Of a stretch of 64,000 bases of DNA, positions 1 through 64,000 are shown piece after piece. The translations under genes were made by a program, and so were the position numbers. This DNA is from Evansella sp. LMS18 (GTDB taxonomy: Bacteria; Bacillota; Bacilli; Bacillales; Salisediminibacteriaceae): the NCBI RefSeq assembly GCF_024362785.1, contig NZ_CP093301.1, forward strand, positions 496,001-560,000. The letters run 5' to 3'. The first letter of the stretch is position 1; the number at the start of each line of letters is the position of its first letter. The notes below the pieces were generated by a model. That model worked only from the letters and a program-made list of their open reading frames with translations, was not told where the DNA came from and ran no database searches.

Positions 1-558
<558 letters not shown>

Positions 559-673
559 CTATGTAATCTCCCTTCATCGTTAACAAAACTCATATCGTTA
601 ATTATACTCAATATCTTTCGGAATGAGTAGCATTTTTCATTCAGCAAAATTAAAAACTTTTAAGCAGTCCTGT

Positions 674-734
674 TTCCTGTAATATGGCTTTCCGCTGAGA
701 ACTGTTCTAAGCCAGCAGAACCTTCTGACAGGAA
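674..734. repeat. Nested inverted repeat in the mreB leader region
   Basis: Outer arms TTCCTGT (674-680) and ACAGGAA (728-734) enclose inner arms TGGCTT (685-690) and AAGCCA (709-714). It lies about 115 bases upstream of mreB and has no T-run typical of a terminator on the minus strand. It may fold in the mreB 5' leader or act as a DNA site. The rest of 559-969 is AT-rich; a weak minus-strand -10 (TATAAT, complement of 601-606) is the only other signal seen. Confidence 0.4.
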
Positions 735-970
735 AAATAAGCTGATTTTTATATCCTATAATAATAATTGAAATTTGTATATTAATTTTTGTTTCCGTTC
801 ACTCAATAGTAGTCATTTTCCCTAAGTCATGAGCCTGAATAAAAGGGCTCTTGTCGAAAATTGCCTCATATTATCCTATCATAATGGTCTGATCTTGTAT
901 ATCATAAGGAAGTCTCTGTAGTTACATACGGTTGTTATTATATTAATTGTGATGCTGACACAGCTAATCC

Positions 971-1012
971 AACAAAAAAAGCTTCACAAGACGTGAAATC
1001 TTGTGAAGCTTT
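971..1012 (-). terminator. Intrinsic terminator of katG
   Basis: A 14-bp perfect stem (978-991 pairing with 999-1012, 7-base loop) is followed on the minus strand by a run of T. It begins 18 bases after the katG stop codon. Confidence 0.9.
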
Positions 1013-1029
1013 AAACATTTCATATAAAC

Positions 1030-3333
<2,304 letters not shown>

Positions 3334-3338
3334 TCACA

Positions 3339-3353
3339 TAATAATTATAATAA
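3339..3353. promoter_or_regulatory. Candidate PerR box upstream of katG
   Basis: The 15-mer TAATAATTATAATAA matches the PerR consensus TTATAATNATTATAA at all but two positions. It lies about 93 bases upstream of the katG start. PerR is the peroxide-sensing repressor of Bacillus and controls catalase genes. The surrounding DNA is very AT-rich, so a chance match is possible. Confidence 0.5.
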
Positions 3354-3720
3354 ATAACTAATATAAAAAAAAGAAATATGCTCTTCACTTAAAAATGGGA
3401 ATCCTCCCCCTTTTAAAGCTAAAGATATATATAATTATTTCTTTCCTTTACAGGACAAAAATGTTTAACATTGAGAATTAAGTATGTAAAAAACGCTGAT
3501 GAAGAAAATACGGTCCGTCTTGCAGTAAAAACATGGGCGTTACAGAGAATATAATAATTTTTTAAATTTTAATAATATTAATAATTTTCCTCCTTTACTA
3601 AATATTTTACCTTAAACATTCGATAATTTACAGCGGAGTGAATTGAAAATCACAAAATTTTATACAAAGAATTACCCCAGGAGCAGTTCCTCACCATAAT
3701 ATTCTGAGTAACTAAAGAAA

Positions 3721-3747
3721 TACGGCAGACAGGGGACGTCTGCCGTA
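3721..3747 (-). terminator. Hairpin between radC and katG, possible minus-strand terminator
   Basis: Arms TACGGCAGAC (3721-3730) and GTCTGCCGTA (3738-3747) form a perfect 10-bp stem. On the minus strand it is followed by TTTCTTTAG, so it could end a transcript coming from radC. No gene is visible in 3354-4130: only a five-codon frame at 3818 behind a good ribosome-binding site, plus the palindrome and hairpin listed next. Confidence 0.5.
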
Positions 3748-3928
3748 AGTTAAAATAATACGTTTTATTATAGAAGATATCATCAATGTGTTTCCCCCAA
3801 AAAGAAGGAGGCAAACAATGATTCTCCTTTATTAATGTCTTTTAATGATTATTAGCTGATACTATTTATTAGACATGCCCAGCAACTAAATAGTTTCGTT
3901 TCCGCGGAGAAAATGAAAAAGCATACTA

Positions 3929-3964
3929 ATTAACCGACCAAATCTTAAGATTTGGTCGGTTAAT
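3929..3964. promoter_or_regulatory. 36-bp perfect palindrome, operator-like
   Basis: Each 18-base arm contains TTAACCGACCAAATCTT, and the two halves join with no spacer. A loop-less palindrome with AACCGACC...GGTCGGTT half-sites looks more like an operator for a dimeric repressor of the TetR type than a terminator. No regulator gene is adjacent, and the nearest genes are radC (ending 4131) and katG. Confidence 0.45.
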
Positions 3965-4096
3965 TTCCCCCTTAATATATCAATGATCACTGAGTCTTTC
4001 TTGAGACTTTAATTGGGATACAAAACAGCAAGAATATAACTAAATAGCGGAAGGAGAATCCGATTCGCCAGTAAACGCAGCGCTTACGGTTCCTTT

Positions 4097-4123
4097 AACG
4101 CCAGGAAATAAAATCCAGGCGTT
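4097..4123. repeat. Hairpin just downstream of radC
   Basis: Arms AACGCCAGGA and TCCAGGCGTT (one mismatch) flank an AT loop, 8 bases past the radC stop. The T-run lies on the plus-strand side (GTTTTATTTG), not the minus side, so it is a poor terminator for radC itself. Confidence 0.4.
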
Positions 4124-4130
4124 TTATTTG

Positions 4131-4811
4131 CTATAAATAACCCTTTTCTTTCAGCGAACAAAATCGCTTATCGCCGATAATAACATGATCCAGCACGTCG
4201 ATGCCAAGCATCCGGCCGCATTCCACCAGCCGCTTGGTCACTTCTATGTCTTCATGGCTTGGTGAAACATCGCCGGATGGATGGTTATGGAGGCAGACTA
4301 TGGAGGCGGCAGAATAGCGGAAAGCTTCTTTGAACACCTCCCTTGGGTGCACAATCGAAGCATTGAGGCTTCCGATAAAAACAGTTTGTTTATGGAGAAC
4401 ATGATTTTTGGTGTTTAAATAGAGGGCTACGAAGTGTTCCTGAGTGAGGTGGCGCATTTCTTCCATTACGTAGTTTGCAACATCTTCCGGAGACCGGATC
4501 GTATACCTGTCTTCTATAGTAAATTTCGATATACGCTTCCCTAGTTCAATAGCTGCTTTTAGCTGGACCGCTTTTGCCTCCCCGATCCCGCGGATATCCT
4601 GCAGCTCTTTCACTGAGGCTTCCTTGAGGAGTTTCAGGCCGTCAAAATGCTGGATCACTCTGGCAGACAGATGAATAACTGATTCTTCCTTTGTTCCCGA
4701 CCCAAGCAGCAGAGCGATCAGTTCCTGGTTGGATAAGGTTTGCGGCCCTTCCTTCAGCAGCCTCTCCCTCGGCCTTTCACTTTTTGGTACATCACGGATC
4801 ATCATTACCAT
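4131..4811 (-). CDS. radC: RadC family JAB-domain protein
   Basis: Member of the RadC/YeeS family; the cellular role is unsettled despite the historical DNA-repair name. An N-terminal helix-hairpin-helix region (about residues 64-90, DIRGIGEAKA) precedes a JAB/MPN+ domain. The metal-binding motif is intact: His175 and His177 in LHNHPSGD, and Asp188. At 226 residues it is normal length. It lies directly after maf, as in other bacilli. Start choice among the first three methionines is uncertain; the upstream one has AAAGGGG at rather long spacing. Confidence 0.93.
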   Translation of the reverse strand: MVMMIRDVPKSERPRERLLKEGPQTLSNQELIALLLGSGTKEESVIHLSARVIQHFDGLKLLKEASVKELQDIRGIGEAKAVQLKAAIELGKRISKFTIEDRYTIRSPEDVANYVMEEMRHLTQEHFVALYLNTKNHVLHKQTVFIGSLNASIVHPREVFKEAFRYSAASIVCLHNHPSGDVSPSHEDIEVTKRLVECGRMLGIDVLDHVIIGDKRFCSLKEKGYL

Positions 4812-4894
4812 TACTATTTCTTCCCCTTTCCGGCGGCTGTCCTTGAAGCACTGATGCTGGAGCCGCCATGAGGGGGAAAACTGTCTCCAGTGGG

Positions 4895-5470
4895 TCAGTC
4901 CGCTTTTTTTATAATTGGAAAATCCTTTAACGCCCGTACTACTTTCGCTACCGGCAGTCCAACCACGGCAAAATAATCGCCGCTGATCCTCTTAACAAGA
5001 GTGGCGCCAATCCCCTGAATTCCATAGCTTCCTGCTTTGTCAAACGGGTCACCTGACTCAATATACGCCGAAATCTCTTCATCCGTAAGCTCATAAAACT
5101 CTACTTCTGTTTTAACACAAAAGGAAAGAGACTTCTCTTCACTGACGATCGCTACCCCGGTATACACCACATGTGTTTTGCCTGACAACATCCTGAGGGT
5201 CTTCCGGGCTTCCACCTCATCTGCAGGCTTTCCAAGAATCTGCCCATCATAAACGACAATAGTGTCTGCGCCAAGCACTACGCTGTCGGGGGCACTGGAA
5301 AAAACATCCTCGGCTTTTTGGGAGGCAAGTGTTTTTACAATATCTTCAGGGGTATCTTCCATATTCATTTTTTCGTCGACATTGCTTTTCTGTACGGAAA
5401 AAGGGATCTGCACCTGCTCAAGAAGTTGTTTTCTTCGAGGTGATTGTGAGGCTAGTATGAAAGGTTTCAT
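4895..5470 (-). CDS. maf: Maf family nucleoside triphosphate pyrophosphatase
   Basis: Maf proteins hydrolyse non-canonical or excess nucleoside triphosphates (dTTP/UTP-type in the Bacillus branch) and are linked to arrest of septation. The N-terminus KPFILASQSPRRKQLLE is the conserved substrate-binding segment. LGADTIV (about residues 67-73) and SGKTHVVYTGV follow, and the length (191 residues) is standard. A GGGAGGA ribosome-binding site precedes the ATG. It sits upstream of radC with an 83-base gap, probably co-transcribed. Confidence 0.95.
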   Translation of the reverse strand: MKPFILASQSPRRKQLLEQVQIPFSVQKSNVDEKMNMEDTPEDIVKTLASQKAEDVFSSAPDSVVLGADTIVVYDGQILGKPADEVEARKTLRMLSGKTHVVYTGVAIVSEEKSLSFCVKTEVEFYELTDEEISAYIESGDPFDKAGSYGIQGIGATLVKRISGDYFAVVGLPVAKVVRALKDFPIIKKAD

Positions 5471-5491
5471 GCGGGTCCTCCCAGCAACATG

Positions 5492-5545
5492 TTCCTTATT
5501 TGCCAGAGGTTGCTTTAAGTATACAAAACTCTGGCAAAAGGAACA
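5492..5545 (-). repeat. Long inverted repeat in the maf 5' leader
   Basis: Arms GTTCCTTATTTGCCAGAG (5492-5509) and CTCTGGCAAAAGGAAC (5530-5545) pair over 16 bp with a two-base bulge. The structure ends about 22 bases upstream of the maf start. The loop contains TATACT, which with TTGTTC 17 bases away could be a weak minus-strand promoter. On the plus side it is followed by CTTTTTATTTG. Confidence 0.4.
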
Positions 5546-5616
5546 ATCTTTTTATTTGTAAAATCTGTAACTAATTATTATCAGAGGCATGCAGCAACAT
5601 TTTCAGTAAAAGAATT

Positions 5617-7059
5617 TTATCTCCCGTCGTCCCCAAAAATCAGTTCCGGTGCTGCAATACCTGGTCTTGTCATCTCTTTCGGATCGAGAATCCTGTCCAG
5701 CTCCTCTTCAGAGAGCAACCCTCTCTCCAGACAGATTTCCCGGACCGGTCTTCCGGAAGTAATGGCTTCCTTTGCAATCCTTGCAGCGGTTTCATAGCCT
5801 ACATGAGGATTAATCGCTGTAATAATACCGACACTGCCCTCTACCATTTCCTTACATCTGTCTACATTGGCGGTAAGTTCTTCTACAGCGTATTCCCTGA
5901 ACACCCGGATACCATTCTGAAGTATTGTAAAGGACTGAAGCAGGTTGAAAACAAGCACTGGCTCCATTACATTTAATTCAAGCTGGCCTGCTTCGGATGC
6001 AAGGCTGATCGTATGGTCATTGCCGATTACCTGGAACGATATCTGGTTAACAACCTCTGCCATGACCGGATTTACTTTACCAGGCATAATGGAAGAACCT
6101 GCCTGCCTTGGAGGCAGATTTATTTCATTTAGGCCGGTCCGCGGGCCAGAGCTCATCATTCTCAGATCATTGGCGATCTTCGATAAGTTGATTGCCAGAA
6201 TTTTCAATGCGCTGGAAAGCTGGGTGTATGCATCTGTGTTTTGTGTAGCGTCTACTAAATCCTCAGCTCTGTGGAATGGGTGGTTTGTGTATGCAGCAAG
6301 ATACTCTGTCACTTTTTCAATATACTCTGGCATCGCGTTCAGGCCTGTACCTACTGCAGTTGCTCCCATATTTACTTCATAGAGCATATCTACAGAGTTT
6401 TTTACACGCTTAAGATCTCTTGTGAGCATGCGGCGGTACGCACCGAATTCCTGGCCGAGGCGGATCGGCACCGCATCCTGTAAGTGGGTTCTGCCCATTT
6501 TAATCACATCATCGAATTCTTTTTCCTTCCGCTCCATTGTTCCTACAAGTTCATTCAGTGATTTAAGCAGGCCGGCGGATAAGTTCAGGCATGCAATATG
6601 TATGGAAGTTGGGAAAGTATCATTTGTTGACTGGGCCATATTGACATGTGTGTTCGGGCTGACTTTCAGGTAGTCTCCTTTTTCTCCGCCGAGATACTCA
6701 ATAGCCCGGTTAGCAATTACCTCATTAGCATTCATATTGAAAGAGGTTCCTGCGCCTCCCTGGATACTGTCCACGATAAAATGTTTATCAAGCTTTCCTT
6801 CAATAACGTCATCAGCCGCTTTCATAATTGCTTCAGCGATTCCTTTATTCAGCACTCCAACCTCGGAGTTTGCCTTTGCTGCTGCTTTTTTCACATATCC
6901 AAACGCCCTGATAAGCTCCTTATGAGGCGGATAGCCTGTAATAGGGAAGTTCTGCTTTGCGCGGACTGTCTGTATCCCGTAATACGCATCTGCAGGAACC
7001 ATTACCTCTCCTAAAAGATCTCTTTCTGTTCTGAACTCCATGTTGCTCTCTTCAGCCAT
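5617..7059 (-). CDS. aspA: Aspartate ammonia-lyase (aspartase)
   Basis: Converts L-aspartate to fumarate and ammonia, feeding amino-acid carbon into the TCA cycle. The 480-residue protein belongs to the aspartase/fumarase superfamily. Visible motifs are GAGTSFNMNANE (102-113), STNDTFPTSIH (144-154), GRTHLQDA (189-196) and the catalytic serine loop GSSIMPGKVNP (321-331). Aspartase is preferred over class II fumarase because the sequence closely follows remembered Bacillus AnsB, including QAGSSIMPGKVNPVMAE. The start at 7059 has AAGGAAGG upstream; a longer open frame to 7191 overlaps the spoIIB terminator and is rejected. It lies between spoIIB and maf, a position where B. subtilis has no such gene. 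Confidence 0.92.
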   Translation of the reverse strand: MAEESNMEFRTERDLLGEVMVPADAYYGIQTVRAKQNFPITGYPPHKELIRAFGYVKKAAAKANSEVGVLNKGIAEAIMKAADDVIEGKLDKHFIVDSIQGGAGTSFNMNANEVIANRAIEYLGGEKGDYLKVSPNTHVNMAQSTNDTFPTSIHIACLNLSAGLLKSLNELVGTMERKEKEFDDVIKMGRTHLQDAVPIRLGQEFGAYRRMLTRDLKRVKNSVDMLYEVNMGATAVGTGLNAMPEYIEKVTEYLAAYTNHPFHRAEDLVDATQNTDAYTQLSSALKILAINLSKIANDLRMMSSGPRTGLNEINLPPRQAGSSIMPGKVNPVMAEVVNQISFQVIGNDHTISLASEAGQLELNVMEPVLVFNLLQSFTILQNGIRVFREYAVEELTANVDRCKEMVEGSVGIITAINPHVGYETAARIAKEAITSGRPVREICLERGLLSEEELDRILDPKEMTRPGIAAPELIFGDDGR

Positions 7060-7170
7060 TATTGTCCTTCCTTTCTGCTGTTCGGTTACTAGTATTTGCC
7101 GGCAGCCGGGAATCCATGTTTTTTCCCGAATAACTTTTCCAATACGACAGATTTTTTTCAGAATCTCATT

Positions 7171-7196
7171 AAAAAACCAGTGAATCATCACTGGTT
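7171..7196 (-). terminator. Terminator overlapping the spoIIB stop codon
   Basis: Arms AACCAGTGA (7175-7183) and TCACTGGTT (7188-7196) with a 4-base loop are followed on the minus strand by TTTTTT. The spoIIB TGA lies inside the stem. Confidence 0.88.
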
Positions 7197-8321
7197 CTCC
7201 CCGGTATTTTTTACGGCAAGAATAAGTTTTTCATAAGCAAGCATTGTCTTTAGCAGCGTCTCCTGCACTTCCCAGGCTGACGATGAAGAATAAACCGATG
7301 AAGAATACATACGGAGCGCAGGTTCACCTGTTTGCAGCCATTCTTCGGCCTCCTGGAAATAAGGTTTATCCGTCTCACCGGATAGTCCCTGAAATTCCTC
7401 CTCCCAGGCCTGCCCCGCCTGAAGCATTTCTGCTGCTTCCTCATTTGACAGTGCCTCACCGGAAATATCTTTTGCTGTTATAGTAGCTGCTTTCTCCATC
7501 CACGAGGTTCCTTTTTCAAAAAAACCGGCCCATTCTTCCGGGATACCAGTACTGCCAGTTATATCATAGGATTTTATATACGTTTCTGTTCCCCTTTCAT
7601 TATAAATGACAGACAATTTTTCTGCATCTTCTTTGCTGCTGCCGATTCCTATAAACAGATAGAGCGGATCGGTATTTTCCGTAATGACTGCAGGAAAATC
7701 TCCCTCCCGCAGTGCTGACGCAGTCTCCTCTGCTTTTTCTTTCAGGGAAAAGGCGCCTCCCTGAATCACGTATAAATTAAGGGAAGGGATCGAACGGGAA
7801 CCATCCTCCCCGGCAGGCACTACCGCACCAGCAGCACTACCAGGTGTTGCTGCTAAGCCACCATCCGAAGCGGGATCCGGAGGGTTGTCCCCTCCTGTGA
7901 AAATATTAAGCATAATAAATCCAAAAATTCCTCCAGTGATCACTGCAGCCGCAATTGCCAGAAAGACAGAATGAAAAATAAAATTAAAGTTAAACGATAC
8001 TCCGGAGGAATTCTTTTTCTTTCTCTGAAAAGGAGGCAGCCGGGGTCCGGCATCACGTTTGCCATCGTCCCAGAAAGGGAGGCTCCTTTCCTGCTTTTCC
8101 TTTTGTTTTTTATTAAAATCGATTATCTTATCTTCCACATTTGTTTGGTCTGTTTCCAGGTCGGCGAACTCTGTTTCAGTATTTTTCTCTTCACTGGACG
8201 CAGCAGTTTCTTCCCCTGCTTTATCCCGGGACTGACCTGAAAGGCCAGGCGTTCTGGCACGTTCCGTAAATATTTGCTCTTTCCCGTTGAGACGGATCGA
8301 GACGTTTTTCTTTTTTTCCAT
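7188..8321 (-). CDS. spoIIB: SpoIIB-like SPOR-domain sporulation protein
   Basis: SpoIIB localises to the sporulation septum and helps septal wall thinning and the onset of engulfment. The 377-residue protein has a charged cytoplasmic N-terminus starting with a short VSIRLNGKEQ segment, one membrane span (about 114-142) and an external SPOR-like domain (about 182-252) beginning LNLYVIQGGAFS. SPOR domains bind denuded septal peptidoglycan. The C-terminal 120 residues are poorly conserved. The place between the comC position and maf is the same as in B. subtilis. Start at 8321 is supported by GGAAGGAG. Confidence 0.88.
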   Translation of the reverse strand: MEKKKNVSIRLNGKEQIFTERARTPGLSGQSRDKAGEETAASSEEKNTETEFADLETDQTNVEDKIIDFNKKQKEKQERSLPFWDDGKRDAGPRLPPFQRKKKNSSGVSFNFNFIFHSVFLAIAAAVITGGIFGFIMLNIFTGGDNPPDPASDGGLAATPGSAAGAVVPAGEDGSRSIPSLNLYVIQGGAFSLKEKAEETASALREGDFPAVITENTDPLYLFIGIGSSKEDAEKLSVIYNERGTETYIKSYDITGSTGIPEEWAGFFEKGTSWMEKAATITAKDISGEALSNEEAAEMLQAGQAWEEEFQGLSGETDKPYFQEAEEWLQTGEPALRMYSSSVYSSSSAWEVQETLLKTMLAYEKLILAVKNTGENQ

Positions 8322-8440
8322 ATCGACCTGACTCCTTCCTTTCTCTGACTCGTGTTACTAGTCTATTAAAGGATTAAGAATGATAGAACGGAAAGTGCAA
8401 TTTACATAGTATTTAATTTTATTTTAACAGAAAAAACAGA

Positions 8441-8470
8441 AAAAAAGAGCCTGTGACTTATCACAAACTC
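8441..8470 (-). terminator. Terminator of the pilus operon
   Basis: GAG..TGTGA (8447-8456) pairs with TCACA..CTC (8461-8470) with two internal mismatches, followed on minus by TTTTTTCTGTTTTTTC. It lies 40 bases after the last pilus gene. Confidence 0.75.
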
Positions 8471-8509
8471 TCATCGTTTTTTGACAAATAACGCATTTTA
8501 ATTTGCAGG

Positions 8510-9310
8510 CTAAAACCCTGGTTCCCACAGAGGATTCACTTTTTGCACAGGTCGTTCGAAGTTTCGGTGGAAGAAGAAATCCTCGAACTCATCCTCCATT
8601 TCCGGCAGGTAGAATGTGCTTACTTCAATATTAAAAGACAATGTAAGTTCTTCATCCTCAGTAAGCGTTTCCGGCTCTCCATAACCTTCAAACGAAACAG
8701 TGTTTATATGTGTGACTCTCTCGAATCTCTCAATTTCCTCAATAAATCGGAAAAGTTCCGGATAATCTTCCGCATCTACATCAAGAGACACTGACACTTC
8801 GTTCAGGCCGTTTACAGGCGGCGGCACCGTAGATTCTGTGACCAGGTCCTCTTCAGTCTCAGTTTCCACTTCCACCTCTGCTTCTGCTGCGGTATCCCCG
8901 TCTTCCACTTCAGCTTCCGCCTCTACAGAAACTTCCACCTCTTCTGTTTCTGCTGCCGTCTCATAAACTACCCCCTCATATTCTCCTTCACTGAACGAGT
9001 AAGAGGTAATCAATGTTCCAGAAACAGCTTCCGCCCGTTCCAGGTCAAGAAGCCAGTGTTCTGTATTTGGAGCGAATGGAACCTTTTGAAGAAAAGCCTG
9101 TATCTCATGTGTTTCGTACTGTCTGGAATCTTCGGCAGGTCCACTTATTTCTTCCAGCAGACTTTCCTCAAATTCCAGCTGGGATTGAGCGCTCTCAAGC
9201 TCTCCCTCTACAGGGGAAATAAACATAAAATAAGCTGAGACAAAGAAAATGAGCAGAAGAACAGCAGAGGCTGCCAGATAAATATATTTCCTGTTAAGGT
9301 CTGTAGTCAT
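8510..9310 (-). CDS. pilO: PilO-like type IV pilus assembly protein
   Basis: Last gene of the pilus operon. A short cytoplasmic head, one membrane span (about residues 9-33) and a coiled-coil stretch are followed by a ferredoxin-like C-terminal region (NEVSVSLDVDAEDYPELFRFIEEIE), the architecture of PilO, which pairs with PilN in the inner-membrane alignment complex. An insert rich in Glu and Val (about residues 120-165) interrupts the domain. The ATG at 9310 is chosen because GGAGGAG lies just upstream; the gene then overlaps the pilN end by 17 bases. Sequence similarity to PilO is weak and the call rests mainly on topology and position. Confidence 0.75.
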   Translation of the reverse strand: MTTDLNRKYIYLAASAVLLLIFFVSAYFMFISPVEGELESAQSQLEFEESLLEEISGPAEDSRQYETHEIQAFLQKVPFAPNTEHWLLDLERAEAVSGTLITSYSFSEGEYEGVVYETAAETEEVEVSVEAEAEVEDGDTAAEAEVEVETETEEDLVTESTVPPPVNGLNEVSVSLDVDAEDYPELFRFIEEIERFERVTHINTVSFEGYGEPETLTEDEELTLSFNIEVSTFYLPEMEDEFEDFFFHRNFERPVQKVNPLWEPGF

Positions 9311-10196
9311 TCTCCTGCTCCTCCGTTCCCCAGTCATCTTCTGCATCGTCATCTAGTAGATCGTTTTCCAGGTTAAAACTGTTATCTTCTGCATCATTAA
9401 ACTCGCCGTCGAAAATAATATCATTATCTTCAGCGTCCCAATTTTGCCCTGTATTCCCCGGTCTATCATCATTGCTCTCCTGGCTTTCTCCCGGGAGCAC
9501 ATCATCTTCTGATTCTCCCCCTGCTTCTCCAGGCGGATCAATTCCTTCCATATCATCACTCTGGCCGGCATCATCGGTTCCTTCCAGGTCTTCCTGTTCT
9601 TCGATTTGTTCCGCTTCCCACTCTTCAATGTTCCTTACGAGCTCCATATTCATGGTGATGGTGTAATCGGCATTATATCTCGGCAAATACTCTGCAGTGA
9701 CAAGTTCCCCTTCCATATCGGCCGTGATGTCGTTAGTAGTTATTTCATTCAGCATTGCATTTTCTGTCAGTTCCGACAGAGTCAGATGATGCAGATAGCT
9801 TGCTGCGCCCCGCTGTGTCTCAAACTGGGCAGAAATAGTTACGATGCCAGCCTCGGAAAATTCATAGGAAGTGAAAAAACCTTGTTCCGGCAGAAGGCTG
9901 ACGAGATGAGAAAGCACTCTTGAAGCAAGTATCTGGTTCTCTTCAAGATAAATGACCGAAGCCTCTAAGTCAGCAGTTTCCGGAGTATGCCTGTCTTCGC
10001 TAAGTTCAATTTCCTGAAGCTGCTGTACAGTGCTGATTTCATTTTCTGTCCAGACAAGTTCCCGCTGCACATTCTGATAATGGAAGATTCCTAAGACCAA
10101 AACCAAAACAGATGCAACAAAAAGGGAGACTGCCGCTATGATAAACGCTAAATTTCTCTTTGGTTTTTCAGGAAGTAAGTTAATCTCTATGTTCAT
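9294..10196 (-). CDS. pilN: PilN-like type IV pilus assembly protein with acidic tail
   Basis: PilN binds cytoplasmic PilM through its N-terminal peptide and dimerises with PilO through its periplasmic-type domain. Here the signature INLLPEKPKR stands at residues 4-13, directly before a membrane span (about 15-39). A coiled coil and a small alpha/beta domain extend to about residue 190. The last 100 residues are a low-complexity tail very rich in Asp and Glu, unusual for PilN. The ATG overlaps the pilM stop (TAATG), so translation is coupled; a longer frame to 10217 is rejected. Confidence 0.85.
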   Translation of the reverse strand: MNIEINLLPEKPKRNLAFIIAAVSLFVASVLVLVLGIFHYQNVQRELVWTENEISTVQQLQEIELSEDRHTPETADLEASVIYLEENQILASRVLSHLVSLLPEQGFFTSYEFSEAGIVTISAQFETQRGAASYLHHLTLSELTENAMLNEITTNDITADMEGELVTAEYLPRYNADYTITMNMELVRNIEEWEAEQIEEQEDLEGTDDAGQSDDMEGIDPPGEAGGESEDDVLPGESQESNDDRPGNTGQNWDAEDNDIIFDGEFNDAEDNSFNLENDLLDDDAEDDWGTEEQENDYRP

Positions 10197-11188
10197 TAGC
10201 GCACCTCTTTTAAACACAAACTAAGCGGCAATATGTATTGATAAGGAAGTGTTTCATTTGCTTCTTCCAGAATACTCAAAGAAGAGACCAGCTCAGTTGT
10301 CCTGGCGGGAAAGGCTTCTTCCAGTTTACCTTTGAGTTCCTTCAGCCGGGGATGGTCCCCTGCCAGAAGGATTTTGGTAACTTCCTGTTCACCTTTATTG
10401 AGCGTGAATTTATAGAAATTATAGACACGTTCAATTTCTGTAAGCTGGTCCCTCACAGAAAAATCCCCGGTGCCTCTGTCTGCGGGACGGTTTTCCTGCA
10501 GGTCAATCTCCCACCTCTCCTCTTCGGTACCTGGTGGGAGATGCCTCATAAATACAGGCTTGTCTTCATGAAAAATGCTTAAGTTTACAGAAGTAAGATC
10601 CCACTCGATAAATAAATAATGTTCCTCTGGTGAAGCTTCTTCCATTCTGTTGAATAGTCTGTAAAGAGAAAGTGCCGAGACATCCGCAGCAACCGGATCC
10701 ATTTTAAATTCTTCGAGCTTATCAGCGTATGCCGAAACAAGGTTTTCCGGGGCTGCGAAAAAAAGAAGCTTTCTCGCTTTATTCTCTTCTAATTCCTCTT
10801 CAGAATCGATTATGTAATAGTCAAAATACGCCTCTTCAAATGGCAGATGAATCGTCGAACCTATCTCAAAGTTCAAGTATCCTCTTATTTCTTCTCCAGG
10901 CAAATCTCCAGGGACGGAAATTTTCCGAAAAAAGACAGAAGCATCAGGAACGAAAAACATGACCCGCTGATTTTTCAGCTTCCATTCATCTGTTAGTTCC
11001 TCGAGGATTAGATCAAACGATGCCTCGTTAATAATTTTCCCTTTTTCAATAATACCGTCAGGGAGGTATTTTTCACCGTAGCTATGTATATGGGAGAGAG
11101 AATGCTGTTTCGTCGCCGCATAGCGAATAACGTGGTCTTTTATTTGTATGGCGATGTCGTATTTTTTTCCTATGTTTAATGAGAGCAC
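10196..11188 (-). CDS. pilM: PilM actin-like pilus assembly ATPase
   Basis: Cytoplasmic actin-fold protein that binds the PilN N-terminus and links the motor to the membrane complex. The 330-residue protein begins LSLNIGKKYDIAIQIKDHVIRY, the PilM-type first subdomain. It contains FFVPDASVFFRKISVPGDL and EIRGYLNFEIGSTIHLPFEEA, typical of PilM. The start is GTG, with AGGAGG nine to ten bases upstream. It is followed by pilN with a one-base overlap and preceded by the prepilin peptidase gene 23 bases away. Confidence 0.88.
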   Translation of the reverse strand: MLSLNIGKKYDIAIQIKDHVIRYAATKQHSLSHIHSYGEKYLPDGIIEKGKIINEASFDLILEELTDEWKLKNQRVMFFVPDASVFFRKISVPGDLPGEEIRGYLNFEIGSTIHLPFEEAYFDYYIIDSEEELEENKARKLLFFAAPENLVSAYADKLEEFKMDPVAADVSALSLYRLFNRMEEASPEEHYLFIEWDLTSVNLSIFHEDKPVFMRHLPPGTEEERWEIDLQENRPADRGTGDFSVRDQLTEIERVYNFYKFTLNKGEQEVTKILLAGDHPRLKELKGKLEEAFPARTTELVSSLSILEEANETLPYQYILPLSLCLKEVR

Positions 11189-11211
11189 TTATTGTCTCCC
11201 TCCTTTTTCAC

Positions 11212-11964
11212 TTAGAAGAAACTCATATACCATTCTAGTAATGGCTGATAGAAAAAGTATGCCAGAAGAGTTCCGGCAGCTATTGCCGGGCCAAAGGGAA
11301 CAGGCTGGCCCCGCTTTATTTTTTTCGTAAGCATTGCGGTAATCCCGGCGACAGAACCTATTAAACTTGCAAAAAATAATGTGAGGAGCACTCCTTGAAG
11401 GCCAAGTACAATACCGAGCACACCAAAAAGCTTGATGTCTCCGCCACCCATGCCCCCTTTACTTATGAGGGCGATAAGAAGAAGCACACCAAATCCGACG
11501 GCAGCTCCAAGGATGCTGCTCCACCATGGATCCAGTGGTGAAATTATTCGAAGAACGATGAAGATACCCAGAAAAAAGATGAGGATCTTATTTGGTATAA
11601 GCATCGTAGTGATATCGGAAACAGTAATAATCACCAGCAGGGAAATCAGGGCTAAAGCTACTGGCAGTTCCTTTGACCATCCCACCAGAAAGGGTGAAAT
11701 CGTAAAAAGAAGTCCCGTTACAAATTCAAAAAAGGGATATATAGGGGAAATTGTCGTTCTGCATCCGCCACATCGTCCTTTTTGAAAGAAAAAAGAGAAA
11801 ATTGGGACAAGCTCTCTCCATTTTAACTTTTTCCGGCAATTCGGGCAATAAGAACCTGGCCGGACAATTGATTGCCCGGCCGGTACTCTTAAACCTACAA
11901 CATTATAGAAGGAGCCTAAAATGGCACCGAGTGTGAAAAGGTAGATGTGGAGTAGTAGTTCCAT
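11212..11964 (-). CDS. comC: Prepilin peptidase (ComC/PilD)
   Basis: Membrane aspartic protease that cleaves type IV prepilin leaders after Gly and methylates the new N-terminus. The 250-residue protein has an N-terminal methyltransferase-type region with the zinc cysteines C40, C43, C65 and C68, and about seven membrane spans. The catalytic aspartates are Asp117 (VSDITT) and Asp176 (GMGGGDIKLF). In B. subtilis a lone comC occupies this place between folC and spoIIB; here it is embedded in a complete pilus operon. It probably processes the pilin at 11995, the three prepilins at 16737-18790 and any ComG pseudopilins encoded elsewhere. Confidence 0.95.
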   Translation of the reverse strand: MELLLHIYLFTLGAILGSFYNVVGLRVPAGQSIVRPGSYCPNCRKKLKWRELVPIFSFFFQKGRCGGCRTTISPIYPFFEFVTGLLFTISPFLVGWSKELPVALALISLLVIITVSDITTMLIPNKILIFFLGIFIVLRIISPLDPWWSSILGAAVGFGVLLLIALISKGGMGGGDIKLFGVLGIVLGLQGVLLTLFFASLIGSVAGITAMLTKKIKRGQPVPFGPAIAAGTLLAYFFYQPLLEWYMSFF

Positions 11965-11994
11965 TTTAGGTTGGTCCTTTCAAATGTTAATTAG

Positions 11995-12417
11995 TTAGTT
12001 ATTTCTTACTTCATCTCTCGATAAATTAGATTGTGGTATTGGGGTAGCATTAGTGCCAATTCTTCTTTCAGAACCTCTTAAGAATACCGAGTAGGTTCCA
12101 TCATCTTCAAACACTACTCTACTATTATTAACATAGTCTAATCCACCACTATCTGGGTCTTCCATTCTTTCGATATAATCTCCGGCTATTAACTCTTGTA
12201 GAGTTACATCTTCAGCATCTGGATAGGCTGTCAGGTATAACCTTGCCGAATTGATCATTTGCTGGGCGTTCCCCACATGAGCGTCTTTTTTTGAATTGTC
12301 GATCATCCCCGATACACTAGGTATAGCAATCGCAGCGATAATACCTAAGATAACAACGACAACAAGGAGCTCGATGAGTGTAAGACCTTTTTGATTCTTG
12401 AGAAGTTTTTTAAACAT
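11995..12417 (-). CDS. pilA: Major type IV prepilin (PilA-like)
   Basis: A 140-residue prepilin. The 11-residue basic leader MFKKLLKNQKG is cut before LTLIELLVVVVILGIIAA. Glu at +5 of the mature protein is present, and the hydrophobic helix runs to about residue 33. The globular part has no cysteine, so there is no disulfide D-region as in Neisseria pilins. Position inside the operon between pilC and the peptidase, with its own GGGAG ribosome-binding site and a hairpin in the upstream gap, fits the main structural subunit. Confidence 0.92.
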   Translation of the reverse strand: MFKKLLKNQKGLTLIELLVVVVILGIIAAIAIPSVSGMIDNSKKDAHVGNAQQMINSARLYLTAYPDAEDVTLQELIAGDYIERMEDPDSGGLDYVNNSRVVFEDDGTYSVFLRGSERRIGTNATPIPQSNLSRDEVRNN

Positions 12418-12475
12418 TTTCTTTCTCTCCCTTTTATATTAGTTTTATAATCAGGCCGGTTGCACTACTGGCTCC

Positions 12476-12507
12476 AAACAGTCCAAGTGCCCACATACAG
12501 ACTGTTT
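12476..12507. repeat. Hairpin in the pilC-pilA intergenic gap
   Basis: AAACAGTC (12476-12483) pairs with GACTGTTT (12500-12507) over a 16-base loop. There is no T-run on the minus strand. A hairpin just upstream of the pilin gene could stabilise the pilin end of a processed mRNA; this is inference only. Confidence 0.35.
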
Positions 12508-12531
12508 TTCATTGCCTCCGCATTGCTACCT

Positions 12532-13737
12532 TTAAATTTCCGAGTAAATCTGGAACATTGGCACGATGATGGAAATAACAATCACTCCAACGATCCCCGC
12601 CAGTAAAATTATCATCAATGGTTCGATCAGTGCTTTGAGCCGGTCCGTGGCGTACTCTACTTCTTTCTCATAGAAGTTCGCTACTTTGCTGAGCATTTGA
12701 TCCAGGGAACCAGTTTCTTCGCCAATACTGATCATTTGCACCACAAGGGGCGGAAACACCCAGTGCTTTTCCATAGGAGTTGTGAGGCGCTCTCCTTTTT
12801 CCAGCGCATCCCTGGACTCTTTCAGTGTCCTGCTGATGACTTCGTTTCCAACGACACGTTCTGTTATTTGCACTGACTGGAGAATTGGCACAGAACTGGT
12901 GAATAAAGAACTTAATGTTCTTGTCATTCTTGCTAATGCGGCTTTTTGAAGCAAAGGACCGAAAACAGGCATTTTTAGCAGGAAGTAATCAAGATGATAC
13001 TTAGTCTCAGGAGTCTGCCTGAGCGCCCATATACCAACCGCAGCCAGGACACCGAGAAGTATGAGAAGCCACCATAACGTCGCAACAACCTCGCTGGCAC
13101 CTAATACAAATACGGTGATTGCGGGCAATTCACCGCCTAAATCAGTAAGCATAGATGCGAAAGTCGGTACTACTGAAGTCAAAAGAAAAATAACTACTGC
13201 GATAGCGACAATCCCGACGATAACAGGATAAGCCATCGCGGCTTTTACTTTCTGTTTCGTCTCATGCTGTTTCTCAAACTGGGATGCCAGCTGGTCCAGA
13301 GACTCATCAAGCGTTCCTGAAGCCTCGCCTGCCTGAACCATATTAATAAAAATAGGCGGGAAGATTTTTTTCTGCTTCGCTGCGGCTTCAGATAGCGGTT
13401 TTCCAGTGACAAGTTCCTCTTCGATGGACTCAAGAGCCCGCATCAGCGGTTTGCTGCTTGTCTGTCTCGCCAGTATGGAGGTTGCATTGACGATTGATAC
13501 ACCGGACTGCAGTAACGTGGCGAACTGGCGGAGAAACAGGACAAAATCCTGGAGTTTCACCGGATTGCCGATCGTCAGCTCCTTCTGGAAAAAAGAGGGC
13601 TGGACTTCAGTAATAGAGGCTAATGCGACTCCCTGTCCACGGAGTTTTTCAATGGCATGCTTTCGTGATTTTCCGTTTATAGTACCTTCTTTTTTTATAC
13701 CGGTTTTCGTCCGGCCCTGATAACGGTAATGAGGCAT
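12532..13737 (-). CDS. pilC: PilC/GspF inner-membrane platform protein
   Basis: Polytopic platform that couples the PilB and PilT motors to pilin insertion and extraction. The 401-residue protein begins with the usual YRYQGRTKTGIKKEGTI segment and carries two tandem T2SSF domains (about 65-190 and 268-395). Three membrane spans lie near 165-190, 215-240 and 372-396. Motifs such as LRQFATLLQSGVSI and MVQAGEASGTLDESL are intact. The ATG overlaps the pilT stop (TAATG), indicating coupled translation. Confidence 0.95.
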   Translation of the reverse strand: MPHYRYQGRTKTGIKKEGTINGKSRKHAIEKLRGQGVALASITEVQPSFFQKELTIGNPVKLQDFVLFLRQFATLLQSGVSIVNATSILARQTSSKPLMRALESIEEELVTGKPLSEAAAKQKKIFPPIFINMVQAGEASGTLDESLDQLASQFEKQHETKQKVKAAMAYPVIVGIVAIAVVIFLLTSVVPTFASMLTDLGGELPAITVFVLGASEVVATLWWLLILLGVLAAVGIWALRQTPETKYHLDYFLLKMPVFGPLLQKAALARMTRTLSSLFTSSVPILQSVQITERVVGNEVISRTLKESRDALEKGERLTTPMEKHWVFPPLVVQMISIGEETGSLDQMLSKVANFYEKEVEYATDRLKALIEPLMIILLAGIVGVIVISIIVPMFQIYSEI

Positions 13738-14783
13738 TATAAATTTCTCTCCCTGATGTAAGGCTGCGCTTCATCTCGTGATATTTTTCCAAGCTTAAGC
13801 AGATGGCCGATACTCATCTCCAGCGTGTGCATGCCCTCCGCTCTGCTTGTCTGCAGGATACTTTCGATTTGATGCACTTTATCACTGCGTACCATGTTTG
13901 CTACAGCTGAATTGTTAATTAATACTTCCGTTGCGGCGACCCTTCCATGGCGATCAGCTGTAGGCATCAGCCGCTGGGAGATTATCGCTGCTAATACAGA
14001 AGCGAGCTGCACCCTTATTTGCGGCTGCTGGCTGGAATCGAACACGTCCACAATCCGGTTAATGGTTGCCGCTGCACTTGATGTATGAAGTGTCCCTAAG
14101 ACTAGATGCCCTGTTTCAGCAGCAGTGATGGCTGTGGAAATCGTCTCCAGATCTCTCATTTCCCCGACTAAGATAACGTCAGGGTCCTGTCTCAGAGCTG
14201 CCCTCAATCCTGCGGCAAATGATCTTGTGTCAAAGCCCACTTCCCGCTGGTCAATAATCGAGTTGTTATGTTTGTGGAGATATTCGATAGGGTCTTCCAG
14301 AGTAACAATATGCTTTTTCATATGTTCGTTAATATGTTTAATCATCGCCGCCTGCGTTGTGGATTTTCCGCTTCCAGTTGGACCGGTTACGAGGACTAGC
14401 CCTTGTTTTTTCTCGGCAATCTTTCTTAAAACAGCAGGCATTTGCAGTTCCTCAAGGTCAGGGATTTCCGTAGGGATCACCCTGATAGCCATGCTAAGAT
14501 GTGACCGCTGATAATAAGCGTTTAACCGGAACCTTGCCACCCCAGGAATACCGTAGGAAAAATCGGCTTCCCGGGCAGTTTCCAAATGGTCCCTCATCAT
14601 TGGCGGTAGAACTTCTGCGACGAGCCCCTGCATGGCCTCCGGTGTCAGCGTCTCGTTGCTTACAGTAACCAGATCCCCATGAATCCGGAGAACTGGAGGC
14701 TTACCTATCGTCAGATGAATATCTGAGGCCTGCAGGTGAATTGCTTCTGTCAGTATTTTTTCGATGCCTGTATTCAAATTCAT
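13737..14783 (-). CDS. pilT: PilT pilus retraction ATPase
   Basis: Hexameric motor that depolymerises type IV pili and drives twitching or DNA uptake. About 348 residues, standard for PilT. Visible are ASDIHLTIGKPP in the N2 domain, Walker A GPTGSGKST (about 135-143), the Asp box TLEDPIEY, Walker B VILVGEMRD (about 204-211) and the His box LGTLHTSSA. The C-terminal QRLMPTADRHGRVAATE is also PilT-like. The frame can start at GTG 14786 or ATG 14783; ATG is taken. It follows the pilB stop without a gap. Confidence 0.95.
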   Translation of the reverse strand: MNLNTGIEKILTEAIHLQASDIHLTIGKPPVLRIHGDLVTVSNETLTPEAMQGLVAEVLPPMMRDHLETAREADFSYGIPGVARFRLNAYYQRSHLSMAIRVIPTEIPDLEELQMPAVLRKIAEKKQGLVLVTGPTGSGKSTTQAAMIKHINEHMKKHIVTLEDPIEYLHKHNNSIIDQREVGFDTRSFAAGLRAALRQDPDVILVGEMRDLETISTAITAAETGHLVLGTLHTSSAAATINRIVDVFDSSQQPQIRVQLASVLAAIISQRLMPTADRHGRVAATEVLINNSAVANMVRSDKVHQIESILQTSRAEGMHTLEMSIGHLLKLGKISRDEAQPYIRERNL

Positions 14784-14786
14784 CAC

Positions 14787-16448
14787 CTACTTATCGGCAG
14801 CTGCCCGGAGGATTTCTTCTGTGGTCGTTAATCCTTCCTTCACTTTCTGCAGCCCATCGTCTATTAAAAAGGTCATTTCATTTTGAATCGCATAGTTCCG
14901 GATATCCGTACTGGATTTTTCATTCATAATCATCTGTTTAATTTCATCATCAATTACGAGCATTTCATGGATAGCAATCCGATCCCGGTAACCGGTCATA
15001 TTACAAGTGGGACAGCCATCGCCACGGTAGACCTTGTCAATTTCAATTCCTCTTCTTGTAAAAATATCTTTTTCTCTCACGGTGACAGGATGTTCCTTTT
15101 TACAGTCCCGGCAAATTCTCCTTACGAGCCTCTGTGAAATGATTCCGGACAGGGACGAAGCAACCAAAAACGGTTCAATCTTCATATCTATCAGTCTGTT
15201 AACTGTACTGATGGAATCATTCGTATGGATGGTACTGAGCACCAGATGCCCTGTAAGAGAAGCCCGCACAGCAATTTCCGCAGTCTCTGAATCACGTATT
15301 TCCCCTACCATGATGATGTCAGGATCCTGGCGGAGGATGGAACGAAGCCCGCTGGCGAAAGTCATTCCAACCTTCGGGTTCACCTGGATCTGGTTGATGC
15401 CTTCCAGCTGGTATTCCACCGGATCTTCCACCGTAATAATATTAACTTCCTCCGAATTAAGCTTGTTCAGCCCTGCATACAAAGTGGAAGATTTCCCCGA
15501 CCCGGTAGGACCGGTAATCAGAATTATTCCGTTGGGCTGCTGAAGGAGTTCTGTCAGCTGTGCATAATTTTTCTTACTGAACCCAAGCTTATCCAGGTCA
15601 TTCAGGGAACGCCCCGCATCGAGAATCCGCATAACTACCTTCTCCCCATAAACTGTAGGCAGGGTAGAAATACGAAGATCTACCGGGTTAAAATCCACAT
15701 CCACTTTAATTCGGCCGTCCTGTGGTATTCTCGTCTCCGTAATATCAAGATTTGCCATGATTTTTATCCTGGCTGTGAGCATGCTCTGCATATGTTTTGG
15801 CAAAGTACGCTCCGTACGAAGAATTCCGTCGATCCGGTATCTAACAACAACCTGACTCTCCTGCGCGTCGATGTGAATATCACTAGCACGTTCCTGTACA
15901 GCTCTGAGTAAAAGCTGGTTAACCAGTTTTACCATCGGGGAATCTTCCCGGGTTACAAGCTCAGTATTCTTTTCTTTTTGTTCAGGAAGCTCTTCAAAAA
16001 GTTCTTCCACGGCTTCATCAAGCTCGTAGTATTTATGGATCGCTTTAATGATTTCATCCTTGGAGGCAATGGAAACCTCCACTTCAAAACCGGTGGACAG
16101 TCGAATGTCATCAATTGCGAAATAATCCATCGGGTCTGACATGGCAATATACAATTTATCCCCTTCAAGTCTTAATGGCATCAGGGAGCTTCTTGCTGCA
16201 AGTTCCTTGGGCACGATACTCGTTACTTTCGAATCCACTGGGTACCGGTAAAGGCTGATATGGGGAATCCCGAGCTGAAATTCCAATACTTCAATAAGCT
16301 GCTGTTCTGTTATGTATCCTTGCTGTAAAAGCATATCTCCAAGCTTCTGGTCCTCTGCTTTTTCAGTTAATGCTGTCTGAAGCTGTTCCTCTGTTATTAA
16401 TCCTGATTCTACTAAAAGGGTTCCAAGCCGTTTTCGGGAAGCAATCAT
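14787..16448 (-). CDS. pilB: PilB pilus extension ATPase with MshEN domain
   Basis: Hexameric motor that powers pilus polymerisation. The 553-residue protein starts with two tandem MshEN-type motifs (residues 7-30 and 35-58, RLGTLLVESGLI and KLGDMLLQQGYI), which bind c-di-GMP in characterised relatives. An intermediate domain and a GspE ATPase domain follow, with Walker A GPTGSGKSS (313-321), Walker B IIMVGEIRD and LSTIHTND. The zinc tetracysteine is C446, C449, C479 and C482. One MshEN position is changed (Lys for Gln at residue 30). It is the first gene of the minus-strand pilus operon. Confidence 0.95.
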   Translation of the reverse strand: MIASRKRLGTLLVESGLITEEQLQTALTEKAEDQKLGDMLLQQGYITEQQLIEVLEFQLGIPHISLYRYPVDSKVTSIVPKELAARSSLMPLRLEGDKLYIAMSDPMDYFAIDDIRLSTGFEVEVSIASKDEIIKAIHKYYELDEAVEELFEELPEQKEKNTELVTREDSPMVKLVNQLLLRAVQERASDIHIDAQESQVVVRYRIDGILRTERTLPKHMQSMLTARIKIMANLDITETRIPQDGRIKVDVDFNPVDLRISTLPTVYGEKVVMRILDAGRSLNDLDKLGFSKKNYAQLTELLQQPNGIILITGPTGSGKSSTLYAGLNKLNSEEVNIITVEDPVEYQLEGINQIQVNPKVGMTFASGLRSILRQDPDIIMVGEIRDSETAEIAVRASLTGHLVLSTIHTNDSISTVNRLIDMKIEPFLVASSLSGIISQRLVRRICRDCKKEHPVTVREKDIFTRRGIEIDKVYRGDGCPTCNMTGYRDRIAIHEMLVIDDEIKQMIMNEKSSTDIRNYAIQNEMTFLIDDGLQKVKEGLTTTEEILRAAADK

Positions 16449-16689
16449 AGTATCACCCGCCTTTTGTATATATTCATCTTTGTTCTATATAGTTAACGAA
16501 ACCGGGACAAAAAATAGTCCAAAGGGACCACCGAAAGGGAATTGAATTTATAATTATTAAAAAAGTATTCGGTTTTTAGTAATTACTGTAATTCTATTAT
16601 AATGTATACTGTAATAAAATAAATATTTTTTGTGATTTAAGTGTGAATTTTTTGCTAAATTTTGTGTTAACATGTAAATTATTCTCATT

Positions 16690-16718
16690 TTGTTACTTTA
16701 TTTGAAATTCGTTATATA
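16690..16718 (+). promoter_or_regulatory. Candidate sigma-A promoter for the minor prepilin genes
   Basis: TTGTTA (16690-16695), a 17-base spacer and TATATA (16713-16718) lie 19 bases before the ATG, whose ribosome-binding site is AAGGGGG. The rest of the 288-base divergent gap (16449-16736) is AT-rich. The minus side toward pilB shows only weak promoter-like matches. Confidence 0.45.
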
Positions 16719-16736
16719 AACAAGGGGGCAATAGGC

Positions 16737-17171
16737 ATGAAAAAAATGTTAGTTCTTTTTACCCAGGAAGAATCAGGGCGGACATTGATTGAAATAATTG
16801 CTTCCATCGTGTTGTTATCGATTATTGCTATCCCCTTCGCAGGCATGTTTGTCCAGTCCAGTAAATCTATCAATGTTTCGGATGAGATTATAAATGCTAC
16901 ATATGTGGCGCAGACGGAGATGGAGAAAATCTATCAATTAAGCTCAGAAAATAATAACTTCCATGATCTTATTTCTAAACTGGATTATGACGAGAGGTTT
17001 GAAAATGATTTTTATAAAGAAACAGAAAAATATCTTATAAAGTCCAATTTGACTCGTAAAAATAATGAGTTAGTACAGGTTTTAGTGAAAGTATTTGAAG
17101 ATGAAGCTGCTTTAGATGCTGAACGTCCTGCAGCTCAAATGGAATCGATATACTTATGGGAGGGAAACTAA
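16737..17171 (+). CDS. PilV-like minor prepilin
   Basis: A 144-residue protein with a prepilin leader ending ESG, followed by RTLIEIIASIVLLSIIAIPF. Glu at +5 is present and the hydrophobic helix has normal length. The residue after the predicted cut is Arg, where Phe, Leu, Met or Val is usual. The charged C-terminal region has no recognised domain. It opens a three-gene plus-strand set divergent from pilB; similar PilV-PilW-PilX triplets make tip or priming complexes in other bacteria. Confidence 0.8.
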   Translation: MKKMLVLFTQEESGRTLIEIIASIVLLSIIAIPFAGMFVQSSKSINVSDEIINATYVAQTEMEKIYQLSSENNNFHDLISKLDYDERFENDFYKETEKYLIKSNLTRKNNELVQVLVKVFEDEAALDAERPAAQMESIYLWEGN

Positions 17172-17174
17172 AGC

Positions 17175-17639
17175 ATGCTGAAAAAACTTCAGGATAACCG
17201 TGGTGTTACTTTAGTTGAAGTGCTAGTTTCCACTGCTCTCTTATCAATGATCCTTCTCGTAATTACTTCTTTTCACCTTTTCGGACAGAACCAGTTTATT
17301 AATCAAAAGTCTCATAGTGATTCAGTGACAAATGTTCGCCTTGCGATGAGTGATATGACAAAAGAAATAAGAAAAGGAGCAACTGTGACGGACTGCGGTT
17401 ATGAGGAGCTAACAGTCGGAGATAATAGCTACAATATAGAAATTAACAGTTCCAATGGAGAATACAGGTTGGTGAAATATGGAACAAACCCGCTTGAAAT
17501 AGGGGAAATAAAAAGTTTCGAATGTAAGTTTATAAAAACAGAGTCAGAAAACCTCGGGGTAAATATTGAGATCACCGGCACTCAGCCAGGCCAGAGCAGT
17601 CCAGTCTCTCACTCTTCCAGAATATATTTCAGAAAATAG
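17175..17639 (+). CDS. PilW-like minor prepilin
   Basis: A 154-residue protein with leader MLKKLQDNRG, then VTLVEVLVSTALLSMILLVI, an intact class III prepilin signal with Glu at +5. The body contains NVRLAMSDMTKEIRKG, a segment typical of PilW/GspJ-like minor pilins, and two cysteines (in VTDCGYEE and SFECKFIK) that could form a disulfide. It begins 3 bases after the preceding gene and is followed 11 bases later by the PilX-like gene, so the three are one transcript. Confidence 0.82.
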   Translation: MLKKLQDNRGVTLVEVLVSTALLSMILLVITSFHLFGQNQFINQKSHSDSVTNVRLAMSDMTKEIRKGATVTDCGYEELTVGDNSYNIEINSSNGEYRLVKYGTNPLEIGEIKSFECKFIKTESENLGVNIEITGTQPGQSSPVSHSSRIYFRK

Positions 17640-17650
17640 GCGGTGATACT

Positions 17651-18790
17651 ATGAAAAAGAACTTAAAGAACGAAAAAGGAATCGCTCTTGTTGCTGTTTT
17701 GCTTATGATTACCGTGATTTCTATTCTCTCCGTAGCGCTAATGGGAGTAACCGCCACCAATATAAAACTCAGTTCAGGAGAAAGGGATTACCAGTCTGTG
17801 TATTATATTGCAGAGGCTGGGGCTATAAAAGCATATCAAAATATTAAAAATGAAAGATTGATGGATATATATGAGGAAGCTGACAGTGCAGAACAATTCT
17901 TCGGAAAACTACAAAATGAATTGGGGCCTATCATTATAAACAACTTTGAGGAATCCTTCGGCCATGAACCTTATGCGGAAGTGAACTTAAACGGTCACCC
18001 TGAAGAATACCACATAACATCCACAGGTTTTTTAGGCAATCGTTCAAGGACTGTAACCCTAGACATTAACATAGATTGGGTAGATAAACCTTCGGGCTTT
18101 TATTTTGCTATCTATGCAAATGATATAGAACTCGGGGGAAATGCTAAAATTATTGGGGATGTAGCTATGTTATCTCCACAAGGAAGTTTTACCAGAGGTA
18201 ATGCAACCCATGACGACTCAGTTGTAGATATAAATGATATTCCAGACAGAGAAAAGCCTCCTCCTTTTCCTTTGGAATTCCTCCCTGATTTTAAAGATGC
18301 ATCCCCTCTCCCAAGAGGTACCGTAAAAGCAGACGGCTATTATGAAGAAATCAAGGGGAATACAACTATTGATGTGAGTAATGGAGACAGAATGATACGG
18401 GTAAAACGGCTGCAATTAGGTAATGGAGATGAAATTAAACTTATTGGAGACGGTCGCTTAATTTTATATGTTGAGGATAATCTATCTCTTCATAACGGAG
18501 GCAAAATTAACAGCGGCGGAGTAAGTGACAAAATGACAATATTTTATCCCGGTTCCAATCTTACTCTCAGAGGGGAGATTATAGGATCACTATATGCTCC
18601 ATACGCTGCGGTTACTAGTAATGGAGGCTTACTTGAAGGTTCAATAATAGCCGATAGATACACAGCCCAGGGAAATGCAGCAACGTTCGAACCGCCAAAT
18701 TTCACTTCCATGCCAGGAGGAAGACCAAGTACTGGAGAAGTTACAGCCGAGGATTTAATTGAAATTGATTCTCCTGTAAAAGAACAATAA
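17651..18790 (+). CDS. PilX-like minor pilin with large C-terminal domain
   Basis: A 379-residue protein whose N-terminus MKKNLKNEKG, then IALVAVLLMITVISILSV, matches PilX-type minor pilins, which often lack Glu at +5 as here. After the helix comes GERDYQSVYYIAEAGAIKAYQ, a common PilX segment. The C-terminal two thirds (from about residue 150) has repeating beta-strand patterns (GNTTIDVSNG, GDEIKLIGDGRLILYV, GEIIGSLYAPYAAV) that suggest a beta-helix-like exposed domain, probably at the pilus tip. It ends at a strong bidirectional terminator. Confidence 0.82.
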   Translation: MKKNLKNEKGIALVAVLLMITVISILSVALMGVTATNIKLSSGERDYQSVYYIAEAGAIKAYQNIKNERLMDIYEEADSAEQFFGKLQNELGPIIINNFEESFGHEPYAEVNLNGHPEEYHITSTGFLGNRSRTVTLDINIDWVDKPSGFYFAIYANDIELGGNAKIIGDVAMLSPQGSFTRGNATHDDSVVDINDIPDREKPPPFPLEFLPDFKDASPLPRGTVKADGYYEEIKGNTTIDVSNGDRMIRVKRLQLGNGDEIKLIGDGRLILYVEDNLSLHNGGKINSGGVSDKMTIFYPGSNLTLRGEIIGSLYAPYAAVTSNGGLLEGSIIADRYTAQGNAATFEPPNFTSMPGGRPSTGEVTAEDLIEIDSPVKEQ

Positions 18791-18796
18791 GTAAAC

Positions 18797-18823
18797 AAAC
18801 CCACCTGCCAAGCAGGTGGGTTT
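18797..18823. terminator. Bidirectional terminator between pilX-like and VanW genes
   Basis: A 12-bp perfect stem (18797-18808 with 18812-18823, 3-base loop), with TTTT on the plus side and AAA-derived T on the minus side, sits between two convergent genes. Confidence 0.9.
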
Positions 18824-18829
18824 TAAGTG

Positions 18830-20449
18830 TTATTCCCCTTTCACAGGCCTTCCTTCTTCATCAAATCCTGATGGCGGGGTGAATTTTTGTCTTCCATCTT
18901 CATTCATGTCTGGTGTGCCACTGCCGTCCTGGGAACGATCCTGCCAGCCCTGCTGGCCATCCCGTTCCTGCTGGCCATCCTGCTGCCAGCCTTGGCGGTC
19001 ATCGCCATAGCCAGAACCGTAGTCTCCGTCTTCACCAGTTCTGTCTCTGTCCCATCCGTCTCCGTTACTTCCTCCGGAGCCGTAGTCGAAGTCATCGTCC
19101 GTATCTCTTCCATCATAGCCGGAGCCGAAATCAGAGCCTCCATCATACCGCCCATCTCTGTCTGAATCGCCCTGGTAACCAGACTCGTCGTCATATCCTG
19201 CATCAGGCCAGTCCCGGGCGGGGTCCCCATCCAGATCAAATTCGTCTTCGTCCGTCCCATCATCTGTTGTCCGGGCGAGATAATCTTCTTTACTCCAGAC
19301 TTCCACCCTTTCTTCCGCTGGATAATAATCATTTGCGATTACTTCTTCGAAAATGATCTCAGATTCCAAATTGGTGAAAGTTCTGGCCAATTGATAGGAA
19401 AGCCCTGGTTCTCCAGTTTCTATAACGTTTTCCGTACCTTGTGGCACTGTGTCTGAATAGCGGACAATCGTTTTTGGCTCAATTTGCTGCTGGTCAAGTA
19501 AATCTACATTGATTGTATATGGAAATTCCTCCCCATATACTTCTGCACTGATCCTGCCGTTTTCCGCTGACAAATGCAGCTCATAGGGTACAGGGTTAGG
19601 ATTACGAAAAATCAAATCTGACTGATACTCTACGATTCTTACGTCAAACCCTTCAGGTACAGTGTCATAAAGTACGTCGCTCTGTACTCGTTCAATAAGT
19701 TGGAAATTGGTGTGAAGCAGGGCTTCATAGACTGCAGAAGCCAGAATTGACATAGATTCTTCTGAAGGAACCTCAAGCTCTCCCCCTGCGAACATTGTAC
19801 TGAATGTATAATTTTCTTCCGGTTCGATGATAAACGGTTCTGTGCTGTTGAGCCACAATGAAAGCTGGTCGCCGAAATAAGACCTATCTGCCTGATAAAT
19901 AACCGAAGGTACCTCTGCCTCCGTCATGCCGTCCGACGCAACAGTAAATTCATGAAGTGAGAGAGTAATATCCTCATCAGGAAGCTCTGAGGCTCTTAGC
20001 TCCAGTTCTTCTCTCAGTGCTTCTTCATCCACCTCAAGTTCATAACCTGCGTGTTCTGAAAAAATGGCAATGATTTCTTCCAGTTCTCTTCTGTCTGCTG
20101 AGACAATAAGATCGCCTTCTGCAACTTCCCCGTTATCCATATTCTGAACAGATTCCTCTATAAAAAAGTTCAGTTTCTCAGAAGGAAAGACTGCTGTTTT
20201 TTCAAACCAGCGCACTTCAATCGTCTGGCCTGACTTCCAGTTTTCGGTCTGCTCCCGCAATGCAGTGACAGCTTCTTCCTCGCTCATACCGCTGATATCA
20301 ACGCTCGCCATATACGTTTCCACATCATAGCGCTCTTCTTCAAACCAAATAGCGTAAAGCATATTCCCTGAAAAATTAAATAATGAAAGAAAAATTATTA
20401 TACCTGTCATGACAACAAGTGATGATATAAACCATTGCAATTTCCCCAT
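18830..20449 (-). CDS. VanW-domain membrane-anchored protein with Asp/Gly-rich tail
   Basis: About 539 residues. An N-terminal membrane span (about 5-30) anchors a long extracellular part. Two alpha/beta segments precede a VanW region (about 215-330, YTFSTMFAGGELEV...RNPNPVPYELHL) and a G5-like segment (VEVWSK). Residues from about 400 to 510 are low complexity, rich in Asp, Gly, Tyr and Gln, and include DSDRDGRYDGGSD, which fits a DxDxDGxxD calcium loop. VanW function is unknown; such genes often lie beside pilus genes in Gram-positive bacteria. ATG 20449 with GGGGTG upstream is preferred to GTG 20458. Probably a surface protein working with the convergent pilins. Confidence 0.8.
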   Translation of the reverse strand: MGKLQWFISSLVVMTGIIIFLSLFNFSGNMLYAIWFEEERYDVETYMASVDISGMSEEEAVTALREQTENWKSGQTIEVRWFEKTAVFPSEKLNFFIEESVQNMDNGEVAEGDLIVSADRRELEEIIAIFSEHAGYELEVDEEALREELELRASELPDEDITLSLHEFTVASDGMTEAEVPSVIYQADRSYFGDQLSLWLNSTEPFIIEPEENYTFSTMFAGGELEVPSEESMSILASAVYEALLHTNFQLIERVQSDVLYDTVPEGFDVRIVEYQSDLIFRNPNPVPYELHLSAENGRISAEVYGEEFPYTINVDLLDQQQIEPKTIVRYSDTVPQGTENVIETGEPGLSYQLARTFTNLESEIIFEEVIANDYYPAEERVEVWSKEDYLARTTDDGTDEDEFDLDGDPARDWPDAGYDDESGYQGDSDRDGRYDGGSDFGSGYDGRDTDDDFDYGSGGSNGDGWDRDRTGEDGDYGSGYGDDRQGWQQDGQQERDGQQGWQDRSQDGSGTPDMNEDGRQKFTPPSGFDEEGRPVKGE

Positions 20450-20475
20450 CCTGCACACCCCGTTTTAAAAATCTT

Positions 20476-20727
20476 CTACGCTGATTTATTCCCCTTTTTA
20501 TCCAGTAAATAAGCAACAATCCAGGAAGTAGTGACAATAAGGACAAAAATACCTCCTGCCACGTATCCCCAGTGGAAATAATCGAGGAGAATGATACCTG
20601 TATAAAAATATAGGGAGGCTATAAGTACGAGAACTACTGTCAGTTTCTTTGAAAAAACAGAAGGCAATAATAACAGAATAGTTAATAGAATACTTATCCC
20701 TGCTAACAGCAATATAATTTCAACCAC
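20476..20727 (-). CDS. Small three-span membrane protein
   Basis: An 83-residue hydrophobic protein with about three membrane spans (residues 3-22, 29-50, 54-75) and a short basic tail LLDKKGNKSA. No family is recognised. The GTG start has AAGGAG six bases upstream, which supports translation. It lies between the GGDEF gene and the VanW gene, same strand, and probably belongs to their transcript. Confidence 0.6.
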   Translation of the reverse strand: MVEIILLLAGISILLTILLLLPSVFSKKLTVVLVLIASLYFYTGIILLDYFHWGYVAGGIFVLIVTTSWIVAYLLDKKGNKSA

Positions 20728-20741
20728 TTCTGTCTCCTTTT

Positions 20742-20753
20742 GGGTCTGTCCCC
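20742..20753. repeat. GGGTCTGTCCCC motif, possible degenerate member of the dispersed repeat
   Basis: GGGTCTGTCCCC differs by one base from the GGGTCTGGCCCC core found at 24245, 35750 (inverted) and 40168. It lacks the shared flank of the first two copies. It stands just upstream of the 83-residue membrane protein gene. Confidence 0.35.
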
Positions 20754-20849
20754 ATATTGGCGGAGATTTCCCCGATTGCTGATTTCTTCCTACTATTCTA
20801 TTAAATCATCTGATGTCAATTCTTTCAAATAGTAATTGTGATTTTACAA

Positions 20850-22541
20850 TTAAAAGTGAGAGACGCGGTTCCTTCCCTTTTGTTTTGCCCCAGTGTACAT
20901 TGCACGGTCCGCATTCCTAAGCACCGACATAGCTGATTCCCCAGGCTCGGTTTTTCCCGCAACTCCGATACTGGCTGTTAACCTGACTGATTTTCTTTCT
21001 CCGGTATCCAGATCATCTGTTACAACGAATAGGTGGTTTTCTATATTTTCCCGGAGTGATTCAGCCATTTTTTCGGCAAACTTCACATTGGTTCCTTCCA
21101 TTAATATCACGAATTCTTCTCCGCCATACCGGGCAAGTGTTCCGAAACTGCCTACTGTATTCACAAGGACGTCGGCAACCTGGAGAAGCACCTCGTTTCC
21201 GCTTTGGTGTCCATAAGAGTCATTAATCCTCTTGAAATGGTCGAGGTCAAGGAGAATAATCGCAAAGTCCTCCTTGTTCCCTGACATATCGAATTTCTCA
21301 AACAAAAGATTTTCGAAATATCTGAAATTATATAGCCCAGTTAATGGGCAGCGTTCACTTTCATTCTTTTTAAGTTCATAGTTTTTTGCATTTTGCAAGG
21401 CTACTGCCAGGTAATTAGCCATTATTTCGAGGAGCATAAGGTGATTTTTTTCAAAAGCATATTTTCTTGAAGACCCCAACGTAATAATTCCTGTTACTTC
21501 CTTGTTGCTCATTGCAGGTACAGAGATCACCGACTGAGTATCTCCCCAAATATCTTCTTTATCTGTTTCTTCTTTTTCGCCTGCGGCAGGTATATAAATC
21601 GTTCTTCCTTCATCAAGCACCTTCAGGCTGATGTTATCCCCGTTTTTCAGATATAATTTTGTTTTCGTGCTGGCATGATATGCCTGGGTTACTTTTAGAT
21701 TTCCGTTATGGACCTCGTAAATAAATGCCTTGTCCACCGGGAAAATGGAGGTGACTGTTTTTGTGAACAACTCATTAATGCTGTTCACCGAAAGATTTCC
21801 GTTTACACGATAACCGAACGAGCTTACTTTCTTCAGGAGGCGATTTGTAATCTCACTCTGATTATAGATCTTAAGGATAAGTGACAGGCTTAACAGCGGG
21901 ATACCAATAAGGAATACAGCAATCATGCCAATCTGCTCGTACAACAGAACGAGTGTTACACCTATAGGTATAATAAGGACTGCGGAAACAGCCTCCATCT
22001 TTAGAGCTTCATCAAAAAATTTCGTTTTTCTGAGTTTAACTACGTATTTTCTAATAAGGAATATAAGCCAGTTGTTAAGGAAGAAGTATGTAAATGCATA
22101 GGCGGCTATGGGAAAAAGCATTACTGAGAGCTGAACTTCAGAAAGGTTCTCTGTAATCCCTCCCAGAGAATAGTATACTCCGGCTGATACTAGAGAGACT
22201 GTGAAAAAAACAAGTGAGTTAAGAGGGATTCTGTATAATTCGGTTTTGGTCAGCCTGAGGCTCAGCAAGGAAGTTAAAACTGCAAGCTGCATAACAAACA
22301 TTTCTATCATGAGACCGAATTGAAGAAAAACGGCAAGCGCTATACCGTGCAGCGGTACGATATTCGTGTCCCGAAATCTTATAGGGAAGACAGATGCGAT
22401 TAGTAAGAGCGTAAGGAATGATAATATTTCCAGCCATTCATTATAAACAAGAGGAAGAGCCCTGGCGAAGAAAACAGCTAAGGCAGCGGGAAAAACTACA
22501 CACCACACTCCCCAGATTACAATTTGTTTCTTACTGCTCAC
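20850..22541 (-). CDS. GAF-GGDEF membrane diguanylate cyclase
   Basis: Predicted to make cyclic di-GMP from two GTP. The N-terminus has about six to seven membrane spans (to about residue 225), followed by a GAF-like domain (about 260-395) and a C-terminal GGDEF domain with an intact GGEEF signature in RYGGEEFVIL. The DHFKRINDSYGHQSGN metal and substrate segment is also intact. The inhibitory RxxD I-site upstream of GGEEF is absent (GTLAR). The chosen start is GTG 22541, because GGAGGTG lies exactly six bases before it; the frame is open to 22613 without a good site. It neighbours a pilus operon whose PilB carries c-di-GMP-binding motifs. Confidence 0.88.
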   Translation of the reverse strand: MSSKKQIVIWGVWCVVFPAALAVFFARALPLVYNEWLEILSFLTLLLIASVFPIRFRDTNIVPLHGIALAVFLQFGLMIEMFVMQLAVLTSLLSLRLTKTELYRIPLNSLVFFTVSLVSAGVYYSLGGITENLSEVQLSVMLFPIAAYAFTYFFLNNWLIFLIRKYVVKLRKTKFFDEALKMEAVSAVLIIPIGVTLVLLYEQIGMIAVFLIGIPLLSLSLILKIYNQSEITNRLLKKVSSFGYRVNGNLSVNSINELFTKTVTSIFPVDKAFIYEVHNGNLKVTQAYHASTKTKLYLKNGDNISLKVLDEGRTIYIPAAGEKEETDKEDIWGDTQSVISVPAMSNKEVTGIITLGSSRKYAFEKNHLMLLEIMANYLAVALQNAKNYELKKNESERCPLTGLYNFRYFENLLFEKFDMSGNKEDFAIILLDLDHFKRINDSYGHQSGNEVLLQVADVLVNTVGSFGTLARYGGEEFVILMEGTNVKFAEKMAESLRENIENHLFVVTDDLDTGERKSVRLTASIGVAGKTEPGESAMSVLRNADRAMYTGAKQKGRNRVSHF

Positions 22542-22836
22542 ATTCATCACCTCCACTGTATTCTCTGGCCTGTCCTCCATGGCCTGTTCCAGGATATGTA
22601 TTAAAGCTGACACGCTATGAGAAAAAACATAGGTATTTTATACTGCAGTTTTCGAAAACCAAGGATCGGCTGGTCAAGATGAAGAAATTAGAATTTTTTG
22701 TTTATTGATAAATATGTATACTATATTACCACAGTAAAGTAGTTGTGTTAATAGTTTCAGCTTTTAAATAAGGAAAAAAGATCTAATTGTTTCCAGGCAG
22801 CAGTCGATTGTTTCTTCTGTTGAATATCCAGAAAAC

Positions 22837-22878
22837 AAAATAACCAGGATAAAAGACACAGTTCTTTTATCCTGGTTA
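22837..22878 (-). terminator. Terminator of folC
   Basis: A 16-bp perfect stem (22841-22856 with 22863-22878, 6-base loop) is followed on minus by TTTTGTTTTC. It starts 6 bases past the folC stop. The rest of 22542-22836 shows no gene. Confidence 0.9.
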
Positions 22879-22884
22879 ACTGAT

Positions 22885-24165
22885 CTATATTAGATTTTTC
22901 CTCATTTCACCGATAAACTGGTGTGACCCGGTAATCAGAAGTACACCACTTTTGTTTTTTTCCTGCCACTCGGAAACCCATTGTGCAGGACGTTCCACAC
23001 TTTTTACTTCACTGCCTCCAAGGGTTTCATTATATTTATCAACAGGAAGGGCCCTCGGTGATAGAAAATCGGTATAAAAAATCGTATTGGCAGAAGGGGC
23101 CAGTTTCTCAACCATTCCCAGGATATCCTTATCCTTCATCGCTGCAAACAGAACATCAGGTTTCTCATCATATATCTCGTTAACCGTTTTCACCGCAGTT
23201 TCTATTGCTGCGGGGTTGTGGGCTGTATCAAGAAGGATTACTGGAGATTCAGAGATTCTTTCAAACCTCCCTGGCAGCTCAGCCTTCTTCAGCCCTTCAA
23301 TCACCTGCTCGTCATCTACCATCAGAGCATAAAATTGTTTTAAATAATCAGCTGCAACAACAGCCAATGCAGCGTTTTTAGCTTGATGCTCCCCGGCCAT
23401 TTTCAGTGGTATCTCATCCAGTTTCCGATAAGGAGCTTCGTAATTTAGTACCTGTTTGCCATCTATTACTGAAGTATGGAAGGAAAATTGTTCGCCAGGA
23501 GAATAGACTTTTGATTTTCTGACGCCTGCCTCTTTTTTTATGACCTCGAGGGCTTCCCCCTCACTGCCTGTTATTACTGGGATGCCTGCCTTGATAATTC
23601 CCGCTTTTTCACGGGCAATTTCGCTTATTGAGTCTCCCAGGAAATCTTTATGGTCCTCTGCCACGTTAGTAATGATGGACACAAGCGGGACAATGACGTT
23701 GGTTGCATCATTTTTGCCGCCCATTCCCGTTTCTATTATGGCAAGGTCAACCGCTTTCTTAAAAGAGAAGAAATATAAAGCTGCTGCCGTCATTACTTCG
23801 AATTCGCTGATCGTTTCACCAAGCTCAGCTTCTGCCTCCTGTATCCCTGGTTCAATTTCACTGAGCAATGCAGCAAATTCTTCTTCTCCGATTGGAGTGC
23901 CATTTATCGCTATCTGCTCTCTCGTATCGCCGAAAACGGGAGTCATGAACGTCCCGATGAAAAACTCGGCTCTTTCAAGCATGGAGCGGAGATAGGTGAC
24001 CGTCGATCCCTTCCCGTTTGTCCCTGCAACGTGGATTGTTTTCACCCGCCGCTCAGGATGGCGGAGCTTTTCCATTAGTACTCTCATTCGTTTCAGGTCA
24101 AAGCGTATGCCGGCTTCCTGTTTCCACTGCAAGTATGTTTGCGCTTCTTCGTATGTACGTATCAT
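22885..24165 (-). CDS. folC: Folylpolyglutamate synthase / dihydrofolate synthase
   Basis: ATP-dependent ligase that adds glutamate to dihydropteroate and to folates. At 426 residues it is full length for the Mur-ligase-like family. ATP-binding VAGTNGKGST is at about residues 46-55, GMGGKNDATN and TNVAEDHKDFLG (metal and substrate loop) follow, and the C-terminal domain has LDTAHNPAAIE and LLITGSHQFIGEM. A GGAGGG ribosome-binding site precedes the ATG. In related bacilli it lies downstream of valS; here about 9 kb of other genes intervene. Confidence 0.96.
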   Translation of the reverse strand: MIRTYEEAQTYLQWKQEAGIRFDLKRMRVLMEKLRHPERRVKTIHVAGTNGKGSTVTYLRSMLERAEFFIGTFMTPVFGDTREQIAINGTPIGEEEFAALLSEIEPGIQEAEAELGETISEFEVMTAAALYFFSFKKAVDLAIIETGMGGKNDATNVIVPLVSIITNVAEDHKDFLGDSISEIAREKAGIIKAGIPVITGSEGEALEVIKKEAGVRKSKVYSPGEQFSFHTSVIDGKQVLNYEAPYRKLDEIPLKMAGEHQAKNAALAVVAADYLKQFYALMVDDEQVIEGLKKAELPGRFERISESPVILLDTAHNPAAIETAVKTVNEIYDEKPDVLFAAMKDKDILGMVEKLAPSANTIFYTDFLSPRALPVDKYNETLGGSEVKSVERPAQWVSEWQEKNKSGVLLITGSHQFIGEMRKNLI

Positions 24166-24230
24166 CTTTCAATTCCCTCCAGGCATAACTAAGTTGATTT
24201 TTCAATGAAACCATGCCATTATCAAAAGTG

Positions 24231-24258
24231 TTCACAAAATCGTCGGGGGTCTGGCCCC
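24231..24258 (+). repeat. Dispersed GGGGTCTGGCCCC repeat, copy 1
   Basis: TTCACAAAATCGT followed by CGGGGGTCTGGCCCC. The inverse complement of 35750-35778 is nearly identical over its whole length. This copy points toward the ATP-grasp gene starting at 24330. Confidence 0.6.
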
Positions 24259-24329
24259 TGACATTTTTCATGCGGGGCTTGACTCTTTAACTTTATCATA
24301 TGTTTGACTCGGACAGGAAGGAGTATGCT

Positions 24330-25247
24330 ATGCCGGATTTACATGGCTGGATTATATACAACGGGAATTTAACGACAGGGAAATTCACTGACTATATCCA
24401 GTGGATCGAAAGGGCAGCGAAGGCCCGGAATATACATATAAAGGCGAAAGCAAATAACCATTTGCTCGCTTCCGTCAAAAATGGAAAACCGGCACTGGCC
24501 GGAGCAAAAGAAACAGATCCTCTGCCTGATTTCGTCCATTTCGCAGACAAAGACCTTCATTTAGCAAGGCATCTTGAAATGATGGGCATTCCTCTGTTCA
24601 ACTCTGCGAAAGCGATTGGAATCTGTGATAATAAAGCACTGATGCACCAGCAATTAGCTGCCGATGGCTTTCCTGTGCCGGATACCATTATCGCTCCCCT
24701 CATATACCACGGTCTTGAAATGGAGGACGAAAAGCATATTCAGCTGGCAGCTGAAGAACTTGGTTTTCCTCTCATCGTTAAGGAAGCGTACGGTTCTTTC
24801 GGCCAGCAGGTGTACTGGGCAGACTCGCCAGAGCAGCTTACAAAACTGGCAAGACAGCTTAAATGGAAGGAATTCATATTTCAGAAACCAATAACAGAAA
24901 GCCTTGGAACAGACTTGCGTTTAAATGTAGTCGGCGGAAAAGTAGCCGCAGCAATGAAACGAACTTCCAGGGAAGATTTCCGGGCTAACGTAACTGCAGG
25001 TGGCACCACTGTGCCGTACACCCCTTCTAAAGAAGAAGCGGAACTGGCCCTTTCTGCAGCTAGAGCCGTCGGTGCAGATTTTGCAGGAGTAGACCTCCTT
25101 CCCGGAAAGAAAGGGCCTTTCCTTTGTGAAGTTAACACAAACCCACACATCCGCAGCATTTATGAATGCACGGGTATCGATGTGGCAGTTGACATGGTTC
25201 AATTTATAAAAGAAAATGCAAAGAAAAGAAGGAGTTCGAAAAAGTGA
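24330..25247 (+). CDS. RimK-like ATP-grasp ligase (first of a tandem pair)
   Basis: About 305 residues with an ATP-grasp fold. An N-terminal domain opens with GWIIYNGNLTTGK. DNKALMHQQLAADGFPVPDT and PLIVKEAYGSFGQQV mark the ATP-binding subdomains, and the metal-binding end DFAGVDLLPGKKGPFLCEVNTNPHIRS keeps the Glu and Asn ligands. Such enzymes join a carboxylate to an amine, often adding amino acids to peptides or cofactors; the substrate is unknown. ATG 24330 is chosen because AAGGAG lies six bases upstream (an ATG at 24300 has none). The stop overlaps the start of the next gene (GTGA). Confidence 0.85.
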   Translation: MPDLHGWIIYNGNLTTGKFTDYIQWIERAAKARNIHIKAKANNHLLASVKNGKPALAGAKETDPLPDFVHFADKDLHLARHLEMMGIPLFNSAKAIGICDNKALMHQQLAADGFPVPDTIIAPLIYHGLEMEDEKHIQLAAEELGFPLIVKEAYGSFGQQVYWADSPEQLTKLARQLKWKEFIFQKPITESLGTDLRLNVVGGKVAAAMKRTSREDFRANVTAGGTTVPYTPSKEEAELALSAARAVGADFAGVDLLPGKKGPFLCEVNTNPHIRSIYECTGIDVAVDMVQFIKENAKKRRSSKK

Positions 25248-26116
25248 GACCCGTTCAAAAGTACGGCTGGCTTGTCTACCGAAAAATAGATATTGAGCGA
25301 AATCAGCGTTTTATTGAGCTTCTCCTGCAGGCTGCTGAAAAAAGAGAGATAAAGCTTTCACTTGTACCCTTTGAGGAACTCACCTGGAAGATAAGCGGAA
25401 AGGAATCTCCTTTTACCTGTGGAGATCAGCAATATCCTGATTTTATGATTAACCGTTCTGTTTCCCCATGGCTGAATGAGCTTGCTGAATTCAGCGGCAT
25501 CCGGGCCTTTAACACTTCTTTTGCAGCCCGGATTGCCAATGATAAGCGGTTGACCCATGCTTTTTTTCAAAAAAGAGGCGTCCCTATGGCCGATACAGCT
25601 GCTATTTCACCAGAAGCACTGTCTCCTGATAACCGCCCTGATTTTCCTTTCGTGATTAAGGACCCGTATGGCCGAGGCGGGACGGGTGTTCATTTTATCC
25701 ACAATGAAGTGGATCTCCTCACTTTTCTCAGCCATGGGAACAATAATGAGCTCCTCGTTCAACCTGTTTCCGGAAGCCCAGGTAAAGACCTCCGGGTTTA
25801 TATCGTTGGTAATGAAATTCAGGGAGCAGTACTGCGGGAAACATCCTCCTCCTCAGAGCTCCGGGCAAACCTTTCCACCGGAGGCACATCGAGGCTTTAT
25901 GAATTAAATGAGGCAGAAAAAAAGCAGATATCTATCATTACAAACAGTATGAAAATAGACTTTGCAGGAATTGATTTCTTATTTAAGAAAGATGGTACCC
26001 TTTTATTTAACGAAATGGAAGATGCCGTTGGCTGCAGAAGTCTGTATATGAACAGCAGTGTGGATATTGCAGACGTGTTCCTGGAGTATGTGCAGAAAGT
26101 GCTTTCAGACGTCTAG
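25244..26116 (+). CDS. RimK-like ATP-grasp ligase (second of a tandem pair)
   Basis: A 290-residue homologue of the preceding protein, with KYGWLVYRKIDIE at the start and NDKRLTHAFFQKRGVPMADT and FVIKDPYGRGGTGVHF in the ATP-binding part. The metal-binding end reads DFAGIDFLFKKDGTLLFNEMEDAVG, so the usual E-x-N-x-N-P pattern is changed to E-x-E-D-A and catalysis may differ. The GTG start overlaps the previous stop by three bases, with AGGAG eight to nine bases upstream. The two proteins may work as a heteromer or in sequence. Substrate unknown. Confidence 0.82.
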   Translation: MRPVQKYGWLVYRKIDIERNQRFIELLLQAAEKREIKLSLVPFEELTWKISGKESPFTCGDQQYPDFMINRSVSPWLNELAEFSGIRAFNTSFAARIANDKRLTHAFFQKRGVPMADTAAISPEALSPDNRPDFPFVIKDPYGRGGTGVHFIHNEVDLLTFLSHGNNNELLVQPVSGSPGKDLRVYIVGNEIQGAVLRETSSSSELRANLSTGGTSRLYELNEAEKKQISIITNSMKIDFAGIDFLFKKDGTLLFNEMEDAVGCRSLYMNSSVDIADVFLEYVQKVLSDV

Positions 26117-26150
26117 AGTCTGGCTCTCCGGATAAGAACTGACAGGACCT

Positions 26151-26205
26151 AAAAAGCCTCCCGCAGCAAGGTGTACCATGACACCTTACTTGCGGGAGGC
26201 TTTTT
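26151..26205. terminator. Strong bidirectional terminator
   Basis: Outer arms AAAAAGCCTCCCGCA and TGCGGGAGGCTTTTT enclose a second stem AAGGTGT/ACACCTT. It separates the plus-strand ATP-grasp genes from the convergent lia genes. Confidence 0.93.
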
Positions 26206-26241
26206 CTATCACTTTTTGCGATGATCGCACCAAAAAGTATG

Positions 26242-26874
26242 TTATTTAAATAACCCCTCATTAAAAGCGTATATAACCGCCTGTGTCCTGTCATGCACCT
26301 CCAGCTTTCCGAGAATATTGCTGACATGGACTTTCACTGTTTTTAAGGAGATAAAAAGCTCTTCAGAAATCTCCAGATTGGTCTTTCCTTGTGTCATCAG
26401 GCGGAGTACCTCCAGTTCCCTGGCTGTAAGGGCCTCATGAAGAGCTGCCGCAGGACTTTTCCTCATTCTTGTCATGAGCTTTCCGGTAACCTCCGGCTCC
26501 AGGACCGACTGCCCTTTATACGTGGAACGTATCGCTTCTGCGATATCCTTTGCTTTGGAGGTCTTCAGCATATAGCTGGAGGCACCGGCTTCCAGGGCGG
26601 GATACACTTTTTCATCATCCAGGAAACTCGTAACGATAATAATTTTTGCTTCCGGCCATTTTTCAATGATTCTTCTTGTAGCTTCAATTCCGTCCATCTG
26701 TTTCATTACCAGGTCCATGAGGATAATATCAGGTTTATGGGCCAGTGCCAGCTCCACTGCTTCTCCTCCGTCTTCTGCCTCTGCGATTACCTGGATATCT
26801 GCCTGCGCAGACAAATAGGAAGAAACTCCAATGCGGACCATCTCATGGTCATCTGCAAACAACACCTTAATCAA
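26242..26874 (-). CDS. liaR: LiaR-type response regulator
   Basis: NarL/FixJ-family response regulator. The receiver domain (1-120) begins IKVLFADDHEMVRIGVSSYL and carries the phospho-acceptor Asp in IILMDLVMKQMDG and the conserved Lys in YMLKTSKA. The C-terminal LuxR-type helix-turn-helix contains LTARELEVLRLMTQGKTNLEISEEL. About 210 residues. The start is placed at TTG 26874, where the conserved LiaR N-terminus begins; this overlaps the liaS stop by 8 bases. A longer frame to 26940 would run inside liaS. Partner of the kinase encoded just upstream. Confidence 0.93.
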   Translation of the reverse strand: MIKVLFADDHEMVRIGVSSYLSAQADIQVIAEAEDGGEAVELALAHKPDIILMDLVMKQMDGIEATRRIIEKWPEAKIIIVTSFLDDEKVYPALEAGASSYMLKTSKAKDIAEAIRSTYKGQSVLEPEVTGKLMTRMRKSPAAALHEALTARELEVLRLMTQGKTNLEISEELFISLKTVKVHVSNILGKLEVHDRTQAVIYAFNEGLFK

Positions 26875-27922
26875 CTTTCCCGCCCCCTGTCGTTTTCCTT
26901 TGAGGAATTTTGACTTCCAGCCGGCTCCCCTCATTTTCAACGCTTACTATTTTCATAGAGCCACCTATCTCAATGGCCCTTTCATGCATATTTTTTAACC
27001 CGTAAGAGCTTCTGGAGCTTTCTGTCGTTACATCAAAGCCTTTTCCGTTATCGGCAACTCTTAATATGACAAGGTTATCCCGTTCCACCAGCATAACCGT
27101 CAGTTTTTCGGCCTTCGAGTGGCGGAGTGCGTTAGATACGGCTTCCTGTAGAATCCGGAACAGATGATCCTCTACCCCTTTTTCAAGCTTGAGAGGTTCG
27201 ATCTTCCAGTCAATCTCCATAGGAACTTTGTCTCTTAATTCGCTCAGGAGCTCGGCAATTCCTTCATCGAGGGGCTTTTCCCTTAATGCAGCCGGTCGCA
27301 AATGCAGGAGCAGAGCCCTCATTTCAAGCTGAGACTGGTCAATCATTTTTTCGATAAGCCCCAGCTGCTTCCTCATTGCCGGGTCCTCTGGAGGATTGCC
27401 TTCATTTATCGCGGACATCATCATTGAAGCGGCGAATAACTGCTGTGAAACCGAGTCATGAAGTTCCCTCGCAAGGCGGTTCCGCTCCTGGAGCACAACC
27501 TCCTGGAGCCCTTTCTCCCGCTCGTTCGCTCTTTCCGTCGCAAGACGCTGGGACAGTTCCGCCTGTTTCACTGCTTGTGTTTCAAGTTCCAGGAGAAGCT
27601 TATTAATTCCGGAAAGGTCAGGATGTTCTGTATCCTCTTCTATTGACAAACTCTCTCCCCGTACCAGCTCTTCAAGACGGTCATTAATCTGCTGAAGCCT
27701 GTTCCTGTAAATTGTCCAGTAAGACACACCTGCTGTAATACCGCCTGCAACAATAATGCTGACAATCCAGAGGGGATACGGCACCCCGAACATTTCCCCT
27801 TCAGAGAGTTCTCGCCAGCTCTCCACTGGAAACATGAGAAACGTTGAAGCTGCAATTGCCGCACCGAAAAATAACGCACCGAGAAGTGCCGCCAGGAGCT
27901 GTTTAATAAAAAACAGATTCAT
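26867..27922 (-). CDS. liaS: LiaS-type sensor histidine kinase
   Basis: Envelope-stress kinase for cell-wall-active antibiotics. Two membrane spans (about 7-31 and 49-72) enclose a very short external loop, typical of intramembrane-sensing kinases. The HisKA_3 phosphorylation site is in LQERNRLARELHDSVSQQ. The HATPase domain has EAVSNALRHSKA (N box) and VADNGKGFD (G1 box). The 351-residue protein overlaps liaF by 4 bases upstream and liaR by 8 bases downstream. Confidence 0.94.
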   Translation of the reverse strand: MNLFFIKQLLAALLGALFFGAAIAASTFLMFPVESWRELSEGEMFGVPYPLWIVSIIVAGGITAGVSYWTIYRNRLQQINDRLEELVRGESLSIEEDTEHPDLSGINKLLLELETQAVKQAELSQRLATERANEREKGLQEVVLQERNRLARELHDSVSQQLFAASMMMSAINEGNPPEDPAMRKQLGLIEKMIDQSQLEMRALLLHLRPAALREKPLDEGIAELLSELRDKVPMEIDWKIEPLKLEKGVEDHLFRILQEAVSNALRHSKAEKLTVMLVERDNLVILRVADNGKGFDVTTESSRSSYGLKNMHERAIEIGGSMKIVSVENEGSRLEVKIPQRKTTGGGKVD

Positions 27923-28671
27923 ATTCTCTTCACCTCAATGTCTCCGGAGAACACAGAGGTAACGATTTTCAACTCAGGGTTACCTGTTTCCCTGCCATAA
28001 TTCTCTGTCTCATATAACAGTGTCTGGTTCACTAGTGAATCATGCTTTTTCTGAAAAACTGCAGCTCTTCCGAATACAGAACTGTGGTGGAGACTAACCT
28101 CCACTTCGTACGGCACATATATTTTTATATTCCCGATAAAATGCCTGACAGATATTACCGGGTGATCCGGGAGCACTGTGTTGCTGAGGTCGATTATCTT
28201 ATCGCCAAACCCGCTGTGGATATTGACATCCTGCCAGCGGTATGGCACTTCGTCCGTTTCCTGCCTGCCGAAAAAACGATTCCGGAATAAAGGTTCCTTC
28301 CGGATCAGAGGCTCTTCACGTACTTCTACTGTATTTGAGACAGCAGCCATATCAGAAGTCTTCGGTTTAATATATTCCGGCTCTCTCGATGACCGGCGGT
28401 AATTAATCGCAAAAAGAATAATGGCTGCAACGACAACAAAACGAACAGCCATCATATTCACTACAGTAAAAAATACACTGATAATCCCGATAAAAAAGAA
28501 GATTTTCCCTACAGCATGGCTGAAATTTTTCCAGCCCATATACGTGAGAAAACCCAGGAAAAGGAGAGAGAACACGAGGCCTGTATTGAAAAACAAAATT
28601 TCTGCCACAAGAAGCAATGCTCCTGTGATAAGTATCCAGTTCACGGTGTTTACAGATATTCTGCTGAACAT
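27919..28671 (-). CDS. liaF: LiaF-type regulator of the envelope-stress kinase
   Basis: LiaF inhibits LiaS in the absence of stress. The N-terminal third has about four hydrophobic spans, followed by a cytoplasmic linker and a C-terminal domain (from about residue 145) with VNIHSGFGDKIIDLSNTVLPD and SVRHFIGNIKIYVPYEVEVSLHHSSVFG, the conserved LiaF C-terminal pattern. The ATG at 28671 has GGGAGGGG upstream; an open frame to 28716 is rejected. About 250 residues. Confidence 0.92.
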   Translation of the reverse strand: MFSRISVNTVNWILITGALLLVAEILFFNTGLVFSLLFLGFLTYMGWKNFSHAVGKIFFFIGIISVFFTVVNMMAVRFVVVAAIILFAINYRRSSREPEYIKPKTSDMAAVSNTVEVREEPLIRKEPLFRNRFFGRQETDEVPYRWQDVNIHSGFGDKIIDLSNTVLPDHPVISVRHFIGNIKIYVPYEVEVSLHHSSVFGRAAVFQKKHDSLVNQTLLYETENYGRETGNPELKIVTSVFSGDIEVKRI

Positions 28672-28778
28672 ACAGCGCCCCCCTCCCCATCCTTTATGTA
28701 AACCCGGAGTGAACAAAATATGCCGGGCAATCTTATTTTACTAATAGAGCGGTAAATATACAATATAATCTCAGGCAG

Positions 28779-28804
28779 CTCCGGGGTACATTTGTATCCC
28801 GGAG
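28779..28804. repeat. Hairpin between liaH and liaF
   Basis: CTCCGGGGTAC (28779-28789) pairs with GTATCCCGGAG (28794-28804), one wobble, without a following T-run on minus. In B. subtilis a leaky hairpin separates liaIH from the downstream genes; this may do the same. Confidence 0.5.
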
Positions 28805-28813
28805 TCCTGATTC

Positions 28814-29443
28814 TTATTGTGCTTTATCCTTTATCTCCCTCTCTAGCATGGCTATTTTACCGTCAAAGGAATTCTCATAGCTCCTCCGGTTCACTTTATG
28901 CTCAAGCCCTTCAATGAACCTTTCCATTTCTGTAAATCGGTAATAGGAGGCGTCCCCTGAGTCCTTCGTTACTTTATCAATCTGGTGAGTTGCCCGGGCA
29001 ATATTTTCTCTTCCCATAAGCTGCATCCTTCTTAAGTGCATATCTTTCAGCTTATGGCTCATCTCTTCATATTTTCTTTCAAGCTCCTCAAGCTGTTCCT
29101 GTGCCGAGATTTTTGCTTTATGAAGCTCTGATGCTCTTGTTTCAAATCTTTCTGCTTCGCTTAAAGCGAATTCATGCATCTCATCTTCTCCCGCTTCAGA
29201 AGCAATTTCAGCCTGATATTTTCGTTTCGCCGCCATTTCTGCAGCTTTCTGATGTTCCTTTGTAAATTCGTCGATCAGCTTATACTGACGGTCAGCAAGC
29301 TTCCGGACCTTTTCTGTTTCTTTTTCACTCTGGCGTAAATACTGGTTTAAAGCAGCAATAGGGTTAGCTTCCTCCTTCTTATCAAGCAAATCATGAAGGT
29401 CCGCAGCGATAGAGTCTTTAAGCCTTGTAAATACGTTTGTCAT
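28814..29443 (-). CDS. liaH: LiaH, PspA/IM30 family phage-shock protein
   Basis: A 209-residue, almost entirely helical protein. The start FTRLKDSIAADLHDLLDKKEEANPIAALNQYLRQSE is the PspA/IM30 N-terminal helix and linker. A coiled coil follows to about residue 145. Such proteins form large rings on damaged membranes and, in B. subtilis, are the main LiaR target. A GGAGAG ribosome-binding site is present. The small membrane protein gene upstream probably anchors it. Confidence 0.93.
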   Translation of the reverse strand: MTNVFTRLKDSIAADLHDLLDKKEEANPIAALNQYLRQSEKETEKVRKLADRQYKLIDEFTKEHQKAAEMAAKRKYQAEIASEAGEDEMHEFALSEAERFETRASELHKAKISAQEQLEELERKYEEMSHKLKDMHLRRMQLMGRENIARATHQIDKVTKDSGDASYYRFTEMERFIEGLEHKVNRRSYENSFDGKIAMLEREIKDKAQ

Positions 29444-29495
29444 TTCAATTCTCTCCTTTAATTAAGTAATTACCGAACCTCAGCAAAAAACAGTT

Positions 29496-29846
29496 CTACT
29501 TGTTCATGTCTGCCCATTGTCTTTCGAAATTTGTAAATGGGTCGCTCTCTGAAGGCTTGTTAAAAATAATTTCTTCCTCTTTCCCATTGTTTCTGAAAAG
29601 CACATATAAAAAATACAGTGCAGCCAGCCCGATAACAGCGTAAATATTTGATAACGCTACGCTTAGTACAAACAATCCAAGGAGCACCCAGATAACTTTT
29701 CCGGCCATGGAATCACTTTTCACAAATTTTTTGAAGATAACATACAGAAGGTAAACACAAACTCCAAGAAGTATTAAAGGCCCGATGTTAGCTAACAAAA
29801 TAAACAGGGCAGCAATAGCAAGCAAGAAAATCAAAAACTTTTTCAT
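29496..29846 (-). CDS. LiaI-like small membrane protein
   Basis: About 116 residues with three to four hydrophobic spans (FLIFLLAIAALFILLANIGPLILLGV, VIWVLLGLFVLSVAL, AVIGLAALYFLYVLF) and an acidic C-terminal tail. The same arrangement, a small multi-span protein directly before liaH, is found in B. subtilis, where LiaI recruits LiaH to the membrane. ATG 29846 follows GAGGAGG at good spacing; the longer frame to 29882 lacks a site. Confidence 0.78.
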   Translation of the reverse strand: MKKFLIFLLAIAALFILLANIGPLILLGVCVYLLYVIFKKFVKSDSMAGKVIWVLLGLFVLSVALSNIYAVIGLAALYFLYVLFRNNGKEEEIIFNKPSESDPFTNFERQWADMNK

Positions 29847-29971
29847 TGTTTTTTCCTCCTCTCTTTTTTCTGTCTTAATCATATCGTCTCTGCAATTTAT
29901 GGATAATGTACCGGGGAAATATCTTATCTAAGCCTTCAGGCGTATTTTGTATTAAGTCCGCACACCAGAGG

Positions 29972-29996
29972 ATAAAGAAAACTCGCCGATTGGCGA
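29972..29996 (-). promoter_or_regulatory. Hairpin with T-rich tail in the liaI leader
   Basis: TCGCC-GATT-GGCGA (29983-29996) followed on minus by GTTTTCTTTAT resembles a short terminator or attenuator about 125 bases before the liaI-like gene. The surrounding 29880-30090 holds no convincing gene and no LiaR operator that can be asserted. Confidence 0.3.
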
Positions 29997-30091
29997 AGAC
30001 AGAGGCGTAGTTGCACTTATACTTAAGCCCTAAAAATTTTCTCTGAGCCGAATCAACTTCCCTGCTATAATTTTTTACTTTCTTAAAGTGC

Positions 30092-30125
30092 AAAAAAACA
30101 CCTGCGCAATTCATTGCACAGGTGT
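30092..30125 (-). terminator. Terminator of the second pspA-like gene
   Basis: A 12-bp stem (30098-30109 with 30114-30125, one mismatch) is followed on minus by TTTTTTT. It begins 32 bases after the stop at 30157. Confidence 0.88.
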
Positions 30126-30156
30126 CTAGCTTCTGACTGAAACTCTTATGTTTTAT

Positions 30157-30831
30157 TCATTCACTTTTGCTGCTGTGTAATTTCTTTTTCAGCAGGAGCA
30201 TCTCCTGGTCAACCTGATCCTGCAGCCACTTGCTGTCAGTATGAACACTTTCAGCAGCCAGCTTTCTGTCTTCCGGTACTTCTGTTGAAATTCCTTCTTC
30301 CTCCGGCCCTTTCTTTACGTTCCCGGCATTTCCTCCGTTCGAAATGTCCAGGGTGGAAAGTGCTTCGTTCATCAGAATGTTTGTCTTCGTGGTCCCGACT
30401 TTATTTTGCAGCTGTTCCCGCTTAAAGAGTATTTCCTGGTAGGACTTTTTCAGGCTGAAAAGTCTCTCGTTAAGTTCGGCGGCCTCGTCTCTGGCAGACG
30501 CATGGAGTGTTTCAAGATACCTTTTCTCCCCGGTGATCCTCGTTTTATCTTCAATGACACGCCGCGCAAAATCGTTCCGCCCTGTGCTTAGTGCTTTCAG
30601 AGCCTGCTTTTCCCGCTTTTTTATTTTATCTGCAGCTGCTTCAATTCTTCGGGCCAGTAATTTTTCTTCTGCTGTTTTTTGTATTGCTTCTTCTTCCAGT
30701 TCATTAACTTTTTCCCCGAGAATTGCTATGTATTGCTCCAACAATTCTTCAGGCTCTTCGTCTTTCTTGAATACACCAGATATTTTAGTTAGATTCTTTG
30801 TGAGTCTTCTGATTAAAAAAATGGAAAACAC
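30157..30831 (-). CDS. Second PspA/IM30-like coiled-coil protein
   Basis: A 224-residue helical protein. KKDEEPEELLEQYIAILGEKVNELEEEAIQKTAEEKLLARRIEAA resembles the PspA helix 1-2 region, and a long coiled coil continues to about residue 150. An acidic linker and a terminal helix WLQDQVDQEMLLLKKKL follow. It is divergent from the LiaH at 28814, so the two are paralogues with different jobs or partners. The only in-frame start is GTG 30831, with GGGGG immediately before it rather than at proper spacing, so the N-terminus is uncertain. It has its own terminator and forms the upstream edge of the lia region. Confidence 0.72.
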   Translation of the reverse strand: MFSIFLIRRLTKNLTKISGVFKKDEEPEELLEQYIAILGEKVNELEEEAIQKTAEEKLLARRIEAAADKIKKREKQALKALSTGRNDFARRVIEDKTRITGEKRYLETLHASARDEAAELNERLFSLKKSYQEILFKREQLQNKVGTTKTNILMNEALSTLDISNGGNAGNVKKGPEEEGISTEVPEDRKLAAESVHTDSKWLQDQVDQEMLLLKKKLHSSKSE

Positions 30832-31043
30832 CCCCGAACAGAACGCTGTTTTAACTAACCAGGTCTATCAGCCAATTTACTGTAATAGTTTTTTTACGCA
30901 TTAAGGAAAGAAAGGTTTCATGGGGATTCCTATGAAAAGCTATTTATTGATTCCTCTTCAGCTAGCAATTCCAATATTTTCATTTTATATCATTATGCCT
31001 GAAATTACATACTTTTTTAATTTTCCCAAGGCGAATTTGTTTA

Positions 31044-31083
31044 AAAGGCCTCTCCAGCATGGCTTTCATCTGGGAGGCCTTTG
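31044..31083 (-). terminator. Terminator of the transaminase operon
   Basis: AAAAGGCCTC...GAGGCCTTT arms (31044-31083) with minor mismatches; TTTT follows on minus. It begins 5 bases after the transaminase stop. Between 30905 and 31043 no supported gene is seen. Confidence 0.8.
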
Positions 31084-31087
31084 AAAA

Positions 31088-31927
31088 TTACTGCCTTTTA
31101 ATATAAAGCTTTTTAAAAGCGTTCGAAAGTCTTTGAGTCACTGGCTTAGCCTCAGGGAATCTTGTACCGTCCGCTTCGCTCACAGGCATAACTTCTACAC
31201 TAGTACTAGTGAAGAACACTTCATCTGCATTCAGGAAGAATTCTGTGTCAAACTTTTCTTCCATCACAGCTATATCCATTTCTTTCGCCAGTTCAATAAC
31301 AGTCGCCCTCGTGATGCCATGAAGGATGCCTCTTGCTGCAGGGTGAGTGTAGATTACACCGTCCTTTACCACGAAAACATTACTGCTTGATCCTTCTGTG
31401 ATTATACCGTCTCTCTGGTATATCGCTTCTGCACACCCTTTTGCCATTGCCTTCTGCTTAGCCATAACATTAGGAAGGAGGTTCAACGATTTTATATAGC
31501 AGTTGAGCCATCTGTCATCTTCTGTAATTGTTACTGGAAAGCCTTCTTCCCGTTTAAGAGAATCCAACGTTTTTGCCTGGCGCACTGTGAGAGCGAAGAC
31601 AGCATCACATTCCGGGTAATGATGCTGCCGGGGGGAAATTCCTCTCGTAATCTGAAAATAAATCTCCGCTTCCTTGATTTCTGACCGGTCGAGTGCTTCC
31701 AGAACAATTTCCTTCAGCTTTTCTCTTCGGTATGGAAGTTTCAGGTCAAGTGCTGCAGCACTTCTCTCCAGCCTGTCGAAGTGTTCCTCCATAAGGAAGG
31801 GTTCCCCAGCATAAACCCTGATCACTTCATAAACGCCGTCACCGAACTGGTGGCCCCGTTCCTGGATTGGCACCACGTTCTCTTCGATTCCTACGAATCT
31901 GTCTTTATAAAAGGCGACTTCTCCCAT
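31088..31927 (-). CDS. dat: D-amino acid (D-alanine) aminotransferase
   Basis: PLP enzyme of fold type IV that interconverts D-alanine and D-glutamate with their 2-oxo acids, supplying D-amino acids for peptidoglycan or degrading them. At 279 residues it is standard length. Lys146 in WLNCYIKSLNLLPNV is the PLP Schiff-base lysine; Glu178 in GIITEGSSSNVF binds the cofactor ring. The N-terminus VPIQERGHQFGDGVYEVIRVY is characteristic of D-amino-acid rather than branched-chain enzymes. It lies 17 bases downstream of a DmpA-type peptidase gene. Confidence 0.94.
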   Translation of the reverse strand: MGEVAFYKDRFVGIEENVVPIQERGHQFGDGVYEVIRVYAGEPFLMEEHFDRLERSAAALDLKLPYRREKLKEIVLEALDRSEIKEAEIYFQITRGISPRQHHYPECDAVFALTVRQAKTLDSLKREEGFPVTITEDDRWLNCYIKSLNLLPNVMAKQKAMAKGCAEAIYQRDGIITEGSSSNVFVVKDGVIYTHPAARGILHGITRATVIELAKEMDIAVMEEKFDTEFFLNADEVFFTSTSVEVMPVSEADGTRFPEAKPVTQRLSNAFKKLYIKRQ

Positions 31928-31944
31928 AAATACACCTCTCCTTT

Positions 31945-33006
31945 TTATATAAGCTTTTCTGCATACTCACTTAATGAGATTAATTGATTTCCGTCTCTTC
32001 CCTTTGTTGTTTCGGCCATCAGCATGGAATTAATGATAGCCTCTTCTGTAGCTTCTGCTGCAGCTTTAAATGGCTGATCCAGTTCTTCTTCATGGACAAA
32101 CTCCATGGCAAGAAGCCCAGCTTCCGGCTTATGGGGAATTCTGGTTGCGGTTGAAAAACCGATTGCTAAATCCCCGCTTCCATGGCCCATGTTCGATCCA
32201 GTCCGGCTTAAACCATTGCCGCATCTTCTGATGATCCGGTTAAGCTGCCTTTCTGTCACAGGTAAATCAGTGGCAAGAATCATAATGATGGAACCCTGGT
32301 CCTTTTCTTCTGCATCTTGTTCGTTCTGCATATTCAATATGTGTTTCCCTGCTTTTTTGCCGTCTAAAACAAAATCCTGAAGGTTACCGAAATTAGACAA
32401 TACCAGAACCCCCAGGGCATATGCTCTGCTTCCCACCTGAATAATCCTGGAAGCTGAACCAATCCCGCCTTTCAGCCCGAAGCATTTCATTCCTCTGCCG
32501 GCACCGTGAGCGCCCTCAACAAAGTCTGGTCCTGCAGCTTCAATAGCATTGGCCACATGATGTTCTTTAACTGCCGCTTCTCTTATATCATTTAATATCA
32601 TGTCATTGCATTCACAGATAACAGGGTTAATCGTGCCAGTAGTACGTCCTGGCTCCGGGTTGTCTTTCAGCATATATTTGATGAGTCCTGCGCTGCAAGT
32701 CCCCGCTGCAAAAGTATTCGTTAAAATAATCGGCGTTTCGAGGGTTCCCAGTTCATTAATTTGAATCGTTCCTGTTGTTTTGCCAAATCCATTGAATACA
32801 TGGCTCGCGGCGATAACTTTTTCTTTAAAAATATTCCCCTGATGGGGCAGTATGGCAGTGACCCCCGTCTGTATGCTTCCTTCACTAAGTGTATGGTGGC
32901 CAACTGTTACTCCCGGAACATCTGTAATTTTATTTTTTCCCCCTGGCTGAAGGTCCCCTATTTGTATATTCAGTTCTCTTGCCCTTTTATACTTTATTTT
33001 GCCCAT
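31945..33006 (-). CDS. DmpA/P1-family self-processing aminopeptidase
   Basis: A 353-residue protein of the P1 peptidase family (L-aminopeptidase/D-esterase, beta-peptidyl aminopeptidase). The N-terminus GKNKITDVPGVTVGHHTL is diagnostic. These enzymes cleave themselves before a nucleophilic Ser; here Gly276-Ser277 lies in MGHGSGDLAIGFSTA. Members remove small N-terminal residues, D-amino acids in some cases. Its pairing with a D-amino-acid transaminase suggests recycling of D-amino-acid peptides, perhaps from the wall. No signal peptide, so cytoplasmic. Confidence 0.9.
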   Translation of the reverse strand: MGKIKYKRARELNIQIGDLQPGGKNKITDVPGVTVGHHTLSEGSIQTGVTAILPHQGNIFKEKVIAASHVFNGFGKTTGTIQINELGTLETPIILTNTFAAGTCSAGLIKYMLKDNPEPGRTTGTINPVICECNDMILNDIREAAVKEHHVANAIEAAGPDFVEGAHGAGRGMKCFGLKGGIGSASRIIQVGSRAYALGVLVLSNFGNLQDFVLDGKKAGKHILNMQNEQDAEEKDQGSIIMILATDLPVTERQLNRIIRRCGNGLSRTGSNMGHGSGDLAIGFSTATRIPHKPEAGLLAMEFVHEEELDQPFKAAAEATEEAIINSMLMAETTKGRDGNQLISLSEYAEKLI

Positions 33007-33043
33007 TCCCCTGTCTCCTCTGGCTAATATAATTATGTAGAGG

Positions 33044-33073
33044 AAATCCAGGGATGATGAGACCCCTGGATTT
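33044..33073 (-). terminator. Hairpin downstream of valS
   Basis: AAATCCAGGG (33044-33053) and CCCTGGATTT (33064-33073) form a 10-bp perfect stem 11 bases past the valS stop. The minus-side tail is TTTCCTC, so termination strength is moderate. Confidence 0.6.
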
Positions 33074-33083
33074 TCTTAAGCCC

Positions 33084-35726
33084 TTAATTTTTTAGTTCTT
33101 CTAAGCGGGCAGCAACTTTATTTCTTTGCTCCGTGTAATCTTTCTCTTTTTCTCTCTCTGCAGCAACAACCTGTTCCGGAGCCTTATCCGTAAAGCCTTT
33201 GTTTGAAAGTTTTTTCTGAACACGGGTAACTTCTCCATCAAGGCGCTTCAGCTCCCCTTCAAGACGCTTAATTTCCGCGTCCAGATCGAGCAGGCCTTCC
33301 AATGGCAGATACAGCTCCACACCTGACAGAACCGAGCTCATGGATTTTTCCGGCGCGGCAAGCCCTGTATCCATACGCAATTCTCCCGGGCGGCAGAAAC
33401 GCTCTATATAAGCCTGGCCACGGTGAAGCTGTTCAAGTACTTCCACAGAGTCAGCTTTAATATGAAGAGTAATTTCTCTGCTCATTGGAACATTCAGTTC
33501 TGCTCTTGTGTTACGTACAGAACGGATGATTTCCTGAAGGAGCTGCATATCTTTAACAGCCTGGCTGTCCATTAAGGAGTCTGTTTTCTCCGGCCATGCA
33601 GCCACAGTGATTGACTCCCCTTCATGCGGAAGGTGCTGCCATACTTCTTCTGTAATAAATGGCATGAACGGATGGAGCAGCCTCATCGTATTGTCCAGTA
33701 CATACGCCAGGACAGAACGAGTTGTATGCTTCGCTTCTTCGTCTTCCCCGTTTAACGGCAGCTTCGCCATTTCAATATACCAGTCACAAAAATCATCCCA
33801 GATGAAGTTATAGAGGGCACGGCCAACCTCACCAAACTCATACGTATCGATAAATTTAGTAACATGGTCAACCGTTTCCTGCAGGCGGGTCAGAATCCAC
33901 TTATCAGCAATCGATTTTTTCCCTGAAATATCAATGTCTTCATATTTGAGCCCTTCCATGTTCATTAAAGCGAATCTTGAAGCATTCCAGATTTTATTGC
34001 CGAAGTTCCAGTTTGCTTCTACTTTTTCCCAGTAAAAACGGAGGTCATGCCCTGGTGAGCTTCCTGTAGAAAGGAAGAAGCGTAAAGCGTCTGCACCGTA
34101 TTTATCGATGACGTCCATCGGGTCGACTCCGTTACCAAGGGATTTACTCATTTTACGCCCTTCCGAGTCACGGACAAGACCATGGATCAGCACATCTTTA
34201 AACGGACGTTCACCAGTGAAATGCAGTCCCTGGAAAATCATTCGCGCTACCCAGAAATAAATGATGTCGTATCCAGTCACAAGAACATCTGTGGAGTAGA
34301 AACGTTTAAAATCAGGTGCTTCTTCATTCGGCCACCCCATTGTTGAAAATGGCCATAACGCGGAACTGAACCATGTATCCAGTACATCCTCATCCTGTTG
34401 CCAGTTTTCAATATCTTCAGGCGCGGTACGGCCTACGTAAATTTCTCCAGTTTCCTTGTGGTACCATGCAGGGATCCTGTGTCCCCACCATAGCTGACGG
34501 GAAATACACCAGTCACGGATGTTTTCAATCCAGTGGAGATATGTCTTCTCAAAACGGTCAGGAACAAAATCAACTTTTCCTTCTGACTTTTGCAGCTCGA
34601 TTGCCTGATCTGCGAGAGGACCCATTTTCACAAACCACTGAGTTGATAAGTAAGGCTCCACCACTGCGCCGCTTCGCTCTGAGTGTCCTACACTGTGCAT
34701 ATGTTCTTCAATTTTGAACAGGACACCTTCTTCCTGTAGGTCTTTAACAATCTGCTTGCGGCATTCAAACCGGTCCATTCCCTTATACTTACCGGCATTT
34801 TCGTTCATTTGTCCGCCTTCATCCATGACGAGCACTCGCTCCAGGTCATGGCGGTTGCCGATTTCAAAGTCGTTAGGATCATGGGCAGGAGTAATCTTAA
34901 CAGCTCCTGAACCAAATTCCCGGTCCACGTAGTCGTCTGCTACAATCTCGATTTCTCTGCCAACGATCGGGAGCTTCACCTTTTTGCCAATGAGGTGCTG
35001 GTAACGCTCATCTTTCGGATGTACGGCAACAGCGGTATCTCCAAGCATGGTTTCCGGCCGGGTTGTCGCCACCTCGATATGTCCGCTTCCATCAACGAGA
35101 GGGTATTTCATATGGTAAAACGCACCTTGGACGTCTTTATGGATTACTTCAATGTCTGAAAGAGCCGTCTTCGTCTGAGGGTCCCAGTTTATGATATATT
35201 CCCCGCGGTAGATAAGCCCTTCTTCGTACAGTCTTACGAAAACTTCATTAACCGCTTCTGACAGACCTTCATCAAGAGTGAACCTTTCTCTTGAATAGTC
35301 GAGAGAAAGACCTAGTTTTGCCCATTGCTTCCGGATAAACTCCGCATACTCTTCCTTCCACTCCCAGGACTTTTCAAGGAATTTTTCCCTGCCAAGGTCG
35401 TGTCTGCTGATTCCTTCTTCACGAAGTTTTCCTTCTACTTTCGCCTGAGTGGCAATACCTGCATGGTCCATTCCAGGAAGCCATAAAGCATCATACCCTT
35501 GCATCCTCTTTACCCGCATCAGAATATCCTGGAGTGTCGTATCCCATGCATGGCCGAGGTGAAGTTTTCCTGTTACGTTCGGCGGCGGGATAACGATGGT
35601 GTATGGCTTTTTGCTTTCATCACCAGTTGCTTCGAAGAACTTTCCATCCACCCAGTATTGATACCATTTACTCTCTGTCGCCTGCGGGTCATACTTAGGC
35701 GGCATCGAAACCTCTTTGTTTTCCAT
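33084..35726 (-). CDS. valS: Valyl-tRNA synthetase
   Basis: Class Ia synthetase that charges tRNA-Val. At 880 residues it is full length. The HIGH motif is HLGH (56-59) in [16 protein letters not shown] and the KMSKS motif is at 525-529 in [14 protein letters not shown]. The editing domain, anticodon-binding domain and C-terminal coiled coil ([21 protein letters not shown]...) are all present. GGAGGAGG precedes the ATG. Expression is predicted to be controlled by the T-box leader upstream, which senses uncharged tRNA-Val. Confidence 0.98.
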
Positions 35727-35749
35727 TTTTCTTCCTCCTCCAAAAGTTC

Positions 35750-35778
35750 GGGGGCCAGACCCCGTACGATTTTGTGAA
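35750..35778 (-). repeat. Dispersed GGGGTCTGGCCCC repeat, copy 2
   Basis: Read on minus this is TTCACAAAATCGT followed by ACGGGGTCTGGCCCC, matching copy 1 (24231-24258) apart from one inserted base and a shorter G-run. It lies between the T-box terminator and the valS ribosome-binding site, 24 bases before the valS start. Confidence 0.6.
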
Positions 35779-35893
35779 TTTTTAAATTATAGCTGATTTT
35801 TTATAATTGAACTGCTGAACGGTGCTGCCTGAATAAAAGGGGGGGAGCATCTTTACAGAGCGATTCTCCTGCGCCTGAAACAGGCTGAAAATA

Positions 35894-36300
35894 CAAAAAA
35901 CCCCCTTCGTCAAAGGACGAAGGGAGTTAAATTCCTCGCGGTACCACCTTTGTTTACAGTCTCAGCATCTTCTTCGTTTATGACAGAAGATCATTCCCAC
36001 ATGGAAAGATGTATGCACTGAAGCACATTGGATCCAGGGAATTTATACATAAGACTGTACACTCAAAGCTTTAACGGTGCTGCACCGGCTCTTGCTGCAA
36101 GCAGTCAGATTAGGAAACAGGCTTCCTTCCCCGGTCAGGGGCAGTAACCTTGCCTTTTGTGTCTGCTTGTTCACAAAAGCAACTCCAGGGCGACCTTCCA
36201 TTTCTACCTCCCGGGAAACCTTCCAGCATCACTGCAAGTCTGTAACAAACTGCCTGTGATAGCTTCCCTCTCTGGCGGGTTCAAAATGTACTCTTCCCCT
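35894..36300 (-). ncRNA. T-box leader of valS
   Basis: The T-box sequence GGTGGTACCGCGAGGAA (complement of 35932-35948) is intact and is followed by the terminator stem CCCTTCGTC/GACGAAGGG (35903-35924) with TTTTTTG. Upstream lie a Stem I GA motif (AGAGAGGGAAGC) and a distal AG-bulge segment (GCAGTGATGCTGGAA). GTC in GGAAGGTCGCC (36194-36192) is a plausible valine specifier codon. Uncharged tRNA-Val would stabilise the antiterminator and allow valS transcription. The Stem I fold is inferred by eye. Confidence 0.92.
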
Positions 36301-36331
36301 TCATTGTTTTTCAACGTCTTGTATGTAACGT

Positions 36332-36360
36332 ATTTTAACGTTATTTAAAAAGTTTATCAA
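36332..36360 (-). promoter_or_regulatory. Promoter of the valS T-box transcript
   Basis: On minus: TTGATA (36360-36355), a 17-base spacer, then TAAAAT (36337-36332), close to the sigma-A consensus and about 35 bases before the first T-box structure. From here to 36530 the DNA shows nothing else. Confidence 0.75.
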
Positions 36361-36532
36361 TAGATATGAGACTAAATCAGCAAATATTTTGTTTTCCCGG
36401 CCCTGAAAGACATGACTACATTAAAAAAACAGTACCATTAATCTATCTTTGCCACTGTGGAATTATTTATACCACTGCCAGAAGTAAGTTATAACCTTTT
36501 AAAGAAATTATCTGAAATACCAGCCTGCAGTA

Positions 36533-36560
36533 CACCTTCTCCCTGCCAGAGCATAGAATA
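36533..36560 (+). promoter_or_regulatory. Possible sigma-K/E-type promoter for the small CTG-start gene
   Basis: CATAGAATA (36552-36560) fits the mother-cell -10 pattern CATAnnnTA; CACC (36533-36536) lies 15 bases upstream, one short of the usual sigma-K spacing. A TATAAC at 36562 could instead be a sigma-A -10. Confidence 0.3.
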
Positions 36561-36593
36561 ATATAACAGCATCAGCACAGGGAGGGATAAAAG

Positions 36594-36794
36594 CTGAAAA
36601 AAAGAGTATTCTCCCACTACAGGTGGCCCCGCTGGATTATGCGTTGTGTGGACGTTTTTTACCAGATTCTTCTGCCACTGATTATTTTACAATTCCTCCG
36701 TACACTCTTTCTGCCGACAACCTTTGATATGATACTCCTTGCAATACTTGTTTTTCTTTATCTGTCCCACGTACTCGGCTGGTTTTCCAGCTGA
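36594..36794 (+). CDS. Small membrane protein with a CTG start codon
   Basis: A 66-residue frame. GGAGGG (36581-36586) lies seven bases before CTG 36594, which is followed by AAAAAAAGA (Lys-Lys-Arg). The protein has a basic head (KKRVFSHYRWPRWIMR) and hydrophobic spans LPLIILQFLRTLFLP and FDMILLAILVFLYLSHVLGW. The first in-frame ATG is at residue 16 and has no ribosome-binding site. A strong plus-strand terminator overlaps the stop codon. Well-placed translation and termination signals argue that it is real, yet common gene finders would miss it because CTG is not a standard start. No family name can be given with confidence. It sits between ysxE and valS on the opposite strand. Confidence 0.72.
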   Translation: MKKRVFSHYRWPRWIMRCVDVFYQILLPLIILQFLRTLFLPTTFDMILLAILVFLYLSHVLGWFSS

Positions 36795-36806
36795 GTACAT
36801 TTTTTT
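36771..36806 (+). terminator. Terminator of the small CTG-start gene
   Basis: A 12-bp stem (36771-36782 with 36787-36798, one G-T pair, TTTT loop) followed by ATTTTTTTG. The TGA stop lies inside the right arm. Confidence 0.9.
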
Positions 36807-36922
36807 GTGAAGAGGAATCAACTGCTTTTTATATGATTTCAAAAGAATGAGACCGGGTGTTCATCCCGGTCTTTGCATGGCCAATTTCTATTTAAAGATA
36901 ACGATACCCTGCCCGATACATT

Positions 36923-37942
36923 TTACCTGTTTTCATTTTCCGGGGAAAAGAGACTGTTCATAAACCGCTGTACCCTGTTTAAAGTAAGAACTCTTTTTTC
37001 CAGGCGCGTTACATAATGCAGTTCTGTCGATTTACCGTCCCGCTTCATATACCTGTCAGCCATCTGGTACATGCTCTCAGGAAAAGCCAGGTAGCTTACA
37101 AACAGATGCCTTTCTTCCTCGTACAAAGCAAAATGTTTCTCATATATTTGCAGCCAGTGCCGCCCTTCCTGTTCATCCCATGGTCTTGACATAAAAAAGT
37201 GCCGGAACATATGAGCCACGTCTCTTGCTGGTGTATCCAGAACCGCCTTTTCAAAATTGAGGAAATAGGCAGTTCCATACTTGTCAAAACACGTATGCTT
37301 TCTCGCTGGTTTACCATGGCAGAGAACACTGCGGAAGCTCTTTTTTTCTTTTACTCCCTCATACCACAGAGTCAGATGTTCTTCCGCTTTATCCGCCATA
37401 AAAATACTCCGCTGGAAATGAGTCAAAAAAGTCAGTTCAAACGGGGATAAATACACATTGCTTTCTATTTTATCTGCATACCGCTCCATCTCCAGCTTCC
37501 GGTACGCCCATCGCTTTTTTAATGTTTCAAAGGATTTTTCCAGAACCGTTTCTGAATAATCCTGTGTCCTCTCAGTAAGTCCATGGAGCTTCGCAAGTTC
37601 CTCTGCCATCACTTCTTCAGGGTAAACCGGACTCCTGAACTGCTGGTGATCCTCGTACCAAGGCATAAGATAAAACGTCTGGCTGCCATTACGGACTATA
37701 TAATCACCGTACTTAGTAGGGAGCACTGGCACTGCATAATGAAATCCAATCTTTTCGAGCCGCCTCATCACGTGAACAAACCAGTGGGCTTCTTCGTCGT
37801 TCATTGTCGTTTCTTTCAAAGCATACTGGCCGTTTGCTGTAAAAATACGTGTCACCTTACCAACATTTTCAATCTTTTCCGGATAAATATCATACTGAAA
37901 CAGTACTGCGCCTAAAGGCTTCTGCTGCACATCTATATTCAT
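36923..37942 (-). CDS. ysxE: YsxE-like spore coat kinase-fold protein
   Basis: A 339-residue member of the CotS/YsxE/YutH family, aminoglycoside-phosphotransferase-fold proteins of the spore coat. The N-lobe has a lysine in NGQYALKETTM and the C-lobe has the segment LCHGKPARKHTCFDKYG where active kinases carry HGDxxxxN. The catalytic Asp is replaced by Lys, so it is probably a pseudokinase. Its place behind spoVID is the same as in B. subtilis. Start overlaps the upstream gene's stop (ATGA), indicating one operon with spoVID. Confidence 0.85.
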   Translation of the reverse strand: MNIDVQQKPLGAVLFQYDIYPEKIENVGKVTRIFTANGQYALKETTMNDEEAHWFVHVMRRLEKIGFHYAVPVLPTKYGDYIVRNGSQTFYLMPWYEDHQQFRSPVYPEEVMAEELAKLHGLTERTQDYSETVLEKSFETLKKRWAYRKLEMERYADKIESNVYLSPFELTFLTHFQRSIFMADKAEEHLTLWYEGVKEKKSFRSVLCHGKPARKHTCFDKYGTAYFLNFEKAVLDTPARDVAHMFRHFFMSRPWDEQEGRHWLQIYEKHFALYEEERHLFVSYLAFPESMYQMADRYMKRDGKSTELHYVTRLEKRVLTLNRVQRFMNSLFSPENENR

Positions 37943-38847
37943 ACCTTCACCTTCTCCCGGGTTACATCAAGCCATTTACTTAGTGCCTTTACTAAAGCTC
38001 TCGATGTTTCCCACCTCTCTGCCAAAACCTTTCTCCGGGCTCCAAAGCTTTGATTTCCCCCTGACTCTATAAAGTCAGCGAACTCCCATGGAAGGAGGCA
38101 GTCAGTGAGAAGGGGCATCCCATGTTTACTTTTTAAAGGGAAATAAGAGTCCATTTCGTCCAGCATTGCAAATAAAGACTTCTCTCCATGATGATTCAGC
38201 CACTCGCCTAAAATGCGGCTGAGAGAACGGTACCCGCTCTCTGGTTTCTCCGTGGAATTTACCCAGTACATCTTTTCGTAAACCATTCTCGCCTGATTCA
38301 GTGATAGTACAGGGCATACATACGGTACAGGGGAAGGGTCGGCTTTTTCATTAAGCCGCTTTGCCTTCTGGTAGCGCATCCATGCTTCTTTTCTGACAGC
38401 CTCGACGAACTCCCCGTTTTTATCATGCTTCCCTGTATGAGCTTTACGGTCAAGGATCCCTGCGTTGAAATCCGGAAAATACATTTGTTCCTTCTCTGTT
38501 TGATTGCCTTCCCCTTTGAGAGAATAGTATTTACCAAAAAAACGGCCTGTTTCTTTCTCTTTATTTTTGTAAGAAAAAGGGCTGGACACTTCATCATGAA
38601 CAGTAATCCAGCCCTCGTCACACAGCGACATTCTCTCTCCGCGGATTGTCTGGATCATCCTGTCAGTCAGACAGCCCGTATTTTCTGTGAGCTGGTCTCT
38701 CCAGTTGATATGCCAGTTGAGAAGTGATTTATCAGTCCAGACATGGATGCGCTTTAACCCTTTTTCTGTCTCCAGCAGGCTTCCGGCAATTTTCCATTTG
38801 CCTTCTTCAAAACCATAGCTTTCAAGTACAGCATCTAATCTAAGCAT
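37939..38847 (-). CDS. Unrecognised protein of the spoVID-ysxE operon
   Basis: About 302 residues with no domain that can be named. The N-terminal third looks like a beta-rich domain (LRLDAVLESYGFEEGKWKIAG...). The middle is charged, and the C-terminal part is helical (FADFIESGGNQSFGARRKVLAERWETSRALVKALSKWLDV). No signal peptide or membrane span. It overlaps ysxE by 4 bases and follows spoVID, so it is probably made in the mother cell and may be a coat or coat-assembly factor. ATG 38847 with GGGCGGTGG upstream is preferred to GTG 38865, which overlaps the spoVID stop. Confidence 0.65.
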   Translation of the reverse strand: MLRLDAVLESYGFEEGKWKIAGSLLETEKGLKRIHVWTDKSLLNWHINWRDQLTENTGCLTDRMIQTIRGERMSLCDEGWITVHDEVSSPFSYKNKEKETGRFFGKYYSLKGEGNQTEKEQMYFPDFNAGILDRKAHTGKHDKNGEFVEAVRKEAWMRYQKAKRLNEKADPSPVPYVCPVLSLNQARMVYEKMYWVNSTEKPESGYRSLSRILGEWLNHHGEKSLFAMLDEMDSYFPLKSKHGMPLLTDCLLPWEFADFIESGGNQSFGARRKVLAERWETSRALVKALSKWLDVTREKVKV

Positions 38848-38861
38848 ACCACCGCCCCCGC

Positions 38862-40013
38862 TCACTCTTTGGATGCTGGCGCCTGCTTTGCAGGAAGGTA
38901 GAGGATTTGCCCTTCTGACACTCTTTCCTCATTTAACCGGTTTATTCTGAGCAGACTGCTGACGGTCAGATTGTATCTGTCAGCTATCGTCTCAAGAGAT
39001 TCCCCTTCCTGAACAATACACATACGCAGCCTTGTAAATCTTTCTTCTCCTCTTGTCAGCATTTTCGTTAAATACAATGCATTCTCCTCTTGCTTTTTCC
39101 CAGAGGGTTCTCCCTGCTGCACTTCCTCTGAAGAATCTGCGTCTTCATAGGGCTGAGATTCTTCCGGAGTACGATTCATGGAATTAAAGCTCTTTGCAGG
39201 AGAAAACTTAACGTTTGGTTCGTTCCCTGCAGCCCTTGGTTTCTCTTCCGTATCTCTGCTATCTTCAGCTGTTATGGCACTATCCTCATAATCATTAAAA
39301 TTATGCTGGCCCTGGCCCCATTGATGTCCGTCGTGCCGATTATGATTTATCTCTTCTGGTTCGGGCTGCTGACGGTACGCCTCAAAATGAAAATGGCGTT
39401 CTTCTGCATCTTCTGCTGTGTTTTCCCGATCCTCTTCTAGTAAATAATCAGTCTGGGAATATGCCTGTTCCTCTCTGTCTTCCTCTTCTTCATGCTGGTA
39501 GCTGTCCGTATATTCCGCCTCGTACCCGGTTTCAGCAGCTTCTGCTTCTTCATGTTCACCGTAGGTATTTCTTTCACTCGTTATTCCGGATATAGAAACG
39601 TTTGCGTCAAGTTCAATACACCCGCTTCCAGGCAGTTCATAATCAAATGCGTCCACCGTCACAAGCAGATCTTCAATCCTGTTAATTCTTTCTTTCGGGA
39701 TGGTAACATCGAGCGGGAAGGAATGCCGGATTACTCCCATTCCATCATCATTAAGTGATACTTCTTCCACCGACCTGAAGGATACCTGATCTTCCAGTGA
39801 ATCTGCATCCACCGGAGCGTTTGTTTCCTCCTTTGGCCTGTATTCCCCAACAAGCTGAAGCGACCCTCTGACAAGGACCTGATCGTCATCCTCTTTTATC
39901 GTCACGTCTGGTTCCAGAGATAAAGATAATAGCTCATCAATTTCATTTCCCCGGTTCAGCCATACTGCTTCCTTAATAGAAAATGCCAGAGATGACGGCT
40001 GTTCATTAGTCAA
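38862..40013 (-). CDS. spoVID: SpoVID-like spore coat assembly protein with LysM domain
   Basis: SpoVID drives encasement of the forespore by coat proteins, working with SafA. The 383-residue protein has the conserved N-terminal domain (LAFSIKEAVWLNRGNEIDELLSLSLEPDV and VRGSLQLVGEY). A long central low-complexity region (about 150-320) is rich in Glu, Asp, His and Gln, and a C-terminal LysM domain (about 330-375, IVQEGESLETIADRYNLTVSSLLRINRL) follows. The start is TTG 40013 with GGGGGAG six bases upstream. A sigma-E-like promoter stands 111 bases before it. First gene of the spoVID-unknown-ysxE operon. Confidence 0.9.
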   Translation of the reverse strand: MTNEQPSSLAFSIKEAVWLNRGNEIDELLSLSLEPDVTIKEDDDQVLVRGSLQLVGEYRPKEETNAPVDADSLEDQVSFRSVEEVSLNDDGMGVIRHSFPLDVTIPKERINRIEDLLVTVDAFDYELPGSGCIELDANVSISGITSERNTYGEHEEAEAAETGYEAEYTDSYQHEEEEDREEQAYSQTDYLLEEDRENTAEDAEERHFHFEAYRQQPEPEEINHNRHDGHQWGQGQHNFNDYEDSAITAEDSRDTEEKPRAAGNEPNVKFSPAKSFNSMNRTPEESQPYEDADSSEEVQQGEPSGKKQEENALYLTKMLTRGEERFTRLRMCIVQEGESLETIADRYNLTVSSLLRINRLNEERVSEGQILYLPAKQAPASKE

Positions 40014-40123
40014 GCGGAACTCCCCCTTTATTGTAAACTCTGCCTTACATTATGTTGATGAATGTAAGCATTTAATAAAATCTTTGTCCAAACTCGTATC
40101 CCACTATTGGTTCATACGTTACA

Positions 40124-40152
40124 CTTCTATGTGCATTTCTCTCGAAATATGC
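40124..40152 (-). promoter_or_regulatory. Sigma-E-like promoter of spoVID
   Basis: On minus: GCATATT, a 14-base spacer, then CATAGAAG. The -35 matches the mother-cell sigma-E pattern KMATATT exactly and the -10 matches six of eight positions of CATACAAT. SpoVID is sigma-E-dependent in B. subtilis. Confidence 0.65.
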
Positions 40153-40167
40153 CTGTTTATAATTGTA

Positions 40168-40180
40168 GGGGGTCTGGCCC
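40168..40180. repeat. Dispersed GGGGTCTGGCCC repeat, copy 3
   Basis: GGGGGTCTGGCCC shares the core of copies 1 and 2 but not their TTCACAAAATCG flank. It lies in the non-coding gap upstream of the spoVID promoter. Confidence 0.5.
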
Positions 40181-40329
40181 TTGCTTTGTTTTGCAGAAAC
40201 AGATTTTAAGTGGTATGTAGTGAAAAGCTTCATTCATTCCCTGAGGGTGTGGAATGCTCTTAATGAGGACATTAATGAGGGATATTCGTTAGCTCGGTTG
40301 TGGGGGCGGGTTAAGCATCCGATTTAATA

Positions 40330-40564
40330 AATAGGCGGAAAAGTTCCGGTTAATTCGTAATTTTTATTAAATAACGCTTAAATAGACGGAGAGATTCCGC
40401 TTATTAATTCGATAAACTCAAAAATGGGGGATTTTGCTTTGCTTAAGCGGAAAACCTCCCCTTAAATCACCCTTAAACCTACTCCAATCTTCATATAACC
40501 GGAATTCTCCGTTTATTTTCCTTTTGTTGATTATATCCGGCCCCTTTCTCCTCTTACGGTAATT
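40330..40564. repeat. Cluster of degenerate short palindromic repeats
   Basis: Units of about 25 bases with a CGGA...TCCG palindrome recur at 40330 (AATAGGCGGAAAAGTTCCGG), 40380 (AATAGACGGAGAGATTCCGC), 40442, 40495 (inverted: AACCGGAATTCTCCGTTTAT) and, more diverged, 40531. Centres are 50 to 62 bases apart. A similar unit lies at 4041 near radC. The stretch carries no credible gene. Confidence 0.55.
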
Positions 40565-40574
40565 CTGCCACAAC

Positions 40575-40610
40575 AAAAACCCCCAGCAATAAAACAATAT
40601 TGCCGGGGGT
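40575..40610 (-). terminator. Terminator of the hem operon
   Basis: ACCCCC.GCAATA pairs with TATTGC.GGGGGT (40580-40610), followed on minus by TTTTTGTTG. It begins 16 bases after the hemL stop. Confidence 0.9.
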
Positions 40611-40626
40611 CTGCTGTCATTCATCT

Positions 40627-41922
40627 TTATTCTTTTTCACTGCTTAATATTGCAAAAGCTTTTTCTGCCGCCTGAATTGTCCTGTCAATGTCTTCCTCTG
40701 TATGCTTCGTGGAAAGGAACATCCCTTCAAACTGTGATGGAGGAAGGGACACCCCTTCATCAAGCATGAGCTTAAAGTAGGAAGCGAACATTCCCAGGTC
40801 TGAAGCAGAAGCCTTCTCATAATTTGTTACCTTCTCATTATTGAAGAAGAAACCTACCATGGAACCTGCTCTGCTTGTGGAATGAGGGATACCATGTTTT
40901 TCAGCTGCTTCGGCAAGCCCTGTCTCCAGTCTTTTTCCTAGTCTTTCAAAATGCTCGTAACTCTCTGGAGTAAGCTGGCTCAGAGTTTCATATCCGGCAG
41001 TCATTGCCAGAGGATTACCTGATAAAGTTCCAGCCTGGTAGATCGGACCAGCAGGCGCAATCTGCTCCATGATTTCCCGTTTACCACCATAGGCCCCTAC
41101 AGGAAGGCCACCTCCGATCACTTTTCCAAGTGTAGTTAAATCCGGAATGACATCGTATGCTCCCTGTGCACAGTTGTAATCTGTACGGAAGCCTGTCATT
41201 ACTTCATCAAATATGAGAAGGGAACCGTGATCTTCTGTGATCTTCCGTACTCCCTGGAGGAAGCCTTCCTCAGGTAAAACAACTCCCATATTACCTGCAA
41301 CCGGCTCAAGGATAACAGCTGCAATATCATCACCGAACTGTTCAAACGCAGCATTCAGGCTATCGAGATCGTTGTAAGGGACAGTCAGTGTATTTTTAGC
41401 CACTGATTCAGGGACACCAGGGCTGTCAGGCAATCCTAAAGTAGCTACACCGGAACCAGCTTTAATGAGTAAAGAATCTCCGTGGCCATGGTAGCAGCCT
41501 TCAAATTTCACAATTTTACTTCTGCCAGTGTATCCGCGGGCAAGACGAAGTGCACTCATCGTTGCCTCTGTACCGGAGTTTACCATCCGTACTACTTCGA
41601 TAGAAGGCACTCTGTCAATAACAAGCTCAGCTAGCTTAGTTTCAAGCTCATGGGGAGCCCCGAAGCTTGTCCCTTTTTCAGTTATCTTTTTAAGAGCTTC
41701 TACCACTTGTCCGTCCGCATGGCCAAGGACAAGCGGACCCCAGGACAGCACGTAGTCGATATACTCGTTGCCGTCCACATCCCAGATATGCGCCCCTTCT
41801 CCACGTTCCATAAAAACAGGGTCCATTTTTACTGATTTAAAAGCACGAACGGGACTGTTTACACCGCCTGGCATTACTTTTTTCGCCTGCTCAAACGCTG
41901 CTTCCGATTTATTTCTGTCCAT
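40627..41922 (-). CDS. hemL: Glutamate-1-semialdehyde 2,1-aminomutase
   Basis: PLP enzyme that converts glutamate-1-semialdehyde, the HemA product, to 5-aminolevulinate. About 431 residues. Lys267 in [19 protein letters not shown] holds PLP, and [16 protein letters not shown] (115-130) and FDEVMTGFR are intact. ATG 41922 with AAGGTGG eight bases upstream is preferred to GTG 41934. Last gene of the hemAXCDBL operon. Confidence 0.97.
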
Positions 41923-42033
41923 CAAAACGTCCACCTTTCTATAATTGAAATTATTTGTTATTAAAAGGAAAGGCGAAATCCCTTTTCCTGAATTCCGCCT
42001 CTCTTACTGCCAGGTTAAAAATACAAACCTTGC

Positions 42034-43014
42034 TTATTTTTCGTCAAGCCATTTTGCCACGTCTTTTGAAAAATATGTGAGGATGAGATCGGCCCCGGCC
42101 CGTTTCATGCTTGTCAGCATCTCCATTACGACCGCTTTTTCGTCAATCCAGCCGTTTAAAGAAGCTGCTTTAATCATTGAATATTCACCGCTGACATTAT
42201 AGGCGACCACAGGAAGATTATGATTTTCTCTCACATCCCTGATAATATCCAGATAAGATAATGCCGGCTTTACAATCAGGAAGTCCGCTCCCTCTTCCAC
42301 ATCTGACTCCGCTTCACGAAGAGCCTCCAGACGGTTTGCCGGGTCCATCTGGTATGTTTTTCTGTCACCAAAAGCTGGGGAACTGTGAGCAGCATCCCGG
42401 AATGGGCCGTAAAATGCCGAAGCATATTTAACAGCATAACTCATTACCGGAATATCCTCATAACCGGCCTCATCCAGTCCGTGGCGGATCGCTGCGACAA
42501 AACCGTCCATCATATTTGATGGGGCAATAATATCCGCTCCTGCTTCTGCCTGGGAAACTGCTGTTTTGACAAGCAGCTCCAGGGTTTCATCGTTTAATAC
42601 TTCCCCGTTTTCGATGATGCCGCAATGTCCGTGGTCAGTAAACTGGCACAGGCAAGTGTCGGCAATGACAGTTAAGTCAGGGTGGTCCTTTTTAACTTGC
42701 CTTGTTGCCTGCTGTACAATCCCATTCTGATCATAAGCGCAGGAACCAACCTCATCTTTTTCATCAGGAACCCCGAATAGAATAACAGATTCAATGCCAA
42801 GGTTAACAACCTCTTCAATCTCCCTCTTTAAAAGGTCCAGAGAAAGCTGGTAAACCCCCGGCATGGAAGCAACCTCATTTCTGATATTATTCCCCTCTTT
42901 AACAAATATGGGATATATTAAATCTTCTTTATGTAAATGTGTTTCCCGCACCATTTTCCGTATGCCCGGAGTCCTTCTCAGTCTTCTGTGGCGTCTGAAA
43001 TCAGTAGATGACAT
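42034..43014 (-). CDS. hemB: Porphobilinogen synthase (delta-aminolevulinate dehydratase)
   Basis: Condenses two 5-aminolevulinate molecules to porphobilinogen. The 326-residue protein has both Schiff-base lysines, Lys196 ([17 protein letters not shown]) and Lys249 ([12 protein letters not shown]). A zinc triad, Cys121, Cys123 and Cys131 ([14 protein letters not shown]), shows it is the zinc-dependent type. A perfect GGAGG precedes the ATG. Confidence 0.98.
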
Positions 43015-43112
43015 ATAAAAACCTCCTTTTATCTTTTCCTGCCGATATATAACTTTACCGGGGCCCAGGATGAAGAGTTCCCTTTCAGTCTGCGACTGGA
43101 AGGAAACCCCTA

Positions 43113-43889
43113 TTATCTTTTGCCCGCTGATTCCTTTATCGCTTCCACAAGACCTTCCACTGTAAAAACATCAGGGACGATCAAATTGGAAAAGCCAGAA
43201 TCCTGTAATGCTTTCGCTGTTACGGTCCCTATGACTGCAAACAGTACGTTCTGCAGGCCTTCACTCCGGTTTTCATAGCTGATTTGCCTGAAAAACGAGT
43301 AAACAGCAGAAGGACTAGTAAAAATAATGATATCTATGCTTTTTTGCTCCAGAAGTCTGTTAAGCTCATTTCTGTGACCGGTTTCCGCCACAGTCTCATA
43401 AAGCACAGGAGCTTCTATGTGGATGTTTTCCCGCTTCAGCAGCCTGATAAGGATGTCACGTGACAGACTGCTTCTTGGAAAAAGCACTTTTTCATCTGTC
43501 CGGATAACTTTCTTCAGCTCTTCAGCCAGATATTCCGCCTCATAGACCTCCGGGACTACCTCCGCCTCAAATCCTCTTTGCCTGAGCCGGTTATGAGTTT
43601 TCTCGCCGACTACTGCGAATCGTTTGCCATGAAGACTGCTTACACCGCCCTCACTCTCACTAACGAACTCAAAGAAAAAATCCACACTGTTTGCACTCGT
43701 AAGGACAATCCAGTGAAAGCTTACCAGGCTGTTTCTGATGCGTTCAAGTGTGCCAGCTGAAGAAACTCGCTTTACTTTAATAAGCGGAAGCTCTGTAACT
43801 GATGCTCCGTGCTCCTCAAGCTTCTCCGTTAACGAAGAAGCCTGATGGGCCGGACGGGTATTTAAAAGTCGGCATCCTTCAAGCTCCAT
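43113..43889 (-). CDS. hemD: Uroporphyrinogen-III synthase
   Basis: Closes and inverts ring D of hydroxymethylbilane. The 258-residue protein has the two-domain HemD fold. Conservation in this family is low; recognisable pieces are [43 protein letters not shown] and [14 protein letters not shown]. The call is secured by its place directly after hemC (12-base gap) and before hemB. Confidence 0.93.
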
Positions 43890-43901
43890 CTTATCCGCTC
43901 C

Positions 43902-44831
43902 CTACAGATCAAGTTCTTCCTTTACACGCTGAAGCACTTCTCTGGCACCTTCGTCGAGCATTTTATTTGCAGCTTGTTTTCCGATAGCAACCGGGTCTTC
44001 CCCTTTTACTGTTTCCTTGAAAACTTGTTTTCCATCTGGAGAAGCAACAAGAGCTGTCAATGAAATCTGGCCATCTTCCATGATAGCATACCCGCCAATA
44101 GGAACCTGGCATCCTCCTTCAACCGTGTGAAGGAAAGATCGTTCAGCAGCAACTGTAACTTCAGTAGTAGCATCGTTAATTTTTCCAAGAAGATCCAGTA
44201 CTTCTTTATCGTCTTCCCTGCATTCAATTCCAAGTGCCCCCTGTCCTACAGCCGGAAGGCAAAGCTCAGGCTCAAGATATTCGGAAACAATACTTTTATC
44301 CCAGCCCACTCTTTCCAGGCCTGCTGCTGCAAGAATGATTGCATCATAGCCTTCTTCCCGGCATTTACGCAGTCTAGTTTCTATGTTGCCCCTGATCCAC
44401 TTGATTTCAAGGTCAGGACGCTGAGCAAGAACCTGTGCAGAGCGGCGCAGACTGCTCGTTCCTACAACTGACCCTGCAGGCAGATCCATTAATTTCTTCC
44501 CGCTGTTTGATATAAATGCATCTCTTGGGTCAACACGTTCAGGAACAGCTCCGATAGTTAGGCCATCAGCTATGACCGCAGGCATATCTTTCATACTGTG
44601 CACTGCGATATCGATTTCCTTGTCGTACATTGCCTGCTCGATTTCTTTAACGAAGAGTCCCTTTCCTCCTACTTTTGATAGCGTTACATCAAGGATTTTG
44701 TCCCCCTTAGTAACGATTTCTTTAATTTCAAATTCATAATCCAGACCAAGCGATTTCAGCCTTTCGATGACCCATTTTGTCTGAGTCATGGCTAAGTTGC
44801 TTTTTCTGGATCCAACAATAATTTTTCTCAT
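43902..44831 (-). CDS. hemC: Hydroxymethylbilane synthase (porphobilinogen deaminase)
   Basis: Polymerises four porphobilinogens on a covalently bound dipyrromethane cofactor. About 309 residues. The N-terminus [18 protein letters not shown], catalytic Asp82 (VHSMKDMP), [13 protein letters not shown] and the cofactor cysteine Cys241 in [13 protein letters not shown] are all present. ATG 44831 follows GGAGG; the slightly longer frame to 44843 is not supported. Confidence 0.97.
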
Positions 44832-44956
44832 AGTAACCTCCAATGTAAACAGTGTGTTCTTCGCACCGTTGTCTGTCTATAATCCTCGGTGATATTGTAA
44901 CAAAAATCAAGCTATCAGGAACAGGGAAAGGAGCAGACAGCCCCCGTACGTTCCTT

Positions 44957-45778
44957 TTACTGCCAGATATGGAAATCTGAAAATGAACTGGAAAGAAAAT
45001 AATTTATGAGCAGAACGAGAAAAGCAGCTATATTAAAAAGTGCCATCCCATAGCCCCGCTTCTTTTTTACTGACCATTGAAACAGGTATACTCCATATAC
45101 GAGAAGTACGCCGAAGGAACTGACTACTTTAATATCGAGCCATGGAACTGTATTGAATCCGAGCCATGCCCAGGCTACTCCAAGTACGATGCCAAGAAAC
45201 ATGAGCGGAAGCCCTACCGAAGCTGTCAGAAACGAGAACCTCTCCAGTTTTGAGAGGTTTCCTATCCGCCCCATCCTTTTTCCCCACATCTTTCTTTTGA
45301 GCATGTGGTGCTGAATATAATATAAAAGAGAAAATGCGAAGGAAAGAGTAAATGTCCCATATGAAAGGAGAAGAAGTGTGACATGGATAATGAGCATTTC
45401 AAGGATAAGCAGCTCCGCCAGCCTTGGGGATACATCGCCTGCCGGTGCCAGTCCCCCGGCAGCAGTGATGGCAAAACCAATGACATTAACGAATAAAATT
45501 AAAAAATCACCTTTATAAAACCTCGCCACTACTAAGGAAAAAGTTACCAGTATCCAGGCATAAAAAAACATGCCTTCGAAAATTGTCATGATTGGAATAC
45601 GGTTATATTCAAACGCTCTCACAACAAAAAACAAGAGCTGGAGAAACCAGACAATAGAAAGCAACCAGAAGGAAATTCGCTTAACCTTCTGGTTGTTTTG
45701 TATAAAGTCGATAAAATATCCAAGAACGCTTAATGAATAAATAACAATAATAGAAATATACAGGAAGTTTAATGCCAT
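44957..45778 (-). CDS. hemX: HemX, membrane regulator of HemA
   Basis: A 273-residue protein with about eight membrane spans, related to cytochrome c assembly (CcsA/ResC-type) proteins. It contains the WAWLGFNTVPWLDIK segment resembling the tryptophan-rich region of that family. In B. subtilis HemX lowers the cellular amount of HemA and is not required for haem synthesis itself. It lies between hemA and hemC, the conserved order. Confidence 0.93.
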   Translation of the reverse strand: MALNFLYISIIVIYSLSVLGYFIDFIQNNQKVKRISFWLLSIVWFLQLLFFVVRAFEYNRIPIMTIFEGMFFYAWILVTFSLVVARFYKGDFLILFVNVIGFAITAAGGLAPAGDVSPRLAELLILEMLIIHVTLLLLSYGTFTLSFAFSLLYYIQHHMLKRKMWGKRMGRIGNLSKLERFSFLTASVGLPLMFLGIVLGVAWAWLGFNTVPWLDIKVVSSFGVLLVYGVYLFQWSVKKKRGYGMALFNIAAFLVLLINYFLSSSFSDFHIWQ

Positions 45779-45797
45779 TTATTTAAGCATCCCCTCT

Positions 45798-47186
45798 CTA
45801 TATAGAGCGGGCCACAGCCTCATGCCGACTGGCTAACTTTGCTTTTTTCTTCTCTGCGTTCCATTCACGCTCCGCCTTGTTTATACTGATTTCATAAGAG
45901 GGAAGCTGTTCCTGCTCTTTCAATTCTTCTTCCAGAGCAAAAACCTTAGTAACAAACTCCAGAAGTTCAGCAGAGTTTTGGTCGCCCGGAATTTCTTTCA
46001 CAGCAGAAATCGGATCACGAAGGATCTGGTTAACAATACTCTTCATATGCTTCCGGATCACTTTCTTTTCTCTTTCGGAAAGCCCTGTAAGTTTTCTCTC
46101 AAGGCTGTCCATAGTTTCTGCCTGTACAGCAAGAGCCTTACTGCGAAGTGCCGTAATCACAGGAACTACTCCAAGAGTATCAAGCCAGTGGCTGAATGAA
46201 ATCAGTTCCTCTTCAATCATCAGTTCGATCTTCTCGGCTTCATGCTTCCGCTCTTCAAGGTTAGCGGCAACAATGCCCTGCAGATCGTCAATATCGTACA
46301 GATATACATCCTCAATATCAGCTAATCCAGGATCCAGGTCTCTTGGCACAGCGATATCTACAAGAAACAGAGGACGCCCATTCCGTTTTTTCGCCAGCTT
46401 TTCCACACCGGCTTTAGTGACCACATAGTCTTTCGCACCGGTAGAGCTGATCAGAATGTCTGAAGATAGAAGGGATTGTTCCAGCTCTTCCATCCCCTTT
46501 GCCTGTCCATTAAATTTCCCTGCAAGCTCTACAGCCTTTTCCTTGGTGCGGTTCATTACCGTGATATCAGAAACACCATTGGATGTAAGGTTTTTGGCTG
46601 TCAATTCGCTCATTTTTCCAGCGCCTAATACAAGTACTTTTTTATCTTCAAAACCGCCGAAAATCTTCTTGCCAAGTTCCACAGCAGCATAGCTGACAGA
46701 TACGGCATTCTCTCCGATGGTAGTCTCGGAATGAGCGCGCTTAGCAAGTGTAACGGCCTGTTTGAATAGATGGTTGAATATCGTTCCAGTAGTTCCCTGC
46801 TGCTGAGCCATAGCAAAGCTTTCCCGGATCTGCCCAAGAATCTGAGTTTCTCCAAGAACCATGGAATCAAGACCGCAAGTTACACGGAATAAGTGTTCAA
46901 TAGCATGTTCATCCTCTCTTATTTGCAGATAAGGAGAGAAGTCTTCTTTCGGTATGCCAAACCATTCAGATAAAAATGCCTTTGTATAATAACGGCCAGT
47001 ATGAAGCTGATCGGCTACAATGTAAATTTCAGTTCTGTTGCAGGTAGATACGATAACATTTTCAAGAATGCTTTTAGCGTTACGGAGCTTTGTCAATGCA
47101 AGCCCAGTATCATCCTGAAAAGTAAATTGTTCTCGTATTTCAACTGGAGTTGTTTTATAATTCAAACTGACGACCAGGATGTGCAT
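45798..47186 (-). CDS. hemA: Glutamyl-tRNA reductase
   Basis: NADPH-dependent reductase that forms glutamate-1-semialdehyde from Glu-tRNA, the committed step of haem synthesis. The 462-residue protein has the catalytic Cys49 in [10 protein letters not shown], the GETQILGQI segment, the NADPH-binding [17 protein letters not shown] and a C-terminal dimerisation helix. GGAGGTGA precedes the ATG. First gene of the six-gene hem operon; a PerR-like site overlaps its likely -10 region. Confidence 0.98.
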
Positions 47187-47253
47187 ACTGTCACCTCCAT
47201 GACATAAATAGTAGAAAATACATATATATAAAATCTTTATTTTTAAAACGAAC

Positions 47254-47269
47254 TTATATATTATTATAA
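47254..47269. promoter_or_regulatory. PerR-box-like site upstream of hemA
   Basis: On minus the 16-mer is TTATAATAATATATAA. Its first half is a perfect PerR half-site (TTATAAT) that doubles as a TATAAT -10; the second half has one inserted base. The hem operon is PerR-controlled in B. subtilis. The rest of 47187-47439 is AT-rich without other clear features. Confidence 0.45.
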
Positions 47270-47439
47270 CATTTCAGCTATTATGGTATAAAACAAACGT
47301 TTGAAGAAAATGTGAACTTTAGATAGAGTTCAGTTCCTATTCCATCTTTTTTCAGGAATCTCTGAAGGTTATTTTTCATTATTCCCTGAAAAGTAAAATT
47401 TAGTAATTTTTTTGAAGCAGAAAGGAGAATATTCTTCCG

Positions 47440-47925
47440 ATGAACCGTAAAAATTCCCTGCCAGGATTATTGCTGATAGTTGCTGGCCTCTACTTCCTAC
47501 TTAATCAGTTTAATGTTTCTGTACCATACTCCGATGTTTTATTTACATGGCAGTCTGCCCTGTTGTTTATCGGCCTCATTATGTCCTGGAATGGTTTTTC
47601 AAACCGGGACGATAATAAGATGTTCTCAGGCATTATCCTTCTGGGCCTCGGGGTATATTTCCACGGAGTGATGACTTTTGGTTTCTGGTCATACCACTGG
47701 GGCTATTTTACGTTTATTGCTGGTGCGGCTTTTTTTATGAAGTATTTCGTTAATAAACGTGAAGGTCTTGTCCCTGCGGCAGTACTGATCGCAGTCTCTT
47801 TATTTGCTCTCTACAGCGGACAAATAATGGACTATCTGCGCAGCACGATTGCAGGTTTTGAGTCTTTCTGGCCGTTTATCTTAATTATCATCGGCGTGTA
47901 TTTATTGTTTTTCAAAAAAAAGTAA
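47440..47925 (+). CDS. Small LiaF-TM/DUF5668-like membrane protein
   Basis: A 161-residue protein with about seven short hydrophobic spans, starting PGLLLIVAGLYFLLNQF and ending FWPFILIIIGVYLLFFKKK. The GLLLIxxGxxFLL repeats are typical of the membrane part of LiaF-like and DUF5668 proteins. No soluble domain. AAAGGAG lies 12 bases before the ATG, rather far. It is a lone plus-strand gene between hemA and the ABC transporter. Function unknown; a role in envelope-stress sensing is possible by family. Confidence 0.7.
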   Translation: MNRKNSLPGLLLIVAGLYFLLNQFNVSVPYSDVLFTWQSALLFIGLIMSWNGFSNRDDNKMFSGIILLGLGVYFHGVMTFGFWSYHWGYFTFIAGAAFFMKYFVNKREGLVPAAVLIAVSLFALYSGQIMDYLRSTIAGFESFWPFILIIIGVYLLFFKKK

Positions 47926-47986
47926 TAGTCTTGATGAATAGTTTTAGTGCTTTCGACAAATGCACCTACAATAATATAACAAAAAA

Positions 47987-48018
47987 AGCGGCTTTTTTCA
48001 AAGCTGCCGCTCTATTTT
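47987..48018 (+). terminator. Terminator of the small membrane protein gene
   Basis: AGCGGC (47987-47992) and GCCGCT (48006-48011) flank a T-rich loop, followed by CTATTTTTC. Confidence 0.6.
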
Positions 48019-48038
48019 TCATAGATATCTTAATGAAA

Positions 48039-48071
48039 AAGCACAGCATCCCCTTATTGGCTGCTGTGCTT
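48039..48071. terminator. Terminator of the amino-acid ABC transporter operon
   Basis: AAGCACAGCA (48039-48048) pairs with TGCTGTGCTT (48062-48071). TTTTTCATTA follows on minus and CTCTTTTTCC on plus. It begins 10 bases after the ATPase stop. Confidence 0.8.
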
Positions 48072-48080
48072 CTCTTTTTC

Positions 48081-48812
48081 CTATAAAACTTTACTTAAAA
48101 AATCTTTCGTTCTCTGCTCTTTCGGATTATCGAATAATTCGTTGGAAGGGCCTCTTTCCACTATCCTGCCGTCATGCATATAAACGGTAAAATCGGCTAC
48201 CTCTTTCGCGAAGCCCATTTCGTGGGTAACGACTATCATTGTCATTCCCTCTTTAGCCAGTTTCTTCATTGTCTCCAGCACTTCTCCCACAAGCTCCGGA
48301 TCAAGGGCAGAAGTAGGCTCATCAAAGAGCATGATTTTTGGTTTCATCGCAAGGGCTCTCGCAATTGCTACACGTTGCTTCTGCCCGCCGGAAAGCTTTG
48401 CCGGATAAACATCATATTTATCTCCAAGCCCAACCTTGTCCAGCAATTCCTTCCCTTCCTCAATTGCCTGTTTCTTTTCGATTTTCTTCACCATAATAGG
48501 TGCTTCAATCACGTTTTCCAGGACTGTCTTATGGGGAAACAGATTAAAATGCTGAAAAACCATTCCTACCTGCTGACGTACCTCATTTAAATTATCTTTT
48601 TTTGGTTCTATTTGTTTTCCCTCAAAAATCACTTTCCCGTTATCTTTTATTTCAAGGAAATTGAGACATCGGAGAAGTGTGCTTTTTCCAGAACCACTCG
48701 CTCCCACAAGGCACATAACGTCACTTTCGTTTACTGTCAGGTCTATATCCTTCAGAACATGAAGATCTCCAAATGATTTATTTAGCTTTTCTACACGAAT
48801 CATTTCTTTCAT
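48081..48812 (-). CDS. Polar amino-acid ABC transporter, ATP-binding subunit
   Basis: A 243-residue GlnQ/TcyC-type ATPase. Walker [10 protein letters not shown] (37-45), Q-loop in [17 protein letters not shown], signature [15 protein letters not shown], Walker [14 protein letters not shown] and the switch His in VVTHEMG are intact. [10 protein letters not shown] is characteristic of polar amino-acid importers. It follows the permease gene by 12 bases and forms an importer with the two genes upstream. Confidence 0.94.
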
Positions 48813-48824
48813 CTTTAACTCCCC

Positions 48825-49502
48825 CTATCTTTCACTAACAGACAGCCTGTGCTCGACCCTGTTGACAATCCATGTTAAGATCATCACCATCACTAAATAA
48901 TAGAGAGCAACAATCAGGTATGTCTCCATCGTGTTGAATGTCCCTGCGGCGATTCCCTGCGCCGTCCTGAACAATTCCCCAATAGCCACAAAGGCTGCAA
49001 GTGAAGAGTCTTTTAATGCAATAATGAACTGATTACCAAGTGGAGGAACCGCCCGTCTCATTGCCTGCGGCATAATAATTCTCCGCATCGTTAACGAAGA
49101 AGTCATCCCCAGGGAACGTCCCGCTTCCATCTGTCCTTTGTCGATCGACTGGATGGCGCCCCGGAATATTTCAGCAATATAAGCTGAATTATGTACAGCT
49201 AGGGCAAGGGATGCCGACCAGAAAGGGGAAAGCTGTATAACCTGTGAAAAACCAAAGTAGAGAACAAAAATCTGCACAATCAGCGGTGTTCCCCGGATAA
49301 TCGTAATATAAATATCTGCAAAAACTTTCAGCACTGGCCCCGACAGTTTAATCAGCGCTACAACCACACCGATGACCGTGCCGAGAAGGACTGCAGCAAG
49401 AGTGATACGGAGTGTCAGCCAGGCTGCTTCAAGAAAAAAAGGATATGTACGAATCAATTCTGAGAAGAAAGTTTCAATACTGAATACGCCACCGACTATC
49501 AT
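48825..49502 (-). CDS. Polar amino-acid ABC transporter, permease
   Basis: About 225 residues with five membrane spans. The HEAAAxR motif, part GLNQPEYYEAARSLG in relatives, is here IDKGQMEAGRSLGMTSSLTMRRIIMPQA, the coupling helix that docks the ATPase. IRGTPLIVQIFVLYFG is diagnostic of His/Glu/Gln/Arg-type permeases. ATG 49502 with GAGGTGA five bases upstream is preferred to the longer frame starting at 49565. Confidence 0.92.
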   Translation of the reverse strand: MIVGGVFSIETFFSELIRTYPFFLEAAWLTLRITLAAVLLGTVIGVVVALIKLSGPVLKVFADIYITIIRGTPLIVQIFVLYFGFSQVIQLSPFWSASLALAVHNSAYIAEIFRGAIQSIDKGQMEAGRSLGMTSSLTMRRIIMPQAMRRAVPPLGNQFIIALKDSSLAAFVAIGELFRTAQGIAAGTFNTMETYLIVALYYLVMVMILTWIVNRVEHRLSVSER

Positions 49503-49645
49503 TACTGTCACCTCATTAATGGCAAACACGGCTGTCCGCACATCAGACAGCCTCATTTGCCTCATCTAATAGATATAGTTTTATGGAGTTTACTATGTTT
49601 AGAGGGAAAAAGTGCACTTATTGTGCACATTCTCCTCCTGCTCCC

Positions 49646-50458
49646 TTACTCTTCTCCGATGTTCTCGTCAAAGTACTGGGAGTTAATTTCTTCGTATTTG
49701 CCGCTCTCTCTTATATTTTCGAGCGCCTGATTGATTCCCTCCAGAAGATCATCTTCATTCTGACGAACAGCGACAGCGATTCTTTCCGTGTCAATAAGCT
49801 CACCGACCATCTGGATATCGAGTCCCTGATCTTCGATGTTAATCAGGCCAACGAGGCGGTCAGTGATAACGGCATCATGCCTGCCCTGTGAAAGCGCCTG
49901 TAGGGCAACTACGTCAGAATCATATGTTGGAGTATTCGTTGTATAGTCCTGGATCATTGAATGGTAAGTAGTACCTTCTGCTACCGCCACTTCTGTATTT
50001 TCATCAACATCGTCTATGCCGTTTATATCGCTGTCAGGACGAACGTATAGCTGAGCCCCTGAATAGTAGTAAGGGTCTGAGAAGTCGACCGTTTCCTGCC
50101 GTTCTTCGGTGATTCCCATACTTCCGATGATCGCGTCGTACCTTTCATCCTGTAATCCAAGGATAATGGAATTAAACGCTATCTGATAAGGCTCGCCCTC
50201 TAATCCCAGCTCCTCAGCTATTGCCATTCCAATATCAACATCAAACCCTGCCAGTTCGCCATTCTCGTTAATGTAACTGAATGGCCGGTACTCTCCGGAC
50301 AGGGCAAAAATGAATTTACCGTCCTCCACCGTATGCTCGTCGTATTCACTGCCTTCTCCATCTTCCCCTCCTGCAGAGTCATCATTATCCCCGCAAGCAG
50401 AAAGAAGCAAAGCAGCTCCTAACGAGACAGGTAATATACTTTTAACAAATGCTTTCAT
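49646..50458 (-). CDS. Polar amino-acid ABC transporter, substrate-binding lipoprotein
   Basis: A 270-residue SBP family 3 lipoprotein. The lipobox LLLSAC ends at Cys22, followed by an acidic linker. FSYINENGELAGFDVDIGMAIAEELG and DAIIGSMGITEERQETVDFSDPYYYSGAQLYV are the conserved ligand-site segments, including the Arg that binds the substrate carboxylate. The exact amino acid cannot be told. First gene of the importer operon. Confidence 0.93.
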   Translation of the reverse strand: MKAFVKSILPVSLGAALLLSACGDNDDSAGGEDGEGSEYDEHTVEDGKFIFALSGEYRPFSYINENGELAGFDVDIGMAIAEELGLEGEPYQIAFNSIILGLQDERYDAIIGSMGITEERQETVDFSDPYYYSGAQLYVRPDSDINGIDDVDENTEVAVAEGTTYHSMIQDYTTNTPTYDSDVVALQALSQGRHDAVITDRLVGLINIEDQGLDIQMVGELIDTERIAVAVRQNEDDLLEGINQALENIRESGKYEEINSQYFDENIGEE

Positions 50459-51019
50459 GTAAATCTCCCCCTTATTTTATTTAAACTCCTGGAGAATTTC
50501 TGGAGTTTTCAACAATTCCATTATGTATTGCCAAATTCAAATGCAAAAAACCAGTCTCATTCCATAACTATGCTCAGTGACCTGAATTTTTGTGTAATAA
50601 TAAACAATCAAAAAATTCTAAATATAATGGCATTATCTTTATTATCATAGCAAAATAATTCGTGGAAACTCAAAAGAAGGGAATATCGATGGCCCAGCTT
50701 ATAATTACTTCACGGCGTACTGATGCTTAATATTATGTATAAATCATAAAATCCCTGTTATTTACTGGCTTATCCTCCGTGAGGAAAGGAATGATAACAA
50801 CCGCAGCCAAAATTAGCATAAATAAGATATTGTTTTTTACCCGTTTAACAAAATGTTTAAACTACTTTTTTTCTTTTTTAAAATAAAAAAGTATATTCAT
50901 ATAACATATTTTTACTTTTAAGTTAATCAATACCTGAAAGGATATCCCTTACGTGGAGAAAATGGTACTTCAGGGAAGTGTTGCGACTCCTCAGTCGCTA
51001 ATTGACAAAAACTTTTCAC
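50459..51019. other. Non-coding gap between the importer operon and ysxC
   Basis: AT-rich. A minus-strand frame ending at 50733 encodes a plausible membrane-anchored peptide (ILFMLILAAVVIIPFLTEDKP) but has no start codon with a ribosome-binding site; it may be a decayed gene. No riboswitch motif is recognised. Confidence 0.4.
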
Positions 51020-51062
51020 AAAAAAACCATGCCTCCATTAAATAATGAAGTGCATGGTTTTT
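51020..51062 (-). terminator. Terminator of the lonA-ysxC transcript
   Basis: AAAAACCATGC pairs with GCATGGTTTTT, with an inner CATTA/TAATG stem (51021-51062), followed on minus by TTTTTTGTG. It lies 40 bases past the ysxC stop. Confidence 0.88.
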
Positions 51063-51101
51063 AGAATACTTTAAATCTCCAAAAATCCAAGATTTAAGTT
51101 A

Positions 51102-51692
51102 TTAATTATCAAACAGAAGGCTGCTTAGTTCCCGCCAGGCTTTGTCCTTGCCCTGGCCGGTTTCCGAAGAAAATACAACAATTTTGTCTTCATCCGCCAT
51201 TTCAAGCCCCTCTTTAATCTGTTTCGTGTGCTTGTCCCATTTCCCTCTGGGAATCTTATCCGCCTTTGTCCCGATAATAAGGACAGGCAGTTCATTATGC
51301 TTCAGCCAGTCATACATCATAATGTCATCTTTAGTAGGCTTATGACGGAGATCGATCAGCTGCACTACCCCTTTAAGCTGTTCTCTTTCCTGGAAATAAA
51401 TCTCCATCACTTTTCCCCAGGCTTCCCGCTCCGATTTAGATACTTTCGCATAGCCGTATCCTGGTACATCGACAAAGTGAAAACGCTCATTGATAAAGTA
51501 AAAATTCAATGTCTGCGTTTTCCCTGGCCGCTGAGATGTACGGGCAAGATTCTTTCTCCCGAGAACGGTATTGATAAATGAGGATTTCCCTACATTAGAA
51601 CGTCCGGAAAGAGCCACTTCAGGAAAGGGCCCTCCCGGAAACTGATTTGGTTTAGCTGCACTGATTACTATTTCTGCACTGTTAATTTTCAT
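51102..51692 (-). CDS. ysxC: YsxC/EngB ribosome-biogenesis GTPase
   Basis: Essential TRAFAC GTPase for 50S subunit assembly. The 196-residue protein has G1 GRSNVGKSS (30-38), G2 in the segment [11 protein letters not shown]3 [11 protein letters not shown]4 GTKADKI and G5-like FSSETGQG. It starts 11 bases inside the end of lonA, so the two are translationally coupled, as in B. subtilis. Confidence 0.97.
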
Positions 51693-54012
51693 TTGGTTTC
51701 CCCACTAACGCTTCTTTTAATACCTCATCAAGATGAGATACAGGTATAAAAGTTAAGTCTTTCCGGACACTTGCAGGAATGTCATCAAGATCCCGTTCGT
51801 TGTCCTTTGGCATGATAATATGAGTAAGCCCTGCTCGATGGGCGCTCATTGCTTTTTCTTTTAATCCGCCAATTGGCAGCACCCTGCCTCTTAAGGTTAT
51901 TTCACCCGTCATACCAACTTCTTTTCTCACTGCGCGCCCCGTCAGAGCGGATATAAGCGCAGTTGCCATTGTTATTCCGGCAGAAGGGCCGTCTTTAGGG
52001 ATAGCCCCTTCAGGAACATGAATGTGAATGTCATTCTTCTCGTTAAAGCCAGGGTCAATCGATAGCTCTTCTGATTTAGAGCGGATATAACTGAAGGCTG
52101 CCTGCGCAGACTCTTTCATCACATCCCCGAGCTTACCTGTCAGGGTCAGCCGCCCTTTTCCTGGTGACAAGGATACCTCTATCGTTAAAGTGTCCCCTCC
52201 GGCAGTAGTATACGCCAATCCAGTAGCCGCGCCAACCTGGTCTTCCAGCTCTGCTTTCCCATAACGGAAACGGGGCTTCCCGAGAAATTCTTCAATCGTA
52301 TTTTCAGTAACGATTACTCGTTTTTTCTCGCCGGAAACGATAATTTTAGCAGCCTTTCGGCAAATAGTCGCCATTTGCCTTTCCAGGCTACGGACACCAG
52401 CTTCTCTCGTGTAATAACGGACAACCTTCAGGATTGCGTCTTCTTTAACCTGCAGTTTCCCTTTCGTAAGTCCGTGGTCCTTCACCTGTTTAGGAAGAAG
52501 GTATTCTTTCGCTATTTCAAGCTTCTCCACTTCCGTGTAACCAGGTATATGAATGATCTCCATACGGTCCATAAGTGGAGCCGGAATTGCTCCAATATTA
52601 TTCGCAGTTATGACGAACATAACTTTGGAAAGGTCGTATGGTTCCTCAATAAAATGATCACTGAACGAATTATTCTGCTCCGGATCAAGCACTTCCAGCA
52701 TAGCTGCAGAAGGGTCGCCCCGGAAATCACTGGCCATTTTGTCGATTTCATCAAGGAGAAATACAGGGTTTTTAGAACCTGCTTTTCTCATCCCCTGAAT
52801 AATTCTTCCTGGCATCGCACCGACATACGTGCGGCGGTGCCCTCTTATCTCTGCTTCATCCCTGACACCGCCAAGAGACATACGTACAAAATTACGTCCA
52901 AGTGAACGGGCTATTGAGCGGGCGAGGGAAGTTTTACCTACCCCTGGAGGCCCGGCAAGACAGAGTATCGGCCCTTTAAGCTCTCTTGTCAGCTGCTGAA
53001 CTGCGAGATATTCAAGCACTCGCTCCTTGACCTTTTCCAGTCCGTAATGGTCTTCATCAAGAATCTTTTCAGAGCGATGAATATCAAGAAGATCTTCCGT
53101 CTCATAGCCCCATGGAATAACGGTGAGCCATTCCAGATAATTGCGGATAACCGAGCTTTCAGCGGAAGTAGCCGGGATTTTTTCGTATCGGGCAAGCTCC
53201 TTAAGCGCTTTTTCCTCTACAGCTTCAGGCATATCGGCTTCAGCGATTTTATCACGAAGCTCGTCAATTTCCCCTTCTTTTCCTTCTTTGTCTCCCAGTT
53301 CCTTCTGAATCGCCTTCATCTGCTCGCGTAAATAATACTCTTTCTGGGTTTTCTCCATCGACTTTTTGACACGCTGTCCGATTTTCTTTTCAAGCCCCAG
53401 CACTTCTTTCTCATTGCTCAGTATTCTGAGCACCTTCGTGAGACGTTCATTCACCGGGATTGTTTCAAGAATTTCCTGCTTCTGGACAATTTTCAGCGGC
53501 AAATGTGAGGATATAATGTCAGCCAGCCGCCCAGGTTCCAGAATGTCCGACACAGTTGCAAATGTTTCCTGGGAAACCTTTTTGGACAGCCGGATATACT
53601 GTTCAAACTGTTCAAGGACATTTCGCATAAGAGCCTGGTCTTCTGTCGTGTAATCCTGCGGTTCCTCGATCAGTTCCACTTCAGTTTCATAGTAATCTGT
53701 CTTGTCGGTTAACTCGTTTATTCTTCCTCTGCTGAGCCCTTCAACAAGCACACGTATCGTGCCATTCGGAAGTTTCAGCATTTGTTTTACCTTTGCAAGG
53801 GTACCGACAGTATAAATGTCGTTTTCACCAGGATCGTCTACTGAAATTTCCTTTTGCGTTGTAAGAAAAATTTCATGATTATCTACCATAGCCCGTTCCA
53901 GTGCTTCCACTGATTTATCTCTTCCTACGTCCAGATGAAGCACCATTGTAGGATAAACGAGCAATCCTCTTAACGGTAGTAAAGGGAGTTTTCTCAGAGT
54001 TTCTTCACTCAT
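51682..54012 (-). CDS. lonA: ATP-dependent protease LonA
   Basis: Cytosolic AAA+ serine protease of about 776 residues. The N-terminal substrate domain ([26 protein letters not shown]) is followed by a coiled coil and the AAA module with Walker [10 protein letters not shown] and Walker B VFLLDEID. The protease domain has the catalytic Ser in [15 protein letters not shown] and Lys in [16 protein letters not shown] 54012 has GGAGGTG eight bases upstream. The 54022-54432 gap upstream shows no recognisable CtsR operator and no gene. Confidence 0.97.
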
Positions 54013-54421
54013 ACAGACCACACCTCCACCTTTCCCTTACCCTTTTTCTGTCTTTGCCAGGGTATGTTTTATATTACTGTTATTGATTTTCGCCAGGCAT
54101 GCAGTGAAACAGTTACCTTTGAAAAATCACATAATAGTTCTTCGAATTTTATCGTCGCTTCCAGCAAAACGATTCTGCTATGACAGCAAAAGTATACAGC
54201 TGCTTTATCCTTATTATTCCTTTTCAATGTATGAAAAAAACAACGTCATTCCGTGGAATCACGTTGACGAATAAAATATTTAAAGTAACTGTAATAATTT
54301 TATCTTATCAAACAGGCTTTGTCTAACAATGCAAATTTATATTATGCTGATTCAACGATTCCCTGATTAAAGTTTTTATAAAACAAGTTTTTATCAGCCA
54401 GGGGGGGCTCCCAACATTAAA

Positions 54422-54441
54422 GGGAGCTGTAATCAGCTCCC
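54422..54441 (-). terminator. Hairpin at the lonB stop codon
   Basis: GGGAGCTG (54422-54429) and CAGCTCCC (54434-54441) with a TAAT loop contain the lonB TGA. The minus tail is only TTTAATG, so termination may be partial. Confidence 0.55.
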
Positions 54442-56121
54442 GGATTGACCTAAGGCAAATGAAGCAGCGGCAGGCAATGGAATTTGCTCTTTCTCCACTT
54501 CTATTTGTTCTGTCTCCTGAACCATACTGAGCTTAAACACCTCGTCCAGCGTGCTTACCGGGTGGATAGACACACCCTCAAATTCTTTAAGTATTGACTG
54601 GAAGTTCGCCTTTGGAATAATAACGTCCGTTGCTCCAGCATGCTTTGCCGCTTCCACCTTCGCAACGACTCCTCCCACAGGCTTCACATCTCCATGGATG
54701 CCAAGTTCGCCAGTCATTGCTACATGGTGGGCAACTGGCTTCTTATGAATCGCGGAATAGATAGCCGTTGCAATGGAGATCCCTGCTGAAGGACCGTCTA
54801 CAGGAATACCGCCTGGAAAATTTACATGGATGTCATAATCAAAGGTGCTTTCTCCCATATTACGCAATACGGTAAGTACATTTTCCACTGATCCTTTTGC
54901 CATACTCTTTCTTTTCACTGTCCGTGTTCTGTCTCCGGTGCTTTCTTCTTCGGCAATACCTGTTATATTAACAGTTCCTTTTCCTTTGTTTTCAATCACA
55001 GTAACCTCAATATCGAGAATCGCTCCCATATTTGGCCCAAATACGCCAAGACCGTTCACAAAACCAACCTTGTCCTCTTTGTGGATTTGTTTTTCCGGCC
55101 GAGGTGGCCTCTGGGAAGAGTGGATGACCCATTCCACATCTCTTGATGTAATGGTGTCCCTCCCCTCGCTTGATGCCATTCCGGCGGCGAGTTGAATGAT
55201 ATTTACAGCTTCCCTGCCGTTAGCCGCATATCGGGAGGTAAAATCGAATACTCCTTCTTCTACCTTCAGGTTTAATTTTTCCACGGCTTTCTTTGCGACG
55301 ATCATTATCTCGGATGGAGTGAGGGAACGGAAATACACTTCCATGCATCTGGATCTGATCGCTGGAGGAATCTCTTCAGGTGACCTGGTAGTAGCCCCAA
55401 TAAGCCGGAAATCTGCGGGAAGGCCATTTTTGAAAATATCATGTATATGCTCGGGGATCTGGTGGTTTTCTTCACTGTAATAGGCACTTTCAAGATATAC
55501 TCGCCGGTCCTCCAGAACCTTCAGAAGCTTATTCATCTGAATCGAATGCAGCTCGCCAATCTCATCGATAAACAGCATCCCGCCATGTGCTTTTGTCACT
55601 GCCCCTTGTTTTGGCTGAGGTATCCCTGCCTGCCCCATAGAGCCCGCTCCCTGATAAATCGGATCATGGACTGACCCTATAAGAGGATCCGCTATACCGC
55701 GTTCATCGAATCTTGCAGTCGCCCCATCGATTTCAATAAAAACAGAGTTCTTTCTGAAAGGAGACACCGGGTTCTGTTTCGCTTCTTCAAGAACAAGACG
55801 TGCTGCAGCTGTCTTCCCAACCCCCGGCGGACCGTAAATGATTACATGCTGAGGATTAGGTCCGCATAATGCTGCCTGGAGACTTTTAACCCCATCTTTC
55901 TGCCCCACAATATCACTGAATTTTTTCGGACGGATTTTTTCCGACAATGGTTCACTTAATCGTACCGCTCTCATTCTCCTTAGCTGTTCCATTTCTTTCC
56001 TTGATTCTTTATCTACGGAGACCTTTTGGGTACGCTGGCTTCTTAGTAAATTCCAGAAATACAGGCCTATCACTACTCCAAAGAAGAGTTGAATAAAGAA
56101 GGCAAAGCCTGTCAGATTCAT
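54433..56121 (-). CDS. lonB: Forespore Lon-like protease LonB
   Basis: Membrane-anchored Lon of about 562 residues. An N-terminal span (about 5-24) replaces the LonA substrate domain. Walker A GPPGVGKT is at 97-104, GGMLFIDEIGELHSIQ is Walker B, and the protease domain has Ser in PVDGPSAGISIATAIYS and Lys in VGGVVAKVEAAKHAG. In B. subtilis LonB is made in the forespore under sigma-F. ATG 56121 has GGAGGG seven bases upstream, and a sigma-F/G-like promoter lies 37 bases upstream; the longer frame to 56250 would cross that promoter and is rejected. Confidence 0.94.
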   Translation of the reverse strand: MNLTGFAFFIQLFFGVVIGLYFWNLLRSQRTQKVSVDKESRKEMEQLRRMRAVRLSEPLSEKIRPKKFSDIVGQKDGVKSLQAALCGPNPQHVIIYGPPGVGKTAAARLVLEEAKQNPVSPFRKNSVFIEIDGATARFDERGIADPLIGSVHDPIYQGAGSMGQAGIPQPKQGAVTKAHGGMLFIDEIGELHSIQMNKLLKVLEDRRVYLESAYYSEENHQIPEHIHDIFKNGLPADFRLIGATTRSPEEIPPAIRSRCMEVYFRSLTPSEIMIVAKKAVEKLNLKVEEGVFDFTSRYAANGREAVNIIQLAAGMASSEGRDTITSRDVEWVIHSSQRPPRPEKQIHKEDKVGFVNGLGVFGPNMGAILDIEVTVIENKGKGTVNITGIAEEESTGDRTRTVKRKSMAKGSVENVLTVLRNMGESTFDYDIHVNFPGGIPVDGPSAGISIATAIYSAIHKKPVAHHVAMTGELGIHGDVKPVGGVVAKVEAAKHAGATDVIIPKANFQSILKEFEGVSIHPVSTLDEVFKLSMVQETEQIEVEKEQIPLPAAASFALGQSGS

Positions 56122-56157
56122 GATAAAACCCTCCTGACTAAAGTTTGGTGTGCTGTT

Positions 56158-56186
56158 TATTATCTCCTTAAGAGCCATGGATAATC
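56158..56186 (-). promoter_or_regulatory. Sigma-F/G-like promoter of lonB
   Basis: On minus: GATTA, 14-base spacer, GGAGATAATA. The -10 fits the forespore pattern GGnnAnAmTR fully and the -35 fits GYWTA at four of five positions. Confidence 0.55.
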
Positions 56187-56296
56187 TTGAAATACGAATG
56201 AGGGAATAATTTACATAAGAAGGCATGGTGGGAGGAGGAAGACGGCGCATGCGTATAAAATTAATGGTTCACGGGGAAGGCGGGAGGCGGGCACAT

Positions 56297-56400
56297 GGGG
56301 GTTGAGGGGGTTGAGGGGGTTGAGGGGGTTGAGGGGGTTGAGGGGGTTGAGGGGGTTGAGGGGGTTGAGGGGGTTGAGGGGGTTGAGGGGGTTGAGGGGG
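56297..56400 (+). repeat. 9-bp G-rich tandem repeat (GGGGGTTGA), eleven units
   Basis: Eleven perfect copies of GGGGGTTGA run from 56297 to 56395 and end in GGGGG. The plus strand thus has twelve G5 runs spaced by four bases, a strong G-quadruplex pattern; the minus strand is C-rich. Open frames across it (GVEGVE, PLNPLN and similar) are by-products of a unit length divisible by three. Confidence 0.95.
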
Positions 56401-56404
56401 TCAT

Positions 56405-57000
56405 CCTGGCACTTCGGAACCCGGTCCCAGCGTACCCGATACATCGGTGCCACGTTGAGCGAGGGAGCATTCACGAGTATATGCGAGTTTTCAACACCAT
56501 TTTAACCTGGCACTTTTGCTCCTGGAACCACCGTTCCTGGAACCGCGGTGCCAGGTTGAACGAACGAGCATTCACGAGTATATGCGAGTTTTCAACACCA
56601 TTTTAACCTGGCACTTTTGCTCCTGGAACCAGCGTTCCTGGAACCTCGGTGCCAGGTTGAACGAGCGAGCTTTCAGGAGTATTAGCGAGGTTTCAGCACC
56701 ATTTCAACCTGGCACTTTTGCTCCTGGAACCAGCGTTCCTGGAACCTCGGTGCCAGGTTGAACAAACGAGCTTTCACGAGTATGAGCGAGGTTTCAGCAC
56801 CATTTCAACCTGGCACCTTTGCTCCCGGAACCACCGTTCCTGGAACCTCGGTGCCAGGTTGAACAAACGAGCATTCACGAGTATATGGGAGTTTTCAACA
56901 CCATTTTTAACCTGGCACTTTTGCTCCTGGAACCAGCGTTCCTGGAACCTCGGTGCCAGGTTGAACGAGCGAGCTTTCAGGAGTATTAGCGAGTTTTCAG
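56405..57000. repeat. 101-bp tandem repeat with internal hairpins, six copies
   Basis: Units start at 56405, 56506, 56607, 56708, 56809 and 56911 (the fifth is 102 bp; the sixth stops after 90 bp). Each has arms CCTGGCAC...GTGCCAGG enclosing GGAAC...GTTCC, then GTTGAA...TTCAAC. The first unit is the most diverged. Two sequence types alternate in the second half (TTCACGAGTATATGCG and TTTCAGGAGTATTAGCG). 101 is not a multiple of three, so reading frames shift each unit and coding is unlikely. Confidence 0.95.
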
Positions 57001-57120
57001 TTGCAGTAAACTCCACCAACGGCAAGCCCTGGCCAAAACACCTAACCTCCCCTGCCACCACGTAACCTTCCCACTAACCTGACTTCGCTAATTAACCGCC
57101 AACCTTATACAAAATATCTA

Positions 57121-57146
57121 AAAAACCAGGCAGTCGCCTGGTTTTT
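57121..57146 (-). terminator. Terminator of the comB-comA-VOC operon
   Basis: AAAAACCAGGC (57121-57131) and GCCTGGTTTTT (57136-57146), 4-base loop, T-run on minus. It begins 15 bases after the VOC gene stop. Confidence 0.92.
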
Positions 57147-57160
57147 CACCTTCACCTTTA

Positions 57161-57559
57161 TCAATACGCCATTTCAGCATCATGGTAAAATTTAAATTCG
57201 AGGAGATTGTTCGACGGATCGTTCAGAAAAAATGTTACATGTTCTTCCCGCTTTCCCTTGAAGCGGACCATAGGGGTTTGGAAAAACGGCAGTTCCTGCT
57301 CTTTCGCTGCTTCCAGACAGCTATCGAATTCTTCTTTATTTAAGAAGGTAACCCCATAGTGCCGGGGATACATTTTCGGCTTCTCATCGATTTCATCCGG
57401 GTTCAAATGACATACGACCTGGTCGCCGAAGAAGTCCAGGGTTACCCGGTCATCATATCTTCTTGCAATCCTGCACCCCAATTTTTCATAAAAATCCGCA
57501 GTTTCATCCAAATCGGCACAAGGTACAGCTAAATGAAATATTTTATTAACGTCTCTCAT
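57161..57559 (-). CDS. VOC-superfamily (glyoxalase-like) protein
   Basis: A 132-residue protein with two beta-alpha-beta-beta-beta modules. The start FHLAVPCADLDETADFYEKLGCRIARR and the end VTFFLNDPSNNLLEFKFYHD are typical of the vicinal oxygen chelate superfamily. Likely metal ligands are His9, a second His in the middle (RHYGV) and Glu near the end (LLEFKFY). The substrate is unknown. It is the last gene of the comB-comA operon, 20 bases after comA, so it may act on a sulfolactate-pathway intermediate or clear a side product. Confidence 0.78.
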   Translation of the reverse strand: MRDVNKIFHLAVPCADLDETADFYEKLGCRIARRYDDRVTLDFFGDQVVCHLNPDEIDEKPKMYPRHYGVTFLNKEEFDSCLEAAKEQELPFFQTPMVRFKGKREEHVTFFLNDPSNNLLEFKFYHDAEMAY

Positions 57560-57579
57560 AAAATCTCCCCTCTCTGTTT

Positions 57580-58341
57580 TTAAACGCTGTGGAATGTGTC
57601 AGAACGCAGACCAAGCCTTAAAGTTTCCAAGGCTATAACATCGGAAAATGGAATATTGGCAAGGTTGACGTCAGAACCTATTTTATTGATGAACAATGTT
57701 TGTAGTTTCTTTGAGGGCGCTTCGAAGATAAGCTTATCTGCATTAATCTCGGCTGCTAATATTTCATCAATAAGATCCATTCTTACTTCCCCGTCCCCGC
57801 TGCAAAGACCGCTTGTTCCTGTTTCCCGGGCTTCTGTGATCACCATTTCAGCCCCTGCGCTGAAATCCTCTTTTATATATTCCAGCCACTCCTCCGGCTT
57901 TTCCGTTTGGGAACGTGCACTGTCTTTACTGCCAACTTCACTGAGCACGATAAAGTCTTTTGAAAATTCGCTGATATATTTTCCTTTGTCCTTATTGCTC
58001 AGGTTTATCGTCCCGTTTGATATTTCCACATATCTGCAGTCAAACTCCATGCAATACTGCCGATAATCATCCAGCCGTCCCTGGCTCAGAAACTTCTCAA
58101 ATAATGTCCCTCCAAAAAAATAATTAATATTATGTCCCTTTAAGCAGCTTATCTTCTCCCCCAGTGTTTTTGTGACGATGGAAGTTCCCCAGCCAAATTT
58201 CACAAAATCGATAAACTCCCCTGCGCTGCTCACACTGTCTTTAAATGACTGCAGCGGCAAACCGTTATCGATCAAAACAGATAATCCTCTTTTTCTCGGC
58301 TTGTTTTCTCTGGCAGGCATCATAAGTTTAGAACAATTCAT
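57580..58341 (-). CDS. comA: Phosphosulfolactate synthase
   Basis: Adds sulfite to phosphoenolpyruvate to give (2R)-phospho-3-sulfolactate. The 253-residue protein is a TIM barrel. Family segments are VKFGWGTS, YVEISNGTINLS, VLSEVGSKD, ITEARETGTSGLCSG and LIFEAPSKKLQ. The name comA is from coenzyme M synthesis and is unrelated to the competence regulator; the Bacillus equivalent is YitD, recalled as part of sulfolactate formation in spores. It overlaps comB by 4 bases. Confidence 0.93.
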   Translation of the reverse strand: MNCSKLMMPARENKPRKRGLSVLIDNGLPLQSFKDSVSSAGEFIDFVKFGWGTSIVTKTLGEKISCLKGHNINYFFGGTLFEKFLSQGRLDDYRQYCMEFDCRYVEISNGTINLSNKDKGKYISEFSKDFIVLSEVGSKDSARSQTEKPEEWLEYIKEDFSAGAEMVITEARETGTSGLCSGDGEVRMDLIDEILAAEINADKLIFEAPSKKLQTLFINKIGSDVNLANIPFSDVIALETLRLGLRSDTFHSV

Positions 58342-59024
58342 ATACTTAACCTCACGATCGCGGGTAGTCCGTTTACTTCTTTGACTTCCATTATAAAATC
58401 TGTCTCGTTCACCTGGGAGCAGTATGAAATATCATCCTCATTAAATTCCGGCTTGCTTTTATCATAGAATTTCATTGCCGCTTCAGATTCCATTATTCTT
58501 CGCTCAATTTCCTGCAGCCTAAACTTCTTCGCCCCTGTAATAATCCCATGCATATATTGGGCGCAGGCAAAATCATCATCCCCTTCCGGATGGGAGGCTA
58601 TTATATTTATCCTGTCCCCCTTCCCTGAACTTTTTTTTACATAATCCGCAGTTTTTCCTGCATTTGAATAGCCTGTGACGTAGACAGAATCTGCGTTCAT
58701 ATAATTTAAAGCAGCAGTAACACCGTTTGTTGTCTTCAGGATAAGTGTTTCCCCTTCCAGATCCTTTTCCGCTGCCTCAGCAGGAGAATTCCCCATATCA
58801 AACCCTTCAACCGGAAGACCCTTCACTTCTCCTGCAGCCAAATATTGAGGATTAGCTTTCTTCAGGTCCAGCGCCTCCTGGACTGTCTTCACCATGATAA
58901 TTTTTTCCGCTCCACCTGAGAGAGCATAATGAGCGACAGTAAAAGCCCTGATGACATCGATAACTATGTTTGTCTCAGCTTTATTTATTTTTTTATCATA
59001 TCCCTGCACTATTGATACCTGCAT
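58338..59024 (-). CDS. comB: 2-phosphosulfolactate phosphatase
   Basis: Removes phosphate from phosphosulfolactate to give sulfolactate. The 228-residue protein has the conserved IVIDVIRAFTVAHYALSGGAEKI start, GEVKGLPVEGFDMGNSP, LILKTTNGVTAALNYM and ASHPEGDDDFACAQYM segments of the ComB family. GGGGAG precedes the ATG. First gene of the minus-strand operon and divergent from cysH across a 194-base gap. The sulfolactate dehydrogenase (ComC of archaea) is not in this window. Confidence 0.93.
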   Translation of the reverse strand: MQVSIVQGYDKKINKAETNIVIDVIRAFTVAHYALSGGAEKIIMVKTVQEALDLKKANPQYLAAGEVKGLPVEGFDMGNSPAEAAEKDLEGETLILKTTNGVTAALNYMNADSVYVTGYSNAGKTADYVKKSSGKGDRINIIASHPEGDDDFACAQYMHGIITGAKKFRLQEIERRIMESEAAMKFYDKSKPEFNEDDISYCSQVNETDFIMEVKEVNGLPAIVRLSI

Positions 59025-59146
59025 TTTTCACTCCCCTGTAATCGTTTTGCAAGTAAAAATCAGTCAATTATCCATATTCGCCCCCGTTGAGGAATGTGCG
59101 GAGAAATCGCCTGTTAAGCCCAAATACTCTAAATCTCCTGTCAGAC

Positions 59147-59175
59147 TTCACATTTTTTCTTTCCTTGAATAATCT
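59147..59175 (+). promoter_or_regulatory. Possible promoter of the cysH operon
   Basis: TTCACA, 17-base spacer, TAATCT lies 43 bases before the cysH start. The -35 matches five of six sigma-A positions, the -10 only three. No clear sporulation-type promoter was found for either direction in 59025-59218. Confidence 0.25.
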
Positions 59176-59218
59176 GCCTATATATTTTTGTTCAGGGAAG
59201 TAAAGGAGGAACGAGTGG

Positions 59219-59941
59219 ATGGAAAACCAGCTGACATTTGAGACGTGGGAGAATGAAGCGGCTGAAAAACTAAACAAATCGCTTATAACTCCGGGAGAAG
59301 TACTCAAATGGGCTTACGGCACTTATGGAAACGACATCGTTTACGCCTGCAGTTTCGGAGCGGAAGGAGTAGTATTATGTGATCTCATTAGCAAAGTAAA
59401 TGAAAGGGCGGAGATCATTTTTCTGGATACGGAGCTGCACTTTAAAGAAACTTACGAGCTTATAGACAAAATGAAAGAAAGATATCCTCTTTTGAATATA
59501 AAAATGGTGAAGCCTGCCCTTACTCTGGAAGAACAGGCAGCACAATTTGGGGAGGAGCTCTGGAAAGGAAATCCGAATTTCTGCTGCAGTTTGCGGAAAA
59601 TAAAGCCCCTTGAAACGGAACTTCAGCATGTTAAGGCGTGGATATCCGGACTGAGAAGGGACCAGTCCCCTGCCAGAAGCAAACTTGAAAAAGTAAATAG
59701 AGACGAAAGATTTAAACGCATCAAAGTCTGCCCGATCATTGACTGGACATGGGAGGATATCTGGACATATATCACTTTATATGAGCTGCCCTATAACCTT
59801 CTCCACGATAAAAACTATCCAAGCATCGGCTGTGAAAAGTGTACTGTCCCCGCAGTAAATCAGGCAGATACACGAAGCGGCCGCTGGGCACAAACCGGCA
59901 AAACAGAATGCGGATTACACGTAAACATGGAGGGAAAGTAA
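59219..59941 (+). CDS. cysH: Iron-sulfur type (phospho)adenylylsulfate reductase
   Basis: Reduces APS or PAPS to sulfite. The 240-residue protein has the PP-loop-like start region [10 protein letters not shown] and [14 protein letters not shown] 4Fe-4S cluster site is formed by Cys122-Cys123 (NFCCSLRK) and Cys205/Cys208 (GCEKC). The catalytic cysteine is Cys231 in TKTECGLH-type context (TGKTECGLH). The cluster cysteines mark the branch that can use APS directly. AAAGGAGG precedes the ATG. The stop overlaps the sat start (TAATG). Confidence 0.94.
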
Positions 59942-61107
59942 TGAGTTTAATACAGCCCCATGGCGGTGCTTTAATTAACCGGCTGGACAAAGAAGCAGAT
60001 TATGACTTCGATTGTATTATTGAAATGGATAAAACAGAGTTAACCGATCTGGAGCTCATTGCAACTGGAGCCTACAGCCCTCTTGAAGGCTTCCTGGAAG
60101 AAGAGGAATATTATTCCGTGGTGGAAAAAATGCGACTGAAGAACAATCTGCCCTGGAGTATCCCTATAACGCTGACAACGGATAGGAAATCAGCTGCCAG
60201 ACTGGATAAAGGGACTGTTGCGGCACTCAGATACGACGGTGAGGTATACGGATATATCACCGTGAAAAGTATCTTTATTCCTGACAAAAATAATGAAGCA
60301 TTATTGGTTTACAGCACAACTGATAACTCACACCCAGGTATAAACAAGTTGTTCAGCCGTCCGGAAGTTTACATCGGAGGCCCTGTCACTATGTGCAAAA
60401 GACCAGAAAGAGAACACCTGGAAGAATATCACCTGGATCCTGATGAAACAAGGAAAAAAATCGAAAGATCCGGCTGGAAATCAGTCGTCGGCTTTCAGAC
60501 AAGAAACCCGGTACACCGTGCCCATGAATATATTCAAAAAACTGCGCTCGAAACGATAGACGGTCTGCTCCTTCACCCCCTTACCGGGGAAACAAAAGCA
60601 GACGACATTCCAAGTGATGTAAGGATGAAAAGCTATACCGTCCTGCTGGAGAATTATTATCCGCAAGATAGAGTCCTTCTTTCCGTGTTCCCTGCAGCTA
60701 TGCGTTATGCCGGGCCAAGAGAAGCGATTTTCCATGCAATTGTCCGAAAGAATTACGGATGTACTCATTTTATCGTCGGCCGCGACCATGCCGGTGTAGG
60801 CGACTATTATGGCACCTATGATGCCCAGAAGATATTCAGTAATTTTTCCAGTGATGAACTTGGAATTACACCTTTATTTTTTGAGCATAGTTTCTTTTGC
60901 AGGAAGTGCGGTTCGATGGCTTCCCTGAAAACTTGCCCTCACGGTTCCTCAGAGCATGTGGTTTTATCAGGGACAAAAGTACGGCAAATGCTCAGCCGTG
61001 GCGAGATGCCTCCGAAAGAATTCAGCCGGCCAGAAGTTGCCTCCGTTTTAATTGAAGGCATGTCTGAATATGTGCTGGAGCACAGCGGGGGAAAACCAAA
61101 TGGGTAA
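59941..61107 (+). CDS. sat: Sulfate adenylyltransferase (ATP sulfurylase)
   Basis: Makes APS from sulfate and ATP. About 388 residues, the monomeric bacterial type. [11 protein letters not shown] (186-196) holds the HxxH nucleotide site, [12 protein letters not shown] follows, and [17 protein letters not shown] may bind a metal with its cysteines. GGAGGG precedes the ATG; a longer frame starting in cysH is rejected. It overlaps cysC by 8 bases. Confidence 0.96.
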
Positions 61108-61693
61108 AAATATCGTCTGGCATCCTTCGGCAGTCTCTAAAGGAGAACGTGAGCAATTGAACAGGCACAAAAGTTTCGTACTATGGTTTACCGGGCTTTC
61201 TGGCTCAGGAAAATCCACGATAGCTAATGCGTTGGACAGAAAACTATTCGAATTAGGGAAAAGAAGCTATTTGCTGGATGGGGATAATATACGCCACGGA
61301 CTGAATAAAGACCTGGGTTTCGGAGAGAAGGACCGGAGAGAAAACATCCGGAGAATAGGAGAAGTCGCGAAACTTTTCACGGACAGCGGCCAGATTGTCC
61401 TCACTGCGTTCATTTCACCATTCGCTGAAGACAGGAAGCAAATCAGAAGTCTGTTCCCGGCAGGGGAGTTTTTTGAAATTTACGTAGACTGCCCGTTGGA
61501 AGTATGCGAAAGAAGAGATCCGAAGGGGTTATATAAGAAAGCCAGAAATGGAGAAATTAAAGATTTCACCGGAATTGATTCCCCGTATGAGCGGCCGGAA
61601 CACCCTGAACTTGAAATAAATTCAGCATATATAAGTCCCGAAAAAGCAGCCGGCACCATCATCAATTATTTAAAAAAGAGAGAATTGATATAG
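61100..61693 (+). CDS. cysC: Adenylylsulfate kinase
   Basis: Phosphorylates APS to PAPS. The 197-residue protein has the P-loop GLSGSGKST (32-40), the substrate segment [32 protein letters not shown] and [10 protein letters not shown]. The usual length and motifs indicate an active enzyme. Its presence beside an APS-capable CysH means both APS and PAPS routes to sulfite may exist, or that PAPS is the intended CysH substrate. Confidence 0.96.
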
Positions 61694-61796
61694 AACCTGA
61701 AAAGAGGCCAGTTTTTGTTTTTTCACAGGCTTTTTTCAGGAGGTGTATAGCTTCCATCTGTAAGCCCATGTCCGGCAGAGGAGCGGAAAAAATAAA

Positions 61797-63569
61797 ATGA
61801 CTGTAGAGATTTTACTGGTCCTGCTCGTAACAGGCACTATGCTTATATGTTTAATCAAAGAAATAGCCCGTCCTGATCTCATCGTGTTCTGTGCTTTGGC
61901 CGTCCTGTTCGTCTCGGGTATATTGTCTCCCGCCGAAGCCGTCAGAGGATTTTCAAATGAAGGAATGCTTACAGTTGCGATTCTGTTTATTGTTGCAGGT
62001 GCAGTTCAGCAAAGCGGAATACTGACTAAAATGATAACGAAAGTAATTGGAACAGGAAAGTCTCCAAGATTTTCAATTTTGAAGATGATGCTTCCTGTCT
62101 CTGGCATGTCGGCATTTTTAAATAATACACCAATCGTAGTTATGTTCACCCCGGTTATCCGGAACTGGTGCAAGGAGAGGAATATTTCCCCTTCCAAGTT
62201 TTTGATTCCTCTCTCTTACGCAACCATTTTTGGAGGTACGATTACGCTGATCGGTACCTCCACCAATCTGATTGTCCACGGGCTGATGCTTGAGAACGGC
62301 CTTAAAGGATACTCCATGTTCCAGCTGGCGGTGATTGGCGTGCCGGCAGCTTTGATAGGTGTCCTTTATATGTGTACGATAGGTTATAAACTGCTCCCTG
62401 TAAGAACTTCCTCAGACGTATTATTTGAAAATACAAGAGAATATTTATCGGAATTAATTGTGGAAAAAAACTCATCTATTTCCGGAAAAACGATTGAAAA
62501 AGCAGGGCTGCGGCATTTGAACGGCTTATACCTCATTGAAATTATCCGGAGTGATGGAGAACGAATAGCCCCTGTTACTTCCCATCATAAGATTAAAGAT
62601 GGCGACAGGCTTATATTTACAGGGCTGATATCGACTATTGTGGAGCTTCAGAATATGCGCGGTGTCAGGGTCGATCCAGGCTCTACTATTCAGCTCGATG
62701 ACCTGAAGAACGGAAACCAGGTTCTCCTCGAAGCAGTCGTCTCCCACCAGTCAGGTTTAATAAATAAAACAATCAGGCAAAACAGATTTCGCTCCCGCTA
62801 CGGTGGCGGAGTCATCGCTGTGCACAGAAATGAAAAGCGAATTAACAATAAAGTTGGAGATATTTTCCTGGAACCGGGGGATACTCTGCTTGTTCTTGCA
62901 GGAAAAGACTTCATAAAGCGCTGGTCCAGCTCAAAGGATTTTTACATTATTAATCCTGTGGATGGCCCTGAAGTAACCGATTCATTCAAAACGTCTGTTG
63001 CAGTGATTGTCCTTGCCGGAATGGTACTGCTTGCCGCCCTTGAAATAATGTCCATGTTAAAGGCAGCAACACTAGCAGTTCTTATTTTGTTTCTTACAAG
63101 AACCATTGGCCTTGATTCAGCAGGGAAATATATGCAGTTTAATGTGCTTCTGCTTATTGCCAGCTCTATTGGGATAGGGGCCGCAATGGAATCTTCCGGT
63201 ACAGCCTCTTTTATAGCAGGATATATCGTCTCTGCCACAGAAATATTCGGTGTAGTTGGCATTTTAATCCTTCTGTATTTAGTAACCAACCTCTTTACTG
63301 AAGTAATTACAAACAATGCTGCTGTAGTTATCATGTTTCCCATAGCCCTTGCTGCTGCATCAATAACAGGGGCAGATCCCCTTCCCTTTCTCGTAACTAT
63401 TACAATTGCAGCCTCCGCCAGCTTTTCCACTCCGATTGGGTACCAGACTAACCTTATCGTCTATGGCCCTGGAGGCTACAGGTTTACCGATTATATGAAA
63501 ACCGGAATCGCACTGAATATTATCTATCTGCTTGTAACAATTTTTATGTGTTATTTTTTATGGTTGTAA
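61797..63569 (+). CDS. SLC13-family permease with two TrkA-C domains
   Basis: A 590-residue transporter of the divalent-anion:sodium symporter family. Hydrophobic halves (about 1-195 and 400-590) flank two cytoplasmic TrkA-C/RCK_C domains (about 215-300 and 305-385). Conserved loops are SAFLNNTPIVVMF and TLIGTSTNLIVHG in the first half and ITNNAAVVIMFPIA and FSTPIGYQTNLIVYGPGGY in the second. Its place behind cysH-sat-cysC makes sulfate uptake the best guess; export of sulfolactate is a less likely alternative. GAGGAGCGG precedes the ATG. A CCTGAAAA/TTTTCAGG inverted repeat lies in the upstream gap. Confidence 0.88.
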   Translation: MTVEILLVLLVTGTMLICLIKEIARPDLIVFCALAVLFVSGILSPAEAVRGFSNEGMLTVAILFIVAGAVQQSGILTKMITKVIGTGKSPRFSILKMMLPVSGMSAFLNNTPIVVMFTPVIRNWCKERNISPSKFLIPLSYATIFGGTITLIGTSTNLIVHGLMLENGLKGYSMFQLAVIGVPAALIGVLYMCTIGYKLLPVRTSSDVLFENTREYLSELIVEKNSSISGKTIEKAGLRHLNGLYLIEIIRSDGERIAPVTSHHKIKDGDRLIFTGLISTIVELQNMRGVRVDPGSTIQLDDLKNGNQVLLEAVVSHQSGLINKTIRQNRFRSRYGGGVIAVHRNEKRINNKVGDIFLEPGDTLLVLAGKDFIKRWSSSKDFYIINPVDGPEVTDSFKTSVAVIVLAGMVLLAALEIMSMLKAATLAVLILFLTRTIGLDSAGKYMQFNVLLLIASSIGIGAAMESSGTASFIAGYIVSATEIFGVVGILILLYLVTNLFTEVITNNAAVVIMFPIALAAASITGADPLPFLVTITIAASASFSTPIGYQTNLIVYGPGGYRFTDYMKTGIALNIIYLLVTIFMCYFLWL

Positions 63570-63619
63570 GTGTCTTTTTACATCTATATCAGGTTAATTA
63601 TTGCTTTAATTATCCTATT

Positions 63620-63815
63620 CATCCTTTCGGGAATTCAGATGGGGCAATTCCTGCGCTCATAGGATGAATCGCACCCTATCAGGTATTCAGGTGATGCATT
63701 TACCAATCTCAATACATGAATCGGTCTCTTTCAGGTATTCATTTGAAATGCTTGATTCGCACTCTTTCATACATCCAGATGATGCAATCCCAGCGCTCAA
63801 GGGATGCAGCGCACT
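63620..63815. repeat. Degenerate 52-bp repeat array before clpX
   Basis: ATTCAG-type starts at 63633, 63685 and 63737 are 52 bases apart, each followed by a G-TGATGC-like stretch and a GATGAATCG/GATTCGC-like stretch. A partial fourth unit (ATCCAGATGATGCAAT) begins at 63773. Similarity between units is partial. No frame here looks coding. Confidence 0.5.
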
Positions 63816-63821
63816 CACTAC

Positions 63822-63855
63822 AGAGAAAAAACCTCCGGCAAGCCGCCGGAGGTTT
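63822..63855 (-). terminator. Terminator of clpX
   Basis: AAACCTCCGGC (63829-63839) and GCCGGAGGTTT (63845-63855), 5-base loop, TTTTT on minus. It begins 12 bases past the clpX stop. Confidence 0.92.
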
Positions 63856-63867
63856 CTGTTTTACTGT

Positions 63868-64000
63868 TTATGCACTTTCTCTGTCTGTGATAACTTCGCC
63901 ATCTTTTGACTCAAGAATTGGCTTCTTGCCTTTGCTGACCGCTTCATCCGTGATAATACATTTTGCAATGTCTTCTCTGGATGGCAGGTCATACATAACG
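63868..64000 (-). CDS. clpX: ClpX C-terminus (cut by window edge)
   Basis: Forty-three C-terminal codons and the stop. The translated end VMYDLPSREDIAKCIITDEA is the highly conserved ClpX C-terminal helix region, followed by a variable acidic tail ending DRESA. ClpX is the AAA+ unfoldase of ClpXP. clpX directly upstream of lonB is the normal Bacillus order; here the sulfur cluster and repeats lie between them. Confidence 0.9.
   Translation of the reverse strand, partial: VMYDLPSREDIAKCIITDEAVSKGKKPILESKDGEVITDRESA

Follow-up and report, generated by a model that had tools for sequence, protein, structure and literature searches.

What occupies the folC-spoIIB interval of Evansella sp. LMS18, and is the lone comC found at this position in other bacilli what a pilus operon has left behind? 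In the window, i.e. the whole stretch of 64,000 nucleotides analysed here (contig NZ_CP093301.1), profile searches and a structure model identified a complete type IVa pilus (T4aP) gene set in this interval, at positions 8510-18790 of the window. We propose that a complete secretin-less T4aP operon lies in a conserved chromosomal slot with a history of loss and replacement, that its PilD is shared, and that it is under c-di-GMP control, an account to which we assign a probability of roughly 0.75.

All eleven open reading frames of the original prediction are present, with the same coordinates and strands. The complete locus that it described holds for the core components, but it made no mention of a VanW/G5 gene, an 83-aa ORF, a GGDEF/GAF gene and a riboswitch. 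On the minus strand, the extension ATPase PilB (14787..16448) matched T2SSE and the c-di-GMP-binding domain MshEN (E 3e-19), both above cut-off. Its best model was that of PilB (TIGR02538; E 2e-188, 627.6 bits, under the cut-off of 675.65), closely followed by the GspE model (623.1 bits), and the c-di-GMP motif NF053729 was detected above cut-off. The retraction ATPase PilT (13737..14786, minus), correctly recognized from the outset, reached 470 bits with TIGR01420 (cut-off 319). The same strand encodes the platform protein PilC (12532..13737; T2SSF, E 1.6e-64, above cut-off, and GspF/PilC models), a candidate major prepilin, PilA (11995..12417; N_methyl, E 2e-9, above cut-off), the prepilin peptidase PilD/ComC (11212..11964; A24_N and A24, both above cut-off) and PilM (10196..11188; PilM_2, E 3.8e-16, above cut-off), as well as PilN (9294..10217), which scored just under its cut-off (21.6 versus 22.8 bits) and was named also from gene order. 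The last gene on this strand, pilO (8510..9352), encodes a protein with a sub-threshold T2SSM match (20.2 bits; Pfam cut-off 27.8), but the best PDB fold matches of its model (mean pLDDT 71) are PilO chains: the four best were 3jc8 chain Oa, 2rjz A, 2rjz B and 5uvr (E 1.6e-7 to 8e-3), of which 2rjz A/B and 5uvr are titled PilO and 3jc8 is a model of the type IVa pilus machine.

Three prepilin genes are transcribed divergently (plus strand). Profile searches gave no convincing match for the first (16737..17171), a minor prepilin whose N-terminus (SGRTLIEIIASIVLLSIIAIPF) looks like a class III signal; its homologs are present in some other full loci. The second (17175..17639) is a minor prepilin with an N_methyl match (E 7e-6), and the third (17651..18790) encodes a PilX-like minor pilin (PilX_N, DUF7305, pAdhesive_15), whose C-terminal adhesive-like domain makes it a candidate tip adhesin.

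A search for a secretin (PF00263) found no match anywhere in the genome. The lack of PilQ is expected in a monoderm, and a secretin is not a defining component of monoderm pili. We infer that the operon encodes a secretin-less type IVa pilus, predicted to form a retracting surface fibre, in which retraction by PilT would serve surface motility or adhesion. The similar scores of PilC and PilB with the GspF and GspE models would also suit a pseudopilus of a non-retractable, type II-like system, but a PilT above its curated cut-off, a genome devoid of a secretin, and a locus containing a PilX-like protein besides further divergent prepilins make this very improbable.

The pil machine appears not to be the only one of its kind in this genome. 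Models of ComG components remained below cut-off for PilB, PilC and PilA of the window, and comGA/comGB-like genes are located elsewhere, apart from the pil operon; no gene of the operon had a Tad/Flp model as its best match. Three further T2SSE ATPases (open frames of 451-476 aa) are encoded elsewhere, and com and tad operons probably accompany the pil operon. PilD is the only full-length prepilin peptidase of the genome; two other A24 matches, in open frames of 185 and 191 aa, are read from their length as TadV-like. PilD would serve both the pil pilus and a separate ComG pilus.

The surroundings of the operon are shared widely. On the right lie a spoIIB-like gene (7188..8321), so called from its position and a SPOR domain just below cut-off (20.9 versus 21 bits), a fumarase/aspartase-like lyase gene (5617..7191; Lyase_1 and FumaraseC_C), seen in most loci of the family and in the f28 loci, maf (4895..5470; Pfam Maf, E 7.5e-67) and an ORF named from its sequence as radC (4131..4811), for which tblastn gave matches at many loci, downstream of pilD/comC. 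On the left are an 83-aa hydrophobic ORF (20476..20727) with no family match, folC (22885..24165; Mur_ligase_M/C, position) and the outer anchor valS (33084..35726; an ORF likewise named from its sequence), with tblastn matches upstream of folC in other loci. All these genes are on the minus strand. Comparison of such sequences indicates that the slot, valS-folC / ... / spoIIB-maf-radC, is conserved across the order. Among 34 loci of the window's own family, 23 are full, 4 partial and 7 lone (one of the latter, L082, ends at a contig end). Beyond the family, where each of 46 other families was represented by one genome, the full operon was found in 32, with a folC or maf/radC flank within the stretch examined in 28; the other 14 comprise nine with lone comC at the slot, four with comC elsewhere and one partial locus. 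Most counts and trees omit L131 (contig edge) together with nine records that are duplicates or near-duplicates, two of which were kept in one analysis. Supposed pilB matches in L224 and L225 (33-35% identity) proved to be another ATPase, and these loci were reclassified as lone comC elsewhere. Of 397 genomes sampled from the order, 264 have a PilT scoring above its cut-off, and the pilus operon of the window is therefore not unusual; B. subtilis, which has only comC, may accordingly be a derived exception, two thirds of the sampled genomes of its order carrying PilT.

It had been proposed that lone comC may be a pil operon remnant. This is supported in several lineages with fragments beside comC, though 36 of 40 plain lone-comC loci contain no remnants, including that of a Bacillus-like relative (L230). 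Of 53 non-full loci, nine have pieces of pil genes or of vanW lying collinear beside comC; the reversed control has none. Profile matches (62 with E<=0.01; reversed control 0) fall in 17 of these 53 intervals, and truncated gene pieces account for them in nine of the 17. Moreover, lone and partial loci are nested within genera otherwise having the full locus. The data support the view that lone comC at folC-spoIIB is what remains of a pil operon in at least several lineages, and that related bacilli repeatedly lose the operon at this slot while retaining the peptidase, and on occasion take in the copy of a relative; comC would outlive the operon because PilD serves the ComG pilus too. In 33 of 39 pairs the ComC branch exceeds that of the full-locus PilD with which it was matched (median difference +0.27, versus +0.03 for host genes), although strict independence of the pairs is not given and in 30 of the 39 the host branch is longer as well; faster evolution of comC after operon loss would be part of the record kept by the slot. 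With presence and absence coded as two states (Mk2), a two-rate gain/loss model (lnL -86.4) fitted better than a loss-only model (lnL -96.9); its fitted gain rate is about twice the loss rate, with an unclear root state, and parsimony needed 42 changes over the 195 tips of the PilD tree and 34 over the 156 tips of the host tree. These counts leave the direction of change unfixed and were therefore not used as evidence for loss.

Was the window operon itself inherited in place, as first supposed? In the PilD/ComC tree, set beforehand as the refutation test, PilD of the window's genus (g1) groups with other families and with a single further genus of its own family, away from the remaining PilD/ComC of the latter (AU tests against a family clade, p 0.038, and against a clade of genus g6, p 0.023). 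The lone comC of Evansella vedderi (L062) joins neither the PilD of its genus nor clearly the native type. With pilBTCM, AU tests on a quick tree (LG+G4) rejected the family clade by 256 lnL (p 4e-51), which speaks against an ancestral operon kept in place, and a g1+g4 grouping, defined after the trees had been seen, by 854 lnL. The flanking genes, with trees built from few genes with missing data and the same quick approach, rejected the grouping of g1 with the non-lone g6 loci given by the pil genes, likewise defined afterwards, by 290 lnL (p 3e-15). Pil genes and flanks are in strong conflict. The slot shows loss and replacement, and the best reading of the conflict is that the g1 operon of the window and the g6 operon replaced the family's own type, presumably by recombination in the shared flanks.

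Pil distances partly track those of folC (Spearman 0.46 for pilT to 0.76 for pilB, 27 loci; for comparison, folC-maf 0.49 and folC-radC 0.84), and much of the operon's descent is therefore vertical. A purely vertical history, with an ancestral operon never replaced and the conflict due to tree error, would draw on the pilB value, lying between those of the two flank pairs, and on the identical slot and gene order; given the rejections by pilBTCM and by the flanks, we regard it as highly unlikely. Hidden paralogy, with two pilD-bearing operons in the ancestor of the family, of which lineages kept different ones, is unlikely too. G158 has two tandem pil operons (L235), and L240 (G164) shows pieces of an inverted second operon, so that additional copies exist; but the G158 copies are sisters of each other, one of them without a pilD match, and in the 35 family genomes any second or third match to the peptidase is weak (best E 2.4e-11), except in G015, where contig ends have split a gene into halves that give two strong matches. 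As for the assembly or insertion of a pil operon around a comC that already stood alone, also entertained originally, gain is allowed and even favoured by the two-rate model. The pil gene fragments beside comC speak against it, as does the occurrence of the pilB-T-C-A-D-M order in three of six loci from outside the order (L257, L258, L260), and PilD in the operons of g1 and g6 is of another type than comC of the family, and therefore travelled with the operon. We consider such assembly most improbable; the placement of PilD and the pilBTCM conflict point to replacement at the same slot.

Five genomes without a pil motor or platform still keep pilMNO or pilNO. G018, G019, G024 and G028 have pilD and open pilMNO, and G012 has pilD and pilNO, the motor, platform and slot's pilin being lost in each. 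The dN/dS of the orphan pilMNO of L059/L060 (0.17-0.41) is below 1 but near that of pilD and folC of the same pair, which suggests some constraint and no more; synonymous sites are saturated in the orphan pilMNO genes of L065/L069. It is conceivable, though doubtful, that ComG took over PilMNO in these genomes, forming a hybrid transformation pilus with apparently at least three origins (g2, g3, g6), and that PilMNO of full operons may serve both pili. Such genomes offer a test of whether the T4aP and Com machines share parts.

Two genes beyond the divergent prepilins were considered as partners of the pilus. The first encodes a membrane-anchored wall protein (18830..20458, minus; VanW, E 2e-8; G5 fold), found in 42 of 50 full loci versus 2 of 39 lone loci and kept and lost together with the operon (paired test p 6e-5). 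This VanW/G5 protein may help the fibre through the wall or help it hold there, and is a candidate wall-passage protein for secretin-less pili. The second, a GAF-GGDEF diguanylate cyclase gene (20850..22613, minus; GGDEF, E 1.7e-36; GGEEF motif read from the sequence), was rejected, there being no paired association (median p 1).

A c-di-GMP-II riboswitch aptamer lies in the pilC-pilA gap (12445..12528, minus; Rfam RF01786, 77.1 bits, gathering threshold 53.5), inside the operon and directly ahead of the pilin gene, 27 nt before pilA. The match is full-length (model positions 1-84), with the outer pairs of the first stem partly mismatched, and the same gap of 38 further loci also contains this riboswitch. 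As a possible expression platform, one predicted fold would pair bases just behind the aptamer with the Shine-Dalgarno region, but its z is -1.12 and these bases vary across the alignment. In C. difficile, the class II aptamer Cdi-2-4 similarly precedes the major pilin gene pilA1 and is described as an ON switch that works through termination of transcription before pilA1 and the pilB operon following it (available portions of PMC6366702 and PMC6200980). Unlike that arrangement, the window aptamer lies within the operon, between pilC and pilA, and no terminator-like pattern was found behind it. By analogy, high c-di-GMP would switch pilin synthesis on, and it may also license the PilB motor through the MshEN domain; riboswitch and MshEN together make control of a Bacillaceae pilus by c-di-GMP a testable prediction.

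The comC position of bacilli may thus be a readable record of pilus loss and exchange, with gene fossils, operon replacement and the persistence of the part common with DNA uptake. Among the titles and abstract openings listed, with subscription papers mostly outside coverage, none dealt with the loss or replacement of pil genes at comC, with a riboswitch at pilA in Bacillaceae or with VanW as a component of pili.

Bacillus sp. NRRL B-14911 belongs to B. infantis; L111 in our set is another B. infantis. A pil operon in Bacillus is already known since 2011, when that of NRRL B-14911 was described alongside com and tad operons, as predicted for the window, and pilT was noted to be present in a considerable number of pil operons from Gram-positive bacteria (Imam et al. 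2011, PMC3244431); the accessible part of that paper does not compare slots and mentions neither loss nor replacement, a riboswitch or VanW. In B. subtilis, comC lies between folC and maf, adjoining spoIIB, as in the window slot, but the available text names no pil genes at this locus, and comC of B. anthracis is located elsewhere (PMC7232415). In the classification of T4aP and ComM by Denise et al. 2019 (PMC6668835), T4aP occur in monoderm Firmicutes, like that of the window, and comC is treated as exchangeable with pilD; the folC-spoIIB slot is not treated in the portion available. The pil cluster of P. thiaminolyticus contains pilB, pilT, pilC, pilD and pilMNO, as does the window; the accessible text, in which the folC slot is not mentioned, reports a mobile-element insertion, and this cluster shows that pil clusters move (PMC9765702).

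All eleven pil genes of the original prediction are present as described (window 8510-18790). Profile searches of the window's proteins name PilB, PilT, PilC, a prepilin, a long prepilin peptidase (PilD) and PilM; PilT exceeds the curated cut-off of its model, while PilB carries an MshEN c-di-GMP-binding domain and has PilB as its top model, under that model's cut-off and with a close GspE score. PilN and PilO score below their Pfam cut-offs, and the four best PDB fold matches of a predicted PilO structure (AlphaFold, with 20 relatives) are PilO chains. Of the three divergent genes, two encode short prepilins (one recognised solely by its N-terminus), and the third a PilX-like protein that matches adhesive-like domains in its C-terminal portion in the profile search. 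Three further genes stand between pilB and folC: one for a VanW protein, an ORF of 83 aa, and one for a GAF-GGDEF protein in which the GGEEF motif is intact. The valS gene is further upstream; beyond spoIIB lie a lyase gene, maf and radC. Directly past radC is a catalase-peroxidase-like ORF (1030-3330, minus strand), named from sequence alone.

The host genome, a single 4.90 Mb contig, contains comGA/comGB-like genes separate from the pil operon, as well as three ATPases that we read as tad-like (open frames, 451-476 aa); no secretin was found in it. Since only the window's peptidase, among three of the A24 type, has a long open frame, PilD very probably also processes the ComG pilins.

The presence of a pil operon as such is ordinary, because it is common across the order and was already known in a Bacillus, according to excerpts of an earlier publication (Imam et al. 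2011, PMC3244431). PilT scores over its cut-off in 264 of 397 sampled genomes of the order, and a PilD match occurs in 394. When 46 other families were surveyed by a single genome each, 32 had a full operon (pilD accompanied by matches to pilB, pilT, pilC and pilM), and in 28 of the 32 a folC or maf/radC flank fell within the fetched stretch; the others had a lone comC, i.e. the PilD-type peptidase gene without the operon, at the slot between folC and spoIIB (9), comC elsewhere (4) or a partial locus (1). Full operons also occur among 80 named loci, a set biased as the best matches to the window PilD, in Cytobacillus, Anoxybacillus, Metabacillus, Mesobacillus, Robertmurraya, Rossellomorea, Neobacillus, Domibacillus, Planococcus, Sporosarcina and others. 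The interest of the locus is in the history of its slot, the riboswitch, VanW and orphan PilMNO genes, rather than in pilus presence.

Several loci depart from the usual arrangement. Loci L184 and L190 and the Planococcaceae-type L115, L123 and L127 have pilD after pilO, adjoining maf, and the slot locus of Parageobacillus caldoxylosilyticus (L121) lacks a pilT match and has late-starting pilB and pilC matches, an apparent deletion. Two operons of genus g53, GTDB family f46 (L232, L233), show no pilD match and no folC or maf match nearby, and comC of this genus is likewise away from folC (L221, L223-L225). Genome G158 has two tandem operons (L235), mutually closest relatives, one without a pilD match, and G164 (L240) has pieces of a second, inverted pil cluster bearing its own riboswitch.

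Within the window's family, 34 loci from 35 genomes (G015 left out) comprise 23 full, 4 partial and 7 lone loci, the last including L082, whose folC side is cut by a contig end. In the flanking-gene tree, from which L082 is absent, lone and partial loci fall within genera having full loci. Profiles of the pil genes and vanW gave 62 matches (E<=0.01) in 17 of 53 non-full intervals, some to intact genes, and none in reversed copies of the same intervals. Truncated pieces in the correct order lie beside comC in nine of the 53: the middle of pilC (L114), the end of pilC with pieces of pilM and pilO, the riboswitch being kept between the pilC piece and comC (L188), the start of pilM (L164), pilA (L178) or vanW (L077), the end of pilO (L171), and pilM plus pilO pieces (L181, L234, L252). 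In partial L187 only the end of pilT survives, ahead of pilC. L164 is a recent loss of the operon; it and full L250 are near neighbours in the flanking-gene tree, with branches of 0.026 and 0.017. Against loss, no pil or vanW remnant was detected by the profile search in 36 of 40 plain lone loci, including the Bacillus-like L230, although two other genera of its GTDB family have full operons (L236-L239); the nearest PDB entry to the L230 Maf is 1ex2, which we take to be B. subtilis Maf. When ComC was paired with PilD of a full locus, the ComC branch was the longer in 33 of 39 pairs (median +0.27), which are not strictly independent; host genes gave 30 of 39 and a median of +0.03. L067 (G020), counted as full with pilB and pilT present, has a short pilC match (~390 bp) and no pilA match, and is perhaps in early decay.

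The best reading of the sequence comparisons is that the window's operon has taken the place of the family's own in this slot, because the pil genes conflict with the flanking genes in trees and vanW and, less clearly, spoIIB are family-like. Flank trees recover every family genus with at least two rows as one clade, the window's genus (g1) joining g4, and g6 joining g2, g5 and g7; a second flank-gene set again held each genus together. In the pilB+T+C+M tree, however, the operons of g1 and g6 share a clade with a single f28 locus, distant from those of g2, g3, g4, g5, g7 and g8. In topology tests on quick LG+G4 trees, forcing the family, defined beforehand, together cost 256 lnL (p 4e-51) in the pil tree; for groups named after the trees were seen, g1+g4 cost 854 lnL there, and g1 with the non-lone g6 loci 290 lnL (p 3e-15) in the flank tree. 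PilD, the peptidase of the originally proposed tree check, agrees more weakly, with p 0.038 against a family clade and 0.023 against a g6 clade. In g6 the newcomer PilD occurs in full and partial loci and family-type PilD in the three lone loci. The predicted boundary of the replacement is between vanW and pilB, since in identity tables vanW goes with that of the family (32-37% against family genera, 18-25% against the other loci compared), the g6 vanW following the same trend; spoIIB on the other side resembles that of the family less clearly. A vertical signal is also present (pil-folC distance correlations 0.46-0.76, 27 loci). A presence/absence model allowing both gain and loss gives a better fit than a loss-only one, and its gain rate, about twice that of loss, is in line with re-acquisition; the root state is ambiguous. 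The original interpretation was half right: the pil or vanW pieces in nine intervals support the lone comC as a remnant in several lineages, but the conflict between pil and flank trees speaks against simple inheritance in place.

Four genomes (L059, L060, L065, L069) retain open pilD-pilMNO and one (L081) pilD with only pilN-pilO, with no pilB, pilT, pilC or pilA at the slot. Searches of ten genomes with the window PilC and PilB found only ComGB-like, ComGA-like and weaker tad-like ATPase matches in these five. The pattern recurs in three genera; beside the earlier, rather unlikely reading of an alignment complex taken over by the ComG machine, slow decay is the duller one.

The VanW/G5 protein (18830-20458, minus strand), whose structure model contains a predicted G5 fold, follows the pil operon in both retention and loss throughout the order. 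Of 100 loci having both flanks, 50 are full and 39 lone; vanW sits between folC and pilD in 42 of the former and 2 of the latter, and five of the eight full loci lacking it are from g1. Among 18 independent pairs on the host tree, vanW changes with the operon in about 15 and never oppositely (median p 6e-5); the GGDEF gene shows no association in the paired test (median p 1). We propose that VanW/G5 serves the pilus in a wall-related role.

Absent from the first account is a c-di-GMP-II aptamer (12445-12528, minus strand; Rfam, 77.1 bits vs a gathering threshold of 53.5) that occupies the pilC-pilA gap. Of 21 loci examined in three Rfam scans, 10 had it, and a model built from these and the window matched at 42 sites in 40 of the 204 sources (E<=0.01, the 11 building sequences included) and at none in the remainder; L052 and L055, negative at the Rfam threshold, were also matched. 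Forty of the 42, including the window's, are on the operon strand between pilC, or what remains of it, and pilA (pilD in L188); of the other two, one is an additional copy ahead of pilD in L172 and one lies in the inverted fragment of L240. Aptamers occur in all eight full g1 loci, all three full g6 loci, 24 of the 28 loci in the other pil clade, counted apart from these, and also L163, L170, L208, the partial locus L187 and the remnant L188. No terminator-like pattern was found behind the window aptamer. Its predicted position before pilA resembles that in C. difficile, where, according to extracts of two reports (PMC6366702, PMC6200980), a class II aptamer before the pilin gene pilA1 is an ON switch.
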